Shown: positions 1 to 64,000 of the stretch, piece by piece | Layout of the letters: every line of letters begins with the position of its first letter | Numbering within the stretch: the stretch's first letter is position 1 | Origin: Croceivirga sp. | Lineage (GTDB): Bacteria > Bacteroidota > Bacteroidia > Flavobacteriales > Flavobacteriaceae | Reading direction: 5' to 3' | NCBI GenBank assembly: GCA_028281025.1 | Contig: JANQKR010000049.1 | Coordinates: forward strand, 1-64,000 | Length of the DNA stretch: 64,000 nucleotides | Made by a program: the position numbers and the translations under genes | The notes under the pieces: generated by a model | Databases searched by the model: none | Seen by the model: only the letters and a program-made list of their open reading frames with translations | What the model was told of the DNA's origin: nothing

Positions 1-1368
1 CAGGATATGTTCCTAATGGAGGATGTGGATGTTGTGGTGGCGACAATTGCCTTTGGCATGGGAATTGACAAACCGGACGTGCGCTTTGTCATCCATCATG
101 ATATCCCCAAGAGTATTGAAAGTTACTACCAGGAAACGGGTAGGGCCGGTCGTGATGGTGGTGAAGGGCATTGCTTGGCGTATTATTCCTACAAGGATGT
201 GGAAAAGTTGGAGAAATTTATGTCGGGCAAACCTGTGGCAGAACAGGAAATAGGGCATGCGTTACTTCAAGAAATAGTGGCCTACGCAGAAACTTCCATG
301 TCGCGCAGAAAGTTTATCCTACACTATTTTGGGGAAGACTTTGATGAAGTCCATGGGGAAGGAGCGGATATGGATGACAATACCAGGAACCCAAAACCCA
401 AGGAAGAAGCCAAGGATAGCCTGGTCAAACTGTTACGCGTCGTGCAGGATACCATGGAAAAATTCAAGACCAAGGAAATCGTTAAAACCTTGGTGGGGAA
501 GACCAATGCGTTGATTTCTTCACATAGAACGGAGGAAAAGGAAATTTTTGGTATTGGCGAAGACAAGGATGAGCAGTACTGGATGGCCTTGATCAGACAG
601 GTTTTGGTGGCAGGCTATTTGCAAAAAGAGATTGAACAGTACGGGGTATTGCATGTCACGGAAAAAGGGAAGGCATTTTTAGCGGACCCGGTTTCTTTCC
701 TAATGACCAAGGACCATGAATACAAAGAAGAGGAAGATTCCAGTATCATTACCAATGGGAAATCCGCAGGCAATGCAGCGGATGAGAAGCTTTTAAAGTT
801 ACTTCGGGATTTACGAAAAAGGGAGGCCAAAAAAAATGATGTGCCTCCTTTTGTAGTTTTTCAAGACCCTTCTTTGGATGATATGGCCCTCAAATATCCC
901 ATTACCATGGAAGAATTGCTCAATGTACATGGTGTGGGGGAAGGAAAGGCAAAAAAATATGGGAAACCTTTCGTGGAACTTATCTCCAGCTATGTGGAAG
1001 AGAACGATATCATTAGACCGGACGATTTGGTGGTAAAAAGCACGGGAGCAAATTCCGGTCTAAAGCTATACATCATTCAAAGCGTGGACAGAAAATTGCC
1101 CTTGGATGATATCGCCGCCGCCAAAGGCCTGGAACTTCCGGATTTGATCAAAGACATGGAACAGATCGTCTTTAGCGGTACTAAATTAAATCTTGGATAT
1201 TGGGTGGATGAAATCCTGGATGAAGACCAACAAGAGGAGATCCATGAGTATTTTCTGGAAGCCGAAACCGATTCCATAACCGTTGCCATGGGGGAATTTG
1301 ATGGGGATTATGAAGAGGAGGAACTCCGTATCTACCGATTAAAATTTATGAGTGAGGTGGCGAATTAA
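1..1368 (+). CDS. recQ: ATP-dependent DNA helicase RecQ, C-terminal part (5' end outside window)
   Basis: The frame is open from the first base, so the gene starts upstream of the window. The visible part begins at helicase motifs V and VI ([15 protein letters not shown] and [12 protein letters not shown], about residues 15-55), which couple ATP hydrolysis to 3'-5' unwinding. The RecQ zinc-binding/winged-helix region follows ([12 protein letters not shown] near residue 100), then an HRDC-type DNA-binding domain ([16 protein letters not shown], near residue 310) and a helical C-terminal extension. The four zinc-ligand cysteines known from E. coli RecQ are not visible in the RecQ-Ct segment; the region is acidic instead. 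RecQ acts in recombination repair and stalled-fork processing. The family call is firm; the zinc-less state may be normal for flavobacterial RecQ. Confidence 0.95.
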
Positions 1369-1396
1369 AAAAGCCCCGAATTACGGGGCCTTTTTT
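1369..1396. terminator. Bidirectional intrinsic terminator between recQ and the CCC-motif gene
   Basis: The stem GCCCCG/CGGGGC has loop AATTA (1373-1389), with an A-run before and a T-run after it. It lies between the convergent recQ stop and the stop of the minus-strand membrane-protein gene, so it can end transcription from both sides. Confidence 0.8.
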
Positions 1397-1709
1397 AAAA
1401 ACTTTCGGAAAACTCCCCCGACGAACTGATCAGGGCGATGATAAATCCAAAATACAATATGAATAGAACAAGCATGATCAGTGATAATGCCAATCCTATA
1501 TAAGAAAGTATCCTTCCTGTCTTCACATTACTGATATCACTGTATAATTCGGGATTTTCATTATACAGTGCTTCGGCACTTTTGGCCTTTACCAGTCCAA
1601 TAATGCTAAAAATGATGGCAAAGGGCCCACAACAGATGAGTGAACCCACAATGGAAATAATTCCCATGGTCAGTACGGTACTGGCGCCCGGTAGGGGTTG
1701 TTGGCTCAT
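1395..1709 (-). CDS. CCC-motif membrane protein (DUF4190-like), copy 1
   Basis: This 104-residue protein has two hydrophobic segments (about residues 15-40 and 67-97) joined by a polar loop carrying YNENPELYSDIS. The first segment holds paired cysteines (LICCGP), typical of the small flavobacterial 'CCC motif membrane protein' group. It is a paralogue of the next gene upstream (1722-2060), which has the same two-helix layout and a matching LYLSSPESYSNYS loop. The gap to that gene is 12 bases, and the same spacing separates that gene from the DUF2752 gene, so the three probably form one operon read from 2381 downward. The function is unknown; inner-membrane location is inferred from hydrophobicity. 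Confidence 0.8.
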   Translation of the reverse strand: MSQQPLPGASTVLTMGIISIVGSLICCGPFAIIFSIIGLVKAKSAEALYNENPELYSDISNVKTGRILSYIGLALSLIMLVLFILYFGFIIALISSSGEFSESF

Positions 1710-1721
1710 GCTGGATATGGA

Positions 1722-2060
1722 TTATTCGGTTTCAACGCCGTATTGTTCCATCATTTCATTTACCCTTTCCATATATCCTTCCCATCCGCCTAATTGGTTT
1801 ATTTGGTATAAAGACCATAAAAGTGTCAAGACACCCAATACCAATCCTATTATGGTTATAATTTTTGCAGTTTTTAATTGACTGTAATTACTATAACTTT
1901 CTGGGCTTGACAAGTAGAGTTTTTCATCTTTTCTCAGCAATATAAAGGCAATTCCGGAGAGCAGTATCCCCCCAATTCCCATGCTGAAGCAACAGCATAA
2001 AAAAGAAATGATGGCCAATACCAAAGAAATAGTAACATTCGGTAGTTTTTGTTGTTCCAT
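1722..2060 (-). CDS. CCC-motif membrane protein, copy 2
   Basis: This 112-residue protein has two predicted membrane helices. The first carries three consecutive cysteines (ISFLCCCFSMGIGG), the hallmark of the group; the loop (KLYLSSPESYSNYSQLKTAK) resembles that of the downstream paralogue. The C-terminal 25 residues are hydrophilic and acidic. It is the middle gene of a three-gene operon with 12-base spacers. Tandem duplication of this family next to a DUF2752 gene suggests a shared membrane role, but I recognise no enzyme motif and assign no function. Confidence 0.8.
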   Translation of the reverse strand: MEQQKLPNVTISLVLAIISFLCCCFSMGIGGILLSGIAFILLRKDEKLYLSSPESYSNYSQLKTAKIITIIGLVLGVLTLLWSLYQINQLGGWEGYMERVNEMMEQYGVETE

Positions 2061-2072
2061 AATTTAAAGTGT

Positions 2073-2381
2073 TTAGTGTATCAGTTTTATGATGTAGTTG
2101 ATTAAAATTAAGGCTACGGAAGCAATACTGAGCCAAATGATGGATTGATTGGCATATCTTAAATTGAAAAATTTATTGAGCACCAGTATCAATGCCAGGG
2201 GAATTAATGTAAAAATAGCGGGATACATATAAAAAGCGGCGATGAAATCCCCGTTAAAAAACAGGAGGATCGCCCGCTGTAAACCACATCCTGGACAGTC
2301 AAAGCCCAGCACCTGTTTGGTGTAACAGGGGAGCATATAATCTTGAAGCCCCATATAAGATATGTTTGCCGTAGAATCCAT
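2073..2381 (-). CDS. DUF2752 membrane protein
   Basis: This 102-residue protein contains the DUF2752 signature CPGCGLQRA (near residues 29-37), followed by two or three hydrophobic segments. The paired cysteines in CPGCG are diagnostic of the family, whose biochemical role is not established. It is the first gene of the three-gene operon with the two CCC-motif proteins. The 73-base gap to the divergent Smr-domain gene at 2455 must contain the promoters of both units; I saw no perfect TAnnTTTG box there. Confidence 0.85.
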   Translation of the reverse strand: MDSTANISYMGLQDYMLPCYTKQVLGFDCPGCGLQRAILLFFNGDFIAAFYMYPAIFTLIPLALILVLNKFFNLRYANQSIIWLSIASVALILINYIIKLIH

Positions 2382-2454
2382 GCTTTAACTTTTTACAGGC
2401 TTAAAATACTATTATTTTTAGTTTTGGAGTAATAAGAGCATAAAATTTAGGGTC

Positions 2455-2994
2455 ATGGCAGGATTTGAATTGGGGGATAAGGTCGAGGTTTTGGATGAGG
2501 CCATTGAAGGGATTGTTATCGCCATTGAAGGAACGGTCATTACCCTTGAAACAAAAGATGGTTTTCCCCTACAATTTCCCAGTTCCCAATTGATAAAATC
2601 GGGAAGGGCACTAAATGTGGGAAATTATGAAGCTTTTCAGGCAAAAAAAGAAAAGGAAAGGCCGGAAAAAAAGAAAATAAAGGTACCCAAACCCAAAGAG
2701 CGCAATGCCCCTAAAATGGAAGTGGACCTGCATATCCATCAGTTGACCAATTCAACCAGGGGAATGACCAATTTTGATATGTTAAATCTACAGGTGGAAA
2801 CCGCCAAACGCCAATTGGAATTTGCCATTGACAAACGAATTCAGAAAGTGGTCTTCATCCATGGCGTAGGAGAAGGAATACTTAAGGAAGAATTGAACTA
2901 TCTCTTTAAAAAATATCCAGTTGATTTTTACGATGCCGAATACCAGAAATATGGCCTTGGGGCTACCGAAGTGTACATTTACCAAAATTCCTAA
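2455..2994 (+). CDS. Smr/MutS2-domain protein with N-terminal DUF2027-like region
   Basis: The 179-residue protein begins with a small beta-rich domain (about residues 1-50, GDKVEVLDEAIEGIVIAIEG), as in DUF2027. A lysine-rich linker (KKEKERPEKKKIKVPKPKE) follows, then a C-terminal Smr domain (about 85-179) with the signatures VDLHIH and VVFIHGVGEGILKEEL. Smr domains are nucleic-acid-binding or nicking modules found in MutS2 and alone; the HGxGxGxL motif is the conserved loop. The stop overlaps the stop of the convergent lipoprotein gene by four bases (2991-2994). The ATG at 2455 is the first in the frame and places the conserved domain correctly. The cellular role is not established. Confidence 0.85.
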   Translation: MAGFELGDKVEVLDEAIEGIVIAIEGTVITLETKDGFPLQFPSSQLIKSGRALNVGNYEAFQAKKEKERPEKKKIKVPKPKERNAPKMEVDLHIHQLTNSTRGMTNFDMLNLQVETAKRQLEFAIDKRIQKVVFIHGVGEGILKEELNYLFKKYPVDFYDAEYQKYGLGATEVYIYQNS

Positions 2995-3983
2995 TTGGTT
3001 CTGGTAGTAATCGTCCCGAAAACATAGGTTTCTATTTCAGGGGCGTTGTTTTCGTTGGCGTCCTGCACTATAAAACTACTTAAGGTAAAGGTATGGTCAA
3101 AGCTTGGATTTTCCGGTGTGCTATCAGCGCCTTGCACAGTGGTAATGGAGAGCATACCCGAAATGGTAGTAAATGAATTTACCAAATCGGGGTCATCCGT
3201 TGTTAGGGTACAAATGGTTTCATCAGTCACAATTTTTCGAAAAACCCTATTGGTAAACATGGCTGTTGTGTCATTGACCATATTCCCTAGAGTAACTGTC
3301 CTTGGTTCACTGGTAACCGCATTGATCAGAATTGAACTTGGAAACTCCAGACCTATGGCTTCATCATTTATAACTTTAAAAAGCTGTACGTTGGCCCCTT
3401 CGGTTCCACAACTGGCTATGACTGAACTGTTGTAATTGGAAAAAACAAGGTCAACACTGCTGTCAACCGTGGTGGTGTAGGTACCAAAATCCAAACCCGG
3501 TTGATCGGTTATTCGTTCTCCGTTGTTGCCGAGTAGGGTCAAGTCCGAAATACTGATATCATGGGCATAGGTTTTAGTGGCACTGGTTACCGTATCCACG
3601 GAAGATATCAAACTCAAAACACCCGCGCTTGCCGTGGTCTCTTCCAAAATTGTGGGTGTGGCAGGTGGAATATCACTACAGAAATAGGTATTCGCCACGT
3701 TTTCCGAAAAAAGCCTGTAGGTTAGGGTGGATTGATTTGCCAAACTGCTCGTTGCGGGCTCTGAAGAGGTTTCATTGGCTATCAGACCAGATTGGAGCTG
3801 TAGTATAAGCGCTTCGTCTTCAACTATCTTAAAAAAGAGGGTTCTTTGGAGATCCGTTTGATTAAACTGCACGGGGCAAAAAGCGACTGTACCTTCGTCA
3901 AAATCTATATTTTCAATCTGCAAATCCCCATCACTACAAGCTATGACAGAGACAAGTAAAAGTGCAACAGTTATTTTTTTCAT
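2991..3983 (-). CDS. Hypothetical lipoprotein
   Basis: The 330-residue protein starts with a lipoprotein signal (MKKITVALLLVSVIACSDGD, lipobox cysteine at residue 16), so it is probably anchored in the outer or inner membrane facing the periplasm. The mature part is rich in Thr, Ser, Asn and Asp and seems to contain two related halves, each with a cysteine-containing beta segment (TVAFCPVQ; SVIASCGTEG) and a SVDTV/TTVQG-type stretch. No catalytic motif was recognised. It stands alone between convergent and divergent neighbours, with its own promoter presumably in 3984-4095. The function is unknown. Confidence 0.75.
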   Translation of the reverse strand: MKKITVALLLVSVIACSDGDLQIENIDFDEGTVAFCPVQFNQTDLQRTLFFKIVEDEALILQLQSGLIANETSSEPATSSLANQSTLTYRLFSENVANTYFCSDIPPATPTILEETTASAGVLSLISSVDTVTSATKTYAHDISISDLTLLGNNGERITDQPGLDFGTYTTTVDSSVDLVFSNYNSSVIASCGTEGANVQLFKVINDEAIGLEFPSSILINAVTSEPRTVTLGNMVNDTTAMFTNRVFRKIVTDETICTLTTDDPDLVNSFTTISGMLSITTVQGADSTPENPSFDHTFTLSSFIVQDANENNAPEIETYVFGTITTRTN

Positions 3984-4035
3984 GAAGTCAAATTTAGGGC
4001 AAATTCAGTGCACCCTACTTTAATGACCTTTTTTA

Positions 4036-4070
4036 TTTGGAAGAAATTAACGCAGTATTGGCTATTTTTG
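4036..4070 (+). promoter_or_regulatory. Probable flavobacterial promoter of the cysteine desulfurase gene
   Basis: A TTTG at 4036-4039 and TATTTTTG at 4063-4070 fit the Bacteroidota -33/-7 pattern (TTG, 17-23 bases, TAnnTTTG) with a 23-base spacer. The start codon lies 26 bases after the -7 box. Confidence 0.5.
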
Positions 4071-4095
4071 GACGATTTTAAATCCATATAGTCGT

Positions 4096-5244
4096 ATGCA
4101 AAAAGTGTATTTGGATAATGCCGCCACCACACAGGTTAGGGACGAGGTCATTATAAAAATGCAGGATGCCTTGGCCAACTGCTTCGGAAACCCTTCGTCT
4201 ACCCACAGTTTTGGAAGATCGGCGAAGACGGCAATCGAAAAAACAAGAAAGACCATTGCCAAATATTTGAATGCCCATCCCTCTGAAATCATATTCACTT
4301 CAGGAGGGACTGAAGCGGATAACATGATTTTAAGATGTGCCGTTAGGGATTTGGACGTGAAAACGATCATTACCTCAAAAATTGAACACCATGCGGTTTT
4401 GCATACGGCAGAAGAATTGGAGAAGGAATACGGTATCGCCTTGCGCTTTGTGCAATTGGATGGGCATGGAAATCCCGATCTAAATCATCTGGAGCACTTA
4501 CTGGCGGGGGATGCTTCCAAAAAACTGGTCAGCTTAATGCATGTGAACAATGAAATAGGAAACCTCATTGACATTGCGGCGATAGGAATGCTTTGCCGGG
4601 ACTACGATGCCCTTTTCCATTCAGATACGGTACAGTCCATTGGTCATTTTGAATGGAATGCCCAGGAAGTTCCCGTGGATTTCATGACAGCGGCGGCACA
4701 CAAATTTCACGGTCCCAAAGGGATTGGTTTTGCCTTTGTACGAAAGAATTCCGGGTTAAGGCCCCTTATAGTGGGCGGGGCACAGGAACGGGGATTTAGG
4801 GCGGGGACGGAACCCTTTCACAATATTGTGGGGCTTGAAGAGGCCTTTATAGCGTCCTACGACAATTTGCGTGACGAAAAGGCCTATGTGACCGAACTCA
4901 AAAAGTATTTTGTGGAAAAACTCAAAACCGAGATACCCAACATTGAGTTTAATGGCCTTTCCGGCGATATGGAGCGCAGTACCTATACGTTGACCAATGT
5001 ACGGCTGCCCCTGGATGCCCAAAAATCCCTAATGTTATTGTTTCACTTGGATTTAAAGGGAATAGCTTGCTCCAAAGGGAGTGCGTGCCAATCTGGGAGC
5101 ACCAAAGGGTCCCATGTACTGCAGGAAATCTTATCCGAAGAAGAGCTTAAAAAACCCTCTTTGCGATTTTCCTTTTCAAAATACAATACCAAAGAAGAAT
5201 TGGACTATACCATTGCCGTTTTGAAGGATTTTGCAGCGGGGTAA
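4096..5244 (+). CDS. Cysteine desulfurase (class V aminotransferase, IscS/NifS type)
   Basis: This 382-residue PLP enzyme removes sulfur from L-cysteine as an enzyme persulfide for Fe-S cluster or tRNA thiolation pathways. The N-terminus YLDNAATTQ and FTSGGTEADN (near residue 75) are family hallmarks. The PLP lysine is in AAHKFHGPKG near residue 203, and the catalytic cysteine is in GSACQSGS near residue 330, on the loop that follows CSKGSAC. The length is close to NifS/IscS. No iscU, iscR or suf genes are adjacent, so whether it is the housekeeping or a specialised desulfurase cannot be told here. It converges on the next gene with only a four-base gap. Confidence 0.92.
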   Translation: MQKVYLDNAATTQVRDEVIIKMQDALANCFGNPSSTHSFGRSAKTAIEKTRKTIAKYLNAHPSEIIFTSGGTEADNMILRCAVRDLDVKTIITSKIEHHAVLHTAEELEKEYGIALRFVQLDGHGNPDLNHLEHLLAGDASKKLVSLMHVNNEIGNLIDIAAIGMLCRDYDALFHSDTVQSIGHFEWNAQEVPVDFMTAAAHKFHGPKGIGFAFVRKNSGLRPLIVGGAQERGFRAGTEPFHNIVGLEEAFIASYDNLRDEKAYVTELKKYFVEKLKTEIPNIEFNGLSGDMERSTYTLTNVRLPLDAQKSLMLLFHLDLKGIACSKGSACQSGSTKGSHVLQEILSEEELKKPSLRFSFSKYNTKEELDYTIAVLKDFAAG

Positions 5245-5248
5245 AGGG

Positions 5249-5899
5249 TTAAACCTTCTTTTTTCGTTTTTTCTCTTTATCGTAGGGAAATTTTCGGGAA
5301 GCCGCTTTCATCATTTTGTCAATAAGTTCATCCGTGTTCTTTCCCGTCTTTTTGGTGATGACCTTTTCATACTTCCAGAGCAGCTTGCCAGTGGCTCCAT
5401 CACTGATTTTGATTCCTATCCTTCCAAAATTGGCATTTCCCCTGAAATAGTCCAATAAGCTAAAGTCCGTGGAAACACCTTTGGAAAGTAAGACGTTTAG
5501 GTCAAGGGTGCCACTGATTATACCGTCCACACCAAGAATTTCCGATAATTCCTTTACGGTTTGGACGTCAATATTCTCATAAGTGATGCCATTCCTTAGT
5601 AGTAGTGCATTGGTTTCTTCCACATTTTGAAAATCCACGTTGAATTTCTTACGTTTTTTTCTGCGGGAGAAATAGGTCTCCAAAGCATCCTGTACGGCAT
5701 ACCCCTCTTTTTTTGCGAGTTCCCTTAACTCATCACTGGAAATGTTGCGCTCCAGTTCCAATTGTGTGATAAAGGGAACAATGGCCAAAACCTCATGATC
5801 CTCGGAAAGCGTGTCAAAACGACTGCTTTCAAAGATGTCCTTTTGGGCATTGCCCAAAAAAAACCAAGGGATACAAAAAAAGAAAACCAGTTTTTTCAT
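5249..5899 (-). CDS. Secreted hypothetical protein with CsgG/GNA1162-like features
   Basis: The 216-residue protein has a signal peptide (MKKLVFFFCIPWFFLGNAQ). The mature part has a basic stretch (FSRRKKRKKF) and then a pattern reminiscent of CsgG/GNA1162-type periplasmic proteins: GVDGIISGTLDLN followed by IKISDGATGKLLWKYEK, where the second motif describes a strand pair before a C-terminal helix. The tail is very lysine-rich (KEKKRKKKV). The gene starts nine bases downstream of the TonB-receptor stop and is probably cotranscribed with it. I infer a cell-envelope role; the family resemblance is weak and the function is not established. Confidence 0.65.
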   Translation of the reverse strand: MKKLVFFFCIPWFFLGNAQKDIFESSRFDTLSEDHEVLAIVPFITQLELERNISSDELRELAKKEGYAVQDALETYFSRRKKRKKFNVDFQNVEETNALLLRNGITYENIDVQTVKELSEILGVDGIISGTLDLNVLLSKGVSTDFSLLDYFRGNANFGRIGIKISDGATGKLLWKYEKVITKKTGKNTDELIDKMMKAASRKFPYDKEKKRKKKV

Positions 5900-5907
5900 T
5901 ATACACC

Positions 5908-8403
5908 TTAAAACTTCATACGTAATTTAACGTTCAGTAAACGGGATGTCAAAAAATTGGGCACTGCAAATTGTTGTTGGGTGTCAACATCCCTTACCCA
6001 TGTATTGGTTATGGAATTCTGGTTGTTGAAAATATTGAAAATCTCAAATCCCATGTCCAACTCCTTAAACCCATATAACCAATGTCCCTTTTGGTACCTG
6101 CTGTTTCTGTCGGCAAAAATATAGGAAATGCCCAAATCTGCCCGTCTATAATCTCTTAATCTATTCTGAAAATCGTAGGGATCCGCATTGTTTGGGGAAC
6201 CTCCTGGTACCCCGGTATTGTAGACCAGGTTTACGTACAGTTTCATATTGGGAATCGTGGGCATATAATCCTGGAACAATACACCCAGCTTCAATCGCTG
6301 GTCCGTTGGCCTGGAAATATATCCTCTGTCCCCTATGTTTTCCTTTGTCTGTAAATACCCCAGACTTATCCATGATTCCGCTCCAGGGATAAAGGCGCCA
6401 TTAAGTCTAAAGTCAAATCCATAGGCAAAGGCCTTGGCAATGTTATCTGCCCTGTAACGTATCCTGACATCTTCAACTGTGTAGGTATTTACATTGTCCA
6501 GTTTTTTGTAGTAGGCCTCACTAATAAGGGTAAAAGGTCTATCGAACAGTGAAAAACTGTACTCGTTTCCAGCAACGAAGTGTATAGATCTCTGCGCTTC
6601 CACCTCAGGATTTACCAGTCCATTGATGTCGCGTAGCTCCCTATAAAATGGAGGTTGTTGATAACTGCCGATGGCCAATCTGAACAAGACGTCATTTTCC
6701 CAGTTCGGTTTTATGGCAAATTGTGCCCTGGGGCTCAACAAAAATTGATGGTTGCTTTCAAATCCTTCGCCGGATATGATCCACTGTTGCGCCCGGATCC
6801 CCAAATTGTAGTAAATGGCGTTTTCACCCCAGCGGGTTTGGTTGCCGAACTGAAGGAACCCGGAAAAACGATCCGTTTGCACAAAATTGGTGGCCCTTGC
6901 GCTTTCAAAAGGAACAATAGCCCCTTCAAAAGGCTCTTCGGGCTCATTGTTTACCAATCCAGCGTTGGGAGGTCTTATGAAAAAACCAGCAGAATCCAGA
7001 AACTCGGCTTCATTCAATCGGTCTCGAAAATCTTCATGGCTATAACGTAACCCCCATTCCAATGACTTTCCATTTTTTTTGAGTATTCCCCTATGGGTAA
7101 GGTTCACAATCAATGCATCCAGTTGGTTTCTTGCCCTATTGAACTGGGAACCAATCCCCCTGCTTTGGGTTACTTCACCTAAGTTCTCACTTCCAAGATT
7201 GGTATCGATCTCCCCAAGCTCATAGTTGGCAATGACATCTGTAAACTCCTCTTCCAGGGCATGATAAATTGATGAGGTAAAACTGAGTTTGACATCCTCA
7301 TTCATCAAAAAATCGGCCTTTAAAGCTCCAAATTGGGTTTCGTAACTATTTTGTTCCTTTCCCTCATAAAAAACAACCAGTGCCCTGGGTTCCAATAGAC
7401 TCCCAAAATTGGTCTGTCTGGAAATGGGCTCATTTTTATAGTTGTTTATGGAAATATTTCCCAAAAACCCCAGTTTTAAACGGTCACTTATTTGATGGGT
7501 CATATAGGTCTGGGCATCAAAAAAGATGGGGACAACATTGGTCAGGGTCTGTTGGCTATTCACAAATAGGGCATTATTTCTGTAACGAACCCCGGTAATG
7601 GTGGTGAAATTCTTTTTTTTCGAAACGGTTTCCAATGTACTGCTGGCACCAAGAAGACTACCCTCTACCGCTATGGAAAAAGATGAAGGTATTTTGTAGG
7701 TAATATCGAGTACTGAGGAAAGTTTGTCGCCGTATTTAGCCTGAAAGCCGCCTGCGGCAAAGCTTACATTTTCCACTAGGCTGCTGTTCACAAAACTGAA
7801 TCCTTCCTGTTGTGCCGATCGAATCAAGAAAGGTCTGTACACTTCAATGCCATTGACATAAACCAGGTTTTCATCAAAATTTCCACCACGCACATTGTAT
7901 TGGGTACTCAGTTCATTGTTAAAGGAAACCCCCGGCAAGAGTTTTAAAATATTCTCCACTCCTGCATTGACCCCTGGTATTTTTCGGACGATTTCCGGGG
8001 TGATCGTTGTGGCGCCGGTGACACTGCGTTGTCCCGTTGGAGTGACCTTTACTTCGGCAATTTGGATGGTCTTTAAGGCCATCACCGGATTGAACTCAAA
8101 AATTTCATTGGTGGTCAAAATAATGTCCTTTAAAACAACATCTTCATGACCAAGATGTGAAAAGACAATGGTCATTTTTCTGTCCGCTACCAGTTCAAGG
8201 AGATAAAAACCATTGACGTTTGTTGTTGTTCCTGTTCCAGAAACGGAAATATTGACATTGGCCAAAGGTTCTTGTTGCTCATTAAGCACATGACCGGACA
8301 CGACCGCAGTTTGCCCAAATGAAAACGATACCATTGAAAAAACGGCGAATAGGACGACCGGGAAATTGGTCCATCTGCTATTTTCTAAAGAAGGTTTCTT
8401 CAA
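5908..8403 (-). CDS. TonB-dependent outer-membrane receptor with carboxypeptidase-like N-domain
   Basis: The 831-residue protein has a signal peptide ending in SFSFGQ (about residue 31). A carboxypeptidase-regulatory-like beta domain follows (about 33-120, VSGHVLNEQQEPLANVNISV), then a TonB plug (about 125-230, ending in YNVRGGNFDENLVYVNGIEVY) and a long beta-barrel finishing in LRMKF with the C-terminal Phe needed for outer-membrane assembly. Such receptors import siderophores, cofactors or oligomers using TonB energy; nothing in sequence or context fixes the ligand. The start overlaps the end of the upstream M23 peptidase gene by 26 bases, so the two are translationally linked. It is not a SusC: it is shorter and has no SusD partner. 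Confidence 0.9.
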   Translation of the reverse strand: MKKPSLENSRWTNFPVVLFAVFSMVSFSFGQTAVVSGHVLNEQQEPLANVNISVSGTGTTTNVNGFYLLELVADRKMTIVFSHLGHEDVVLKDIILTTNEIFEFNPVMALKTIQIAEVKVTPTGQRSVTGATTITPEIVRKIPGVNAGVENILKLLPGVSFNNELSTQYNVRGGNFDENLVYVNGIEVYRPFLIRSAQQEGFSFVNSSLVENVSFAAGGFQAKYGDKLSSVLDITYKIPSSFSIAVEGSLLGASSTLETVSKKKNFTTITGVRYRNNALFVNSQQTLTNVVPIFFDAQTYMTHQISDRLKLGFLGNISINNYKNEPISRQTNFGSLLEPRALVVFYEGKEQNSYETQFGALKADFLMNEDVKLSFTSSIYHALEEEFTDVIANYELGEIDTNLGSENLGEVTQSRGIGSQFNRARNQLDALIVNLTHRGILKKNGKSLEWGLRYSHEDFRDRLNEAEFLDSAGFFIRPPNAGLVNNEPEEPFEGAIVPFESARATNFVQTDRFSGFLQFGNQTRWGENAIYYNLGIRAQQWIISGEGFESNHQFLLSPRAQFAIKPNWENDVLFRLAIGSYQQPPFYRELRDINGLVNPEVEAQRSIHFVAGNEYSFSLFDRPFTLISEAYYKKLDNVNTYTVEDVRIRYRADNIAKAFAYGFDFRLNGAFIPGAESWISLGYLQTKENIGDRGYISRPTDQRLKLGVLFQDYMPTIPNMKLYVNLVYNTGVPGGSPNNADPYDFQNRLRDYRRADLGISYIFADRNSRYQKGHWLYGFKELDMGFEIFNIFNNQNSITNTWVRDVDTQQQFAVPNFLTSRLLNVKLRMKF

Positions 8404-10081
8404 AAGTGGTGGTATTGCCTACATTATCGGTAACGACTACCTTAAGGTCACATTGCGTTTGTTCTACCGTTTTATCGTCAAAATTATAGGTGATGGTCTT
8501 TCTTTTGGGTTCGTATTCCATTAAAATCCATTCCCCATTTAGGTAGGCATCGTAAGAGCGGATACCGCTTAAGTCGTCCGAAATGGTCAGACTTAGGTAT
8601 CGGTAGTTGTTGAGCCACTGATTGGGCTTAAAATTTCTTGGATTTACTTTTGGGGGAACGGTGTCCTTTGCCAAGGTGTATTTCCCAAGGCTTCTTGTTC
8701 TGGTGGTAAACGTATTGCCTCTTTTGTATGTCTTGGAATATCTGGGTTTTAGGTCATCATTTAAGTGCGCGATAAAAAGTTGCTTTTTTTCCTCCGGATC
8801 TATTTTTGAAACATCAAAAGTGAGGGTGAAATTTCTGTGCGCGGGAACCGTTTTGTCGTGTATTGCAATGGTATCCCTTCCTTTTTTCAAATTAATATGG
8901 AAGTCCCGGTAAAACGTACTTTCGGGAAAATACACTTTTGCCGATTCCAAATCATAACTATTGGGTTTGTTGGCAATTAAAAGACTTCCTGTGGAATCCA
9001 CCGTTTTGGAAGGTTTAAGGGATCCTTTCTTTCCAAGAATGGGAATCATAACCTTGGTTTGATTGCCCTCAAAATCGGAAAGTAAGAGCTCCACCGTATA
9101 ATTCATACCTTCTTGTATGACCAGTTTGCCATTGAGATGGAGGTGGTTATAAATATTGAGTTTGTTATAAGGTTCCTTGAATACCTTTTGGATACGCTGT
9201 TGGTATTTGCTATAATGGCAAAAGTCGATAAGGGTATTGATATAACGCGTCTCCCCAAAAGAGAAGGTTTCAAAATCATATTCGGTGTGGACCTTTCCAT
9301 TGACCGATTGCCTAACGGAATATATCCCATTTTTATTGGCGGCCATGTCCTGACGGTCAAAACCATTAAATCCAATACCTATGGTCCCTATGGCGGTAAG
9401 CTCATCGGCCAAAAAGGAACCATCCGACTGTCTGGTAAAATTCAACTGGACCCTATCTGCACTTTGATTGATATGGGAATCCTTGGAGAGCGGGTATCCA
9501 AAAAGTCCAATAAGTTCAGGATTTGTGGCATCCCTTACCTCAAAACCATACAATAGGGGGTTGGTGGGTTTCTCCGTAACACTGTTCCTAATTTCAAAAT
9601 GAAGGTGGGGCCCAAAAGAGCCGCCGGTATTTCCCGTGTAAGCGATAATATCACCTTTCTTTACTTCGAGTTGACCATATTCGGGAAATGTCTCCACTTC
9701 ATACTTTCTTTTGCCATACTGTACCTCCTTAATATGGTCTTCGATATTTGGCCCAAATTTTTGCAAATGTGCGTATACAGAAGTGAAACCGTTGGGATGG
9801 GCTACGTACAATGCCTTTCCATAGCCATATAATGAAACTTTGATTCGGGTGACGGTGCCATCGGCTATGGCGTAAACCGGTAATCCTTGCCGTTGTTGGG
9901 TCTTGATATCAATACCGCTGTGAAAGTGATTGGAACGCAATTCCCCAAAGGTGCCGGACAATATCAAGGGAATATCCAACGGAGATCTAAAGACGTCCTT
10001 AGGGTACTTTTCCTGGGCATTTAAACAAAAAACAATAAAGTATACTACACAGGCGAATCGTGTTCCCGTCATGAAGCTCAT
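8378..10081 (-). CDS. M23-family metallopeptidase (LytM-like), secreted
   Basis: The protein is 567 residues from the chosen start. The signal segment TRFACVVYFIVFCLNA is followed by an M23 domain: NHFHSGIDI supplies the first His and Asp zinc ligands, and GPHLHFEI supplies the HxH motif. YGYGKALYVAHPNG and VYAHLQ, also typical of LytM, lie between. These enzymes cut peptide cross-links in peptidoglycan or activate amidases. The remaining roughly 380 residues are beta-rich and unassigned. A longer frame reaches 10225, but the start at 10081 (or ATG 10072) is preferred, because a good promoter lies at 10094-10123 inside the extension and the longer version would overlap the divergent zapB-like gene. 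It is probably cotranscribed with the TonB receptor. Confidence 0.88.
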   Translation of the reverse strand: MSFMTGTRFACVVYFIVFCLNAQEKYPKDVFRSPLDIPLILSGTFGELRSNHFHSGIDIKTQQRQGLPVYAIADGTVTRIKVSLYGYGKALYVAHPNGFTSVYAHLQKFGPNIEDHIKEVQYGKRKYEVETFPEYGQLEVKKGDIIAYTGNTGGSFGPHLHFEIRNSVTEKPTNPLLYGFEVRDATNPELIGLFGYPLSKDSHINQSADRVQLNFTRQSDGSFLADELTAIGTIGIGFNGFDRQDMAANKNGIYSVRQSVNGKVHTEYDFETFSFGETRYINTLIDFCHYSKYQQRIQKVFKEPYNKLNIYNHLHLNGKLVIQEGMNYTVELLLSDFEGNQTKVMIPILGKKGSLKPSKTVDSTGSLLIANKPNSYDLESAKVYFPESTFYRDFHINLKKGRDTIAIHDKTVPAHRNFTLTFDVSKIDPEEKKQLFIAHLNDDLKPRYSKTYKRGNTFTTRTRSLGKYTLAKDTVPPKVNPRNFKPNQWLNNYRYLSLTISDDLSGIRSYDAYLNGEWILMEYEPKRKTITYNFDDKTVEQTQCDLKVVVTDNVGNTTTFEETFFRK

Positions 10082-10093
10082 AGATTTACGTTT

Positions 10094-10123
10094 CAAAAGT
10101 AACCAATACCCAACAAAATCAAA
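10094..10123 (-). promoter_or_regulatory. Probable promoter of the M23 peptidase-TonB receptor unit
   Basis: On the minus strand TTTG (10123-10120), an 18-base spacer and TACTTTTG (10101-10094) match the flavobacterial consensus well. The predicted transcription start is a few bases before the ATG at 10081, which supports that start over the longer upstream one. Confidence 0.6.
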
Positions 10124-10181
10124 ACCAGTGCCAAACTGAAGGGCAATTCCTTGTGGGCTTGGAAGAATATTGCAAAAAGAA

Positions 10182-10212
10182 TTGCTCGGTTGATTAAGGT
10201 TGGTTAACTTTG
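10182..10212 (+). promoter_or_regulatory. Probable promoter of the zapB-like/zapA unit
   Basis: TTG at 10182-10184, a 20-base spacer and TAACTTTG at 10205-10212 fit the Bacteroidota promoter pattern. Transcription would begin near 10219, leaving a short leader before the ATG at 10238. Confidence 0.6.
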
Positions 10213-10237
10213 TTTGAATACGCATTGCAATTTGCAG

Positions 10238-10528
10238 ATGGGTGAACTTATTGAAATTGTCGATTCCTTAGAGAATAAGATTAGTAAACTCCTACACCGT
10301 TTGGAGGTGCTCAACCAAGCCAACGCCAAGTTGAAAATGGAGTTGAACAATGTATTGGAATCGCATGAAAAAACTAAGATTGCCCTAGCGGAATGGGAGG
10401 AAAAGTATGAATCCTTAAAGCTTGCAAGTTCCATGCTAGGCAGTAATACGAACAAAACAGAAGCTAAGCTCAAAATAAATACCCTTATCCGGGAATTGGA
10501 CAGTTGTATTGCACAGTTGGCGGAATAG
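10238..10528 (+). CDS. ZapB-like coiled-coil cell-division protein (upstream partner of ZapA)
   Basis: This 96-residue protein is almost entirely coiled coil: heptad-like leucines run through SLENKISKLLHRLEVLNQAN and the following helices. No membrane segment or enzyme motif is present. Its size, coiled-coil nature and position ten bases upstream of zapA suggest a ZapB-like Z-ring accessory protein, although sequence identity to E. coli ZapB cannot be judged by eye. An upstream in-frame TTG at 10214 would add eight residues; the ATG at 10238 is preferred because the TTG lies about at the predicted transcription start. Confidence 0.65.
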   Translation: MGELIEIVDSLENKISKLLHRLEVLNQANAKLKMELNNVLESHEKTKIALAEWEEKYESLKLASSMLGSNTNKTEAKLKINTLIRELDSCIAQLAE

Positions 10529-10538
10529 GGTAGAACAT

Positions 10539-10835
10539 ATGGATGAAAAGCTCAAAATAAAGCTTTCTATTGTTGATCGGGTGTACCCGTTGACCATAGA
10601 CCCCAAGCAGGAGGAGGGGTTACGGAAAGCAGCCAAGAATATAGATTATTTGGCTAAAAAGTTTGAGCAGAATTACGCTGTAAGGGATAAGCAGGACGTT
10701 CTTGCCATGTGTGCCTTACAATTTGCATCCAAAATAGAGCAGAGTGGAATAAATGAATCCGAAAGTACCCAAGAGGCCAAAAAGAGATTGAAGGCTTTGG
10801 ATGAATTGGTACACACCAAATTAGGTGCGGAATAA
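10539..10835 (+). CDS. zapA: Cell division protein ZapA
   Basis: This 98-residue protein matches the ZapA family: an N-terminal beta-strand region (KIKLSIVDRVYPLTIDPKQEE) followed by a helix with KAAKNIDYLAKKFEQ and a C-terminal coiled coil (VLAMCALQFASKIEQ). ZapA binds FtsZ and bundles protofilaments at midcell. A longer frame begins at 10509 inside the previous gene, but the ATG at 10539 places the conserved MxEKLKIKL start as in other members. Downstream come the 6S RNA and rny, an arrangement I associate with flavobacteria. Confidence 0.88.
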   Translation: MDEKLKIKLSIVDRVYPLTIDPKQEEGLRKAAKNIDYLAKKFEQNYAVRDKQDVLAMCALQFASKIEQSGINESESTQEAKKRLKALDELVHTKLGAE

Positions 10836-10858
10836 GTTCTTTAAAATATATTGTTACT

Positions 10859-11030
10859 GCCCACATTGGTATTATTTTTTTGACAAACTCAACACTATTA
10901 CAATTAAAAAGGGTGAGTTTAGGTTGTAAAAGCAGGCCTTACCTGTATAAGGATCCTTGAGCAGCTTGTTAGCCCTAAACCTGTTTATTGGAGTTTGTAC
11001 AGAACTTCAGCCGATGTGGGCTTTTTTTTT
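10859..11030 (+). ncRNA. ssrS: 6S RNA (6S-Flavo type), with terminator
   Basis: The interval between zapA and rny folds into a long rod typical of 6S RNA. The closing stem is GCCCACATTGG (10859-10869) with CCGATGTGGGC (11011-11021), with one G-U pair. A second stem, CAAACTC (10884-10890) with GAGTTTG (10991-10997), and a third, GTTTAGG (10917-10923) with CCTAAAC (10974-10980), are nested inside and separated by large internal loops like the polymerase-binding bubble. Nine T residues follow the closing stem. 6S RNA binds the housekeeping RNA polymerase holoenzyme as a promoter mimic. The 6S gene neighbouring zapA is known in several phyla, and a flavobacterial 6S class exists. A local alternative pairing (10885-10891 with 10914-10920) is possible. 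Confidence 0.85.
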
Positions 11031-11047
11031 AAACCAAACTCAGTAAA

Positions 11048-12619
11048 ATGGATAATACCGTTACACTTATTATAGCGGCAGTGGTGGGTCTGGCAATAGG
11101 TTTTGCCATAGTTAAGATGTTGCAAAAGGGGAGCGCTGCAAAAACAATTTCAAACGCCAAGAAAGAGGCATCAAATATCATCAGGGAAGCAAAGAAGGAA
11201 GGAGAGAACATCAAGAAGGACAAGATTTTTCAGGCCAAGGAAAAGTTTCTGGAACTCAAAGCAGAGCATGAAAAGGTCATTATCGGAAAAGACAAAAAAA
11301 TAGCCGAGGCCGAAAAACGGACAAGGGACAAAGAATCCCAAATAAGTAATGAGCTCTCCAAGAACAAACGACTGAACGAGCAGTTGGAGAGCCGGTTAAA
11401 GGAGGTTGAGTATAAAAGCGAGATTTTGGACAAGAAAAAGTCCGAAGTTGAAAAATTACATAAAAGTCAGGTACAACAATTGGAGGTCATCTCCGGACTT
11501 TCTGCAGAAGATGCAAAAGCCCAGTTGTTGGAGTCCCTAAAAGAGACGGCCAAGACAGATGCCATGGCCTATCTGCAGGGGACATTGGAGGAGGCCAAAC
11601 TTACTGCAAAACAAGAGGCCCGTAAAATAGTCATTAACACTATTCAACGTATTGGAACCGAAGAGGCCGTGGAAAATTGCGTTTCGGTCTTTAATCTGGA
11701 ATCGGACGATGTAAAAGGACGGATTATAGGTCGGGAGGGCCGAAATATCCGTGCCATTGAAGCCGCCACCGGAGTTGAGATCATTGTGGATGATACCCCA
11801 GAAGCAATTATTCTCTCGTGTTTTGATTCCGTCAGGCGTGAAGTTGCCCGTTTGTCCCTGCACCGTTTGGTGACCGATGGTCGAATCCACCCTGCCCGAA
11901 TTGAAGAAATCGTTAAAAAGACCGAAAGGCAAATCAATGAGGAAATCATTGAGATAGGAAAGCGAACGGTAATTGATCTGGGTATTCATGGATTGCACCC
12001 TGAATTGATCAAGGCCGTGGGAAGAATGAAATACCGATCCTCCTACGGACAAAATTTATTGCAGCACTCCCGTGAAGTGGCCAAACTTTGTGGCGTAATG
12101 GCGGCCGAATTGGGATTGAACCCAAAATTGGCCAAGAGGGCCGGTCTTTTACACGATATAGGTAAAGTACCCAACTCTGAGGCTGAGGTAGAAACCCCAC
12201 ACGCCATTTTGGGAATGAAATGGGCACAAAAATTTGGGGAGAAGAAGGAAGTCTGCAATGCCATTGGTGCCCACCATGATGAGGTTGAAATGACGAGCCT
12301 CATTTCTCCGGTTGTCCAAGTTTGTGATGCCATTAGTGGGGCAAGACCGGGAGCAAGAAGACAAGTTTTGGATTCCTATATTCAACGATTAAAGGACTTG
12401 GAGGATATTGCCTTTGGTTTCAACGGTGTGCAAAAAGCCTATGCCATACAAGCCGGTCGGGAACTACGTGTAATTGTAGAGAGCGAAAAAGTAAGTGATG
12501 ATCAGGCGGCAGAACTTTCTTTCAACATCTCACAAAAGGTGCAAACGGATATGACGTATCCCGGCCAAGTTAAAGTCACCGTAATTCGGGAAACGCGATC
12601 GGTCAACGTAGCGAAGTAG
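11048..12619 (+). CDS. rny: Ribonuclease Y
   Basis: This 523-residue endoribonuclease is anchored by an N-terminal membrane helix (about residues 5-24). A long coiled coil follows to about residue 200, then a KH RNA-binding domain ([15 protein letters not shown], near 225) and an HD domain with the metal-binding pair in LLHDIGK (near 368) and AHHDEVE downstream. The length and domain order are exactly those of RNase Y (YmdA), which initiates mRNA decay at the membrane. The ATG lies 17 bases after the 6S RNA T-run, so rny may be expressed partly by read-through from the 6S promoter. Confidence 0.95.
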
Positions 12620-12849
12620 GAAATAGGGAACTACCTGTCTGATTGAACAGCCTACCTTCTGTTTGGATCCACCATAACCAAGTCACTACCATCTATCCCA
12701 TAGGGCCGGAAAACAACGATTTGTACTTTATGTGAATACGATGAAATAGAATTAGTTTAAATTGATTTTATCGTAAGAATTCGAGGCAAAAAATACTTTT
12801 GGTTTTTGTATTTTTACGGAAATACCAAATTCTTTAAAAATAATTCAAC

Positions 12850-15120
12850 ATGGCATTTGATATTGATATGATCAAAAAGGTCTATGCCCACATGGGGGAA
12901 CGTGTGGACAAGGCCAGGGAACTCCTTGCTAGACCTATGACTTTAGCAGAGAAAATCCTTTATTCCCATCTTTGGGACGGAAATCCTACTACGGTCTTTC
13001 AAAGGGGCAAGGATTATGTGGATTTTGCCCCGGACAGGGTAGCTTGCCAAGATGCTACCGCCCAGATGGCACTATTGCAATTTATGCATGCCGGGAAGCC
13101 CAAAGTTGCCGTTCCCACTACAGTTCATTGCGATCACTTGATTCAAGCCAAAGTAGGCGCCGATGCCGATTTAAAACGTGCCAATGAAACCAGTAACGAA
13201 GTGTTCGACTTTTTGGAGTCGGTCTCCAATAAATACGGGATTGGATTTTGGAAGCCCGGAGCAGGTATTATCCACCAAGTTGTCTTGGAGAATTATGCTT
13301 TTCCAGGGGGTATGATGATTGGTACCGATTCCCATACGGTAAATGCCGGAGGGTTGGGAATGGTAGCTATTGGCGTTGGGGGAGCAGATGCTGTTGACGT
13401 CATGGCGGGAATGCCATGGGAACTAAAATTCCCCAAACTTATTGGGGTAAAATTGAAAGGAAAACTTTCGGGGTGGACCGCTCCTAAGGATGTTATTCTC
13501 AAAGTGGCGGATATTTTGACCGTAAAGGGGGGAACAGGGGCCATCATAGAATATTTTGGAGAAGGTGCCTTGGCCATGTCCTGTACCGGTAAGGGGACCA
13601 TTTGTAATATGGGCGCAGAAGTAGGTGCTACTACTTCCACTTTTGGTTATGATGAGTCCATGGACCGTTACCTTAGGGGTACCAATAGGGCGGATGTTGC
13701 GGATGCTGCTTTGGAAGTAAAGGAACACCTTACTGCGGACGCCGGGGTTTATGATGAACCGGAAAAATACTTTGATCAGGTCATAGAAATAGATTTAAAT
13801 ACCTTGGAACCCCATTTAAACGGGCCTTTTACCCCGGACTTGGCGACCCCTATCTCTAAAATGAGTGAGGCCGCAAAGGAAAACGATTGGCCATTGAATG
13901 TTGAGGTGGGCTTAATAGGCTCTTGTACCAATTCGTCCTATGAAGATATTTCAAGGGCGGCCTCATTGGCCAAGCAAGTAGCGGACAAAAACTTGAAAAC
14001 AAAGTCCAAGTTTACCATCACCCCAGGGTCGGAACAGGTTCGTTATACGATTGAAAGGGATGGATTCATTGATACCTTCAACAATATTGGCGCTACCGTT
14101 TTTGCCAATGCCTGCGGGCCTTGTATTGGGATGTGGGATCGTTATGGAGATAAGGCAGCGGATGGCCCTAGAAATACCATTGTGCACTCCTTTAACCGAA
14201 ACTTTGCCAAAAGGGCGGATGGAAACCCAAATACCATGGCCTTTGTAGGTTCTCCGGAACTGGTTACCGCCATCGCCATAGCTGGTCGGTTGGATTTTAA
14301 TCCAGTTTCCGACAAACTGATCAATGAGGATGGTGAAGAAGTCATGTTGGACGAACCAAGGGGGTATGAACTTCCGCCAGAAGGTTTTGCCGTTGAGGAT
14401 GCAGGATATATTGCTCCCAAAGAAGACGGCAGTCAGGTAGAGGTCATCGTTTCCCCGGAGTCACAACGTTTGCAACTTTTAGCTCCTTTTGAACCCATTC
14501 AGCCCGAAAGTCTAAAGGGAATGAAATTGCTCATTAAAGCATTTGGAAAATGTACTACGGACCATATTTCCATGGCGGGCCCATGGCTGAGGTACCGTGG
14601 TCACTTGGACAATATTGCCAACAATACCCTTATTGGGGCCGTCAATGCCTACAATAAAAAGACCAATTTTGTCAAGAACCAATTGACAGGGGAATATGGT
14701 GCGGTTCCAGATACACAGAGGGAATACAAGAAAAATGGTATTAAGACCATTGTAATAGGGGACCATAACTATGGCGAGGGCTCATCACGTGAGCACGCTG
14801 CCATGCAGCCCCGTCACCTGGGTGTAGCTGCCGTTTTGGTTAAATCCTTTGCAAGGATCCATGAGACCAACCTTAAAAAACAAGGAATGTTGGGCCTCAC
14901 TTTTGCCAATGAGAATGACTATGATTTGATTCAAGAGGATGATACGTTCAACTTTGTCGACATAGACGCTTTTGCACCGGGAAAACCATTGACCATTGAG
15001 GTGGTCCATGCCGATGGCAGCAAGGATGTTGTAATAGCCAACCATAGTTATAATGATGCACAGATTGGTTGGTTCAAAGAAGGTTCTGCCCTAAATGTGA
15101 TTAAAAAGGAGAACGCATAA
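12850..15120 (+). CDS. acn: Aconitate hydratase (mitochondrial-type aconitase)
   Basis: This 756-residue Fe-S enzyme interconverts citrate and isocitrate in the TCA cycle. The three cluster-ligand cysteines are in GSCTNSSY (near residue 358) and ANACGPCIG (near 421 and 424). The substrate-binding motif GTDSHTVN is near residue 158, and the C-terminal swivel domain contains [15 protein letters not shown]. Size and sequence follow the mitochondrial aconitase branch rather than AcnB. It is a single-gene unit ending in a strong terminator. A TACTTTTG box at 12794-12801 could be its -7 element, but I see no -33 TTG at the right distance. Confidence 0.95.
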
Positions 15121-15140
15121 GCCAAATAAAATGATAACCC

Positions 15141-15170
15141 AAAAAACTCCTGATTCGTCAGGAGTTTTTT
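15141..15170. terminator. Intrinsic terminator after aconitase
   Basis: A perfect 13-bp inverted repeat (AAAAAACTCCTGA, loop TTCG, TCAGGAGTTTTTT) directly follows the acn stop. It has a T-run on the plus strand and the matching A-run upstream. Confidence 0.9.
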
Positions 15171-15193
15171 GATAGTACGTAACCCAATTCATT

Positions 15194-15751
15194 ATGACCA
15201 AAAAGAAGACGTTCCTCAATGTCCTGCTCATTCTTGTTGTTCTTGCTTTTTTTGTAACCCCACTTGGTCATTATGGGAAAATATTTTTAAATCGACTTTT
15301 CTCCTTCTCTCCGGATGTTGTTGAGGTTTCCAAACGGAAACAACTACCGGATTACAATTGGCGCTTGAAGGACGCCGATTGGAATTTTTTCAATTTTGAA
15401 GCATCAAGGGGGAGGGTGGTTTTTATCAATTTCTGGGCATCTTGGCGCCTACCTTCCGAGGCCGAACTTTCAAGTATCCAATCCCTATATGAAAAATACC
15501 AGGGTAAAATTGACTTTTATATCATTACGGACGAGGAGCGACCTCCTGTGGAGGAGTTCATGGAAAAACAGCAGTTCACCTTTCCATTGACCTACCTGGT
15601 TATTGGTGATAGGGCTCCCCTGGAAATTCCCAAACCCCCATATTCCTATCTCATAGATAAAGAAGGCTTTATCGTGGTTGAACAAGAAGGTATAGCGGAT
15701 TGGAACACCTCTAAAGTCCATAAGCTTATTGATGGGTTGTTGCTGCAATAG
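15194..15751 (+). CDS. Membrane-anchored thioredoxin-fold (TlpA-like) protein lacking the CxxC motif
   Basis: The 185-residue protein has an N-terminal membrane anchor (about residues 8-25) and a TlpA/AhpC-type thioredoxin fold. VVFINFWASW leads into the active-site position, and the cis-proline region appears as PPYSYLIDKEG. Where thiol reductases have WCxxC, this protein reads W84-R-L-P-S88, so both redox cysteines are absent. It therefore cannot be a classical disulfide reductase; a chaperone-like or binding role is possible. It stands between aconitase and the crtA-like gene. The fold is clear, the function unknown. Confidence 0.82.
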   Translation: MTKKKTFLNVLLILVVLAFFVTPLGHYGKIFLNRLFSFSPDVVEVSKRKQLPDYNWRLKDADWNFFNFEASRGRVVFINFWASWRLPSEAELSSIQSLYEKYQGKIDFYIITDEERPPVEEFMEKQQFTFPLTYLVIGDRAPLEIPKPPYSYLIDKEGFIVVEQEGIADWNTSKVHKLIDGLLLQ

Positions 15752-15814
15752 GCCAATTCCCATTTTACGTAAAAATGTGATGCTTTTGCTTCTCCCTAAA
15801 TCCTATCTTAGCTT

Positions 15815-16558
15815 ATGGAGCCATTGGACGAAAAAATAATGGGACAGCTAACCACCATAAGTTTTTTTAGGTTTACAGGCCTCAAGGGAAAAATATGGGC
15901 ATTTGGTATGATGCAGTTTGCACATGCGCGAATGCGACATGTTGAGGGAATGGAATTCTATAAACTTATGGGTACCGGAAAAGCCCAGTTCAACCCATTT
16001 CCGGATTGGTCCGTGTACGCCATACTACAGACATGGTCCGATGAAGCTGCCGCGGACAGGTTTTTTTCGTCAAACGGACTTTTTCACCATTACCAAAAAA
16101 TGTCAAAAGAGCATTGGGTTTTATACCTTAGGAACCGAATTGCCCGAGGACATTGGGATGGCTCAAATCCATTTAAAAAATCGGATACCCTAACCGATCA
16201 AATTCCCTATGTGGCTGCCCTGACCCGCGCCACGATCAAGACAAGGTTTTTGTGGAAATTCTGGAAATTTGTCCCAAAATCCCAAACGGAGCTCTGGGGA
16301 AACAACGGTTTGATGTACACCAAAGGGGTAGGGGAGGTCCCATTTCAACAAATGGCAACCTTTAGCGTTTGGAAGGATGAAGCTTCTTTGAATGCATTTG
16401 CCTATCAGACCCAGGGCCATGTAAAGGCTATTGGGAAGACCCGGGAATTGGGATGGTATCGGGAAGAGTTGTTTGCGAGGTTCCAACCCTATAGGTCCAT
16501 GGGAACCTGGAATGGGGAAAATCCCATTCCCGGTTTAACTAAACAGGGAATACCATAA
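15815..16558 (+). CDS. crtA: Spheroidene monooxygenase-like protein (CrtA family)
   Basis: This 247-residue protein resembles CrtA: LTTISFFRFTGLKGKIWAFG at the start, ARMRHVEGMEFYKLMGTG, and a second repeat-like half with FSVWKDEASLNAFAYQTQGH. CrtA enzymes are haem monooxygenases that add oxygen at C-2 of an acyclic carotenoid end. The gene converges on the carotenoid operon and overlaps the 3' end of cruF by 20 bases (16539-16558). Since CruF and CrtD would make a 1'-hydroxy-3',4'-didehydro end, I infer that this enzyme acts at C-2' of that end, as needed for myxol-type or 2'-keto products. An internal ATG at 15839 is an alternative start closer to the family N-terminus. Confidence 0.8.
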   Translation: MEPLDEKIMGQLTTISFFRFTGLKGKIWAFGMMQFAHARMRHVEGMEFYKLMGTGKAQFNPFPDWSVYAILQTWSDEAAADRFFSSNGLFHHYQKMSKEHWVLYLRNRIARGHWDGSNPFKKSDTLTDQIPYVAALTRATIKTRFLWKFWKFVPKSQTELWGNNGLMYTKGVGEVPFQQMATFSVWKDEASLNAFAYQTQGHVKAIGKTRELGWYREELFARFQPYRSMGTWNGENPIPGLTKQGIP

Positions 16559-17177
16559 AGTATCCAAAGAACACCATTTGGGCCAAAAATAAATGCAGAC
16601 TAATATTCGTGTTCCCCTCCATTTTCGTTTTTTGGAATACGATTTGGAATATAAAGGCGACCAGGAACCATGTAACGTAGTTTTCCAGGGGAACGTGTTC
16701 CCCAAAACTCCAAAAGTCAAAACCTGGGGCACTCTGTTCCATTAAAAAATCCAGAAATACCATCAGCAACGCTCCTATGGTTGCCCTAAACCAAATGTTT
16801 TTGGCAGCTTTTTTTGAAAGCTCCCCGGTGATAAAGGTCAACAATGCCCAGTTTATTCCGATAAAAAGGGGAACACCGTCCACTTTATAACCCAAGTTTT
16901 CACCATAATCATAACTGCCGAACAATAGGGAATAATTGGCCCCCAGCCACTCCAGGAACATTCCAATAAAGAAAAACAATCCAAAAATGCCCCATTTTCT
17001 TTTTGAATCAAGCGGATAGATCCAAATAAAAAGTGCGGTGCACACCAAAAGATTTAAAGGGGTTTTTGGAATAAACCATTCCTTATGGCCCAATGCAATT
17101 CCAATGATACCGCTAATATGAAAAAGCCAGATAAGGAATAGGGATAGATATACTTTTTGTGGAACCATATGCTTCAT
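16539..17177 (-). CDS. cruF: Carotenoid 1,2-hydratase-type membrane protein (CruF/DUF422)
   Basis: This 212-residue protein has six to seven hydrophobic segments. The CruF/DUF422 signature is visible as FGSYDYGENLGYKVDGVPLF followed by INWALLTF, and a second conserved block is DFLMEQSAPGFDFWSF with VPLENYVTWF. CruF hydrates the acyclic psi end of gamma-carotene to give the 1'-hydroxy group of myxol- and saproxanthin-type pigments. It is the last gene of the operon: its ATG overlaps the crtD stop by four bases (ATGA). Its 3' end overlaps the convergent crtA-like gene, so the two messages would be antisense for 20 bases. It is not a lycopene cyclase: I see no lycopene-cyclase-domain motif. Confidence 0.82.
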   Translation of the reverse strand: MKHMVPQKVYLSLFLIWLFHISGIIGIALGHKEWFIPKTPLNLLVCTALFIWIYPLDSKRKWGIFGLFFFIGMFLEWLGANYSLLFGSYDYGENLGYKVDGVPLFIGINWALLTFITGELSKKAAKNIWFRATIGALLMVFLDFLMEQSAPGFDFWSFGEHVPLENYVTWFLVAFIFQIVFQKTKMEGNTNISLHLFLAQMVFFGYFMVFPV

Positions 17178-18649
17178 AGGGCAGGTTTTTTAACCAGGTC
17201 CGATACTATTTTGGCCGAAAGCAGGCAAAGGGGTATTCCCCCTCCGGGATGCACGGAACCACCACAGAAGTACAGGCCCCTTATTTTATTGGTAAAATTG
17301 GGATGTCTTAAAAAAGCCGAAAATTTGGAATTGCTTGCAGCGCCGTACAATGCCCCTCGGTAACTACTGGTATTCGCTTCAATCCCCTTGGGTTCCAATA
17401 CCATTTCTTCAACAATATGGTCCTCCAGCGTACAACCCAATATGGAGTTGAGTTTTTCAATAATCCGCTTCCTGGCCTGTTGTTTTAACGTTTTCCAATC
17501 CTGGCCATAGTCCCCGGGTGTGTTGATCATCACAAACCAATTCTCGCACCCTTTAGGTGCATCTTTGGATTCTTCCTTGGAAGTAATGTTTATGTAGACC
17601 GTGGGGTCCTCAAACAATGTCCTTTTATTGAAAATACAGTCAAATTCGGATTCATAATCCGCACTAAAAAAGATGTTGTGTAAGTCGAGCTGAGGGAACG
17701 TTCTTTGTATTCCCCAGTAAAAAATGAGGGCAGAACTGGAACGTTCCTGCTCCAGAACCTTCATTGGCTGGACTTGATCGGCAAGAAGTTTTTGGTAGGT
17801 AGGGAAAATATCCATATTGCTCACCACAACGGAGGCACTTTCCTCACCGGAAGGGGTTATCACCCCCGAAACCTTTTTGTGCTTCACGGCAATACGTTCT
17901 ACCGGGGCGTTGAACTTAAATTCCACGCCAATTTCCTTTGCCAAAGTGTATAAGGACCTTGTTATTTGATGCATTCCCCCATAGGGGAAGTAAGTGCCCA
18001 AATCCATCTCCAGATGTGGTATCATGGACATGATTCCCGGAGTTTTGTAGGGCGATGAACCATTGTAGGTGGCGAATCTATTGAACAGCTGTACCAGTTT
18101 TGGGTTTTCAAAGAATTTGGAGTTCCAATCGTTCAAACTTTCATCAATTCCCATTACCCCAATTTTAGTGGCGGCTTTTAGGGTTTCCAAGGAAAGGTAG
18201 GTGCTTAGTTTGTGAAGGGATTTCTCTAAAAAGACACCTCTGGTCAGTTCGTACTTTCGTTGGTTGCCATTTAAATAAGCCAGCAATTTTTGGGGAGGTT
18301 CATTAAACTTTTGGGATGCCTCGGCAATGAATCGTTCCCTTGTGGATGCCGCAGAAAAGGTGGTGCCATCTTGCCAGAAATAATTACAGATGGTTTTCTT
18401 TCTTTTGTAATCAAAATAATCCTTGGGATTCTTTTTGCATAGGAGAAAAAGCTCATCAACCAGCCATGGCATGGTAAACAGTGATGGTCCCATATCGAAC
18501 CGAAAACCATTTACCGTTTTTTCATGAAGTTTCCCTCCGGGATAGGCATTGGACTCAAAAACGGTTACGTGATAGCCCTTGGCCCTAAGACGTATGGATG
18601 TTGCCAAACCTCCAATTCCGGCACCAATGATCACAGCCTTTTCAAGCAT
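17174..18649 (-). CDS. crtD: 1-hydroxycarotenoid 3,4-desaturase (CrtD-type)
   Basis: This 491-residue FAD enzyme has the N-terminal dinucleotide motif AVIIGAGIGGLATSIRL and the C-terminal FAD signature HPGGGIPLCLLSAKI. It is one of two CrtI-family proteins in the operon. Its C-terminal signature and the presence of cruF argue that this is CrtD, which introduces the 3',4' double bond into 1'-hydroxy-gamma-carotene, an activity shown for a marine Bacteroidota myxol producer. It begins in the last base of the crtZ stop (TAATG) and ends in an ATGA overlap with cruF, so the genes are translationally coupled. Exact substrate specificity is inferred. Confidence 0.82.
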   Translation of the reverse strand: MLEKAVIIGAGIGGLATSIRLRAKGYHVTVFESNAYPGGKLHEKTVNGFRFDMGPSLFTMPWLVDELFLLCKKNPKDYFDYKRKKTICNYFWQDGTTFSAASTRERFIAEASQKFNEPPQKLLAYLNGNQRKYELTRGVFLEKSLHKLSTYLSLETLKAATKIGVMGIDESLNDWNSKFFENPKLVQLFNRFATYNGSSPYKTPGIMSMIPHLEMDLGTYFPYGGMHQITRSLYTLAKEIGVEFKFNAPVERIAVKHKKVSGVITPSGEESASVVVSNMDIFPTYQKLLADQVQPMKVLEQERSSSALIFYWGIQRTFPQLDLHNIFFSADYESEFDCIFNKRTLFEDPTVYINITSKEESKDAPKGCENWFVMINTPGDYGQDWKTLKQQARKRIIEKLNSILGCTLEDHIVEEMVLEPKGIEANTSSYRGALYGAASNSKFSAFLRHPNFTNKIRGLYFCGGSVHPGGGIPLCLLSAKIVSDLVKKPAL

Positions 18650-19098
18650 TATTTTTTGAAGTACTTAAAGGGAACCACCAACATACCAAAATTCTCCCCA
18701 TCTTCCTTGCCCAGGTGCTTGTGGTGTATTTTATGGGCCCGTCTTACCCCTCGGGCATACCAATTATTGGCATTCCTAAAAAGTTTAAAACGCTGGTGGA
18801 TAAAGATGTCGTGAACCACAAAATAGGCAATTCCATAAGCCAAAATACCGAAGCCCAGTGGCCAGCCATACCAGAATGGGGTGTTGTCCGCAATCATTAA
18901 AAAGGACATGCTTACCACCGCATAAAAGAGGAAGAAAGCATCGTTGCGTTCAAACCAGGAATCGTGGTCCTTATGGTGATGGTCCTTGTGGAGGCTCCAA
19001 AGAAAACCGTGCATAATGTACTTATGGGTAAACCATGCCATAAATTCCATAAAGCCAAAGGTTCCCAAAAAAATGAGTATACCAAGAAAGAGTTTCAT
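18649..19098 (-). CDS. crtZ: Beta-carotene (carotenoid) 3-hydroxylase
   Basis: This 149-residue membrane protein has the histidine clusters of the CrtZ/fatty-acid hydroxylase group: HKYIMHG, HKDHHHKDHD, HDIFIHQ and HKIHHKH. The histidines hold a di-iron centre that hydroxylates C-3 of beta-ionone rings. Here the likely substrate is the single ring of a gamma-carotene derivative, giving saproxanthin-type 3-OH. The gene lies two bases after crtB and shares one base with crtD. Confidence 0.92.
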   Translation of the reverse strand: MKLFLGILIFLGTFGFMEFMAWFTHKYIMHGFLWSLHKDHHHKDHDSWFERNDAFFLFYAVVSMSFLMIADNTPFWYGWPLGFGILAYGIAYFVVHDIFIHQRFKLFRNANNWYARGVRRAHKIHHKHLGKEDGENFGMLVVPFKYFKK

Positions 19099-19100
19099 AC

Positions 19101-19940
19101 TTACACCAAATGTAACTTATAGTTTACATAGGATTTGGCCAAAAGCCCAATTTTTTCATAGTTGGGAACACGTATCCGTGTGTTTTTTATTTCGAGTGGT
19201 GGTGTCTTTTTGAGTTTGTCCAATAACCTTTTGTAATACTTAAATGCAGTATAGACCCCAAACTTGGCTTCTGGGGGTAATTTTTCTATTCCACTGAACC
19301 CTTTGGCAAAATCGGCCTCAATTTCCGCAACAATCCTTTTTTTGGAAGCTTCATCCAGTTCCAATAAATTGGTATTGGGGAAATACGACCGTTCCAAGAG
19401 TTCGTAATCCGCTTTTAAGTCCCTAAGGAAATTCACTTTTTGAAAAGCGGAACCCAAGGCCATCGCGGCATCTTTCAGGGAGTTGTATTTTTCCTTGTCC
19501 CCGTTCACAAAGACACAGAGGCACATTAATCCTACCACATCGGCGGAGCCGTAGATATACTCCTTATATTCTGCTATAGTGGCGTATTCCTTTTTTACCA
19601 GATCCATGCGCATACTTTTCATAAATGCTTCAACCAGGTGCATGGGAATGTCATAGCTGTGGAATGTAAATTGAAAGGAATTTAAAATGGGATTCAAACT
19701 GATTTTATTTTCCAGGGCACTGTAGAGTTCCTTTTCAAAATTATTGAAGAGGGTTTCCTTATCGTAATCATGGAAGGTGTCCACAATTTCATCGGCAAAG
19801 CGGACAAAACCATAAATGTTGTAAATATCGTTCCGTATTGAGGTTCCGAGCATTCTGGTGGCCAATGAAAAGGAAGTACTGTAAGATTCTGTAACGAGCT
19901 TACTACAGCCGTAGGAAACGTTATCAAATATAGCTTTCAT
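19101..19940 (-). CDS. crtB: Phytoene synthase
   Basis: This 279-residue prenyltransferase condenses two geranylgeranyl diphosphates into phytoene. Both Asp-rich magnesium-binding motifs are visible: DEIVD within RFADEIVDTFHD, and DLKAD within FLRDLKADYE. The start MKAIFDN at 19940 is preferred over an upstream TTG at 19946; it lies two bases after the crtI stop, so the two are coupled. No crtE (GGPP synthase) is in the window. Confidence 0.93.
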   Translation of the reverse strand: MKAIFDNVSYGCSKLVTESYSTSFSLATRMLGTSIRNDIYNIYGFVRFADEIVDTFHDYDKETLFNNFEKELYSALENKISLNPILNSFQFTFHSYDIPMHLVEAFMKSMRMDLVKKEYATIAEYKEYIYGSADVVGLMCLCVFVNGDKEKYNSLKDAAMALGSAFQKVNFLRDLKADYELLERSYFPNTNLLELDEASKKRIVAEIEADFAKGFSGIEKLPPEAKFGVYTAFKYYKRLLDKLKKTPPLEIKNTRIRVPNYEKIGLLAKSYVNYKLHLV

Positions 19941-19942
19941 TT

Positions 19943-21397
19943 TCAACAGTTTTTTAGGGTTAGTTCAGAGACCAATTTTCCAGAAATTAGGGAAGGGGGT
20001 ACTCCTGGCCCTGGAACGGTCAATTGTCCTGTGAAATAGAGGTTTTCAACTTTGTTACTTTTTAGGTTAGGTCGTAAAAATGCGGTCTGTGCCAAGGTGT
20101 TCGCCATGCCATAGGCATTGCCTTTGTACGAATTGTACTGTTCCACAAAATCGTTCACACAAAAGCTTTCCTTGAACAAAATGTTTTCCTTAACGGACTG
20201 TTCCGTACGTTTTTCAAAACGGTCCATGATAATGTCAAAATATTGGTTCCTTAGTTCCTGGGTATCCTCCAGGTCCGGTGCAATGGGAATCAAAAAGAAG
20301 CCGGCCTCACATCCCTCGGGGGCCATGGTCCCATCTGTTTTGGATGGAAAATTGGCATAGAACAACGGCTCGGATGGCCATTTGGGATGGTCGTAGATTT
20401 CTTCGGCATGCAGCTCAAAATTCGTATCAAAGAACAGGTTGTGGTGTTCTATGTTGTGCAGCTTTTTGTTGAAACCCACATAAAATAGGAGGGAGGATGG
20501 GGCATAGGTTTTTTTGTCCCAATAGCGTTCTGAATATTGTCTGTATTTGTGGTCCAAAAGGGTTTCGGAATGATGGTAGTCCGCACCACTGATAACAATA
20601 TCGGCAACAATCCTATTCCCTTTGGAAACGATTCCACTTACCTTTCCTTGGGCTACTTCGATCTTTTCTGCCGGGCTGTTCGTGTAAAAACGGACGCCAA
20701 GTTCTTCCGCCAGACTTTTCATGGCCTTTATAATTTCGTACATGCCCCCTTTTGGGTGCCATGTGCCAAGACCAAAATCGGCAAAGTTCATAAAGCTGTA
20801 AAAAGAAGGGGTCTTACTGGGTTTTGCCCCAAGGAACAAAACGGGAAATTCCAATGTTGAAATCAATTTTGGATTTTGGAACCTTTTCCTGACTTCCTGG
20901 CTAATGGACCTAAAAAATTGATCCACCCGTAACACCGTGTCCTTGGTGACCAACTCCAATGGGGACAGTCCCGGTTTAAGGACAATTTTATTGATGGCGA
21001 TGTTGTAGTTGTCCTGGGCTTTCCCTATGAAGCTTCGCAAGGGTTCACTGCTTCCCGTTTCAATCCGTTCGAACTCCTCACATATTTTGTCCATGCAGTC
21101 ACCAATGGTGATCACATCATCGGAAAAGAAGATTTTATAGGCGGGGTCCAATTTATCCAGTTGATAGTAATCCGAAGTGGATTTGCCAAAATCAGAAAAG
21201 AATTTCTCAAAAATATCCGGCATCCAGTACCAACTTGGTCCAATATCAAAGGTGAAGCCATCCTTTTGAAGTTGTCTGGCCCGGCCACCAACGGTTCCGT
21301 TCTTTTCAAATACGGAGACCTTGCATCCGGATTTGGCCAGATAACAAGCCGCTGAAAGGGAGGAAAAACCCGAACCGATGATAACAACCTTCTTCAT
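19943..21397 (-). CDS. crtI: Phytoene desaturase
   Basis: This 484-residue FAD enzyme has an N-terminal motif VVIIGSGFSSLSAACYLA and a C-terminal GPGVPPSLISGK, the classical CrtI signature. FTFDIGPSWYWMPD near residue 50 is also characteristic. It converts phytoene to lycopene by four desaturations. The start lies 16 bases after the stop of the MerR regulator gene, and it overlaps or abuts crtB, so regulator and pathway appear to be cotranscribed. Confidence 0.93.
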   Translation of the reverse strand: MKKVVIIGSGFSSLSAACYLAKSGCKVSVFEKNGTVGGRARQLQKDGFTFDIGPSWYWMPDIFEKFFSDFGKSTSDYYQLDKLDPAYKIFFSDDVITIGDCMDKICEEFERIETGSSEPLRSFIGKAQDNYNIAINKIVLKPGLSPLELVTKDTVLRVDQFFRSISQEVRKRFQNPKLISTLEFPVLFLGAKPSKTPSFYSFMNFADFGLGTWHPKGGMYEIIKAMKSLAEELGVRFYTNSPAEKIEVAQGKVSGIVSKGNRIVADIVISGADYHHSETLLDHKYRQYSERYWDKKTYAPSSLLFYVGFNKKLHNIEHHNLFFDTNFELHAEEIYDHPKWPSEPLFYANFPSKTDGTMAPEGCEAGFFLIPIAPDLEDTQELRNQYFDIIMDRFEKRTEQSVKENILFKESFCVNDFVEQYNSYKGNAYGMANTLAQTAFLRPNLKSNKVENLYFTGQLTVPGPGVPPSLISGKLVSELTLKNC

Positions 21398-21413
21398 TTT
21401 TTTGTAAAAGCGG

Positions 21414-22313
21414 TTAAATATGACTTATTAAACGCTCAATGGAATTAAACGTCCTGATGGACTCCGGAAGGTCTTCATTCAATAAGTGCTGCACTTGATG
21501 TCCCAATATCCAAAGTTTGGAATTGCCCAGGGAGTTCACATCTTTTTCAAAGTTTTCGATGTACTTTTCTATTTCGTCCTTGGTGGGTGAAACGGTGAAG
21601 TAGGACACAAAATGCACGTTTTCGTAGTACTTGATGATGTCCACAAGGTTTTCAATGGGCATGGTCTGCCCCAAATAGATGGCCTTATACCCTTTTAGGT
21701 TAATTTCATAATTCAGAAAGAGCAGTCCCAACTCATGGATTTCATTCTCCGGGAGAAACAGTACAAAAACCTTGTCCTTTCGGGTAGGTTCGATAATCTG
21801 TAATTTCTCCGTATTGATGTATATCTTTTGTTTGATGAGATTGGTAATAAAGTGCTCGTGGGACGGACTAATGGTATCCGTTTGCCAAAGCAGTCCAAGC
21901 TCATTCAATAAGGGGATAAAGACCTCGATGAAGATTTCCCTAAAAGAACGTTCCGCCAACAGGCTATTGTAGGTGTTGAAGAAAAGGGCCTGATCAAAAT
22001 TGATCATGGAGAGCTTAAAGGCATTTATGGCATGGCTCTTTTCACTGTTTTTGGCCACAATTTCACGGACCAGGACCGGAATTTCACTTTCCGGTATTTT
22101 GGCGATTTTGGAAATCTTATAGCCGTTATGGTAGAGCAGGACAATGTTTAATAATTTTTGTAGACTTTTTAAACTATACGTCCTAATATTGGTGACTGTC
22201 CTTTCGGGGGAAAAAAGATTATAGCGCTTTTCCCATATCCGTATGGTATGCGCCTTGATTCCTGAAAGGTTCTCCATATCACGGATACTAAAGGATTTCT
22301 TAACGTTGTTCAT
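21414..22313 (-). CDS. MerR-family regulator with cobalamin-binding domain (CarH/LitR-like)
   Basis: This 299-residue protein has an N-terminal MerR helix-turn-helix (SIRDMENLSGIKAHTIRIWE, residues 8-28), a helical middle domain and a C-terminal B12-binding Rossmann domain. The Wx9EH motif that caps adenosylcobalamin in CarH is present as W143, then nine residues, then E153-H154. The ExHxxG motif supplying the lower axial histidine is present as E191-I-H193-E-L-G196. Known CarH/LitR proteins bind DNA in the dark and release it when light breaks the Co-C bond, switching on carotenoid genes. Here the gene is the first in the crt operon, so autoregulation is likely. Light sensing is inferred from the motifs, not shown. 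Confidence 0.88.
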   Translation of the reverse strand: MNNVKKSFSIRDMENLSGIKAHTIRIWEKRYNLFSPERTVTNIRTYSLKSLQKLLNIVLLYHNGYKISKIAKIPESEIPVLVREIVAKNSEKSHAINAFKLSMINFDQALFFNTYNSLLAERSFREIFIEVFIPLLNELGLLWQTDTISPSHEHFITNLIKQKIYINTEKLQIIEPTRKDKVFVLFLPENEIHELGLLFLNYEINLKGYKAIYLGQTMPIENLVDIIKYYENVHFVSYFTVSPTKDEIEKYIENFEKDVNSLGNSKLWILGHQVQHLLNEDLPESIRTFNSIERLISHI

Positions 22314-22334
22314 TTTTTATCTGGAATCGTTAAA

Positions 22335-22387
22335 CAAATCTACAATTTAAATCCTTCCAAGTTGATAAACAAGCGTTAAAATTTAAC
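22335..22387 (-). promoter_or_regulatory. Candidate promoter and operator of the merR-crt operon
   Basis: On the minus strand TAGATTTG (22342-22335) is a good -7 box about 22 bases before the merR ATG; a -33 TTG at the normal distance is not clear. A perfect inverted repeat GTTAAA-A-TTTAAC (22375-22387) lies just upstream and could be bound by the MerR dimer or tetramer. Both assignments are inferred from position and symmetry. Confidence 0.35.
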
Positions 22388-22414
22388 AATTCACCGTATT
22401 TGCGGCCTATTGGA

Positions 22415-22443
22415 CAAAAAAATCCCTCGGAAAACCAAGGGAT
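22415..22443 (-). terminator. Intrinsic terminator downstream of tRNA-Leu
   Basis: ATCCCTCGG and CCAAGGGAT (22422-22430 and 22435-22443) form a stem with one mismatch and an AAAA loop, followed on the minus strand by seven T residues. Between it and the tRNA a second 9-bp hairpin (AATGCTGAC 22470-22478 with GTCAGCATT 22490-22498) may be a processing structure. Confidence 0.7.
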
Positions 22444-22507
22444 GGGTGTTATGTCTGCGAGAAGATAGTAATGCTGACTAGGATTTTCTGTCAGCATTCC
22501 GGTTTTG

Positions 22508-22591
22508 TGCCCACGAGAAGATTCGAACTTCCACGGGATTGCTCCCACTACCCCCTCAAGGTAGCGTGTCTACCAATTCCACCACGTGGGC
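22508..22591 (-). tRNA. tRNA-Leu, anticodon GAG
   Basis: This 84-nt cloverleaf with a long variable arm has acceptor stem GCCCACG/CGTGGGC and discriminator A. The anticodon stem CTACC/GGTAG closes a seven-base loop TTGAGGG, giving anticodon GAG (CUC/CUU codons). The T arm contains GTTCGAATC. CCA is not encoded. The 5' end of the gene overlaps the last 22 bases of the fibre-like CDS on the same strand (22570-22591). Confidence 0.95.
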
Positions 22592-23586
22592 ATTTTAGGT
22601 GGGCAAAAATACATAAAAATCCGGTCCCGTTTTTCAAGTTCCCTAACTCGATTTTCCAGTTGCCTTTGAATTTTGTCCTGATTCAAAATATAAAGTGTCA
22701 ATTCTTCGACCTTCTCCAGCAGTTTTAAGTTCATTTCTTTGAGCATGAGGCCATTTTGTTCCATTTCATAGGCAGAGGGAATATTGGGCAAATGACCATT
22801 TTCTTTGATAAAGGTTTCCACTTCCATCAAGGTTCTTAACTCATAGTCTTCTTTAAATACATAATCCGGTGCCACGGCTCCAATAAGATCGACCCTTACC
22901 TCCTGAGTATGGATGTCTCCTTTTACCGCCAGCTTGGCATCTGGTGAAATAGTTCCAATGCCTATGTTCCCATTACCATCAAAGGCCATTTCATCGGTTC
23001 CGTTGGTTCGGTTTTTTATGAACAATCCTTTGGTCCCGGCAAGGAGTAATTCATACGAATCATGACTGTCCCTGGAAAATCTAAGGCCCTCGGCACTGTT
23101 TTGTTGAATATGAATTTTGGATTGGGGAGCGGTTGTGCCAACTCCTACATTCCCATCATTGTAGTGGATATCCGAACCACTTTGGATCCAGTAGCTCCCA
23201 CCGGGTGCAGGCGTACTGTCCGTAAAGTTGATGGTGAAATTATCGGTACCATCGTCATGTCCTCCATCAACCCAATGTTGTACGGTGAAGGACACACTGC
23301 TCACTTCGGGGGTCCAGCCAGCGGAGGGGTAGGCATAAGGATCCGAAAATTCCGTATTTCTAATATGTCCGTTGCTCAGTGTAAACCTTATATTGTCCCC
23401 TGCTTGGCCCTCAGCTTTTACATTTAGAACATTTCCATTGGCCAAATCCCATGTCATACCATCTGTGACGGTGGTTTGGGTGTTATTTGTAATATCGATA
23501 AGTTTATAGGAATGCCATGCAACAATTTGCGCTGTGGCGCCTTGAAAAACCAAGAAGAGTGAAAAAGTAAAAAAGAAGTGTCTCAT
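22570..23586 (-). CDS. Fibre-like secreted protein with GIGTxxP repeats (solitary member)
   Basis: The protein is 338 residues from the start MRHFFFTFSLFLVF (ATG at 23586), with a signal peptide ending in GATAQ. A beta-rich domain of about 125 residues is followed by two fibre repeats (GNVGVGTTAP, GNIGIGTISP). The conserved C-terminal module comes next: LAVKGDIHTQEV, an APDYVFKEDY segment, HLPNIPSA, and a coiled coil LLEKVEELTLYIL. It is the most distant relative of the seven-gene array at 32.9-39.5 kb (ELRTLMEVETFIKEN in place of DLKSLEEVQNYIQEH). The stop codon TAG lies in the D-loop sequence of tRNA-Leu, and the last residues (PTWWNW) are encoded by the tRNA 5' part. The earlier natural end has apparently been lost. 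It is secreted; its role in adhesion or surface display is inferred. Confidence 0.8.
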   Translation of the reverse strand: MRHFFFTFSLFLVFQGATAQIVAWHSYKLIDITNNTQTTVTDGMTWDLANGNVLNVKAEGQAGDNIRFTLSNGHIRNTEFSDPYAYPSAGWTPEVSSVSFTVQHWVDGGHDDGTDNFTINFTDSTPAPGGSYWIQSGSDIHYNDGNVGVGTTAPQSKIHIQQNSAEGLRFSRDSHDSYELLLAGTKGLFIKNRTNGTDEMAFDGNGNIGIGTISPDAKLAVKGDIHTQEVRVDLIGAVAPDYVFKEDYELRTLMEVETFIKENGHLPNIPSAYEMEQNGLMLKEMNLKLLEKVEELTLYILNQDKIQRQLENRVRELEKRDRIFMYFCPPKMPTWWNW

Positions 23587-23984
23587 GATACGTAAGGTTT
23601 TATAGTTAATGAATGATTGATGTTGATGGAGATAACCACACAACTTTCTTGAAATTATATCATCCTTTTCCTATTAAAACTGACAATTATCAGGAACGAC
23701 TATTAAATAATATCTTTATAACTCTGTAGTAATATTTTTTTAATATAGTAGTATTATACCTTCAAAAATGATTTTCATGCGATTCCCAAAAAAGTTCTAA
23801 AACGGGTTTTTTATAGGTATTGGAACGGTTGATAACCGGCTGGAAAGAATACCGTCCCGTGCGGGTATGAACGGATAATGGATAAAGTTTAGGCCATTAA
23901 CATAAGGATTTAGGGCTTATACTGATTGTACACTGGGCAGTAAAGTGGGAACGCAATACGCTTTGCTAACCGCACATGAACGGG

Positions 23985-24070
23985 CGATTTCTCAGTCGCT
24001 TTACGCTTTCTAAATGACGCTCTTAAAGTAAAGGTCATTTCGAACGTATGTGGGAAATCCCGATAGCAAA
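23985..24070. repeat. Dispersed palindromic repeat, copy 1
   Basis: This copy shares AAATGACGCTCTTAAAGTAA and GGTCATTTCGAACGTATGTG with copies at 39758-39840 and 49261-49345. The core is an inverted repeat (AAATGAC/GTCATTT), flanked by a second pair (GATTTCTCA-type and TGGGAAATC), so the element can fold into one long hairpin. It is intergenic in all three cases. Confidence 0.8.
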
Positions 24071-24095
24071 AAAGCCACAACTCATGTCGTGGCTT
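24071..24095. terminator. Terminator-like hairpin attached to repeat copy 1
   Basis: AAGCCACAAC and GTCGTGGCTT form a 10-bp stem with one mismatch and loop TCAT, preceded by an A-run. A similar but perfect hairpin follows repeat copy 2 (39845-39870). No gene ends directly here, so it may be part of the mobile or repeat element. Confidence 0.5.
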
Positions 24096-24182
24096 CTGTT
24101 AGGTTTTTTTGTTCAGATTTACTCTTAATCCAAACCACCAGTCGCAGACCTGTCTGCCAAAAGGTGAACTGGCGGTAGCGGG

Positions 24183-24350
24183 GATTTGTCCAAAGAAGTT
24201 GTTATTGAAGATAAACAGGCACAGGAAGAGTTACGTTTGATTTTCAAGCTTGATACTGATGATAGAGCCATTGTCTTTAAGATGATTTATAAAATGCTCA
24301 CTTCTAAGAAGTTTAAGGACTTCTTTCAAAAAAACGTTGCTTTACTGTGA
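24183..24350 (+). pseudogene. 3' remnant of an XRE-family regulator gene
   Basis: The frame has no start and reads 55 residues before the stop: DLSKEVVIEDKQAQEELRLI, then a short linker and MLTSKKFKDFFQKN. This is the typical C-terminal tail of flavobacterial XRE-type helix-turn-helix regulators, which end in a dimerising helix with LTxxKFKDFFxKN. The helix-turn-helix half is missing; upstream sequence is the repeat-associated segment. I call it a deletion remnant. Confidence 0.6.
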
Positions 24351-24353
24351 AGC

Positions 24354-24381
24354 ACAAAAAAACCGCTCATTTTGAGCGGTT
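24354..24381 (-). terminator. Intrinsic terminator of the fibre-RHS operon
   Basis: AACCGCTCA and TGAGCGGTT form a perfect 9-bp stem with loop TTT (24361-24381), followed on the minus strand by a T-run. It lies six bases after the stop of the terminal lipoprotein gene. Confidence 0.85.
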
Positions 24382-24386
24382 ATATG

Positions 24387-24887
24387 TTAAATATTTGTCC
24401 AATCTGAAGCAGGAACACGGACCTTATATAATTTTCCCGAAGAACTTATATAAATGTAGTATAGTGTATTCACTTTTGATAAACCTCCTAATAGATACCA
24501 AGTTTCTTTTTTCAAAGCACCAATAGTTTTGTATGTGGTGTCTCTATTCGGATCAATGTTTGGTGGTTTTCTCCACACAAAATTATCTTCTTGATTAAAA
24601 TGCACCTTTCGCTCTGAATAATCTTTGCCATTATATTTGACATTAGCACCATAAGACGATTTTTCATCTTCAATCAAATTATTTAGAAGTTCAAGAGATG
24701 TCGCATTTTCAGGATTTATACTTGCTGAACCTTCTTTGGGTTTCATTACTTTTACATCAAAACGATTATTTTGTTTATCCCAATTAGGGTTAATCACATA
24801 ATCCTTTGTTACAGTTATATCTTTTTCATCATACGGACTACAACCAATTAGCAATAAAACGAATATAACAGTTATAAATCTTCCCAT
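24387..24887 (-). CDS. Small lipoprotein, candidate immunity protein for the RHS/PLA2-like protein
   Basis: The 166-residue protein has a lipoprotein signal (FVLLLIGCSPYDEKD, cysteine at residue 16) and a soluble domain of about 150 residues rich in Asn, Lys and Tyr. I recognise no family. It starts 11 bases after the stop of the RHS gene and precedes a strong terminator, so it is the last gene of that operon. Genes in this position behind polymorphic toxins usually encode immunity proteins. A lipid-anchored periplasmic-facing protein would suit a toxin that attacks phospholipids from outside. The immunity role is inferred only from position and localisation. Confidence 0.7.
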   Translation of the reverse strand: MGRFITVIFVLLLIGCSPYDEKDITVTKDYVINPNWDKQNNRFDVKVMKPKEGSASINPENATSLELLNNLIEDEKSSYGANVKYNGKDYSERKVHFNQEDNFVWRKPPNIDPNRDTTYKTIGALKKETWYLLGGLSKVNTLYYIYISSSGKLYKVRVPASDWTNI

Positions 24888-24898
24888 AATAATTTTAT

Positions 24899-27800
24899 TT
24901 ATTCTGTACCACCTACTACTAAATCAAGAACTTGAGCCGCTCCAGGATGCGCCTTTGCAAATCGGTCGTGGTAAAAAGGTATATTGTAATACTTATTGCC
25001 CACCAAATCATTGTCGATTTTCCATTGCTTGTAAGTTGCAAGAGAACTTATAACCATTCTTTGCCCTAAAAGTGAGCCATCCATCTCTGTGGAATATGAT
25101 GTTCTGAAAGGTGTGTCTACACCTGAAACTCCGATTTTTTTAAATGGATTTAAAAATGAACCAACAAGTTCATCTATGCGTCCCACCATATCCAAATCAG
25201 CTTGAAGAGTTCGTGTATCCTCAAGGAAACCTAAATAGTTGTCAGGTGCTGCTGCTGCATAATCTTCATCGTGCCGTTTGGCGATAGCATCTCCCCAATC
25301 AATAGGCTGCATCGTAAAATCATAATTCGTACTATTTGCAAAACCATCGTGAGTAACACTTCCTTGTCCAGAATATAATCCGTGGCGACCCATAATAGAG
25401 TTAAAATCATCTTGAAGAATTTCACTATAAGTATCTGTCACTTCGCCTGCACTATTGTAATAGTAATGTACAACACCCTTGCCTAATGGACCATATGCAG
25501 CAGAATTATGAAGCCCTGCAGTTGTTCCGCCCAAACGCTTGATTTGTGCATTGGACATTTTATAATATTCGGTTTGTGATACGGTACCATTGGCAAAATG
25601 ATGGATTGAAACATATTCCAATCCTTCAAGCTCTACGCCATCAATAACCCTATTTTCAGAGAAGTTGTACACTCCGTTATGCACGTAATCTTCCGCCAAT
25701 GGATCTACTTGCCAGAATCTACCGATTGCAGGGTCGCTAATACGGTATTTCCATTCATGGATATTCAGCCCTAAATCTTCGGTGAACTCTTGGCCTTGGA
25801 ACGTTTTGTATTTTTGTGCTACACTGTTACCCAATGGTGGGACACTATTGTCATTGTACCCCTTATGCTTAAGGCCAAAGGGGTAGTAGTTGCTTTCCTC
25901 CACAACTTCTGTGATCATGGGGTCAGTGCTTACCGTAATGTGATCATCACCGTTTGCATCATGGTAGGACAGCCGTACATTACCCAAGTGGTCTTTATAT
26001 TGGTAGATATAATTGTAGCCCACACTTTCATTGGGTGTTACATATCCCTCAGGATGGGAGAAGAACTGTAGGATACCGTTCTCATAGACAAAATGCCCTA
26101 CATGATCCGTCGTTGTCAAAGAACTGTTGTCGTTGGCCACCTTTTGTATTTTGGTGCCTAAAGCATCATAAATATAGCTGATCTTTTTGTTAGAGTCATT
26201 GTCAAACTTTATTTCGGCGGGAAGGTTCAAGTGATTATAAGTAATACCGTCCACACTGGCCGTCCCAATGCCCTTGTTCAAGTCGCGTACCATATTTCCG
26301 TTGGGATCGTACCAATAGTCCTGGCCATCATCCGTACTCTCCACAAAGCCATGGCTTTTGTTCCCATCGTCCCTTACCTTATAGAGACGGTTGCTCACTT
26401 CACTGTTAAGGTAATCGTAGTCCAGCACGTCCATAGTGCCAAAGGAAGTTGCCTCGGCATTGGTATGTCCCTTACGGGTCAGTGATTGGAGGTTCCCGTT
26501 TTTATCATAGGTTATTCCGCTAACTGTATAGTTACTGCTGTTGGCTGTGGCACTGGTGATTCGGTTGAGTGGGTCATATGTATATCGGTACCATTTCAAA
26601 CCATTGTCCGTATTTGCGGTCTTCCATTCCGTTTCGGCGATATTGCCATTGTACAACGGGCTAGGTCCTTGGTTATATACAATCTTAAAATTAAACAATC
26701 TGGCCGTATTGGAGACATCATTGATACCCGTAAGCCAACTCCGAATATTATAGCTGTAGTCCACGGTCTGTAGACCTGTTGTGGTGGCAAAGTCCGTTCC
26801 CGGAGTCCCACCCACTTTTTTTCGGACCAATTGTCCAAGGGCGTCGTAGTCGTTATAAGCGATTAATTCTTGAGCAAAGTCGGGATCTATTTTAGCGGTG
26901 TAACTCAAGCCAGGGGTTGCCACTACATAAAAGCCAGGGCGCAATGTAATACTGGCCTTGGCAACGTCCGTACGTGAACTGGTTACGGGTATATCGAAAA
27001 TAAGGGATGTATCTGCCGCAGTACTATTACAGCTTTCCCCAAGGGTCCCATCCCCTATGCACTGGGTATGGTTGAGCAACCGACCCATATGGTCATAATC
27101 AAAATTATCCAAGGTGACGAGGGTATTCCCAAGGCGGGTATGGGTCGTCCGTGTCTTCAGAGCCCTGCCTACAAAATTCAATTGAGTCTCTGTAATATCT
27201 GTTGTACCCAGATAGTTGTTCTTGGAATAGGTATAAATAGGCCTTCCCTTATCGTCATAATAGGTGAGGGTATTTATCCAAACATTTGTTCCCGGTACAT
27301 CAAGGACCTTTACCCTTGCAACGGTGGGGAGCCCTTGCACATTTGACGTTTGGGATTGAGGGGGATTGGAACCTAGCAAGGTAATTGAGCCGGGAGCCCC
27401 CGATGGCAGATTCACATATGAATCGTAATAGGTTATGGTAAGCACCTCGGTCAGTGTTGCTTTGGGATTTAAAGTGGTTTCATTGGGATAGGCCCCATTG
27501 TTGTAATAGATATCCAATGCCTCTCCAAACTCTGAATCCCTATTGGTATTCTTTTGCTCCACCCAAGGAAATCCGGAAATGGCATCAGCTTGATCCTGAA
27601 CGTCAATCCTGGAAGTTCCCGCCGGGCTGGTAGCCTTACCAGTATAGGCTACCCGGCCAAACGCATCGTATTTGGTAAAGAGCCATTCGTCGGTAGTCAG
27701 GTTTGGATTGTTTGCCGCTCTTTGGTTGGCATCCTGGGTCATGATGGGCTGGTCCAATGTATTATAGACAATATATTCCCTCCCCTTGCCCGGTAGTTGT

Positions 27801-29500
27801 TTTTCTACCAAACGGTTGTGGTGGTCGTAGACATACTGATAGCCCAACTCTGCCATAGCACCATTGATTTCGGCCAAGGTAGCGGTTGTACCTTCCATTT
27901 TGGGGGGCAATACATAGCTAAGGTTGCCAAAATCATCGTAAACATAGTAGGTGTCATGAGGTACGGCAATACTCACCGATTGGTCATTGTGGGTAATATC
28001 GGCAAAGGTCCGTTTCAGCAGTATTCGACCCTGTTTATCCATGAATTCCTCCACACTGTGGTTTTTACCATTGGTATGGTTCTCATCATAGGTAATTGTT
28101 TTGTATAGCTCATTAGGACCAAAAAACTCCTTCCTATTTGTAGCAGGATCGGTATCCAATTCCAGAATAGGCACATAGGTGTTATTGGTAGGGGAAGTTC
28201 CTACGGTGAATAGACGTACATTGTCCGCAGCGGTATTGGTATGGTACCCAAATTCAATTTCGTGACCGGACCCCTTGGCCCAATCACTACCCGGAGCTGC
28301 CTGTTGGAGTATACGGTTTAAAGGAGAGGTTTCAAAGGTCTTTTGGAAATAGGGATTTGGCGAAGCCAAGAGGATATCATCCGGATAGTTGTCACCATAG
28401 TAGGTGTCCGTTGCTGTTTCCGCATCCGATCGAAAACCTCCTATAGCGGCCTGGGAATCCGGATCGGCATAGGGCAGCCATTCCTTTTCCACCCGGCCAA
28501 AGCTATCATAGCCTATATGGGTGACCACATCACCTTTACCTGGGGTATGTCCAATACCCACCTTTTGCATAGGCCTACCCAGTCCGTCATAGTAGGTAAT
28601 GGTTTGGGTAAGAATATCGTTTTGGGTAAAAAATTGGGGATCCACTGCCGTGGTATGTTGTTCTTGGTAGGTTCTGGCATAAACATAATTGTTGCCAGTA
28701 ATGATTCTTGGTCCACAATCATTTGAGGGTTCAGGAATATCCGGACATCTGTCTACCGTAGTACTTTGGGTCCATCCTGTTCCCCTATTGGCACAGTCTT
28801 CTTCCGGAGTACTCCCCGGATCTCGGAATCCATCACCATCGCTATCGGTATACCACACCTTGACTGCGCAATTCTGACTAAAAGAGCCTCCTATACCACC
28901 AGACTGACCATCCGGTCTGGCCCCCACAATAATCACAGATCGAGGGGCCCCTGAATTGTTGGCCTGGAAACTGACATTTACTTCCGTAAGAGTGGGTTGA
29001 GAGACGTTCACCCAGCTTGGCAACGGATTGCCTTGCTCGTCAGTAAAGTCAAAATAAACCTGGGAAGAACAATTGGCATGGGATAGGGTGTAGCTCTTGC
29101 TTTCCCCACCGCTGGCAAAACTACTTCCGGAGAAACCGCTTACAGTGCAAGATGGGGGAGGGGGAGGGGGCGTACCGTCCTGGAAAACTTGGAATCCTCC
29201 GGAAGTACTACCGTTGTATAAAATGGCAATGCCAACAGATCGCTCTTGACCTGCATTGGACTGTACCGTCACCGTAACCTGATTCCCGGATACACTTGTG
29301 GTAACCCAACTAAATGGATTGTAGACAGTAAAAGTGCCTGGTGGGCAATTTTCGATAATCGTGGTCTGTTGGGTACCTCCGGCCTTGGGAAAAGTAAGGT
29401 TATTTGCAGAGATCCCAAAGCATTGGGCATTACCATTGCCAAATGTTCCCAATACAACTAATAAGGCAATTAAAAGTTTTAGTATATGTATATGTTTCAT
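24899..29500 (-). CDS. RHS-repeat protein with BACON-like N-domain and phospholipase A2-like C-terminal tail
   Basis: The protein is 1533 residues from MKHIHILKLL (ATG 29500), with a signal peptide ending in GNGNAQ. A BACON-like beta domain (about residues 30-110, ISANNLTFPKAGG) is followed by a second such region, a calcium-type DSDGDGFRDPG repeat, a DUF6443-like segment (LTQTITYYDGLGRPMQKV), many YD/RHS repeats and the RHS core (YKDHLGNVRLSY and ISDPAIGRFWQVDPLAEDY, to about residue 1297). The last 236 residues are unique to this copy. They contain YSGQGS, then PIDWGDAIAKRHDEDY, then ADLD. This order matches the calcium loop, catalytic His-Asp and Tyr, and helix-3 Asp of phospholipase A2 folds. 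It is probably a secreted or surface toxin encapsulated by the RHS shell. The PLA2 call needs a profile search. Confidence 0.85.
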   Translation of the reverse strand: MKHIHILKLLIALLVVLGTFGNGNAQCFGISANNLTFPKAGGTQQTTIIENCPPGTFTVYNPFSWVTTSVSGNQVTVTVQSNAGQERSVGIAILYNGSTSGGFQVFQDGTPPPPPPSCTVSGFSGSSFASGGESKSYTLSHANCSSQVYFDFTDEQGNPLPSWVNVSQPTLTEVNVSFQANNSGAPRSVIIVGARPDGQSGGIGGSFSQNCAVKVWYTDSDGDGFRDPGSTPEEDCANRGTGWTQSTTVDRCPDIPEPSNDCGPRIITGNNYVYARTYQEQHTTAVDPQFFTQNDILTQTITYYDGLGRPMQKVGIGHTPGKGDVVTHIGYDSFGRVEKEWLPYADPDSQAAIGGFRSDAETATDTYYGDNYPDDILLASPNPYFQKTFETSPLNRILQQAAPGSDWAKGSGHEIEFGYHTNTAADNVRLFTVGTSPTNNTYVPILELDTDPATNRKEFFGPNELYKTITYDENHTNGKNHSVEEFMDKQGRILLKRTFADITHNDQSVSIAVPHDTYYVYDDFGNLSYVLPPKMEGTTATLAEINGAMAELGYQYVYDHHNRLVEKQLPGKGREYIVYNTLDQPIMTQDANQRAANNPNLTTDEWLFTKYDAFGRVAYTGKATSPAGTSRIDVQDQADAISGFPWVEQKNTNRDSEFGEALDIYYNNGAYPNETTLNPKATLTEVLTITYYDSYVNLPSGAPGSITLLGSNPPQSQTSNVQGLPTVARVKVLDVPGTNVWINTLTYYDDKGRPIYTYSKNNYLGTTDITETQLNFVGRALKTRTTHTRLGNTLVTLDNFDYDHMGRLLNHTQCIGDGTLGESCNSTAADTSLIFDIPVTSSRTDVAKASITLRPGFYVVATPGLSYTAKIDPDFAQELIAYNDYDALGQLVRKKVGGTPGTDFATTTGLQTVDYSYNIRSWLTGINDVSNTARLFNFKIVYNQGPSPLYNGNIAETEWKTANTDNGLKWYRYTYDPLNRITSATANSSNYTVSGITYDKNGNLQSLTRKGHTNAEATSFGTMDVLDYDYLNSEVSNRLYKVRDDGNKSHGFVESTDDGQDYWYDPNGNMVRDLNKGIGTASVDGITYNHLNLPAEIKFDNDSNKKISYIYDALGTKIQKVANDNSSLTTTDHVGHFVYENGILQFFSHPEGYVTPNESVGYNYIYQYKDHLGNVRLSYHDANGDDHITVSTDPMITEVVEESNYYPFGLKHKGYNDNSVPPLGNSVAQKYKTFQGQEFTEDLGLNIHEWKYRISDPAIGRFWQVDPLAEDYVHNGVYNFSENRVIDGVELEGLEYVSIHHFANGTVSQTEYYKMSNAQIKRLGGTTAGLHNSAAYGPLGKGVVHYYYNSAGEVTDTYSEILQDDFNSIMGRHGLYSGQGSVTHDGFANSTNYDFTMQPIDWGDAIAKRHDEDYAAAAPDNYLGFLEDTRTLQADLDMVGRIDELVGSFLNPFKKIGVSGVDTPFRTSYSTEMDGSLLGQRMVISSLATYKQWKIDNDLVGNKYYNIPFYHDRFAKAHPGAAQVLDLVVGGTE

Positions 29501-29582
29501 GGTATTCTGTTGTTGTATTATTGGTATCTTATGAACTTTAATTTCCCTGTACTGCAGGGAACAATAAAAAAGAAACGGATTC

Positions 29583-32500
29583 TCATTCTTCAGCTGCATA
29601 GTTGTACTTGTAATCGGTTATGAGGTTCCCCTTATCGTCGCGTACTTCCTGTAATCGGTTGAACACATCGTATATATAGGTCATGGTATACCCCCTGGGA
29701 TCGGTGATACTGGTCACCCCTACCAAGGGATCATAAGTGTAGGTAGTCACCATGGCCTCTGGGAAATTATCCCTAATGGCATTGAGGTGCTCTCTCAAAA
29801 TCTCTTCTTTACAGTTGGACTCCCCGCAGTTATCGTTGTCTTCGTTGGATTTATTTTGAATTGTCAAAAAATCAAAACCCTCCTTTAGATTTAGGTCTTG
29901 GTTGATTTCATCATACGTAAGTGTACTCTCAATTTTGGCGATGGGATGTTGTTTATTGTACCCCCAGAGGTAAACCACATTAGGGCCATCGGTTCTTGAA
30001 ACTTCGAGCGGATTACCCTTATCATCATAGCGATGATAGGTGATTCTGTCCTTTAAGATATCCAATCCTTTTGAAGTCTGTATTATCTCAGGAAGGTATA
30101 ACCCATTGAAATCTTTAAAATTAGTGTTCGTGGCAGATATTTTTCTCTCAACAGCGCTCCCTTGTTCTTTCTTGAACGATTCAGTTTTAATGGGTTCGAT
30201 TATACGATTTTCTGAAATTAACCTGCTTAAATTTAGTTCGTGTGCATACTGCATTTCAGTTTTTAAAATCTCATTGTCGCTATTGGTAGTTTCCACTGAT
30301 GTCGTCAGTAAATGATCCGGGTTATCATGAAAATAGGTTGAGATTTTGTCCACATAGGCTAAAGGGTCACTTTCATCATAAATCCGTTCTGTTGTTTTCT
30401 TTTTAAAAAAGAAATCGTTATTATGCGTGTACACCTCAATATTTATTGAAGATATTTCTTGGGTTTCGACAAAAAAATTGTCGTTTGAATCGATGCCAAA
30501 ACCGAATATGTTTTTAGCTTGATAATTTGCGGGGTCAAACTCATATTCATTTATCAATTCGCTATTCAAAATTCCCGCCTCATTGTAATGTTTTTCATTT
30601 AGAATCAGTCCCCTAAAGTAACTTTGATCAGTTAGGTTAACCGTTGGAGAGGGCCCCCGTCTGCCCCAGGGAATTGCCGTGGACTCCGAATAGGTATAAA
30701 AATCACCTGCATTTACGGACCAGTCCACTCCGCTAGGTTCCCACTCATACCTTAATTTTTCAATATCAGGATTTGTTTCAAAAGAGGTCATATGGTATTC
30801 CGTTCTGCCATTGCCTTCAAAATCGATTGTTACATCAGAATACCGAATCAAGTCTGAGGTCTGTAAATATTTGGGATTCGAAAACCTGGTCACATATATA
30901 TACTTTGTTTCAGGTTGACTAAAATGACCAGTCCATATCGTTATTACCTGTTTTTCAAAGAGTCTTCCGGCAGCGTTATTTTTCCATTGCCGAAGATGTT
31001 GTGGAATTTGACCACTGGATTTTGCTTCATCAGTAGGAAGATGGTATTTATACGTTATGATTTCTTTGTTTCCATTTAAATCATCCCTTGTGATCTTTTT
31101 AATCCTTAATCCCCCGGTTTTTTGGTTTTCACTACCATCCCAATACTCGTTAAGTTCATATTCATATTCAATTGAGCCCTTTGTGGGGTAGATAATTGTC
31201 CGCAAAGCAAAAGTTTTGGCCAATGTCTCGTTCGGAGTCCTATCGGCGCCATCCAAAGTTCTTTCATAAGCATTGTTATGATTTATTTTTGGAATTAGGT
31301 TCCCATATGGATTGGCGTTGTAGTAGCCCCAAAAATCTTGTTTTGGTGAGTTTCGTTCTGGTAATATGTTTTGTTCATTGTATTCAAAAGCGAAACTATC
31401 AAAGCTGTTACCGTCCTTCACTTTTGTGATTTTGTTCAACTTTAATCGCTTCTTTTCATAATCCGGTAAAGTAGGACTGGCATAGCCAAAAAAACGGGTG
31501 TCAAAATTGTATTGCTCCACAATTTGCGTATGGTCATTTAGTAATCGAATTGAGCTGAGGGCTTTTCTGTTGCCGCTATTCTTTAGATCATCCCTGCCAG
31601 TCCCATTGTAGATCAACTCTAAACTACTATCACAAGAACTATTTACTCGAAGCATTCTTTTGGGGGCATTAATAATGTATTGTGTGTTACGGGGTGTTGT
31701 CCTTGAGGTAAAACCGTCATCTCCAGAATGGGGAAAGAAGTCAGGAGGGTTTAATGCGTACACACCTTCATAGCTAGTAGGTACATGAAAATCTTGTTGC
31801 ACATCGGACTTGATGGTGTGCTCCATTTTGGGTAAGGTCTCATATTCATATTCCAACCAATCCCCATTTGGACTTTCCATTCTTCTTAATAACCACTTTG
31901 AAGTATACTCGTTAACATGGATTCCTTCGTTCCTGTCCGGTGTGGGTGAATACCAATCATCATAGTATGGGGTTGTTTCGGTTTCAGTCCTTACCTTTTC
32001 GGTATAATTGGCACTTACGCCAAAATAGAATTTGGTTCCATCACCTGTAGTGATTATCCATTCATTGCTGGCATTTGGACCTATTGCCGGTGAAATCTTT
32101 ATTTCCGGATTATGGGGAATGATAGTTGGGACACCTTCACCATCAAAAACAAATTTTCCAGAATAGCCTTTGATTTTAAAATAAAAAATATCTGGTTCGC
32201 CATCTGCATTCCACGTGGCCCATCCCATTCCACCAAATGCACCTAAGTCCGGAGCTAAGGCACCTAGGACTGGATCTTGAGGCGGTATATACGGTAATGG
32301 CATTACCCTAAAGTAATCGGGGAAAGTATTTGAATTAAAGGAATTTCCCAGCTCTTGTACGCTCTTGGCCAAAAGCTTAGTACTTAAGGGAGTTTTTGGG
32401 ATGGTGTAGATTACGCCCCCCTGAATTGCTCCACCATCAACATCCCAATCAGCAAAGTCGAGCCATCCATTTACCTCTTTATGCGCATTTGGTGAATTAA

Positions 32501-32930
32501 CCAATGTCTCCCCTGGTACCCCCGGAGCCGCATCTGCCCAGATTTTCTGCTCATCGGGAAAACCTTTGACCTCTCGTGTGATATAACCGCCCAGTTGCGC
32601 TTCCCAGCCCAGTCCTATATCACTCGCAATATCATTTATCCTAACTCCCTTTCCATTGATATACCTTAACGTAAATCCATCAGATAGACTTCTGCAGTTC
32701 AGTATGCTCAAGGGGATGCTTGGTTGAATTGTTCCCGTACTAAAATCAATGTTTTTGTCATTTATGGGAAGATTCAAACCTGACACTTCGGGAGATTTGA
32801 CCTTCATATCCGATCCCGTACCATCCCAAAAAACAGAAAACTGTTGGGAAAATCCAAGGTGTAGGGAAAGTAGACCTATAATAAAGGACAACTTTAGATT
32901 ACTTCTTGTTTTACATACAATGTATTTCAT
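29583..32930 (-). CDS. Large RHS partner protein, copy 1
   Basis: The protein is 1115 residues from MKYIVCKTRS (ATG 32930), with a signal peptide ending in LGFSQ. The N-terminal part is a beta-rich domain found also in the second locus copy (GTIQPSIPLSILNCRSLSDG; IASDIGLGWEAQLGGYITRE). The middle carries long extended repeats, and the last 120 residues are YD-type repeats (TYTYDPLVGVTSITDPRGYT, NRLQEVRDDKGNLITDYKYN). The protein looks like the front half of an RHS/TcB-type shell whose remaining repeats and core are in the next gene. A longer frame starts at 32972 inside the preceding fibre gene; the ATG at 32930 gives the proper signal peptide. Whether the two RHS proteins form one shell is inferred. 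Confidence 0.82.
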   Translation of the reverse strand: MKYIVCKTRSNLKLSFIIGLLSLHLGFSQQFSVFWDGTGSDMKVKSPEVSGLNLPINDKNIDFSTGTIQPSIPLSILNCRSLSDGFTLRYINGKGVRINDIASDIGLGWEAQLGGYITREVKGFPDEQKIWADAAPGVPGETLVNSPNAHKEVNGWLDFADWDVDGGAIQGGVIYTIPKTPLSTKLLAKSVQELGNSFNSNTFPDYFRVMPLPYIPPQDPVLGALAPDLGAFGGMGWATWNADGEPDIFYFKIKGYSGKFVFDGEGVPTIIPHNPEIKISPAIGPNASNEWIITTGDGTKFYFGVSANYTEKVRTETETTPYYDDWYSPTPDRNEGIHVNEYTSKWLLRRMESPNGDWLEYEYETLPKMEHTIKSDVQQDFHVPTSYEGVYALNPPDFFPHSGDDGFTSRTTPRNTQYIINAPKRMLRVNSSCDSSLELIYNGTGRDDLKNSGNRKALSSIRLLNDHTQIVEQYNFDTRFFGYASPTLPDYEKKRLKLNKITKVKDGNSFDSFAFEYNEQNILPERNSPKQDFWGYYNANPYGNLIPKINHNNAYERTLDGADRTPNETLAKTFALRTIIYPTKGSIEYEYELNEYWDGSENQKTGGLRIKKITRDDLNGNKEIITYKYHLPTDEAKSSGQIPQHLRQWKNNAAGRLFEKQVITIWTGHFSQPETKYIYVTRFSNPKYLQTSDLIRYSDVTIDFEGNGRTEYHMTSFETNPDIEKLRYEWEPSGVDWSVNAGDFYTYSESTAIPWGRRGPSPTVNLTDQSYFRGLILNEKHYNEAGILNSELINEYEFDPANYQAKNIFGFGIDSNDNFFVETQEISSINIEVYTHNNDFFFKKKTTERIYDESDPLAYVDKISTYFHDNPDHLLTTSVETTNSDNEILKTEMQYAHELNLSRLISENRIIEPIKTESFKKEQGSAVERKISATNTNFKDFNGLYLPEIIQTSKGLDILKDRITYHRYDDKGNPLEVSRTDGPNVVYLWGYNKQHPIAKIESTLTYDEINQDLNLKEGFDFLTIQNKSNEDNDNCGESNCKEEILREHLNAIRDNFPEAMVTTYTYDPLVGVTSITDPRGYTMTYIYDVFNRLQEVRDDKGNLITDYKYNYAAEE

Positions 32931-32937
32931 AGCGGTA

Positions 32938-33780
32938 TTATTGGTTTTCTGATTGTGATACGATCTTATCATGACTTAATTTTTTGGACCTTATTTCAAT
33001 TTGTTTGATTTCTATTTTTTGTATTCTATCTTCCAGTTCGTCCATCTTTTTCTGTTTGTCTTCAAGGGCTAAAATATACAGTGTCAACTCCTCAATCTTC
33101 TCCAGTAGAAGCTTGTTCATTTCCCCCAGTTCAATACCGTTTTCTTCCACTTCTTGGGCAGATGGGATGTTGATAAGGTGGCCTTTTTCCTTGATGTGTT
33201 TTTCCACTTCCTCCAATGAAGGAAGGTCATAGCCCTCTTTAAAGACATAGTCCGCCCAGCCGGTTTCCACTTTGATCTCTTCCGCGAGGATCTTGCCTTT
33301 TACAGCTAGTTTATAGGTGCCGGGATTGGTGGTTCCAATACCCAGGTTGGAAAGGAAATAGGAGTTCGTTTTCCCCAATTCCCAGATTTGCTCAAAATCG
33401 GCAAAGTCCACTTTATCTGTCGAATTGTTCCAGGCATGGTTATACCCTTTAAGCTTTCCATCCACATAATCAAGTTCCATGACCAATGCCGCTCCAGGAC
33501 CCCAATTGGGAACAAACATGTTTTTATTCCCTAAGCTGCCAATATCTCCATAACTACTATAATCCAGAATAGCGTTACTGCCAATCCAACTACTATTGGA
33601 TAGTCCAAAATTTCCTAAGGTCAGGTAAGATCCGACCCGTATTTGGGTCCCTCTGAAATCATCGGTTACCCAATTTCTTTGGAAATAGTGGTATTTACTG
33701 TTCGTCCCTAGGGAATATAACGGAGTTTGAGCGCATACCCATATTGGGAGAAACATGCTCAGTACGATAAAAAACTTCAT
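32938..33780 (-). CDS. Fibre-like secreted protein, array member 7 (last)
   Basis: This 280-residue protein has a signal peptide (MKFFIVLSMFLPIWVCAQ), a unique N-terminal domain of about 120 residues (NSKYHYFQRNWVTDDFRG) and one fibre repeat (LGIGTTNP). The conserved C-terminal module follows in its second variant: LAVKGKILAEEIKVETGWAD, then a GYDLPSLEEVEKHIKEKG stretch and LINIPSAQEVEENG. A coiled coil of about 60 residues ends it, longer than in the other members. It overlaps the previous gene by ATGA (33777-33780) and is followed after seven bases by the RHS partner gene, linking the array to the RHS pair. A surface fibre or adhesin role is inferred. Confidence 0.82.
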   Translation of the reverse strand: MKFFIVLSMFLPIWVCAQTPLYSLGTNSKYHYFQRNWVTDDFRGTQIRVGSYLTLGNFGLSNSSWIGSNAILDYSSYGDIGSLGNKNMFVPNWGPGAALVMELDYVDGKLKGYNHAWNNSTDKVDFADFEQIWELGKTNSYFLSNLGIGTTNPGTYKLAVKGKILAEEIKVETGWADYVFKEGYDLPSLEEVEKHIKEKGHLINIPSAQEVEENGIELGEMNKLLLEKIEELTLYILALEDKQKKMDELEDRIQKIEIKQIEIRSKKLSHDKIVSQSENQ

Positions 33781-34661
33781 TTTCGTAAGTGTTTAATGGA
33801 TTTTTTGATTTCTTCATTTTCCTTTTTTAATGCGATTACATAGAGTGTCAACTCTTCGATCTTTTCCAGTAACAGTTTGTTCATTTCCCCCAGTTCAACA
33901 CCATTTTCTTCCACTTCCTTTGCGGAGGGAATATTGATAAGGCGACCCTTTTCCTTGATGTGTTTTTCCACTTCCTCCAAAGAAGGGAGGTCGTAGCCCT
34001 CTTTAAAGACATAGTCGGCCCAGCCGGTTTCCACTTTGATTTCTTCTGCACGGATTTTTCCTTTTACGGCCAGTTTCCAATTACCTTCAATGGTTTTGGT
34101 CCCTATACCCACATTGCCATTTCCTATATTGATTACAAAGGTGTCCCATCGGTTCCCCCCTTGGGCGGAATGCCATGGGGCAATACCAAATTGGTTTTCC
34201 CCAAAGTTTTCCGAAAATCCCATATCCACACCGATGATATCCCCATCTTGTCGCAGTTGTATCATTGGGTTATCGGCTTCATTGTTGTTATCGGTATCCG
34301 CTTCCAATCTAAAAATGGCGTCCCCCGAAGTTCCACTACTCACATTAAAAAGGCTCAGGGGTGTTGTTGTTCCAATCCCGATAAAACCATTGTTGTCCAG
34401 GGTTATCCCTTTTTCGGGATTGACACCTTTGCTTAAGTGAAATGTTTTTTTCTGGTTATCGATCCATAATCTGGAGGTAATTTCTCCCGAATTTGTCCAA
34501 AAATTAATTCCTTGTTCAGGCCCATTTCCATAGATTTGAAGTTTGCCGTGCGAAGGACTTGTGGTACCTATACCTGCGTTTCCATTAGGTGGGAAATGAT
34601 TTGTTTGCGCATTTATTTGATAGCTAAGTGCACATACCAGTAAGAGCATCATTCTTTTCAT
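33777..34661 (-). CDS. Fibre-like secreted protein, array member 6
   Basis: This 294-residue protein has a signal peptide ending in YQINAQ and three fibre repeats spread along the chain (GNAGIGTTSP, GFIGIGTTTP, GNVGIGTKTI), so most of the protein is probably a trimeric beta-fibre shaft. The C-terminal module is the second variant, shared with member 7 (IKVETGWADYVFKEGYDL, RLINIPSAKEVEENG), and it ends in a coiled coil with LLEKIEELTLYVI. ATGA overlaps couple it to both neighbours. Members 6 and 7 form a subgroup distinct from members 1-5. Confidence 0.82.
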   Translation of the reverse strand: MKRMMLLLVCALSYQINAQTNHFPPNGNAGIGTTSPSHGKLQIYGNGPEQGINFWTNSGEITSRLWIDNQKKTFHLSKGVNPEKGITLDNNGFIGIGTTTPLSLFNVSSGTSGDAIFRLEADTDNNNEADNPMIQLRQDGDIIGVDMGFSENFGENQFGIAPWHSAQGGNRWDTFVINIGNGNVGIGTKTIEGNWKLAVKGKIRAEEIKVETGWADYVFKEGYDLPSLEEVEKHIKEKGRLINIPSAKEVEENGVELGEMNKLLLEKIEELTLYVIALKKENEEIKKSIKHLRK

Positions 34662-35539
34662 TCCATGCGATTTTGAATTAGTTTTTTCATTTCTTCCATT
34701 GATTTTTGTTGTAGGGCCAACTCTTTTTCTATACTGCTGATCTTCGAATTTTTGGCGAACAACAATTCTTGTTGTAAAATCATGTACAAAGTCAACTCCT
34801 CAATCTTCTCCAAAAGCTTCATATTCATTTCGCCCAGTTGAATACCATTCGCCTCCATTTCTTGGGCCGAGGGGATATCGGGCAAATGCCCGTGTTCTTG
34901 AATGTAATTTTGGACTTCTTCCAGGGATTTAAGGTCATACCCCTCCTTAAAGACATAATCTGGTGCGGGGACGGTTAGGTCTACTTGGACCTCTTGGGCA
35001 TGGATATCGCCTTTTACAGCAAGCTTGGCATCCGGAGTAGTGGTACCGATGCCTACATTGCCGGACTTATTTATGGTCATATGGGTAATGGGGTAGTCCG
35101 TTATGGATGGCGAGGTTCCCAAACGCAGATTTCCCCTAACGCCATCAAAACGTACTTCGGCAGAATACTTATTGGGATCTAAATCGGATGTGCCGCTAGG
35201 TTCATAAGAGTGGTAAAAATACAATATGGCATGACCTCCCTGATGAAACGCCATGGAGTTACCAATCTGTAACTTATCCTGTGGGGAGGTTGTTCCAATG
35301 CCAATATTACCACCAGATTGCACGGTCAGCCATTCTTTGGTGGTAGTGGCATCTTCAAACACACCCCAGCGATCACCCATAACCATACCACTGGCCCAAA
35401 CACCGTTGGTTGAATTACTTTGAAATAAGCTGACATTGTTGGGGGAATTTAAAACCAACTTTCGGTAGTTTTCGGTCAAGTCTTGTGCCGTCACTATGGT
35501 GGAAAGCAAAAGTGACAGCATAAGGGAAAGCGTTTTCAT
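34658..35539 (-). CDS. Fibre-like secreted protein, array member 5
   Basis: This 293-residue protein has a signal peptide ending in TIVTAQ, a unique N-terminal part (QSNSTNGVWASGMVMGDRWG) and two fibre repeats (GNIGIGTTSP, GNVGIGTTTP). The constant C-terminal module of the first variant follows: AKLAVKGDIHAQEVQVDL, VPAPDYVFKEGYDLKSLEEV, HLPDIPSAQEMEANG, LGEMNMKLLEKIEELTLY. The DNA of this module is nearly the same as in members 1-4. ATGA overlaps exist on both sides. Confidence 0.82.
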   Translation of the reverse strand: MKTLSLMLSLLLSTIVTAQDLTENYRKLVLNSPNNVSLFQSNSTNGVWASGMVMGDRWGVFEDATTTKEWLTVQSGGNIGIGTTSPQDKLQIGNSMAFHQGGHAILYFYHSYEPSGTSDLDPNKYSAEVRFDGVRGNLRLGTSPSITDYPITHMTINKSGNVGIGTTTPDAKLAVKGDIHAQEVQVDLTVPAPDYVFKEGYDLKSLEEVQNYIQEHGHLPDIPSAQEMEANGIQLGEMNMKLLEKIEELTLYMILQQELLFAKNSKISSIEKELALQQKSMEEMKKLIQNRME

Positions 35540-36594
35540 AGTTTTGTTTTTAAGATTGATTCCAGTTTTTCGAATTTTTCCGCATATTCCCTATTCCTGT
35601 TTTCCAACTCAATTACATAAAGGGTCAACTCCTCGATCTTCTCCAAAAGCTTCATATTCATTTCTCCCAGTTGAATACCATTCGCCTCCATTTCTTGGGC
35701 CGAGGGAATATTGGGCAAATGCCCGTGTTTTTGAATGTAATTTTGGACTTCTTCCAGGGATTTAAGGTCGTAGTCTTCCTTAAAGACATAATCTGGGGCG
35801 GGAACGGCAAGATCTACTTTTACCTCCTCCGTATGGATTCGTCCCTTTACGGTAAGTTTGGCGTCCGGGACAGTGGTACCTATGCCCAGATTCCCATTTG
35901 AGGCCAATCGCATTTTCTCACTGGTACCTGTACCAAAAACTATTTTTCCCTGGGAGCTACTGGCTATAATATTCAATCCATTTACATCACTTCCCGACAG
36001 CCATGTTGAATTTGGATAGGTATACTCTCCCCAATTACCCACATAATTGCCATTGTAGTGTGCGAGAAACCCATAGTTACCGCCAAAAGGCTGCTCCCCT
36101 ACAAGAATAATGGCCCTTGATTGAGGGGAGAGGCTCTCATTCAAAATGTATGCAGATGTGGAGCCATCAAAATTTTTGTTGACCTCCAAGGTTGCATTCG
36201 GGCTGTCTGTTCCAACACCCAATTTTCCTTCAAAAAACCCACTGGCGGATCTGGTGTCAAATACGATTCCAGCTTTGTTGTTAAATGTTGATTTAAACCC
36301 AATCCCAAACCAGGATTCCAGCCCAACATTATACCTGTCAAAAGAAGCATCATCAGCTGTACCACTGGCAAAATATCCGCCAACACGAACATTATTCAGA
36401 GTACCAGAGTTGTTCTGCCCTGTTCCCCTAACATATACCCTTACTTTCTGGTTGTCTCCACTTAGCGAGTGGATATGTAACTTTTCATGAGGATTGGTAG
36501 TACCAATACCTACATCACCATTGGAACTTTCATGAATCTGCCCAAATGTACTTAGCCCTACGAGCAGGTAAAGGGATATTGCTATTCTTTTCAT
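35536..36594 (-). CDS. Fibre-like secreted protein, array member 4
   Basis: This 352-residue protein has a signal peptide ending in LSTFGQ and three fibre repeats (GDVGIGTTNP, GKLGVGTDSP, GNLGIGTTVP) interleaved with two unique beta-rich segments of about 80 residues each. The C-terminal module is the first variant (TVKGRIHTEEVKVDL, then an APDYVFKEDYDLKSLEEV stretch). It ends in a coiled coil with VIELENRNREYAEKFEKLES. ATGA overlaps couple it to members 3 and 5. Confidence 0.82.
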   Translation of the reverse strand: MKRIAISLYLLVGLSTFGQIHESSNGDVGIGTTNPHEKLHIHSLSGDNQKVRVYVRGTGQNNSGTLNNVRVGGYFASGTADDASFDRYNVGLESWFGIGFKSTFNNKAGIVFDTRSASGFFEGKLGVGTDSPNATLEVNKNFDGSTSAYILNESLSPQSRAIILVGEQPFGGNYGFLAHYNGNYVGNWGEYTYPNSTWLSGSDVNGLNIIASSSQGKIVFGTGTSEKMRLASNGNLGIGTTVPDAKLTVKGRIHTEEVKVDLAVPAPDYVFKEDYDLKSLEEVQNYIQKHGHLPNIPSAQEMEANGIQLGEMNMKLLEKIEELTLYVIELENRNREYAEKFEKLESILKTKL

Positions 36595-37586
36595 TTCGAC
36601 CCCATTACTAGTTTTTCAATTTGCTCTTGTTGTTGCTTTTGACGAATTGATAGCTTTTCCAATCTTTCCAATAATTGAATATTGTAAAGGGTCAACTCCT
36701 CAATCTTCTCCAAAAGTTTCATGTCCATTTCGCCCAGTTGAATACCATTGGCCTCCAGTTCTTTGGCCGAAGGAATATTGGGTAAATGCCCGTGTTCTTG
36801 AATATAGTTTTGGACTTCTTCCAGGGATTTAAGGTCATACCCCTCCTTAAAGACATAATCCGGGGCGGGAACGGAGAGATCTACTTTTACCTCCTCTGTA
36901 TGGATTCGTCCCTTTACGGTAAGTTTGGCATCTGGGGTCGTGGTGCCAACTCCTATATTGCCCAAATGATTGACCATAAGGGATGCACCAACATAATTGC
37001 CATCTGCAGGCACCAAGGCATTGGAAAGATTGTTCCCTACAAAAGCATCTTCAATAAGCCATGTCGCTATCACGGCCCTTTCCGCTCCAGAATCCCTGGA
37101 CTGCATTACTTCATAGGCAATATGGTTGGGAAGAGTATTGCCAGTGGATATACCGGAGCCCCTGAATATAGCGGCATATGGTCTTCTGGAACTTGAAGAA
37201 AGTCCGCCTCCCAATTTATATAACCCCAACCTTCTGGCAGCAATCTGTAGTGCCGGTGTTACACTTTCCTCCCAAGCATCGCAAGAGGTCAATATTCCTA
37301 TTTGGGAACGTTTAAGGTCATTGAGTGCACTGGCCAGATTATTAGAAGCAGCGGCATAGCCATAAGTATCATATACCGTTGATGAAATATGTTGGTGATT
37401 GGTGGCATCAATTATGGTAAGGCACAATCCGCGACCATATCCATTTACAACATAATTGCTACCGAGTTTTACGGCCCTAGTGGCATTAAAGTTCAGCCCC
37501 GTTCCCCTAATGTACACACTGGTCTGTGCCTCCAGTTTTAATAGGGTCAAAAAAGTTAAAAGATATAATAGTACGTAATTCTTCAT
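36591..37586 (-). CDS. Fibre-like secreted protein, array member 3, with ILEI/FAM3-like N-terminal domain
   Basis: This 331-residue protein has a signal peptide ending in KLEAQ. The N-terminal about 165 residues differ from all other members and resemble the ILEI (FAM3) domain. VYIRGTGLNFNATRAVKLG is followed by RGLCLTIIDATNHQ, VYDTYGYA, SQIGILTSCDAWEE, an LGLYKLGGG stretch and AIFRGSG: the order of strand, FDTY-type motif, 'I-V-L' strand and RDS-type motif of that family. One fibre repeat (GNIGVGTTTP) and the standard constant C-terminal module follow. ATGA overlaps flank it. ILEI domains bind carbohydrates or proteins in other contexts; here a receptor-binding head is inferred. Confidence 0.8.
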   Translation of the reverse strand: MKNYVLLYLLTFLTLLKLEAQTSVYIRGTGLNFNATRAVKLGSNYVVNGYGRGLCLTIIDATNHQHISSTVYDTYGYAAASNNLASALNDLKRSQIGILTSCDAWEESVTPALQIAARRLGLYKLGGGLSSSSRRPYAAIFRGSGISTGNTLPNHIAYEVMQSRDSGAERAVIATWLIEDAFVGNNLSNALVPADGNYVGASLMVNHLGNIGVGTTTPDAKLTVKGRIHTEEVKVDLSVPAPDYVFKEGYDLKSLEEVQNYIQEHGHLPNIPSAKELEANGIQLGEMDMKLLEKIEELTLYNIQLLERLEKLSIRQKQQQEQIEKLVMGSK

Positions 37587-38395
37587 TTGATTTTCGTTTT
37601 TAAATATTCTATCTCGATTTGTTGTTGAATTATATATAAGGTCAACTCCTCAATCTTCTCCAAAAGCTTCATGTCCATTTCGCCCAGTTCAATACCATTG
37701 GCCTCCAATTCTTGGGCCGAGGGGATATTGGGCAAATGCCCGTGTTCTTGAATGTAGTTTTGGACTTCTTCCAGGGATTTAAGGTCATAGTCTTTCTTGA
37801 ATACATAATCCGGGGCGGGAACGGTAAGGTCTACCTGGACCTCTTCGGCATGGATATCCCCTTTTACGGCAAGCTTGGCGTCCGGGGCAGTGGTGCCGAT
37901 GCCTACTTTGCCGTTATAGGCCAGATAGAGGTCATTTTCCCCATAATTGATCCGTCCAAATTTTGCAGTTTCAATAACGGGATCCCCACCATTGGGCAGT
38001 ACGCCATCAAGAATAACACTCCCTGTCCAGGCCGACTGATCCAAAAACACCTTTAGTTGGGGAATAGCTGCAGTAAAATTGACTTCCAAGTGGGCTTTTA
38101 CCCCATCAGAGCTGATACGGGCTTCTGACCAATGCCCACCGTCACTGAGGGAGACCAGATTGAGCCCTCCATAGGAAGACCATCCCTTAAACCATGAAAT
38201 CTTGGCTACCCTTGGTTGGGAAGCGCCTCCTTGGGTCATCAGGACAACTTCGTTATATCCCCTGCCATAGGCACCATCCAATCGCGCCACCCGTTTCCAT
38301 CCCGGTGCATCAACCTCTACCGTTTTGCTACTATGATATTGTGGGAAAATACATTGGAACATAAGATAGGCTACCAATAGACATACATTTTTCAT
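37583..38395 (-). CDS. Fibre-like secreted protein, array member 2
   Basis: At 270 residues this is the shortest member. After the signal peptide (MKNVCLLVAYLMFQCIFPQY) comes a beta-rich head of about 145 residues (WKRVARLDGAYGRGYNEVVL, LEVNFTAAIPQLKVFLD), one fibre repeat (GKVGIGTTAP) and the constant module (LAVKGDIHAEEVQVDL, VPAPDYVFKKDYDLKSLEEV, LGEMDMKLLEKIEELTLY). The head has the 'RVARL..G.G.NEVVL' pattern seen in some putative receptor-binding fibre tips, but I do not assign a family. ATGA overlaps couple it on both sides. Confidence 0.82.
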   Translation of the reverse strand: MKNVCLLVAYLMFQCIFPQYHSSKTVEVDAPGWKRVARLDGAYGRGYNEVVLMTQGGASQPRVAKISWFKGWSSYGGLNLVSLSDGGHWSEARISSDGVKAHLEVNFTAAIPQLKVFLDQSAWTGSVILDGVLPNGGDPVIETAKFGRINYGENDLYLAYNGKVGIGTTAPDAKLAVKGDIHAEEVQVDLTVPAPDYVFKKDYDLKSLEEVQNYIQEHGHLPNIPSAQELEANGIELGEMDMKLLEKIEELTLYIIQQQIEIEYLKTKIK

Positions 38396-39549
38396 GGCTC
38401 GTTTGCTTTTAAGAGGTTCTCTAATTTTTTTAATCGTTTTTCTTGATGGTGGACCAAATTGTATAAAGCTGCTATTTCCCCATCCTTTAGAAGTAGTTTA
38501 TTCTCCTGTGACAAGAGGTAAAGGGTCAACTCCTCGATCTTTTCCAATAGTTTCATATTCATTTCGCCCAGTTGAATACCATTGGCCTCCAGTTCTTTGG
38601 CCGAAGGGATATTGGGCAAATGCCCGTGTTCTTGAATGTAGTTTTGGACTTCCTCGAGGGATTTTAGGTCATACCCCTCCTTAAAAACATAGTCCGGGGC
38701 GGGAACGGTAAGGTCTACCTGGACCTCTTCGGCATGGATGTCCCCTTTTACGGTAAGTTTGGCGTCTGGGGCAGTAGTGCCGATACCTACACGACCATTT
38801 TGGTGGATTCCGATAAAACCATTTGCCGATTTTAGAAGTAGGCCATAGTATCCCGCCACTTGCACGGCACCCTTATCATGGGTATTGGAGAGGTCCATAA
38901 AATCGCTTCTCCCCAATCCATACCAAGGGCTGGCGTTGGTAAGGTCCGTAATACTTGATAAGGAAAATGTAGTTGCCCGAATACCATTGCCCTCCACATG
39001 CAATTGGGCCAATGGGGTATAGGTTCCTATCCCCACATTGCCACCGAGAAACAGTATTTCATTCGTTCCGTTTTCCACTTTGATCCGAAACTCGCTGAGG
39101 GAAGTACTGAGTCCCATATAGGCTTTTCTGGTGCCATTGCTCGATTTCCAATTGGTATAGAGCCAACTGTCATCACTGGTTTGGAACGTTTGTATGGCAT
39201 CGTAATCACTCACGATATGGAGTGGGGACAATGGATTGCTGTAACCAATACCTACATTTCCCGTATCGTGGTCGATACGCATACGTTCGTTACCCTCTGT
39301 CTTGAACAAAAGGTCGTTGTTATAAGAGGAAAAGGCATTTGTTGTGGTATAGACGTCCTTGTTAAAAATAATATTGGGCCTATCCGTGTAGATATGACCG
39401 TGGGAGCTGTTAAAAGGTCCTATTTCAATGGTTCCGTGATCGGTGGTAAAAGTGTGTTTGGTAGATCCGTTGTAGGTGGCCTGTGCGCTTGCCAAAAAGG
39501 ACAAAAGCAAAGTACCAATGGGCAACATGGCCCGATAGGTTGTTTTCAT
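38392..39549 (-). CDS. Fibre-like secreted protein, array member 1 (first gene of the operon)
   Basis: At 385 residues this is the longest member. The signal peptide MKTTYRAMLPIGTLLLSFLA is nearly the same as the 58-codon stub upstream of the second RHS pair. Three fibre repeats (GNVGIGYSNP, GNVGIGTYTP, GRVGIGTTAP) alternate with unique segments. The constant module and a coiled coil (EIAALYNLVHHQEKRLKKLE) close it. Its stop overlaps the start of member 2 (ATGA). The upstream region 39583-39652 is shared with the second locus and is the likely promoter of the whole run down to 24387. Confidence 0.83.
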   Translation of the reverse strand: MKTTYRAMLPIGTLLLSFLASAQATYNGSTKHTFTTDHGTIEIGPFNSSHGHIYTDRPNIIFNKDVYTTTNAFSSYNNDLLFKTEGNERMRIDHDTGNVGIGYSNPLSPLHIVSDYDAIQTFQTSDDSWLYTNWKSSNGTRKAYMGLSTSLSEFRIKVENGTNEILFLGGNVGIGTYTPLAQLHVEGNGIRATTFSLSSITDLTNASPWYGLGRSDFMDLSNTHDKGAVQVAGYYGLLLKSANGFIGIHQNGRVGIGTTAPDAKLTVKGDIHAEEVQVDLTVPAPDYVFKEGYDLKSLEEVQNYIQEHGHLPNIPSAKELEANGIQLGEMNMKLLEKIEELTLYLLSQENKLLLKDGEIAALYNLVHHQEKRLKKLENLLKANEP

Positions 39550-39582
39550 ACAGTGTGCTCTTGGTTAATGGAATGATTTTAA

Positions 39583-39652
39583 AGGAAAATCATATATAAA
39601 AGAAAGATTAATCTTGTTAATTTTTTATGATAAAAATCATGATACCTTATTT
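39583..39652 (-). promoter_or_regulatory. Conserved upstream region of the fibre-RHS operon
   Basis: About 70 bases are nearly identical to 49080-49150, upstream of the second RHS locus. Both copies contain the palindromes AAGATTAATCTT (39604-39615) and ATGATAAAAATCAT (39627-39640). A perfect TAnnTTTG box is not visible. Preservation of this block next to two loci whose following genes have otherwise diverged suggests a shared promoter or operator. Confidence 0.55.
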
Positions 39653-39757
39653 TTTGTTCCCATTTGGAAATAGAAAAAACGGATATAAAGAAGTGTGTTT
39701 TTTGAGCTGTGGCTCATGGGGTTTTGGGTCTACTCCTGATCCAATGGTGGTAGCTGC

Positions 39758-39840
39758 GGGATTTCGCAGTCACTCCGCTCCTTCGAAATGACGTTCTTAA
39801 AGTAAAGGTCATTTCAAACGTATGTGAGAAATCTCAAAAC
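39758..39840. repeat. Dispersed palindromic repeat, copy 2
   Basis: It carries the same core as copies 1 and 3: TTCGAAATGACG, then TTCTTAAAGTAAAGGTCATT and TCAAACGTATGTGAGAAATC. The inverted arms AAATGAC/GTCATTT and GATTTC/GAAATC are kept despite base changes, which suggests selection on or recent origin of the folded form. Confidence 0.8.
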
Positions 39841-39844
39841 CAAA

Positions 39845-39870
39845 AAAGCCACGGCTCTCGCCGTGGCTTT
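39845..39870. terminator. Perfect hairpin adjoining repeat copy 2
   Basis: AAAGCCACGGC and GCCGTGGCTTT form an 11-bp stem with loop TCTC, with a T-rich plus-strand tail. No gene on the plus strand ends here, so as with copy 1 it probably belongs to the repeat element; it could still stop transcription. Confidence 0.6.
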
Positions 39871-40277
39871 TCTTTTATGTTTTTTGCCTGCTCGTTACGG
39901 CACTCGTCACAGACGAGCGCTAGCGGGGGGAGATTTAAGGTCTCCAAGTTCTCCTTTTCTGTTTTGTCCTTTGTTGTCTATTGGTACTTTTAAAAAGCCT
40001 TTAAATCTCTATGCTTGCTAATTTTCTCCATTGGATTTAAGTTTTAATTAAAATTGTAGGAATACACGGCTATCTTCTTTAGGTTTATGAAAAGAAAAAG
40101 CCAACATACATCGTGCAGGTTTTTAGATATCGACAATCAAAATCTTTTTTGACATAATTGTAACCTTTAAGTGAATTTTCAAATAACCAAGAACTGTTTT
40201 TTAGATAATAGATAACCTAAACGATTCATATCATAAGAACTTCAAAGCTCAATACCAGTAAAACAATTTTAATTCCA

Positions 40278-40967
40278 TTGGCCCTATTTACCTACTTCAT
40301 TGTTTGGGCCAAGTTAGGATTTGAATACTACAACTTTCTATTTCCTATCTTATCAATAGTCACTATAATCGTTATGCTAAGGAGGTATAATGTTTCCAAA
40401 GGATACCAAGTTATTCTTTTATTAATATTTTTTGTTAATATTCTATGTTTAATAATCCCTGATAGAACTGTTTATAAATCTAAGAATAGCAATCAGTATT
40501 TTTGGTCGGAAAAACCTTTGGATTTGTCGCATTTTAAAATCAGAAGGAACGTTCAAAGTGACACTGCAGCTACTGTCAACCCAATGGTTATAGGTGCAAT
40601 CAGTAGAGTTTACAACTATCCGCCCGCCGTTTTGTTCGCTTCTGACAATAAAGAGCTCTCATGGTTTGACATCTCTCGGTTTACAAATTCCGAAGAAGAT
40701 AAAGAGCTCTTGGAGCAGTTATTGGAACACGAGAAACGTCATCTTGATATCATGGAAATTTATATAAGGTCTGCCCAAGATAGCCTTAATCAAATGGTTT
40801 TCTACTCATATGAACAAAAATATGATGCGGTAACACACTACTTCGAACTTTCGGAAAGAATACAGAGAGACTTTGACAGTGAAACCAATAATGGAACTAT
40901 TGAGGAAAAAATCAAAAAATGGAATAAGTCGATAGACAGTTTATTAATAAAGGATGGCGGGTCATGA
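40278..40967 (+). CDS. Membrane protein with HExxH motif, possible metallopeptidase
   Basis: The frame gives 229 residues from a TTG at 40278; no ATG lies upstream in frame before a stop. The first 65 residues contain two to three hydrophobic segments, and the rest is a soluble domain with LLEHEKRHLDIMEIY near residue 155: H-E-x-x-H followed by D, as in some zinc peptidases (compare DUF922-type proteins). It is the only plus-strand gene in the accessory region and is convergent with the MORN lipoprotein. No further zinc ligand can be pinned by eye. The role is unknown; processing of a surface protein is one possibility. Confidence 0.6.
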   Translation: MALFTYFIVWAKLGFEYYNFLFPILSIVTIIVMLRRYNVSKGYQVILLLIFFVNILCLIIPDRTVYKSKNSNQYFWSEKPLDLSHFKIRRNVQSDTAATVNPMVIGAISRVYNYPPAVLFASDNKELSWFDISRFTNSEEDKELLEQLLEHEKRHLDIMEIYIRSAQDSLNQMVFYSYEQKYDAVTHYFELSERIQRDFDSETNNGTIEEKIKKWNKSIDSLLIKDGGS

Positions 40968-41000
40968 CAACCTACCATCCTTTGTAAACTTATAGTTCTT

Positions 41001-41918
41001 TTAATTTGCAGTCAAATCTACACTGTCCTTAACATAAATGCTTTTTTCAAAATATATTTTATGTTGACGATTTCCTAAAGTATCTGTAACCTTAGAATTT
41101 GACTCACTATATTCAACCAGTATCCCCCTAAACATTTTAGGCCCAGGAGTATTATAATACCGCCCAAAAACGACTTCTAATGCATAGTCTCCTTCTGGCA
41201 TCCCCCCTGCTGTTCGATATTCTTTATCAACATTTAGATTGTACGTGGTATCTACTTCAACCTCATTGAGATTGGAAAAATACTCATCGAAATCTTCGGA
41301 GTAATCTTTAGGAACCACTGCCATAATTGAAGAGTTTTTGTCCTTAAAAAATGGCTGCTCTTGTACGGCGTAGACCTTTACAGCGTCCGTAATACTTATG
41401 GTGTCTTTGAAAAACAATAGATTAGCATATACACTTTTTTCATGGATAGTATCTCCTTTTGCATTAAAATGCCAATTCTGATTTAGGTAAGGTTTATTAT
41501 CAATATTTATCATTTCCCTTACCTCTTCAAGATAACCGTAATCTTCATTATAGTGAGACCAATATCCAACCATCAATTCTTCGTTATGCAGGAATCCCTC
41601 AGATTTTAGAGATTCGTTTTCGTAGAAGTATTTACGATAGACCCCTATAGAATCATTTATATTATGGTAATCTATATAGTCTAAAACACCATTTCTATTA
41701 TAGAATAATGATGAATCGACTTTTCTTCCATTTGAATATGTGTGTAACTGCTCTAGTTGACCCGATTGATAGTATTTTTTAAAAACACCTTCGTATTTTC
41801 CATTAATAAGGGAAAACTCATTTTTTAAACTACCATCCGGATAGTATTCCTTATTTGGCTGCTTTTTACAAAAAACAAACAATAAAAGAATAGGCATCAG
41901 AAATGTTATCCTCTTCAT
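41001..41918 (-). CDS. MORN-repeat (YwqK-like) lipoprotein, candidate immunity protein of RHS locus 2
   Basis: The 305-residue protein has a lipoprotein signal (LLLFVFCKKQ, cysteine at residue 18). The N-terminal 160 residues contain MORN_2-type repeats: YYPDGSLKNEFSLINGKYEG, FKKYYQSGQLEQLHTYSNGR, YFYENESLKSEGFLHN and YWSHYNEDYGYLEE. This is the pattern of the YwqK family, known as the antitoxin partner of YwqJ in Bacillus. The C-terminal part is an unassigned beta-rich domain. The gene starts seven bases after the RHS stop, in the same relative place as the lipoprotein of locus 1. MORN repeats also occur outside toxin systems, so the immunity role is inferred. Confidence 0.75.
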   Translation of the reverse strand: MKRITFLMPILLLFVFCKKQPNKEYYPDGSLKNEFSLINGKYEGVFKKYYQSGQLEQLHTYSNGRKVDSSLFYNRNGVLDYIDYHNINDSIGVYRKYFYENESLKSEGFLHNEELMVGYWSHYNEDYGYLEEVREMINIDNKPYLNQNWHFNAKGDTIHEKSVYANLLFFKDTISITDAVKVYAVQEQPFFKDKNSSIMAVVPKDYSEDFDEYFSNLNEVEVDTTYNLNVDKEYRTAGGMPEGDYALEVVFGRYYNTPGPKMFRGILVEYSESNSKVTDTLGNRQHKIYFEKSIYVKDSVDLTAN

Positions 41919-41925
41919 TTTTTTA

Positions 41926-44900
41926 TCAAGGTTTTATTGTATCAGTTCTTATCCGAACATTTTCAAGAATGCTAAATCTAGCAAATCTGGCAGAATCTTT
42001 TTCTGCTTCAGATCTATTACTTCTTGGGATTGCTGAGCCACTACTTAATTCTTTACCAGATAGGTCAACATTACCAGATGTTGTTCCTTTCTTGAAATTT
42101 GCAGTAGCAGTGTGCTGTATATTCAGATTAGACTGATCTGGTTCTGATTTATTTCCCGTTTCCATAGTGTTTCCTGCTGAAGCATTGGTAGCGGCATCAA
42201 CCGAGTTACCAGCATTACTGGCCCTATCGACACCATCCGCAAATGAGCTTGCCGGATTCTTTTTTGACGGATCTTTAGCTGTTGTCATACCGTCGCCTTT
42301 ACTTCCTTTTTTACCACCTGCAACTATTGTTAAGGCCTCTAAGCCCGTAACATTAACTTCTTGAACATCTCCAGTTGTCTTTGTCGCAGTACTGGGATCA
42401 CCAGATGGTTGTCCATCATCGGTAACAAATGAATATCCATCGGAATTACTTACCTGTGATGAAGAAGATGAAGACCCTTCAATCCTAATTGGTTCCATTC
42501 CTAAGAATTTTCTACCAAGATTTATTAAACCAAGGGTAAAGGTGGCTGTGTGGCCTAAAGGGTTTCCTGGTCCAGTTCCACAACAGCCCGTAGGAGCCAT
42601 ACCATCATAATCTTGGAAATAAATAGGGTTGTCAAATCCAAAATTATAAGGTGAATGCCTACGCATCTGTTCGGCCAATGGATCCAAGTTCATCCACCTA
42701 CCCAAAGCAGGATCATAGTTCCTTGCCGTTACGTCATACCAGTTTAGATTAAGTTCTTCTTGGTACTCCTTACCTCCAAATTTCCATCTTTGTGCAACAT
42801 CATTGCCCAAAGCGGTATCACCCCCGTAATTGTACCCTTTATGCTTAAGCCCGAAAGGATAGTAATTGTTTTCCTCAATAATTGTGGGTGTGCCAGGATT
42901 GCTTGGGTCATCGGCATAGGACAATCGTATGTTACCGAGATGATCCTTATATTGGTAGACATAGTCATATCCCCCGCCGTTGGCATTCACATAACCCTCG
43001 GGATGGGAGAAAAACTGTAGGGTACCATTCTCATACACAAAATTCCCAGCATAGTCCGTGGTTGTCAAAGAACCGTTGTCATTGGCCACCTTTTGTACTT
43101 TGGTACCCAAGGCATCATAAATATAGTTGATTTTTTTGTTGTTGTTATTGTCAAACTTTATTTCCCGGGGCAGGTTCAGGTGGTTGTAGCTGATCCCATC
43201 CAAACTGGTCGTCCCAATGCCCTTGTTAAGGTCACGGACCATGTTGCCGTTGGCATCGTACCAATAGTCCTGGTTGTTGGCCGAGCTGTCCTTAAAGCCG
43301 TAGGTTTTGCTGCCCGTATCGTTCACTTTATAGAGGCGGTTGCTCATCTCACTGTTATGGTAATCGTAGTCCAGAATGTCCATATTTCCAAAGGAGGTTG
43401 CCGCAGCATTGGTATGCCCCCTACGGGTCAGCGATTGGAGGTTCCCATTCTTGTCATAGGTTATTCCGCTTAATGAATAGTTACTGCTATTGGCCGTGGC
43501 ACTGGTGATCCGGTTTAAGGGATCGTACGCATAACGGTACCATTTTAGCCCATTGTCCGTATTGGCGGTGCGCCATTCCGTTTCGGCGATATTTCCATTG
43601 TACAATGGGGTACCGCTATGGCCCACGGTATTGTAATTGATGCCAAAGGCAAAAAGGTCCCCGCCCAAATTGGTGGGATCGTTGATCCGCTTCAGCCACC
43701 CCCTAACGTTATAGGCATACCTCACGGTCTGTAGGCCACCGCCCACTTCCTTTTGGACCAATTGCCCCAAATGATCATAGCTGTTGTCCACCAGGGTTTC
43801 CTGGGCCTGTCCGTTAATGGTCTGTTGTTGGCGTACCAACCTCCCTTGATGGTCATAGGTAAAGGTATCCACGGTTACGATATCCGAATGCCCTGTTCGT
43901 TGATGGGTGGCCCTCGTTTGTACCACCTTGCCCCCAAAGTCCAGCTCCGTTTCCACGATATCCGTAGTCTCTAGGTAATTGTTTGCACTTTTTACGTAAA
44001 TGGCACGTCCCTTTTCGTCATAACCCGTGACCGTTGTTATCCATTTCACCGGGCTACTGTCCAACACCTTTACTTCGGTCCCTGTTGCCAGGCCCTTTGT
44101 CTTTTCCGTATTGGCATTGTTGTAATTTACAATGGCCTGCCCTTCATAACCGGATGGTAGATTGCTGAACCAGTCAAAGGCGTAGTCATCGTAGTAGTTG
44201 ATGGTATGGATTTCATCGACTCCTAATGGAATGGACGTACTCGTGTAGTGAATGCTTGTGCCCGCAATGGTCTGGGCCGATGCAATACGTTCCACATATT
44301 GGGTATAGGTAGCGGTATCATTGGCCGCATTCTGCATGGCCGTTCTGGAAGCTGTGCTATTGTGCCTACCCGTAAAGGCCACCCTTCCAAAAGCATCGTA
44401 TTTGGTAAAGAGCCATCTATTCTGTGCACGTAAATTGGCATCTTGGGTCAATACGGGTTGGTCCAGTTTGTTGTATACAATGTATTCCCAGCCCTTGCCC
44501 GGGAGTTTCTTTTCCACCAAACGGTTGCGGTAATCGTACTTGTACTGGTAACAGAGTTCGTTGAGCTCCGTGGCATCCACCCCATCGGAAGCGTCCACCT
44601 TGGGGGGGATCACATAGGTCAGGTTCCCGTAGTCATCATACACATAATAGGTGTCATGGGAGCCGTTGTGGTACGTCCGTTTTAGGATCACCCTTCCGTT
44701 TTTGTCCACAAATTCCTCGGTACTGTGGTTCGTACCGGAGGTATGGTTCTCATCATAGGTCACATTTTTATAAAGTTCGCCGGTGGCATATACCCCGGAT
44801 AGTTTTTGTAGGGTAGGGGCTTCGGGGTTCCCTCCGGTAAAAACGACCTCAAACTTGGGTACGGCATCATTGGATTGGGAATTCACCTGGTATCCAAATC

Positions 44901-45582
44901 CAATTTCATGGCCATTGCCCAGCTTCCAATCCTGTCCCGGAGCGGCCTGTTTCAGTACTCGATTTAAGGGGGAGTTTTCAAATTCCTTTTGGGAATGGGC
45001 ATTGACATTGGGCGTGCTCAGGGTCGTAAAGTCTTCCGCATAGTTCGTCTTATAATAGCCTTGGGTGGCCGAGGCCCTGTCCCCGCGATAGCTCCCCAGG
45101 GAACCAGTGGGTTCATGATAGGGGAGCCACTCCTTTTCCTGGCGGCCATACCCATCGTACTCCATATGGGTAATAATGTCATCCCGGTCCCTGGCAGCCT
45201 TGATGTCCACCTGTTGTAGGGGCCTTCCCAGGCCGTCAAAGTAGGTGATGGCCTCATAAACATCGCCCTCCTTGGTACCAGAGGTGGTAAATGCCGGCAT
45301 GGCCCGTTGAAAGCTGCGTGTGAACACATAGTTCTCCGTACCGCTCAGGGCAATGTCCGTATAGGGTTCATAGGCCGTAGAGGGCAGGACCACAGCGGTA
45401 AAGTCGGCCCCGCTCTGGATAAAGGTATTTGGACTTAGGGTAATGCTCTGCAGATCCGATAGTGTTACGGTCTGCCCGCTCAATACATTATAGTCCGTTT
45501 GTCCCACGGGGGGCATGGTGATTTGGGAAAATACCCATTGACTGACCAAGATGGTGATAACTGTGTTTATATACTTCCCCAT
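41926..45582 (-). CDS. RHS-repeat protein with DUF6443 domain and low-complexity tail, locus 2
   Basis: This 1218-residue protein has a signal peptide (MGKYINTVITILVSQWVFSQ). The DUF6443 region is about residues 75-230 (NYVFTRSFQRAM, ITYFDGLGRPLQQV, EKEWLPYH), followed by YD repeats and an RHS core (YKDHLGNIRLSY; YDPALGRWMNLDPLAEQMRR, then SPYNFGFDNP). The last 225 residues after the core are rich in Ser, Gly, Thr and Asn (GSSSSSSQVSNSDGY) and match no toxin family I know. The shell region is very similar to that of the 24899-29500 gene, but that protein has extra N-terminal BACON domains and a different tail. It follows its partner by three bases. Confidence 0.83.
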   Translation of the reverse strand: MGKYINTVITILVSQWVFSQITMPPVGQTDYNVLSGQTVTLSDLQSITLSPNTFIQSGADFTAVVLPSTAYEPYTDIALSGTENYVFTRSFQRAMPAFTTSGTKEGDVYEAITYFDGLGRPLQQVDIKAARDRDDIITHMEYDGYGRQEKEWLPYHEPTGSLGSYRGDRASATQGYYKTNYAEDFTTLSTPNVNAHSQKEFENSPLNRVLKQAAPGQDWKLGNGHEIGFGYQVNSQSNDAVPKFEVVFTGGNPEAPTLQKLSGVYATGELYKNVTYDENHTSGTNHSTEEFVDKNGRVILKRTYHNGSHDTYYVYDDYGNLTYVIPPKVDASDGVDATELNELCYQYKYDYRNRLVEKKLPGKGWEYIVYNKLDQPVLTQDANLRAQNRWLFTKYDAFGRVAFTGRHNSTASRTAMQNAANDTATYTQYVERIASAQTIAGTSIHYTSTSIPLGVDEIHTINYYDDYAFDWFSNLPSGYEGQAIVNYNNANTEKTKGLATGTEVKVLDSSPVKWITTVTGYDEKGRAIYVKSANNYLETTDIVETELDFGGKVVQTRATHQRTGHSDIVTVDTFTYDHQGRLVRQQQTINGQAQETLVDNSYDHLGQLVQKEVGGGLQTVRYAYNVRGWLKRINDPTNLGGDLFAFGINYNTVGHSGTPLYNGNIAETEWRTANTDNGLKWYRYAYDPLNRITSATANSSNYSLSGITYDKNGNLQSLTRRGHTNAAATSFGNMDILDYDYHNSEMSNRLYKVNDTGSKTYGFKDSSANNQDYWYDANGNMVRDLNKGIGTTSLDGISYNHLNLPREIKFDNNNNKKINYIYDALGTKVQKVANDNGSLTTTDYAGNFVYENGTLQFFSHPEGYVNANGGGYDYVYQYKDHLGNIRLSYADDPSNPGTPTIIEENNYYPFGLKHKGYNYGGDTALGNDVAQRWKFGGKEYQEELNLNWYDVTARNYDPALGRWMNLDPLAEQMRRHSPYNFGFDNPIYFQDYDGMAPTGCCGTGPGNPLGHTATFTLGLINLGRKFLGMEPIRIEGSSSSSSQVSNSDGYSFVTDDGQPSGDPSTATKTTGDVQEVNVTGLEALTIVAGGKKGSKGDGMTTAKDPSKKNPASSFADGVDRASNAGNSVDAATNASAGNTMETGNKSEPDQSNLNIQHTATANFKKGTTSGNVDLSGKELSSGSAIPRSNRSEAEKDSARFARFSILENVRIRTDTIKP

Positions 45583-45585
45583 GGC

Positions 45586-48500
45586 CTATTGGTTTTTGTA
45601 GTTGTATTTATATTCTTCGACAAGGTTGCCGTCATCGTCCTTTATGGCCATGAGCCTGTTGTGTCCGTCATACTCATACCGGAGGGTATAGCCACGTGGG
45701 TCGGTCATACTGGTGATCCCCACCAAGGGATCGTAGGTATAGGTGGTGACCAGGGCATCCTCCATGCTCGAATCGGTGCGAAGCGTATTTTCCTGTGCGG
45801 TGGTAAGGCCACCGTTCCCCGTATTGAAATCGGTGGTGAAGTCTGGTAATGCTTCTATATTGGCCCTTGTAGCGTTTTCTATTTTAGCGACGGGGTATTG
45901 GCCACGGTACCCCCAGATATAACTGACGGGCGGCCCATTGGCCCTGGAGACCTCCAGCAGATTCCCCTGGGTGTCATAGTCCACATATTCGATCCGGTTT
46001 TCCAAATTGTCATCGTCCTTAGCCGTCTGTACATTTTGGGGCAGTACAAGGTTGCCCCCCCAATTCAAAAAGTTGGTTCGTGTAGTGGTCTTGGAAAGGA
46101 CGATATCCTGATCGTTCAGTACGGTTTGTTCCACTTGTACCGCTTGGCCTGGCCTGGCCGTTTGCAACAGGTCCAATGCTGCGGATGCCGATGGGGACAG
46201 CCCACTGAGCTCGTTCTTGTTTGCCGGGTAATACGTTTTTGTAACAACACGTTTTGTATTGTTTGCGGTCGTCTCGGAACCACTTAGCTGGTAATGTTTG
46301 TCATAGTCCTGGGCATATACTGTCCGCTCCGTGAGTGCCGAGGCACCATCATAGGTTGTTTCTTCCTTGGAATAAAGATCCAACGTACCTCCGGTCAAAT
46401 AAAAGGGGGTAAACTCATTGTGTTCGTCAGGGTCGTTCAATGTTCCATCCTGATCGGAAAAGACAATAAACGTGGCTACATGGGTGGTCCTGCCCGCCTC
46501 ATATATCCCACCCATTGGGTCTGAAGGGGACAAAGGTGGGGTCATTAAGTGGAGGGCGGAGCCAACGGTACCTCCATAACGATATTCATTTTTTATTTCC
46601 TTGATCAAGGTATAGCCCTGGGATTCTTTTCTATAGTATTTGGTCCCCAGGGGTTTTCCCCTCATCCATTCATTGTCCGTGGCCAAATGGTAAGGAAACG
46701 TATGGAAATCCCCGGAATCCGCAAATGCGGTGAACTGATATTCGGTTTTCCCTTCCCTGCCATTTGCGCCACTAATGTGTTCCGTGACATATTCATATCC
46801 TTCGTGGTTCCCTTGTTCATAGGTCAGGGGGCTACCGGGCCGGGCACCATATTTTCTGTTGAGGACAACTACGCCACCGACAATATCGTCCTTGAAATAA
46901 TAGGAGGGCAGGGAAAACACCTTACCACTGCTTAACCCCTGTGGATCTCTATATTCGTATTCCTTTTCTATGGTCCCACCAAAGGCATCATTCAGTACCG
47001 TCTTTTTAATCCGATTGCCCGAGGTAAACAGCAGTTCGGTACCGGTGGCCTGATCGTTCACGTTCTCTTTCCATGATACTAAAACACTAAAAGGGTGTAT
47101 GAAAATATTGCTGTGGTCATTAGGTATCCCGGTGTTCGGGGTAACCTTAATTACATAAGTGCCCGGTGAAAGGGTCATGTCCACCCGATTGTTGAGCAGG
47201 GTTACATTGGTCTGGGGGCCGATCAACTGGGCGGTGTAGGGGCAGGTCACCATGAGCTGATCGGTACCACAATCGCTTTCCAGTCCCAGCATGGTATTGA
47301 CCTGTGCCGTACCAACAATATTGCCAATGGTAAAGGGCTCCGATTCGTAGAACGTACCGTTATAGCGTGAAGGGTCCTTGGCCAGCGTTGCACCTTTTGT
47401 TACTGTGGGATTGGTGTCCGGAAACAAAAGGTCCTTAAAATACCCTGGGGGTATTGCCCTGTTGTGCTCATATTCATAGTTCAAGGACCCGCCGGTGGGC
47501 AGCTCCATTCTTGTGAGCATTCCCGCCTGGGATCTTAGGGTATCAACTTCTCGATTGATGGTTGTTGTTCCGTAATCAAAAAACGTCAAGAACTGCCCAT
47601 TGTTCTTTCCGTTGTAATATCCCCAGGTGTCCTGGGCATTGGAAAAGCGATGGGGCAGTGCGGTACTGTTATAGAAAAACTGATAGGGGGGGAGTGGGGC
47701 CGACTCCAATTTGTCATTAACGGTTATGGAGTCTAGGAACAGCCTCTTGTTCGCTAGGGTATCACAGCTTGCCAATGCGGCAAGGACATTGGAGTCCACG
47801 GGGGCCGTAGTGTAGGAATAGTTGAATTCGTAGCTTTTGACCAGCGAATTGTCCAATTTGGTAATCTCAATTTTGTCCAGGGTCCTGGCATTGTTAAGAT
47901 CTTGCCTTGCGGTGGTTGCCCTGAATTTGATCTTCCCTTGATCATGCTGGATTTCCAAAATTTGGTTTTGGACCGGCCTTACTTTTGCGAAGTACGAAGC
48001 TGGTAGGCTTGTGCCCGCTTCGAACTTGTCAAAACTCCTCCTACAATAATTGGGTTGCTCTTCCTCATAGGTAAAGGTTATGGTCTTTCCCCCTGGTCCC
48101 GTAATGTCCATCAGGTACCAGGCCGTATACGCATTAAAGGAACCACTGCCCATGGTCGAGGAAAGGTTGTTATTGAAAAAACTTAAATTTTCCAAGATGT
48201 TCTCTTTGTCCCTCGCCGTTCGTAAGGTATTTTTGGAAAGTCCAAAATGGAGGGTGTACCCATCCGGGGTGGTAACCTCCCAGCCACTGATTTCGCCCAC
48301 GGTCCCGCTCGCCCAGACCGGAACTATTTTAAGATCGGTAAAATGCTGTATGATGGGCAGTTTGGTGCGCTGATCAAAGATGAACTTACCGGAATACCCC
48401 AAAAAGTTGAACATAAAACTGTCCGGATAAAGATCCTGCTCTCCCAACAGGTCACTGTTGTATATTCTGAGCCGTGTGCTATCCGCAGTAAAAAAGGTTT

Positions 48501-48870
48501 CATAAAAATTGTCCCTGAGGTACCCTCTGACCCCGTTAGGGATATACTCATCTGCTGAACCCCTGATCTGTCTGGTGATGACACCACCAAAATTTAGGGT
48601 CCACCCCAAGCCTACCCTGGAGGCGATTTCCTCTACAAGGATGCCCTTGGCATGGTAACTGAGGTGTATGGGAATGGACATTCCCTCCAAATCCATGGTA
48701 TGGATGGGCACTTTGATATCCGGTGTCCCGTTATAAAATGAAACGGGGATATCCACATATTTGGCCAAGGCCGTTGCTTCCGGTGAGGGGGGAATCAAAT
48801 CGGGCATTTCTTGGGCATGGCCCAAGGCCATGACCAGGGAGACGATGATGGTCGTTACTGTTTTTTTCAT
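45586..48870 (-). CDS. Large RHS partner protein, copy 2
   Basis: This 1094-residue protein has a signal peptide ending in MALGHAQ. It shares the N-terminal domain of copy 1 (GTPDIKVPIHTMDLEGMSIP, VGLGWTLNFGGVITRQIRG), a long extended middle region and the same C-terminal YD repeats (VTTYTYDPLVGITSMTDPRG, NRLMAIKDDDGNLVEEYKYN). The start codon sits in the ATGA stop of the 58-codon stub, so translation is coupled to a leftover fibre-gene start. The downstream RHS gene begins three bases after its stop. Confidence 0.83.
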   Translation of the reverse strand: MKKTVTTIIVSLVMALGHAQEMPDLIPPSPEATALAKYVDIPVSFYNGTPDIKVPIHTMDLEGMSIPIHLSYHAKGILVEEIASRVGLGWTLNFGGVITRQIRGSADEYIPNGVRGYLRDNFYETFFTADSTRLRIYNSDLLGEQDLYPDSFMFNFLGYSGKFIFDQRTKLPIIQHFTDLKIVPVWASGTVGEISGWEVTTPDGYTLHFGLSKNTLRTARDKENILENLSFFNNNLSSTMGSGSFNAYTAWYLMDITGPGGKTITFTYEEEQPNYCRRSFDKFEAGTSLPASYFAKVRPVQNQILEIQHDQGKIKFRATTARQDLNNARTLDKIEITKLDNSLVKSYEFNYSYTTAPVDSNVLAALASCDTLANKRLFLDSITVNDKLESAPLPPYQFFYNSTALPHRFSNAQDTWGYYNGKNNGQFLTFFDYGTTTINREVDTLRSQAGMLTRMELPTGGSLNYEYEHNRAIPPGYFKDLLFPDTNPTVTKGATLAKDPSRYNGTFYESEPFTIGNIVGTAQVNTMLGLESDCGTDQLMVTCPYTAQLIGPQTNVTLLNNRVDMTLSPGTYVIKVTPNTGIPNDHSNIFIHPFSVLVSWKENVNDQATGTELLFTSGNRIKKTVLNDAFGGTIEKEYEYRDPQGLSSGKVFSLPSYYFKDDIVGGVVVLNRKYGARPGSPLTYEQGNHEGYEYVTEHISGANGREGKTEYQFTAFADSGDFHTFPYHLATDNEWMRGKPLGTKYYRKESQGYTLIKEIKNEYRYGGTVGSALHLMTPPLSPSDPMGGIYEAGRTTHVATFIVFSDQDGTLNDPDEHNEFTPFYLTGGTLDLYSKEETTYDGASALTERTVYAQDYDKHYQLSGSETTANNTKRVVTKTYYPANKNELSGLSPSASAALDLLQTARPGQAVQVEQTVLNDQDIVLSKTTTRTNFLNWGGNLVLPQNVQTAKDDDNLENRIEYVDYDTQGNLLEVSRANGPPVSYIWGYRGQYPVAKIENATRANIEALPDFTTDFNTGNGGLTTAQENTLRTDSSMEDALVTTYTYDPLVGITSMTDPRGYTLRYEYDGHNRLMAIKDDDGNLVEEYKYNYKNQ

Positions 48871-49043
48871 GTTGTGGTGCGCTTTTTGGGGGTTATGGGA
48901 AAAAATGGTGTTTTATGCAATGGTTGTGCAGTACGGTATAAAATATGTGATGTCCTTTTGCTCTGGCGGATGACTTTGGTGTATGCCAAAAAGGATGGAA
49001 GCAAGGGGCCGATCGGCAACAGGGCCCGGTAGGTTGTTTTCAT
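48867..49043 (-). pseudogene. 58-codon stub of a fibre-like gene, coupled to the RHS partner gene
   Basis: Reading from ATG 49043, the first 20 residues (MKTTYRALLPIGPLLPSFLA) match the start of array member 1 (MKTTYRAMLPIGTLLLSFLA) at 17 positions. The following 38 residues are unrelated, Lys/Thr/Pro-rich and without fibre motifs. The frame ends in TGA that overlaps the partner-gene ATG as ATGA, exactly the coupling used throughout the intact array. I read this as a deletion of the fibre array, or of its body, that fused the first gene's 5' end to the junction before the RHS partner. It may now act as a leader peptide. Confidence 0.7.
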
Positions 49044-49079
49044 AGGGAACGTTCTTCGTTTTGGTTTAGGATTTTAGTT

Positions 49080-49150
49080 GAAAAATCATTTATAAAAGAA
49101 AGATTAATCTTGTTAATTTTTTATGATAAAAATCATAGTACCCTATTTTT
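49080..49150 (-). promoter_or_regulatory. Conserved upstream region of RHS locus 2
   Basis: This is the near-identical counterpart of 39583-39652, including AAGATTAATCTT (49100-49111) and ATGATAAAAATCAT (49123-49136). It lies about 40 bases upstream of the stub ATG, the same relative place as in locus 1. Confidence 0.55.
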
Positions 49151-49260
49151 GTTTGTCGTCATCAAACTATTCTGTAACCAATGTGAAGTAGCTTGGCCGC
49201 TTTGCCACAGTAACAGCAAAACTTTTGAAGCGGTACTACACTGTCCGCCTTTGGGGGTTA

Positions 49261-49345
49261 GATTTCCCAATCGCTTTGCTCCTTCGAAATGACGCTCTCA
49301 ACGTAAAGGTCATTTCGAACGTATGTGGGAAATTTCGATAACAAC
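49261..49345. repeat. Dispersed palindromic repeat, copy 3
   Basis: This is the clearest copy. GATTTCCCA...TGGGAAAT forms the outer arms, and TTCGAAATGAC...GTCATTTCGAA the inner arms around a 14-base loop (GCTCTCAACGTAAA type). It is followed by AACAACAAAACCAAAACTTA without the hairpin found behind copies 1 and 2. Confidence 0.8.
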
Positions 49346-49490
49346 AAAACCAAAACTTACGTCCATAGCTTCGACTAAACTTTTATGGTTTGTGATGCGC
49401 TGGTAGTACAGCCCTGTCTAGCTTTTTCGGGTATGGCGGGCAGTGGATATAGCAGTTGAACCATGGTTTTACCGCCGTGAACGTAAGGTT

Positions 49491-49578
49491 TTGGAAAGTT
49501 TAACCTAAAGTCTTGGAAAGTTTAACCTAAAGTCTTGGAAAGTTTAACCTAAAGTCTTGGAAAGATGAACTTAAAGTC
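49491..49578. repeat. Tandem repeat, 22-bp unit, four copies
   Basis: The unit TTGGAAAGTTTAACCTAAAGTC occurs three times without change (49491, 49513, 49535) and a fourth time with three changes (49557-49578); a decayed fifth may follow (CTAAAGAGCTGAAGTTAGGT). There are no spacers, so it is not CRISPR. It lies in non-coding DNA upstream of the RHS locus 2 promoter region. Confidence 0.9.
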
Positions 49579-49987
49579 CTAAAGAGCTGAAGTTAGGTTT
49601 TGGCAGCAGTACAACCCCGTTGGCCTTTGGCGGGTACTGCGGGGCGGCGTCATTGGAAGGTCCAAAGCCTATTTTTTCCAGAGGTAATTTGTAAAACCCA
49701 AATTTCCGGGAATCTGCCCATAGGAAGAAGGGGACTTTCTACAATAACAACAACGTTGGAACTAAAAAACCCCGTAAACGATAATTTACGGGGTCTTAAA
49801 GTGACCTGACTGGGTTCTGAACCTATGTTTAAAACCCCAATCAGAGTCAATTGTTTAACGTTTTTCACATGTCGCGTTGACGATTTGTGAACCAAGCTAA
49901 ATAGTATTAAGCCAATGATGCTTTCGATTGGCAAATATAGATTTTTAGTCTTTTGGTGGTTCCGAAATATGTATTTTTAAACGTTTG
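49579..49987. other. Intergenic stretch without a gene between RHS locus 2 and the fucose operon
   Basis: No convincing gene is present. The stretch holds a terminator-like hairpin (49769-49794) and, next to it, GTGACCTGACTGGGTTCTGA (from 49801) and AATTGTTTAACGTTTTTCAC. A hairpin followed by such a sequence looks like the 3' end of a minus-strand tRNA or small-RNA gene with its terminator, but no cloverleaf can be completed. It may be a decayed RNA gene or an old attachment site. Confidence 0.4.
49769..49794 (-). terminator. Terminator-like hairpin downstream of the fucose operon
   Basis: ACCCCGTAAA and TTTACGGGGT form a perfect 10-bp stem with loop CGATAA. On the minus strand a run of six T follows. 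It is 193 bases beyond the lldD-like stop, the last gene of the minus-strand fucose operon. Confidence 0.65.
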
Positions 49988-51142
49988 TCATTTCGCCAAA
50001 TAATCAGGAAAATCCTCAATTCGTTCACAGCAGACCTGTTCCATCACTTGTTGCAGTTGTTTTTTAAGAATGGAGATGGTGTGATGGCCTCCTTTTTTAC
50101 CCAAAGCAGCAACTCCATACATGAAAGAACGCCCCATGAAGGTAAATTGGGCTCCGCTGGCCATACAACGCGCGATGTCTGGTCCTGAACGAAGACCGCT
50201 GTCCATCATTACCGTTATTTTGTGGCCATACTTTTCTGAGATACGAATCGTGGGTCTTATGGACGATTCACCGGCATCCAATTGGCGCCCACCATGGTTG
50301 GAGACAATTATACCGTCCAATCCCAATTTAATGGCCATTTCGGTATCAGCTTCACTCGCGACGCCTTTCAAGACCAATTTTCCTTTCCACATGTTGCGAA
50401 TGGGTTTAATCTTTTCCTCGAAAAGTCGTCCTGAAAAGGTTTCGTCCATAAACTTGCCCAGTTGTTTTAAATCCAGGTTTTTGGGCATGTAGGGCTTTAA
50501 GGTCTCAAAATTAGGTTGACCATGTACGAGAGTGTTAACAGCCCACTCAGGCTTGCCTAAAACTTGCAAAATATTGGCCAAGCTCATCTTTGGGGGCATG
50601 GCCAATCCATTGCGTATGTCCCTGGGGCGATAGCCAAAGGTTGGGACATCGCAAAGTATAACCAATACGGGATACTCGGCTGCAGCCGCCCTATTGATGA
50701 TATCATCCCGTATTTCATCTTTTGCGGGGTGGTACAGTTGAAACCAGGCCTGACCCTCGGTCAGTTCGCCAATTCGCTCTATAGGGCTTGTTGTTACCGT
50801 ACTCAATATAAATGGGATGTTGTGATCAAAGGCCGCTTTTGCCAAGATTTCAGGGGCATTGGGCCACATCAACCCTTGCAATCCTACGGGTGCTATTCCA
50901 AAAGGGGCATCGTACATGTGACCAAAAAGCTCGGTTTTTTGGCTACTTTGTGTGTGGTGCTTTAAATAATGGGGTATCAATTGAACTTCCCGTATATCGG
51001 AAGTGTTCTTGTGCAGGTTCACGTCCTCATTACAGCCTCCGTCCAAATATTCAAAGGCGAACTTGGGAATACGTTTTTTGGCCTTTTCCCTTAAATCATC
51101 AACAGAGGGATAGCGTGAATCAATGAATAATGGTGCTGACAT
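49988..51142 (-). CDS. lldD: FMN-dependent alpha-hydroxy-acid (L-lactate) dehydrogenase
   Basis: This 384-residue protein is of the glycolate oxidase/LldD family. Hallmarks are FEYLDGGCNEDVNL, PFGIAPVGLQGLMWPNAPE, LVLKGVASEADTE with the FMN lysine, and IIVSNHGGRQLD, which contains the catalytic histidine and substrate arginine. DSGLRSGPDIA is the phosphate-binding end. In this operon the substrate is most likely L-lactate released from L-fucose by the upstream hydrolase, giving a second pyruvate and electrons to the quinone pool. ATG 51142 (MSAPLFID) is preferred over an upstream TTG at 51175. It is the last gene of the operon. Confidence 0.88.
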   Translation of the reverse strand: MSAPLFIDSRYPSVDDLREKAKKRIPKFAFEYLDGGCNEDVNLHKNTSDIREVQLIPHYLKHHTQSSQKTELFGHMYDAPFGIAPVGLQGLMWPNAPEILAKAAFDHNIPFILSTVTTSPIERIGELTEGQAWFQLYHPAKDEIRDDIINRAAAAEYPVLVILCDVPTFGYRPRDIRNGLAMPPKMSLANILQVLGKPEWAVNTLVHGQPNFETLKPYMPKNLDLKQLGKFMDETFSGRLFEEKIKPIRNMWKGKLVLKGVASEADTEMAIKLGLDGIIVSNHGGRQLDAGESSIRPTIRISEKYGHKITVMMDSGLRSGPDIARCMASGAQFTFMGRSFMYGVAALGKKGGHHTISILKKQLQQVMEQVCCERIEDFPDYLAK

Positions 51143-51164
51143 GGTATTTCTTAGTGTTGAAATA

Positions 51165-51494
51165 TTACAGTTCAAAAATTTTGTCCATTAACAACCATTT
51201 TTCCCCTGGATTTGCCTTTGGTAAGGCTTGTTGGTAGTTCCACATTAAAGTTTCCCATTCTTGTACTTTGGGATTTTTGGCATCCATTTCACGTTTCTTT
51301 ATAAAGGAAAATGAATCACCGACCTCAATGATCATAACCAATCTATTATGGACTCGATAGATTTGCATGGTTTCAACACCACTGTCCTTAATACTGTCCA
51401 CAATTTCAGGCCAAACGGCTCTATGGTAAGCTTCGTATTCTCGAATCAGTTTTTCATCATTTTTTAAGTCCAATGCAAGGCAATATCGGGCCAT
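51165..51494 (-). CDS. L-fucose/L-rhamnose mutarotase-family protein
   Basis: This 109-residue protein is of the RhaM/L-fucose mutarotase fold. YCLALDLKNDEKLIREYEAY starts it, HRAVWPEIVDSIKDSGV carries the catalytic-region histidine, and MQIYRVHNRLVMIIEV and KWLLMDKIFEL close it. The enzymes interconvert alpha and beta anomers of 6-deoxy-sugars, supplying the anomer used by the dehydrogenase. ATG 51494 (MARYCLALD) fits family N-termini better than the longer frame from 51521. It lies 44 bases after the L-fucose dehydrogenase candidate. Confidence 0.85.
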   Translation of the reverse strand: MARYCLALDLKNDEKLIREYEAYHRAVWPEIVDSIKDSGVETMQIYRVHNRLVMIIEVGDSFSFIKKREMDAKNPKVQEWETLMWNYQQALPKANPGEKWLLMDKIFEL

Positions 51495-51538
51495 GATACA
51501 TATCTTTTTTGGTTGAATCAACGGTTTACTTTAGTTGA

Positions 51539-52321
51539 TTAGGTGAGTGAACGGTCCAAATGGGTATAACCACCATCCACAAAAATAATTTGTCCTGTGG
51601 TGTGGCTGGATCGTTCCGACATTAAAAATGTAACGGTATCTGCTATTTCATCCATGGATGTCATTCGTTTTCCCAGGGGTATTTTGTCCTCTATATGTTT
51701 TAGCTGTTCTTCAGGATGTTCAAATATATTTATCCATCGTTTGTACTGGGGTGTAAGGCACTCTGCCACGACAACCATATTGGTCCGTATGCCATAAGGC
51801 AGTAGCTCAACCGCCCATTCCCTTGTAAGTGCCGCCCTGCCACCATTGGAACTGGCATAACCTGAAGTTCCCCCTTGGCCTGTAAACGAAGTTTTTGACC
51901 CTATGTTCACGATGTTTCCCATACCTGTTTTTAAGTGAGGTAGGGCATAGTGTGCCATCATATAATAATGCACCAAATTTCGACTAAGTGATTTGATAAA
52001 ATCACCATAGTTCCCGTTTTCAAGTCCCACCCCATCATTGAGTCCAGCATTGTTGACCAATCCGTCTATTTTTCCATATTCTTCAAATGCTTTGTCCACT
52101 GCAGATTTACATTGGTCAGGTTCGGTAAGCTCGGCAAAGGCATAGGATGCTTTGCCTCCATTTTCTTTGATAAAGGCCACCGCATCAAGTACGTTTTCTT
52201 TGTTTCTTCCAACGATTATGGGTATGGCCCCTTCATTGGCCAATGCGCGTGCTATGCCATTGCCTATTCCCTTGGAGCCACCTGTCACTATAATAACCTT
52301 GTCTTTCAGTCCTAAGTCCAT
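51539..52321 (-). CDS. SDR oxidoreductase, likely L-fucose 1-dehydrogenase, with Asn in place of the YxxxK lysine
   Basis: This 260-residue classical short-chain dehydrogenase has the nucleotide motif TGGSKGIG (residues 13-20), NNAG (90-93) and Ser142. The active site reads Y155-A-S-S-N159, so the usual lysine of YxxxK is asparagine (codon AAT at 51845-51847). The segment GRAALTREWAVELLPYGIR resembles sugar dehydrogenases of this group. By position, and because every other step is present, it should oxidise L-fucose to L-fucono-1,5-lactone. The missing lysine either reflects a subfamily with a different proton relay or an impaired enzyme. It lies seven bases after the lactonase gene. Confidence 0.78.
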   Translation of the reverse strand: MDLGLKDKVIIVTGGSKGIGNGIARALANEGAIPIIVGRNKENVLDAVAFIKENGGKASYAFAELTEPDQCKSAVDKAFEEYGKIDGLVNNAGLNDGVGLENGNYGDFIKSLSRNLVHYYMMAHYALPHLKTGMGNIVNIGSKTSFTGQGGTSGYASSNGGRAALTREWAVELLPYGIRTNMVVVAECLTPQYKRWINIFEHPEEQLKHIEDKIPLGKRMTSMDEIADTVTFLMSERSSHTTGQIIFVDGGYTHLDRSLT

Positions 52322-52328
52322 ACGCTCT

Positions 52329-53162
52329 TTATAATTCTAAGTTATAAAATTTCATGGCGTTTTCACTCATGATCTTTGCCTTTTCACTGCTCGAAAGAAA
52401 TCGGGTATAAAAGTCCACAATGGTCAATGTTTCAATGTAACTACCTGATAGTAAGCATACTGGCCAATCCGATCCAAAGACAATCCTGTTAGGTCCGAAA
52501 CATTCCAAAACGGTTTCGATATAAGGTTTAAAATCATCAATGGACCAATGGTTCCACTCCGCTTCAGTAACCAGGCCGGAAAGTTTACAGTATACTTGTG
52601 GAAATTGGGCCAATTCGGCAATGTCCTTACTCCATGCATTCCAATGACCTTCTGTGATATTTGGCTTGGCCAAGTGATCTAAAATGAACGGCTGTCCGTC
52701 AAACAATGAAACAAGTTCTTTTGCCTCGGACAATTGATGGGGATAGATGAGGATATCATAGGTCAACCCATATGTGTTCAGCTTTGAGATACCATATTGA
52801 AAATCCGGTCGTAACATAAATCCTTTGGACTCTGCCTGAACAATGTGGCGTACCCCCTTGAAAAAAGGGTTTTCAGAGTAATGTGCCAACCTTTCGCCTA
52901 CATTTTTTGAGAGAAGATCGACCCAGCCCACAACTCCTTTGACAAAAGTATGTCGCTGGGCAATATCGAGTAAAAATTCGGTTTCGTTTTCTGACTGGTC
53001 AGCTTGTACGGTAATACAACCGCTGACATCGTTTGTTTCAAAAACGGATTCCAAATCGTTAGGTAGAAAATCCCTTGCAATTACATGCATTTTATCATCA
53101 ATCCAAGCATCGCGTATGGCATCGTACTTCCAAAAATGCTGGTGCGCGTCTATGATTTTCAT
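52329..53162 (-). CDS. L-fuconolactonase-type amidohydrolase
   Basis: This 277-residue amidohydrolase-2 (COG3618-type) protein has MKIIDAHQHFWKYD with the HxH metal motif at residues 7-9. KGVRHIVQ, FILDHLAKP with the conserved His-Leu-Ala-Lys, and FGSDWPVC with the catalytic Asp follow. Characterised relatives open L-fucono- and L-rhamnono-lactones to the acids. It overlaps the diketo-acid hydrolase gene by ATGA (53159-53162) and is followed by the SDR gene after seven bases. Confidence 0.88.
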   Translation of the reverse strand: MKIIDAHQHFWKYDAIRDAWIDDKMHVIARDFLPNDLESVFETNDVSGCITVQADQSENETEFLLDIAQRHTFVKGVVGWVDLLSKNVGERLAHYSENPFFKGVRHIVQAESKGFMLRPDFQYGISKLNTYGLTYDILIYPHQLSEAKELVSLFDGQPFILDHLAKPNITEGHWNAWSKDIAELAQFPQVYCKLSGLVTEAEWNHWSIDDFKPYIETVLECFGPNRIVFGSDWPVCLLSGSYIETLTIVDFYTRFLSSSEKAKIMSENAMKFYNLEL

Positions 53163-54010
53163 TCCGAAAATGCTATCACTTTTTGGCGGGAAACCCCCAG
53201 TTTGTCAATACCGAGTTCCATGACATCACCTTCCTTTAAATATATTGGAGGTGTAAGGCCCAATCCCACTCCAAATGGGGTGCCCGTTGAGATAATGTCA
53301 CCGGGCAGTAGGGTCATAAATTCACTTATGTAACTTACCAATGTGGGAATGTCGAAAACCAAATCCGAAGTGTTACTGCTCTGCATGGTCTCCCCATTCA
53401 ACTTTAGCCATAAATCAAGATTATGGGGATCAGGAGCCTCATCCTTAGTGACAAGATAAGGACCCAGGGGGGCAAAGGTGTCGCAGCTCTTTCCTTTGAC
53501 CCATTGCCCTTGTCGTTCCAATTGATATTCACGTTCGCTGATATCGTTGTGCAAAACGTATCCGGCCACATAATCCATGGCATCATTTTTAGGAACGTAC
53601 GATGCCTTTTTGCCTATGACCACGGCGAGCTCCACTTCCCAATCGCTTTTGAGACTGTTTTTTGGGAGCATTACATTGTCAAATGGACCTACGATGGCTG
53701 TGGTGGCCTTAAAGAACAATACGGGCTCCTCCGGAACCGACATACCACTTTCCTCGGCATGTTTGGCATAATTAAGGCCAACACAAACTATTTTTGAAGG
53801 ATTGGACACAGGACATCCAAGGCGCTCCAAATCGTTCACGATTGGGGCATCATTTGTTGCTAGCCATTCCTTTAGTTTTTCTATCCCATTATTCGTAAAA
53901 AAGTCTTTGTTGAAATCGGTTGTAAAACTCGAAACGTCAAGTTTTTCACCACTTTCCAGTTCAACACCGGGCCTTTCTTGCCCTGGCTTTCCAAATCGTA
54001 TTAATTTCAT
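53159..54010 (-). CDS. 2,4-diketo-3-deoxy-L-fuconate hydrolase (fumarylacetoacetase family)
   Basis: This 283-residue FAH-fold enzyme has IVCVGLNYAKHAEE and EPVLFFKATTAIVGP, and the metal ligands Glu-x-Glu and Asp are visible as DWEVELAVVIG and GYVLHNDISER. TGTPFGVGLG is the conserved C-terminal loop. In the route known from Xanthomonas campestris and others, this family splits 2,4-diketo-3-deoxy-fuconate into pyruvate and L-lactate, which explains the lldD-like gene in the same operon. The gene is seven bases after the SDR gene upstream. Confidence 0.88.
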   Translation of the reverse strand: MKLIRFGKPGQERPGVELESGEKLDVSSFTTDFNKDFFTNNGIEKLKEWLATNDAPIVNDLERLGCPVSNPSKIVCVGLNYAKHAEESGMSVPEEPVLFFKATTAIVGPFDNVMLPKNSLKSDWEVELAVVIGKKASYVPKNDAMDYVAGYVLHNDISEREYQLERQGQWVKGKSCDTFAPLGPYLVTKDEAPDPHNLDLWLKLNGETMQSSNTSDLVFDIPTLVSYISEFMTLLPGDIISTGTPFGVGLGLTPPIYLKEGDVMELGIDKLGVSRQKVIAFSE

Positions 54011-54017
54011 CTATATT

Positions 54018-54788
54018 TTATCCGTTTAATTTTATAAACCCACCATCGATGGGAAAATCAGTTCCTGTAATGAAAGAAGCTTCATCCGAACACAGGTAAA
54101 GAGCCAGATGGGCCACTTCTTCAGGGGTTCCCATACGCCCTATGGGTTGCGTTTTGGATAACTTTTCGAACATTTCTTTTTCTTTGCCCGGATAGTTCTT
54201 TTTAATAAAGCCATCAACAAAGGGAGTATGAATCCGTGCAGGGGAAATACTGTTACAACGAATGTTGTGTCCCAAATAATCTTTGGCCACGGAATAGGTC
54301 ATCGTCAATACGGCACCTTTGGACATTGAATAGGCAAAACGGTCTGAAATGCCTACCGTTGAGGCAATGGATGCCATATTCAAAATAACCCCGCCTTTTT
54401 CTTTCATATGTGGAATTGTGGCCTGCATACAATTATAGACCCCTTTTACGTTGACGCTATAAATACGGTCCATATCTTCTTCCGTGGTGCTCTCAATATT
54501 CCCTACATGGGCAATGCCCGCATTGTTGATCAGGATATCAATGGTGCTCTTGGCCGCTATGGTATCAATGGCGTTTTTAACATCAGCTTGTTTTGATACA
54601 TCACAAGGGTAACAACTCGCTTTTCCCGAGGCAGCTTCAATGGTGGTAACCGTTTCATTGCCACTTTCAGTATTATATTCAAGGATATGGATATTGGCCC
54701 CATTCTTGGCCATTTTCTCTGAAATGGCCTTACCTATGCCGCTAGCTCCACCAGTCACTACGACATTTTTTCCTTCTAGACTGAACAT
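54018..54788 (-). CDS. SDR oxidoreductase, likely 2-keto-3-deoxy-L-fuconate dehydrogenase
   Basis: This 256-residue classical SDR has TGGASGIG near the N-terminus, NNAG, a catalytic serine in NMASIAS, and the intact YxxxK as YSMSKGAVLTMTYSVA. The C-terminal FITGTDFPIDGGF is typical. In L-fucose operons this position is taken by the enzyme that oxidises 2-keto-3-deoxy-L-fuconate at C-4 to the 2,4-diketo acid. Human BDH2/DHRS6-type and Xanthomonas homologues are similar. ATG 54788 is used; a GTG at 54809 would overlap the dehydratase stop and add seven residues. Confidence 0.85.
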   Translation of the reverse strand: MFSLEGKNVVVTGGASGIGKAISEKMAKNGANIHILEYNTESGNETVTTIEAASGKASCYPCDVSKQADVKNAIDTIAAKSTIDILINNAGIAHVGNIESTTEEDMDRIYSVNVKGVYNCMQATIPHMKEKGGVILNMASIASTVGISDRFAYSMSKGAVLTMTYSVAKDYLGHNIRCNSISPARIHTPFVDGFIKKNYPGKEKEMFEKLSKTQPIGRMGTPEEVAHLALYLCSDEASFITGTDFPIDGGFIKLNG

Positions 54789-54801
54789 AGATTTTCGTTT
54801 A

Positions 54802-56130
54802 TTATGCACTACTTGGTTCTTGTGTCAAGACTTGCCATACTTCCCCATAGGGATAGCTGTGTTTTTCCAGTGACTCACTTTTCATGGTAATGCTGTACCC
54901 TGGCAATTTTGGAGGCATGTAATGTCCATTTTTTATGATTACGGGATCGTGGAAATGTTCATGAAGATGGTCAACATATTCGATCACCCTATTCTCTAAA
55001 GAACCACTAATGGCAATGTAATCGATCATGGATAGGTGCTGTACATATTCGCAAAGACCCACACCCCCCGCATGTGGGCATACCGGTACGCCAAATTTTG
55101 CGGCCATCAACAAAATGGCCAAAATCTCATTGACACCACCGACTCTACAACTATCTATCTGGCAAATACCTATAGCGTTGGCCTGTAACAATTGTTTAAA
55201 GATGACCCTGTTTTGGCAATGTTCGCCCGTAGCTACCAGAATGGGGGATACCGCTTTTGAAATCGCGGCATGGCCCAAAATATCATCGGGACTAGTGGGT
55301 TCTTCAATAAACCATGGTTTAAACTGGGCAAGGGTTTTCATATTTTCAATGGCCTCGCCCACATCCCATTTTTGGTTGGCGTCCACCATTAATTTCAAAT
55401 CATAGCCAATTTCTTCACGAATGATTGCTGCTCTTCTTACATCGTCCTCTAAATCGGATCCCACCTTTATTTTCATGTGTTTAAAACCTTCCTCCTTGGC
55501 TTCCCTGCACAACTTCCGCATTTTTTCGTCGGAATATCCCAACCAGCCTGCCGAGGTGGTGTAGGCAGGATATCCTTTTTTGAGCAGGTGGTCTACGCGC
55601 TCTTGTTTGGTGACTTCTTTCCCTTTTAACAAGGCTAAGGCCTCTTCGGGTGTTATAGCATCAGTGATATAGGTGAAATCGACACAAGAAACCAGTTCTT
55701 CCGGGGTCATATCGGCCAGCAGTTTCCAAAGTGGTTTACCCTTAACTTTGGCGTACAAATCCCAAACGGCATTTACAATGGCACCTGTTGCAAGATGTAT
55801 CACTCCCTTTTCAGGTCCTAGCCACCGCAGTTGACTATCACCGGTAATCATTTTCCAGAACGCCCCCATGTTTTCAGCGAAGGATTCCAAAGTTTTTCCG
55901 ATGATTAAATGACTAAGGGATTTAATGGCCGCAACGCAAAGTTCGTTTCCACGACCTATGGTAAAAGTCAGTCCATGGCCTTCCAGGCCATTGGGATTAT
56001 CAGTCCTTAATATGACATAGGCCGCCGAATAATCGGGATCTGGATTCATGGCATCGGAACCATCCAAGGAATTGCTTGTCGGAAAACGGATATCTTTAAC
56101 ACTGATATCTATTATTGTGGTAAGTTTCAT
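54802..56130 (-). CDS. fucD: L-fuconate dehydratase (enolase superfamily)
   Basis: This 442-residue protein matches the FucD/ENOSF1 group. RFPTSNSLDGSDAMNPDPDY and GHGLTFTIGRGNE are its N-terminal signatures. Metal and catalytic residues lie in the barrel: the KxK base in HMKIKVG, Asp in LMVDANQ, Glu in IEEPTSPDD, Glu in ATGEHCQNR and the second base His in CPHAGGVGL. It converts L-fuconate to 2-keto-3-deoxy-L-fuconate. As first gene of the seven-gene operon it points strongly to L-fucose rather than L-rhamnose, whose dehydratase belongs to a different subgroup. Confidence 0.93.
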   Translation of the reverse strand: MKLTTIIDISVKDIRFPTSNSLDGSDAMNPDPDYSAAYVILRTDNPNGLEGHGLTFTIGRGNELCVAAIKSLSHLIIGKTLESFAENMGAFWKMITGDSQLRWLGPEKGVIHLATGAIVNAVWDLYAKVKGKPLWKLLADMTPEELVSCVDFTYITDAITPEEALALLKGKEVTKQERVDHLLKKGYPAYTTSAGWLGYSDEKMRKLCREAKEEGFKHMKIKVGSDLEDDVRRAAIIREEIGYDLKLMVDANQKWDVGEAIENMKTLAQFKPWFIEEPTSPDDILGHAAISKAVSPILVATGEHCQNRVIFKQLLQANAIGICQIDSCRVGGVNEILAILLMAAKFGVPVCPHAGGVGLCEYVQHLSMIDYIAISGSLENRVIEYVDHLHEHFHDPVIIKNGHYMPPKLPGYSITMKSESLEKHSYPYGEVWQVLTQEPSSA

Positions 56131-56150
56131 TTATGGTAGATATTTGTTGA

Positions 56151-56158
56151 CAAAAATA
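56151..56158 (-). promoter_or_regulatory. Candidate -7 box of the fucose catabolic operon
   Basis: TATTTTTG on the minus strand lies 20 bases before the fucD ATG. A TTG 24 bases upstream of it is slightly too far for a standard -33, which would fit a promoter that needs the AraC activator encoded just upstream. Confidence 0.4.
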
Positions 56159-56233
56159 GGTGGATAGACAACCTTTACTTCACAATATATTACATGTTCC
56201 TATACTTTTTTTGCTGAGGAGATATAAGAAGTC

Positions 56234-57106
56234 TCATTTTCTATTATGATGTCGCAGGTATTCTGAGGGGGATCTTCCGGTTATTTTTTTGAATTGTCTA
56301 TTAAAATTGGATATGTTGTTGAATCCAGATTCGTAACATATCCTGGTGATATTATATTGATGTTCTGTCAGAAGCTTGCAGGCGTAGCCTATTCGTATCT
56401 CATTAACGTACTCCTTAAAAGTCTTTCGGTTCACCCGTTTAAAGAAACGGCTGAAAGCAGAGGGATTCATGTTGGCAATTTCGGCCACTTCACTTAAGAT
56501 AATTTTTTTATCAAAATTATTGAAGATGTACTCATAAATCTTGTTTAGGCTTTTATTGGTGGTCCTGTTAAATTCGTGTAGGTACCCCTCACTGCTCAAT
56601 ACGGTGGTTTGGCCATGGTTGGCCAAATGGTCAAGCACTTGAATGAATTCCAGTAGTCTTTCCAGATTGTTGCCCTTCTGAAATTGCAATTTCTTTATCC
56701 TCTCGATAAATTTGGGTTCCGGGTTTTCGAATTTAATTCCAAATCTGGCCCTTTCGATAAGATTTCTAATATTTTTCAACTCAGGGGCTTCCATAAAGTC
56801 CCTCCCTAAAAAGTCCTTTTTGAAATGTACGGCAATAGCCTCAGCGTAAAGCTCGCTCGAATCTTGAAAATATTCGTCATCGTTGAGCAGCATATGTGGC
56901 AGGTTTTCACCAATCAATATTACTTCCCCTTCCCGAAATCGTTCAATACTATCTCCTATAAAACGCGTTCCGGTACTTTTATTCACCAAGACCAATTCCA
57001 ACTCTGGATGATAGTGCCAAATACGCAAAAAATAAGGGTAACGGTTCCTCTTGATGGTGAAAGAAACATCTTCGTGACTGCTCCTGTCCAAAAAATGAAG
57101 TTTCAT
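56234..57106 (-). CDS. AraC-family transcriptional regulator
   Basis: This 290-residue protein has an N-terminal cupin-like sensor domain (YFLRIWHYHPELELVLVNKS, GEVILIGENLPHMLL) and a C-terminal double helix-turn-helix (about residues 190-288: ILSEVAEIANMNPSAFSRFF and ITRICYESGFNNISNFNRQF, ending in KKITGRSPSEYL). It sits between the fucose catabolic operon (103 bases downstream) and the divergent SusC gene (228 bases upstream), so it probably controls both in response to L-fucose or a metabolite. The effector is inferred. Confidence 0.9.
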   Translation of the reverse strand: MKLHFLDRSSHEDVSFTIKRNRYPYFLRIWHYHPELELVLVNKSTGTRFIGDSIERFREGEVILIGENLPHMLLNDDEYFQDSSELYAEAIAVHFKKDFLGRDFMEAPELKNIRNLIERARFGIKFENPEPKFIERIKKLQFQKGNNLERLLEFIQVLDHLANHGQTTVLSSEGYLHEFNRTTNKSLNKIYEYIFNNFDKKIILSEVAEIANMNPSAFSRFFKRVNRKTFKEYVNEIRIGYACKLLTEHQYNITRICYESGFNNISNFNRQFKKITGRSPSEYLRHHNRK

Positions 57107-57216
57107 AAAATTTTAATGTAAAAACTGTATCTGTTTAAAAAAAAGGTCTTTGTAATTGCGAATTTAACAATACTTAAACACTTTTAGGCAAAAAAAGTAT
57201 TGAATATAGCTGATTT

Positions 57217-57252
57217 TTTGGTAGATGCGGCTGTCGGTACAAAATACATTTG
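57217..57252 (+). promoter_or_regulatory. Candidate promoter of the SusC/SusD operon
   Basis: TTTG at 57217-57220 and TACATTTG at 57245-57252 resemble the flavobacterial consensus with a 24-base spacer, one longer than usual. The 57107-57334 interval otherwise contains no feature I can name, though it should carry the AraC-binding sites. Confidence 0.35.
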
Positions 57253-57334
57253 GAGCATAGTTTGGACCCATATTTATTTGGTTCTACAGACTTCAAGGTT
57301 TCAACCTAACAAATAATTAACTAAACTAAAAATT

Positions 57335-60300
57335 ATGCTTTTGAATCTAACTAGTAAAATTACTAGAAGTTGTATCGCTACTTGTGTCACGATATTGTGT
57401 TGTCAGGTAACTGTTGCAAAGGAGCATCGCTATGAAAAAGAGGATGCCTTTGAAAATACACTGATTTTGGATGATGACCAACAAAGTGTTAGTGGAACGG
57501 TCACGGATGCCGATGGGCAACCATTGCCTGGAGCGACCGTTTTGGAAAAAGGTACCACCAATGGTACGCAGACCGATTTTGATGGAAATTTCACCCTTTC
57601 GGTCTCATCCAATGCCACCTTGGTGGTTTCTTACATTGGATTTGTGGCCCAAGAGGTGGCTTTGAACGGCCGTACCAGTGTGAATGTTCAATTATTGGAA
57701 GATACTTCCCGGCTAGACGAAGTGGTGGTTGTGGGTTATGGCACCCAAAAGAAGGCCAACCTTACTGGGGCCGTTTCAACCGTTACCTCAGATGTGTTGG
57801 ACAGTAGGCCCATTACCAGTGCCGCCACTGCTTTGCAAGGTACGGCCTCGGGTGTTTTTATCAACCAGAATTCAGGTCAAGCAGGTCGAGAGGATGTTTT
57901 GATACGTATTCGGGGCGTGGGTACGCTGAACAATGCCAATCCCCTTGTTTTGGTCGATGGAATCGAAGCGCCCTTAAACAACATCAACCCTCAAGATATA
58001 GAAACCGTTACCGTTTTGAAAGATGCGGCATCTGCGGCCATTTATGGATCTAGGGCGGCCAATGGGGTGGTGTTGATAACGACCAAAAGGGGAAAAGCGG
58101 GGGAAGCTCCCCAATTCACCTATGACGGATTTATAGGTATACAGGACGCCATCAGGTTGCCCGATATGGTGACCGACCCCCTTGAGTTTGCCCTTGCAAG
58201 AAATAGGGGTGAAACAAATTTTGGGAACGATCCCTTTTACAGTGAGGAGTCCCTTGCCTTTATTCGGGACAATGCCGATGAGATTGGCACCGATTGGTTG
58301 GACGAACTTTTTAGGTCTGCACTCATTCAACAGCACACCATGTCCGTTTCGGGTGGATCGGAAAAAACCAATTACAGATTTTCATTGGGTTATCTAAATC
58401 AAGATGGAACATTTGAGCGTTCCAATTTTAAACGTGTGAACGCTAGGCTCAATTTAGATACCCAGATATCCGATAAATTTTCCGTTGGAACCAGTATAGC
58501 ACTTTCCAGGGGCGATAGGAGTTCGGCTTTTGAAGAGTTGACGGGAAGTTCAGTCATTGCTGCTGCACAGGCGTTACCCTTATTTCCGGTCAGGGACAGT
58601 CAAGGTAGGTTTGGCGCAATCAACGCAGGTTTGGGTTTGTCACGCGTTAATCCAGTGGCCTTGAATTCGGCCAACGATTTCACCAGGATCAGTACGGACG
58701 TTCTCGGTAATGTATACTTGCAGTATAAGCCCATCGAAAACTTGGTGCTTAAAGCCACTGGAGGTGTGAACTTTCAATCGGACAGCGATACGAGTTTCGG
58801 TAGACAAGTTTCTACTTTTGATCACGTAACCGGTAATGAATTTGACATAATCAACGATCCCAGGTTTTCGGAAAGGTTTAATGAGGAAACACTCAATACA
58901 ACAATTTTTCTAACGGCCAACTATACCAAAAGCTTTGGTGACCATAACTTAGGGGTATTGATAGGTTATAACCAAGAAGAAAGTATAAATGAAGAGTTTG
59001 GTGCCAGAAGAAACGGGCATTTGAACGATGTTATTCGCGTAATCGATGTAGGCGACCCATCCACTGCGACCAATGAGGGTACGGCAACGGAATGGGCCTT
59101 GCGCTCTTATTTCGGTAGGCTTAACTATGATTTTAATGGCAAGTACCTTTTTGAGGCCAATGTAAGGGTAGACGGTACCAGTCGTTTCCAAGATGATAAA
59201 TGGGGGACTTTCCCATCGTTCTCCGCAGGTTGGGTATTGTCCAATGAAAAGTTTATGGAAGGGGTCAATGCCATTAATTTTTTGAAAATAAGGGCTTCGT
59301 GGGGCCAATTGGGCAACCAGTTTGCTGTTGATGACAATGATTTCCCTTTTTCCAGGGAATTGAGTCTGGAACAGGCCTACAATTTTGGTGGACAGGTTGT
59401 TTCGGGTGTTGCGCAGACTACTTTTGGAAATCCGGCACTTACCTGGGAAACGACGACCACGACCGATATTGGAATCAATCTTAGCATATTCAATACGATA
59501 AGCATAGAGGCGGATTATTTTATTAGAACGGCCGAGGACATCTTGTTTAATTTGCCGATATCGGTATTGAGTGGTTTTCCCGAGCAGATTACCAACTCGT
59601 CAACCGTTGAGAATGAAGGGATTGAATTGAACTTGGGGTACAATGAGACCTTTGGTGACTTTTCAGTCTCACTTACGGGTAATGTGACCTATGTTAATAG
59701 TGAGGTTACCGAGCTTAACCCTGGTATTGGTGCTGGGGAGGTGGATCGTATCATTGACGGTTCCAGAGTTACCCAACAAGGAAGCCCAATCAATTCATTT
59801 TTTGGACTTAGATCTATTGGAATTTTCCAGTCACAGGAAGAAATAGATGCCGCACCGGATCATTCGCAACTCGCTCCTAATTTTGGGCCGGGAGATTTAC
59901 GGTTTGAAGATGTAAATGGCGATGGTGTAGTAAATTTGGAAGATAGGGTAGTTCTTGGGCAAGAAGACCCTGTTTGGACCTTTGGGCTTAATTTTAACTT
60001 TGGTTACAAAGGAATTGATCTGTCCGGTATATTGCAGGGCGCTGCAGATTTTCAATCCTATGGCTCTGCTGAACTTTCACAGCCCTTTTTTAATGGTTCT
60101 GGATTATGGAGCGGTTGGTTGGATGCCTGGACCCCCGAAAATACGAATACCACTGTGCCAAGAATATTCAATACCAACAGCCCCAGTACATCGGCGGCAA
60201 GCTCTTATTTTGTGTTGGATAGGGATTATTTAAGACTCAGAAACCTTCAGATCGGGTATACGTTCAATGATGATATCAATGAAAAGATGGGGGTTAAAAG

Positions 60301-60448
60301 ATTGAGGCTGTTTGCCAATGGAAGCAATTTATTTACCATTACGGATTTTCCGTTCTTCGACCCCGAAAGACCAGCAGGTGCCGATAGAGGTGCTTCGGGC
60401 TTTCCCAATTCAAGGATCATAACGGTTGGTTTGTCGGCAACGTTTTAA
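57335..60448 (+). CDS. SusC-like TonB-linked outer-membrane transporter
   Basis: This 1037-residue protein begins with an N-terminal signal-like region, then a carboxypeptidase-D regulatory-like domain (about residues 50-125, VSGTVTDADGQPLPGATVLE) and the SusC-type plug (LDEVVVVGYGTQKKANLTGA, then LKDAASAAIYGSRAANGVVL). The beta-barrel ends in ITVGLSATF. It pairs with the SusD-like gene 58 bases downstream; such pairs import oligosaccharides bound by SusD. The location divergent to the fucose genes suggests a fucose-containing glycan as ligand, but no glycoside hydrolase or sulfatase is in the window to confirm it. Confidence 0.93.
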   Translation: MLLNLTSKITRSCIATCVTILCCQVTVAKEHRYEKEDAFENTLILDDDQQSVSGTVTDADGQPLPGATVLEKGTTNGTQTDFDGNFTLSVSSNATLVVSYIGFVAQEVALNGRTSVNVQLLEDTSRLDEVVVVGYGTQKKANLTGAVSTVTSDVLDSRPITSAATALQGTASGVFINQNSGQAGREDVLIRIRGVGTLNNANPLVLVDGIEAPLNNINPQDIETVTVLKDAASAAIYGSRAANGVVLITTKRGKAGEAPQFTYDGFIGIQDAIRLPDMVTDPLEFALARNRGETNFGNDPFYSEESLAFIRDNADEIGTDWLDELFRSALIQQHTMSVSGGSEKTNYRFSLGYLNQDGTFERSNFKRVNARLNLDTQISDKFSVGTSIALSRGDRSSAFEELTGSSVIAAAQALPLFPVRDSQGRFGAINAGLGLSRVNPVALNSANDFTRISTDVLGNVYLQYKPIENLVLKATGGVNFQSDSDTSFGRQVSTFDHVTGNEFDIINDPRFSERFNEETLNTTIFLTANYTKSFGDHNLGVLIGYNQEESINEEFGARRNGHLNDVIRVIDVGDPSTATNEGTATEWALRSYFGRLNYDFNGKYLFEANVRVDGTSRFQDDKWGTFPSFSAGWVLSNEKFMEGVNAINFLKIRASWGQLGNQFAVDDNDFPFSRELSLEQAYNFGGQVVSGVAQTTFGNPALTWETTTTTDIGINLSIFNTISIEADYFIRTAEDILFNLPISVLSGFPEQITNSSTVENEGIELNLGYNETFGDFSVSLTGNVTYVNSEVTELNPGIGAGEVDRIIDGSRVTQQGSPINSFFGLRSIGIFQSQEEIDAAPDHSQLAPNFGPGDLRFEDVNGDGVVNLEDRVVLGQEDPVWTFGLNFNFGYKGIDLSGILQGAADFQSYGSAELSQPFFNGSGLWSGWLDAWTPENTNTTVPRIFNTNSPSTSAASSYFVLDRDYLRLRNLQIGYTFNDDINEKMGVKRLRLFANGSNLFTITDFPFFDPERPAGADRGASGFPNSRIITVGLSATF

Positions 60449-60506
60449 TTAATGGTAGTGTTACCAGTAATTATATTTATTTTTAAATAAAAATTAAATT
60501 CTAAAC

Positions 60507-62111
60507 ATGAAAAAGATTTTAAACATGAAGAGGGGCATGGTTTTATTCTTTGCCTTAGCAATTTTGACCGGTTGTGATAGCGACGGGTTTTTGGACAGGA
60601 CAGATCCGGGTACGGGTGTAGTTGAAGGGTTTTTTAATACCGAAAATGACGTTGTTCTTGGTGTAAATGGTGTTTATCAGTTGATGCAAGGTAGTATTTG
60701 GGGTGGATCCTTTGTGCACACACAGCCCCATTTTGACGGTGCTACCGATAATGCAGTAATCTGTTGCCCGTGGGAGTATGGTTTCTTTGCTATTGCAGAT
60801 GGTACGATGAATTCGAACACAGGCGGAATTGTGGGTTGGAAATGGACCATTGGTTATCAGGCCATTTCAAGGGTGAACCAGATTTTAGGTGTTATTGAAG
60901 AAGGTTTGTCTGAAGCAGATCCTGCCGATTTGGTAAAATGGGAGGCGGAGCTACGTTTTTTACGGGCTTATTTTTATAGTGAAATCAGCTTTTACTATGG
61001 AGATGCGCCCTTGATTTTATCGGTTTTGACACCAGAGGAAGCTGCTGTAAAAGGACGGGATCCAAAGGCCGATGTGGTCAATGCGGTAATCGCAGATTTG
61101 CAGTTTGCTGCTGATAATTTGGAGACCACCCCTAATAACGGTGATTTTGGTAGGCCCACTAGGCAGGCGGCACTGACACTCATGGGAAAAGTACATTTGT
61201 ACAATGAACAATATGCCCAAGCTGCAGCTGCTTTGCAAGAGGTGATAGCTTTGGAAGGATCTGCGGTAGATTTGGATCCGGATTATGAAAGTCTGTTCAA
61301 TGGTACCAATGAAGAAAGCCCTGAAATTATTTGGAGCCTTCAGTTTACAACGGGAGATGTGGGTGAAGGAAACTTTTTGCAGGAGCATTACGGACTTTTG
61401 GCCAGTCGATTACCCGCAGATATGAGAAATATGGGAGGCTGGAATTCAATGGAATACTCCAGAAATCTTTTGGACGACTATTATATGATAGACGGATTGC
61501 CGATCAGTGAATCTCCTTTATATGACGAAAACGATATTTTTGCCAATAGGGATCCCAGGTTGGCGGAAGCTTTTTGGAGGGAAGGTGATTTTATCGGTGA
61601 TTTTCAATTGACCACGGAAAACAACAATTTTGAAACGAACGGTGCCAATCCAGATCCGGTATATGCATCGCCTATGACCACGAAAAAATGGGCAAGTTCC
61701 CTGACCTCACAACTAAACGTTCAAGACGGCGAAGTAGATTTGGTGCTCTTACGCTATGCTGATGTATTGATGATGTACGCCGAAGCCCAAAATGAAGCCG
61801 TTGGGCCTGATGCCAACGTTTATTCAGCGGTCAATAAGATTCGTGCCCGTGCTGGGATGCCGGATTTTCCGGGAGGCTTGAGCCAATCTGAAATGAGGGA
61901 TGAGATACGGCATGAGCGAAGAATAGAGTTTGTAATGGAAGGTACCCGTTACAACGATTTGCTTCGTTGGAGAACTGCGGAAACGGTAATTCCAAGTATT
62001 CCTAACTTGCAACCTCGTGCTTTCGATCTATCGAAGAACTATTTGTGGCCCATACCACAGAGTGCCATCGATAACCAACCGGATTTTATTACCCAAAACC
62101 CTGGGTACTAA
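60507..62111 (+). CDS. SusD/RagB-like outer-membrane lipoprotein
   Basis: This 534-residue protein has the lipobox AILTGC (cysteine at residue 23). The alpha-helical TPR-like SusD fold is visible in AISRVNQILGVIEEG, AELRFLRAYFYSEISFYYGD with the conserved RFLRA, and the C-terminal RMEF-type ERRIEFVMEGTRYNDLLRWR. YLWPIPQSAIDNQPDFITQN closes it as in the family. It is the glycan-binding lid on the SusC barrel. Its message probably ends at, or is attenuated by, the hairpin at 62165-62197 before the FG-GAP gene. Confidence 0.93.
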   Translation: MKKILNMKRGMVLFFALAILTGCDSDGFLDRTDPGTGVVEGFFNTENDVVLGVNGVYQLMQGSIWGGSFVHTQPHFDGATDNAVICCPWEYGFFAIADGTMNSNTGGIVGWKWTIGYQAISRVNQILGVIEEGLSEADPADLVKWEAELRFLRAYFYSEISFYYGDAPLILSVLTPEEAAVKGRDPKADVVNAVIADLQFAADNLETTPNNGDFGRPTRQAALTLMGKVHLYNEQYAQAAAALQEVIALEGSAVDLDPDYESLFNGTNEESPEIIWSLQFTTGDVGEGNFLQEHYGLLASRLPADMRNMGGWNSMEYSRNLLDDYYMIDGLPISESPLYDENDIFANRDPRLAEAFWREGDFIGDFQLTTENNNFETNGANPDPVYASPMTTKKWASSLTSQLNVQDGEVDLVLLRYADVLMMYAEAQNEAVGPDANVYSAVNKIRARAGMPDFPGGLSQSEMRDEIRHERRIEFVMEGTRYNDLLRWRTAETVIPSIPNLQPRAFDLSKNYLWPIPQSAIDNQPDFITQNPGY

Positions 62112-62164
62112 AAATTTGCGGAAAGGTGTTTCCCCGTTTTTGGGAAGATATCTTATCTTTAAAG

Positions 62165-62197
62165 AAAAGGGGGTATGAACATTTCGTACCCCTTTTT
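62165..62197 (+). terminator. Terminator-like hairpin between susD and the FG-GAP gene
   Basis: GGGGTA (62170-62175) and TACCCC (62187-62192) pair around an 11-base loop, extended by A/T pairs and followed by five T. It could end the susCD transcript or allow partial read-through into the next gene 23 bases on. Confidence 0.6.
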
Positions 62198-62219
62198 CAA
62201 TAAGAATAAAACAAATTGC

Positions 62220-64000
62220 ATGACTATGAAAAAGGAAATAAGATCGACACTGCTCTTTTTTTGCAGCATTGTATTGATAAATGCACCCTGCTACGGGCAA
62301 ATTCAGTTTGAAGATGCAACGGAAGAAGCCGGAATCGATCACTACTTCGAGGTTTTTCAAGGTACCTTTGGAGGTGGGGGTACGGTTTTGGATTACGACT
62401 TGGACGGTCATGAGGACATTTTTTTGGCCGGTGGTGCTGGAAAAAATATTCTCTACAAGAATAATGGGGACGGCACTTTTACAGACGTTACCGAATCCGC
62501 GGGTCTGGATGTAATAAGTCCTGTGGTCTCTCAAGGGGCAGCTTCTGCCGATGTAAACAGGGATGGGTATCCCGACCTGTTCGTTACTACAATTACCAGG
62601 GTAGATTCAGATCAAGAAGAATTTGCCAAAACTTCAAATATTTTTTTTATTAACCAAGGGAACGGAACTTTCTCAGATCAATCGGTACGATATGGGTTGG
62701 CGGATACCCCTACTTTTTCTACTGGCGCTTCCTTTGGCGACTTTAATAAAGATGGTCTTCCCGATTTGTATGTAAGCAACTACTTCAAGGATTTTTCAGG
62801 AAGATTGGACGAATTTGGGGGGCCTACATTGGGTGAAACCGGAGGCCCTGATTCCGATTTGTTGTATATCAATGTAGGAGGAATCGAATTTAGGGAAGTG
62901 TCCCAAGAATATGGAATGGCACATACCGGATTGGGTTTTCAGGGGGTTTGGACGGATTTTGATAACGATAATGATTTGGATCTTATAATAGCAAACGATT
63001 TTGGGGATAGGGCAACACCTAACCTGCTTTACAGAAATGAATTTCCTGAGCCGGAATTTACCGAAGTGGGAACTGTTTTTGAAGCAGATTACCAAATGAA
63101 TGCCATGGGTATTGCTATAGGCGATGTCAACATGGATGGATGGTTGGATTATTTTATTACAAACATTAGTGAATCTCCTTTGCTTGTAAATCAAGGAGAT
63201 GACCAGCCCTTCGTAAACCAGTCCAGGGAAAGGGGCACCAGCTTTCGAACACTCTCAACAGATGATGGTTTATCCGTTATTACAGTAAGTTGGGGAGCCA
63301 ATTTTTTTGATGTGGACAATGACATGGATGTGGATCTCTATGTGACCAATGGTTCACTAAATCCAGGTTTGGCCCCTAATCCGAATCTGATGTTGGAAAA
63401 TGAAAATGGGAATTTTGAAAATGTTGCTTTTTTTTCCGATACCAATGATCACTCTTTTGGTAGGGGATCTCTGGTGTTCGATTACGACAGCGATGGAGAC
63501 CTAGATTTATTGATCATTAATCAAACACCCCATACCGGTGAACAACCTGATACATTTGAAGCTAAATCCACAAGGCTGTATAAAAACACAACACAAGGGA
63601 ATAATTGGCTCAGAGTAAAATTAAATGGTGATGAATCAGACACCAATGGAATAGGTACTATGCTAAAAGCTTACGTAGATGGCAAGGTGATGGTTCGTGA
63701 AGTCCATGCAGGTTCCAGTCATGAATCGCAGAATTCCTTGATAGCCCATTTTGGTCTTGGAGATAACGATAAACTTGATTCCCTGAGAATACGATGGAAC
63801 AGGGGCAGGGAGCAATTGTTGGAAAATGTGGAGGCCAATCAGTTGTTACAGATCAATGAAGAAGATGCTGAAGGAAGCTCAAATGAACCATCAGGCCCGA
63901 TTCCGGGTCCAAATGATAAAATTCAAATACAGGTATATCCGGTACCTTTTGATGATCGATTTAAGATTGTTTTGAACGAGCAGGTAGCTGAAGAAGATAT
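62220..64000 (+). CDS. Secreted FG-GAP/VCBS-repeat protein with ASPIC/UnbV domain and T9SS tail start (3' end outside window)
   Basis: The frame from ATG 62220 stays open to the last base, 593 codons. After a signal peptide ending in YGQ come repeated calcium-binding FG-GAP blades: VLDYDLDGHEDIFLAGG, SADVNRDGYPDLFVTT, FGDFNKDGLPDLYVSN, TDFDNDNDLDLIIAN, IGDVNMDGWLDYFITN, FFDVDNDMDVDLYVTN and FDYDSDGDLDLLIIN. An ASPIC/UnbV domain follows (NWLRVKLNGDESDTNGIGTM, VHAGSSHESQNS, RIRWNRGREQ). The last residues IQVYPVPFDDRFKI look like the start of a type IX sorting domain. Such proteins often accompany SusCD loci and may bind glycans at the surface; the function is not established. Confidence 0.85.
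   Translation, partial: MTMKKEIRSTLLFFCSIVLINAPCYGQIQFEDATEEAGIDHYFEVFQGTFGGGGTVLDYDLDGHEDIFLAGGAGKNILYKNNGDGTFTDVTESAGLDVISPVVSQGAASADVNRDGYPDLFVTTITRVDSDQEEFAKTSNIFFINQGNGTFSDQSVRYGLADTPTFSTGASFGDFNKDGLPDLYVSNYFKDFSGRLDEFGGPTLGETGGPDSDLLYINVGGIEFREVSQEYGMAHTGLGFQGVWTDFDNDNDLDLIIANDFGDRATPNLLYRNEFPEPEFTEVGTVFEADYQMNAMGIAIGDVNMDGWLDYFITNISESPLLVNQGDDQPFVNQSRERGTSFRTLSTDDGLSVITVSWGANFFDVDNDMDVDLYVTNGSLNPGLAPNPNLMLENENGNFENVAFFSDTNDHSFGRGSLVFDYDSDGDLDLLIINQTPHTGEQPDTFEAKSTRLYKNTTQGNNWLRVKLNGDESDTNGIGTMLKAYVDGKVMVREVHAGSSHESQNSLIAHFGLGDNDKLDSLRIRWNRGREQLLENVEANQLLQINEEDAEGSSNEPSGPIPGPNDKIQIQVYPVPFDDRFKIVLNEQVAEED

What the first reader, a model, noticed from the sequence alone, without database searches (positions are those of the whole stretch)
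32938..39549. Seven tandem fibre-like genes, all joined by ATGA overlaps, with variable heads and a constant C-terminal third
Six consecutive junctions (38392, 37583, 36591, 35536, 34658, 33777) are four-base ATGA overlaps, so the seven proteins are translated as a coupled set. Each has its own signal peptide, a different N-terminal head, one to three GIGTxxP fibre repeats, and a shared module (KGxIHxEEV, DYVF, SLEEV, HLPxIPSA, LLEKIEELTLY). At DNA level the module is nearly identical in members 1-5 (about 250 bp each), while members 6-7 carry a second variant. Constant 3' parts next to variable 5' parts are a natural substrate for recombination that shuffles heads. Hetero-trimeric fibres mixing different heads on one stalk are conceivable.
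Basis: partly seen in the sequence, partly recalled or inferred. Interest (0 to 1): 0.78.

Follow-up and report, generated by a model that had tools for sequence, protein, structure and literature searches.

The report
Recombining fibre-gene array beside RHS genes
A marine bacterium carries a row of seven fibre-protein genes whose shared middle piece is where related species have crossed over, re-pairing different front ends with different tails, so this probable binding toolkit can be reshuffled while the genes stay intact.

Summary
In detail: seven intact minus-strand genes, six exact ATGA overlaps, unrelated heads, one shared 90-aa module. Corrections: modules 1-5 are 84-90% identical in DNA, not nearly identical, and a variable coiled-coil-like tail follows, so each gene is head-module-tail. 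An eighth module gene lies at 22570-23643.

Two congeneric genomes carry the matching array with other gene content. In cross-species pairs of matching heads, the gene's own tail is conserved in 4 of 22; in pairs of matching tails, the NEXT gene's head is conserved in 15 of 15. The inherited unit is therefore tail + ATGA + next head, with crossovers inside the module. Silent divergence is higher in modules than in heads in 12 of 12 pairs. In a second, more diverged genus the tail-to-next-head link was not recovered (0 of 7).

Of 32 arrays of three or more genes, 28 lie just upstream of RHS-type giant genes or recurring helpers; 20 of 27 T2SS-type secretins lie 2-5 kb from a module gene. M1's shaft matches a Bdellovibrio mosaic adhesive trimer (E=6.9e-11). 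A role as multi-specific binding fibres is inferred, not shown.

The parts
38392..39549 (-). M1, 385 aa: head H1 with two GIGT-type repeats, module 38518-38787, tail Ta
   Evidence: shaft matches PDB 8ond (bd2133) E=6.9e-11
37583..38395 (-). M2, 270 aa: head H2, module 37634-37903, tail Tb (in G004 and G005 the same head carries tail Td)
36591..37586 (-). M3, 331 aa: head with ILEI domain just under Pfam's cut-off (26.4 vs 27 bits), module 36684-36953, tail Tc; no counterpart in the matching arrays of G004 and G005
35536..36594 (-). M4, 352 aa: head with PF03903 (100 bits, cut-off 26), module 35617-35886, tail Td; no counterpart head in the matching arrays of G004 and G005
34658..35539 (-). 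M5, 293 aa: head H5, module 34784-35053, tail Te
33777..34661 (-). M6, 294 aa: head H6, second module variant 33840-34109, tail Tf
32938..33780 (-). M7, 280 aa: head H7, second module variant 33076-33342, tail Tg (different from G005)
37904..38517 (-). example of one inherited unit: tail Ta of M1 + ATGA + head H2 of M2, kept together in own, G004 and G005
29583..32930 (-). 1,115-aa RHS-repeat protein directly after M7 (starts 7 bases after M7's stop)
   Evidence: Pfam RHS_repeat 33.2 bits, cut-off 22; position
24899..29599 (-). DUF6443/RHS-type giant protein after it (ORF of 1,566 aa from the first ATG; true start may be later)
   Evidence: Pfam DUF6443 132.8 bits; Rhs_assc_core below its cut-off
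22570..23643 (-). eighth module gene, outside the finding's coordinates, single, module 22690-22962
41926..48870 (-). second RHS-type pair (41926-45582 and 45586-48870) upstream; in G004 the counterpart pair lies directly after the fibre array, here that array is absent

Best explanation
The seven genes encode exported fibre proteins, each with its own N-terminal head, a shared 90-aa module and a coiled-coil-like tail. Shown by comparison: homologous recombination between modules of neighbouring or incoming genes re-pairs heads with tails and adds or removes whole units, and because both ends of a unit lie in the module and the ATGA overlap is inside the unit, reading frames and overlaps survive. 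Inferred: the heads are alternative binding tips on trimeric shafts, made from one operon together with the downstream RHS-type giant proteins, and serve a contact-dependent or surface-binding function in which many specificities are displayed at once. Export across the outer membrane by the T2SS-like machinery often encoded beside such arrays is a further inference and does not rest on the window itself.
For: Same locus in three congeners: flanks 95-96% identical up to own 22465, then different content. Head pairs keep own tail 4 of 22 but tail pairs keep next head 15 of 15 (Fisher p=5e-7, pairs not independent); by hand-grouped families, 13 of 15 head families show a tail change and 0 of 9 tail families a next-head change (p=4e-5). 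Head pairs share the previous gene's tail in 15 of 17. One tail type (TLQQQTILEM/ETV...) is attached to three different heads in three species and is followed by the same next head each time. Module dS exceeds head dS in 12 of 12 pairs, e.g. M6 own-G005 head 0.07, module 0.91. Crossover estimates fall at different places in the module. Shaft similarity to bd2133, a solved trimeric MAT fibre (PMC10769870, passages). RHS-type or helper genes follow 28 of 32 arrays of three or more genes versus 6 of 19 shorter runs.
Against: In Flagellimonas and relatives (92 genes, 16 genomes) heads that match kept no tail (0 of 6), but the tail-to-next-head link was also not seen (0 of 7; tail matches only 34-78 nt at 80-88%), so the rule is shown in one genus only. 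Two of 17 head pairs lack the same previous tail. A single switch improved the fit by five or more sites in only 5 of 13 triads; other modules are mosaics or follow one parent almost throughout. Four arrays of three or more genes lack an RHS-type neighbour (L044, L046, L085, L092). Nothing here shows expression, trimerisation, secretion or binding.
Confidence: 0.72

Rival explanations
1. The module is shared only because of purifying selection on an essential folding or anchoring domain; heads and tails diverged in place and no recombination is needed.
For: Module protein identity stays 88-93% among members 1-5 while silent divergence is 0.45-0.85, so selection on the module is real.
Against: Heads of the same ancestry carry unrelated tails in other species while those tails sit on other heads. 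Module dS is above head dS in 12 of 12 pairs, which selection on protein sequence does not explain.
Confidence: 0.05
2. Assembly artefact: short reads joined the wrong halves at the repeated modules.
For: Own and G004 assemblies are in 49 and about 60 contigs, and one G004 array is split between two contigs (L037, L038).
Against: G005 is a single contig and shows the same kind of re-pairing; the longest exact match between genes 1-5 is 53 nt; the same tail-to-next-head links recur in three independent assemblies.
Confidence: 0.04
3. The array is a programmed switch (shufflon or integron-like) in which a recombinase moves units within one strain.
For: Units with repeated borders in one orientation, frame always kept.
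Against: All genes point the same way, crossover estimates are scattered over the module, and no recombinase was recognised among the proteins scanned around the array (not every ORF was scanned).
Confidence: 0.06
4. The fibres are remnants or domesticated parts of a prophage tail.
For: Weak to moderate PHROG tail-fibre matches to GIGT repeats; module relatives at the C-terminus of proteins in viral contigs (15 loci from 514 candidate stretches).
Against: Individual N-terminal hydrophobic starts, no phage structural genes recognised in the window's ORF list, and repeated RHS and T2SS neighbours. A distant phage origin of the module remains possible.
Confidence: 0.08

Closest known systems
Mosaic adhesive trimer (MAT) superfamily of Bdellovibrio bacteriovorus (PMC10769870, outline and passages read)
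   Same: Exported fibre proteins with GIGT-type shaft sequence (M1 and M4 match bd2133 by sequence), one genome with many members, different adhesive domains on a common fibre, evidence of exchanged ends.
   Different: In MATs a ~130-aa N-terminal domain is conserved and the C-terminal tip varies or is an S74 domain. Here the N-terminus varies, the conserved module is near the C-terminus, no S74 domain was found, and the genes form overlapping tandem arrays beside RHS-type genes.
esaG/tipC T7SS immunity gene arrays (PMC9484751, passages read)
   Same: Tandem paralogues that recombine through conserved blocks, giving mosaic genes and gain or loss of the DNA between.
   Different: Those are immunity genes with several conserved blocks. 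Here there is one internal block, secreted fibre genes, four-base overlaps, and a unit out of register with the genes.
rhs C-terminal displacement (PMC2935791, passages read)
   Same: Constant core with exchangeable ends, proposed to move by homologous recombination in the core.
   Different: There the displaced ends become silent fragments. Here every unit is part of an intact gene and the exchanged unit joins two genes.
Bacteroidetes T2SS cluster of Cytophaga hutchinsonii (PMC5553014, passages read)
   Same: Neighbouring pilin, Peptidase_A24, T2SSE and secretin genes as beside many arrays.
   Different: The passages read and a term search (0 hits for Rhs) mention no fibre array or RHS partner.

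Membership tests
MAT superfamily | shaft sequence related to solved MAT fibres | tested here: inconclusive
   M1 6.9e-11 and M4 1.5e-6 to bd2133; M3 0.073 only; M6 none at 0.1; M2 head none at 1; M5 and M7 not searched
MAT superfamily | conserved ~130-aa domain right after the signal peptide | tested here: not met
   N-terminal heads of the seven are unrelated over most of their length
MAT superfamily | variable C-terminal tip or S74 domain | tested here: not met
   C-terminal module conserved; no S74 hit at E<=1 in Pfam for the seven
MAT superfamily | trimeric fibre | not testable with these tools
   structure prediction failed and was then switched off
Pfam PF03903 Phage_T4_gp36 | score above the curated cut-off | tested here: inconclusive
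   met by M4 (100.3 bits); M1, M2, M5 below 26 bits; M3, M6, M7 no hit
Tandem-paralogue homologous recombination (esaG type) | mosaic genes with switch inside a shared block | tested here: met
   head and tail of different ancestry joined at the module; switch positions, clear in 5 of 13 triads
Tandem-paralogue homologous recombination (esaG type) | gain or loss of the DNA between the recombining copies | tested here: met
   H2-Td in G004 and G005 versus H2-Tb, M3, H4-Td here
Site-specific shuffling (shufflon/integron) | fixed crossover site | tested here: not met
   estimated switches at nt 0-42, 135-154 and 214-255 of about 270
SpvB/TcB-type protein (name recalled; PF03534) | SpvB domain in the downstream partner | tested here: not met
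   no PF03534 hit at E<=1 in the window partner 29583-32930; present (38 bits) in the partner of another array, L080
T9SS substrate | C-terminal sorting domain | tested here: not met
   no Por_Secre_tail hit in the seven in Pfam or NCBIfam; a neighbouring 159-aa protein in L080 has one

The most novel reading that the evidence does not exclude
Marine Flavobacteriaceae possess an unrecognised delivery or capture system: a minimal T2SS-like exporter, a periplasmic helper (Skp/OmpH-like or T9SS-tailed), a giant RHS-type protein, and a recombining array of up to ten fibres that supplies interchangeable binding tips, several specificities at once, with the exchange unit deliberately out of register with the genes so that every exchange gives intact proteins.
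Probability: 0.3. Interest if true: 0.85.

Novelty: new variant of a known kind. Interest (0 to 1): 0.62.

Why it matters
It shows a simple way to keep a set of multi-domain surface proteins both intact and reshuffled: put one conserved block inside each gene, join the genes by overlaps, and let recombination act block to block. It also links three things that are usually studied apart (tail-fibre-like adhesins, RHS-type giants and a Bacteroidota T2SS-like cluster) and offers clear tests of what the heads bind.

Tried and rejected
Replication in Flagellimonas and relatives: too diverged; 0 of 6 matching heads kept the tail and 0 of 7 matching tails kept the next head. I fetched loci from 16 of the 30 genomes with matches (13 plus three already held), picked for several module copies.

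Module against solved structures: nothing credible (best E=0.4). Pfam and NCBIfam have no family for the module. Annotated phages: 13 records match the GIGT part of M1, none covers 80%.

In my scripts the labels SpvB and SpvBup mean only 'best blastp hit to window 29583-32930 or 45586-48870 at E<=1e-6'; Pfam finds an RHS repeat but no SpvB domain in the former, and the latter was not scanned. I had first thought of them as SpvB proteins from their layout (recall).

Another genus with arrays (G060) holds one genome only, so no comparison was possible. Literature: nine searches of an open-licence library listed no title or abstract describing such arrays; subscription papers are not covered. TANFOR polymorphic toxins (PMC7073777, outline and section 9 read) and the polymorphic-toxin survey (PMC3482391, passages) were considered; no TANFOR-type family hit was returned for the 1,753-aa partner in NCBIfam at E<=0.01.
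Full report
What is there. Seven intact genes on the minus strand, 39549 down to 32938, are joined by six ATGA overlaps. Each protein has a hydrophobic start (by eye), a head not shared with the others, one to three GIGT-type repeats counting the one in the module, a 90-aa module (GIGT...EELTLY) and a tail of 16-45 aa. In DNA the modules of members 1-5 are 84-90% identical, members 6 and 7 are 84% identical to each other and 65-71% to the first five. The tail is as variable as the head; over 160 distinct tails the hydrophobic residues show heptad-like spacing (lag 7 z=14.0). So the gene has three parts, and the constant part is internal.

How common it is. The genome holds 26 module copies: the seven, a single one at 22570-23643, an array of nine on C37, three in a row on C1, a pair on C26 and four singles. 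Seven of 11 genomes of the genus have at least one at E<=1e-10 (26, 23, 27, 4, 2, 1, 1 copies; four have none), 17 of 60 sampled family members at E<=1e-20 (own included), and 30 of 60 in the genus of Flagellimonas aquimarina at E<=1e-30. One congener, G004, has a contig of the same length (462,555) as WNKP01000003.1, 'Flavobacteriaceae bacterium GF1'.

The comparison between species. The window's locus has counterparts in G005 (L039/L040) and G004 (L101/L035/L036): one flank is 96.3% and 95.3% identical up to own position 22465 and then stops matching in both. Beyond it the content differs. Own: H1-Ta, H2-Tb, H3-Tc, H4-Td, H5-Te, H6-Tf, H7-Tg. G005: a truncated H1-Ta, H2-Td, H5-Te, H6-Tf, H7 with another tail. 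G004: H1 with another tail, a new head with Ta, H2-Td, H5 with a Ta-like tail. Matching heads in this locus are 91-98% identical in DNA, while tails are either 96-98% (90-94% for the Ta copies of G004) or unrelated.

The rule. Over all 71 module genes of own, G004, G005 and G008 in the fetched loci, I took pairs from different genomes with related heads (at least 75% identity over half the shorter head): 4 of 22 have the same tail. Pairs with related tails (85% over 80%) whose genes are both followed by another module gene: the next head is the same in 15 of 15. Conversely the gene before a matching head has the same tail in 15 of 17, the two exceptions being the two least similar head pairs. 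Pairs are not independent; by hand-grouped families the contrast is 13 of 15 changed against 0 of 9 (p=4e-5). The unit that is inherited together therefore runs from one module to the next and contains the tail of one gene, the ATGA overlap and the head of the next. A tail of the second array is attached to three different heads in own, G004 and G005 and is each time followed by the same next head.

Where the crossovers are. In 13 triads of recombinant and putative parents the best single switch lies at nt 0-42, 135-154 or 214-255 of the roughly 270-nt module; it improves the fit by five or more sites in 5 of 13, and many modules look mosaic. Silent divergence between orthologues is higher in the module than in the head in 12 of 12 pairs. 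Both point to general homologous recombination and gene conversion among modules rather than a fixed site. By silent divergence of heads own and G005 (0.07-0.18) are closer than own and G004 (0.24-0.35), and G004 and G005 share H2-Td; so the simplest reading is that the own lineage gained two units (Tb-H3 and Tc-H4) inside the module between H2 and Td. Heads related to M3 and M4 stand side by side in a different array of G005 (L042; 83% over 84 aa and 48%), the first of them in a broken frame.

The neighbours. In the window the array is followed at once by a 1,115-aa RHS-repeat protein and a DUF6443 giant. Across the fetched loci, 28 of 32 arrays of three or more genes with a visible 3' end have such a gene or a recurring helper within three same-strand genes, against 6 of 19 runs of one or two (p=1e-4; 5 of 18 and p=3e-5 without one cut copy). 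Left out: viral loci, duplicates of the same place, and one continuation of a split array. The four exceptions are L044, L046, L085 and L092. Partner classes differ: RHS-type pairs; a 159-aa protein with a T9SS sorting domain plus a 2,205-aa SpvB/FG-GAP/RHS protein (L080); or an OmpH/Skp-like protein, a 207-aa protein and a 1,753-aa protein without Pfam or NCBIfam match (L027). Classes at other loci rest on blastp to these references.

A T2SS-like cluster (T2SSE 434 bits and secretin 123 bits above cut-off; pilin, Peptidase_A24 and PilN matches below cut-off) lies divergently beside 10 of the 32 arrays, among them the C37 array of this genome, not the window array. Starting from the secretin, 20 of 27 full-length secretins in two genera lie 2.2-5.1 kb from a module gene (the module list was cut off, so 20 is a lower bound). 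In 60 Flagellimonas-type genomes module and secretin co-occur (19 both, 11 module only, 4 secretin only, 26 neither; p=1.4e-4). A T2SSF gene lies on C37 about 35 kb away.

What it works like. M1 and M4 match bd2133 of Bdellovibrio by sequence (6.9e-11 and 1.5e-6), a solved trimeric fibre of the MAT superfamily (PMC10769870, passages). M3, M6 and the M2 head gave nothing convincing, M5 and M7 were not searched. The fibres work like MATs in having different ends on a common shaft, but the defining conserved N-terminal domain is not there and the orientation is reversed, so I do not file them as MATs. The exchange works like that of esaG arrays (PMC9484751, passages).

Limits. The rule is shown within one genus; in Flagellimonas and relatives it was not recovered (0 of 7), probably because tails have diverged too far, though I cannot exclude a different dynamic there. 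Expression, export, trimers and ligands are untested. Start codons were taken mechanically, so head lengths are approximate.

Noticed in passing
window 41926-49814: The upstream RHS-type pair matches, at 90.9%, the pair that directly follows the fibre array in G004, and its upstream leader (48981-49814) matches the array leaders of G005 (86.5%) and G004 (81.7%, 404 nt); here no array lies between leader and pair, as if it had been lost.
   Followed up: partly
window 49480-49578: 22-bp tandem repeat, 4.5 copies, upstream of the second RHS-type pair.
   Followed up: no
window 36591-37586 and L042, L075: M3's head has an ILEI-like domain just under the cut-off; a similar-looking head stands in a G060 array (L075:6263-7243, by eye) and a broken relative in G005 (L042).
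   Followed up: partly
L066-L074: Viral contigs encode proteins ending in a version of the module's second half (DYVF/DYVY...LLEKIEE...LY) with a short tail, several beside a similar small gene.
   Followed up: partly
L027:8771-9337, L076, L079, L081, L083, L091, L038, L042: An OmpH/Skp-like gene and a 207-aa protein recur together directly after arrays; possibly a dedicated periplasmic chaperone.
   Followed up: partly
L040:4779-5174: In G005 the M1 counterpart is an open 131-aa gene in which the head is fused in frame to the second half of the module.
   Followed up: partly
window 41001-41918: Small gene after the upstream RHS-type pair with a weak MORN_2 match (23.6 bits, cut-off 29.6), in the position of an immunity gene.
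   Followed up: no
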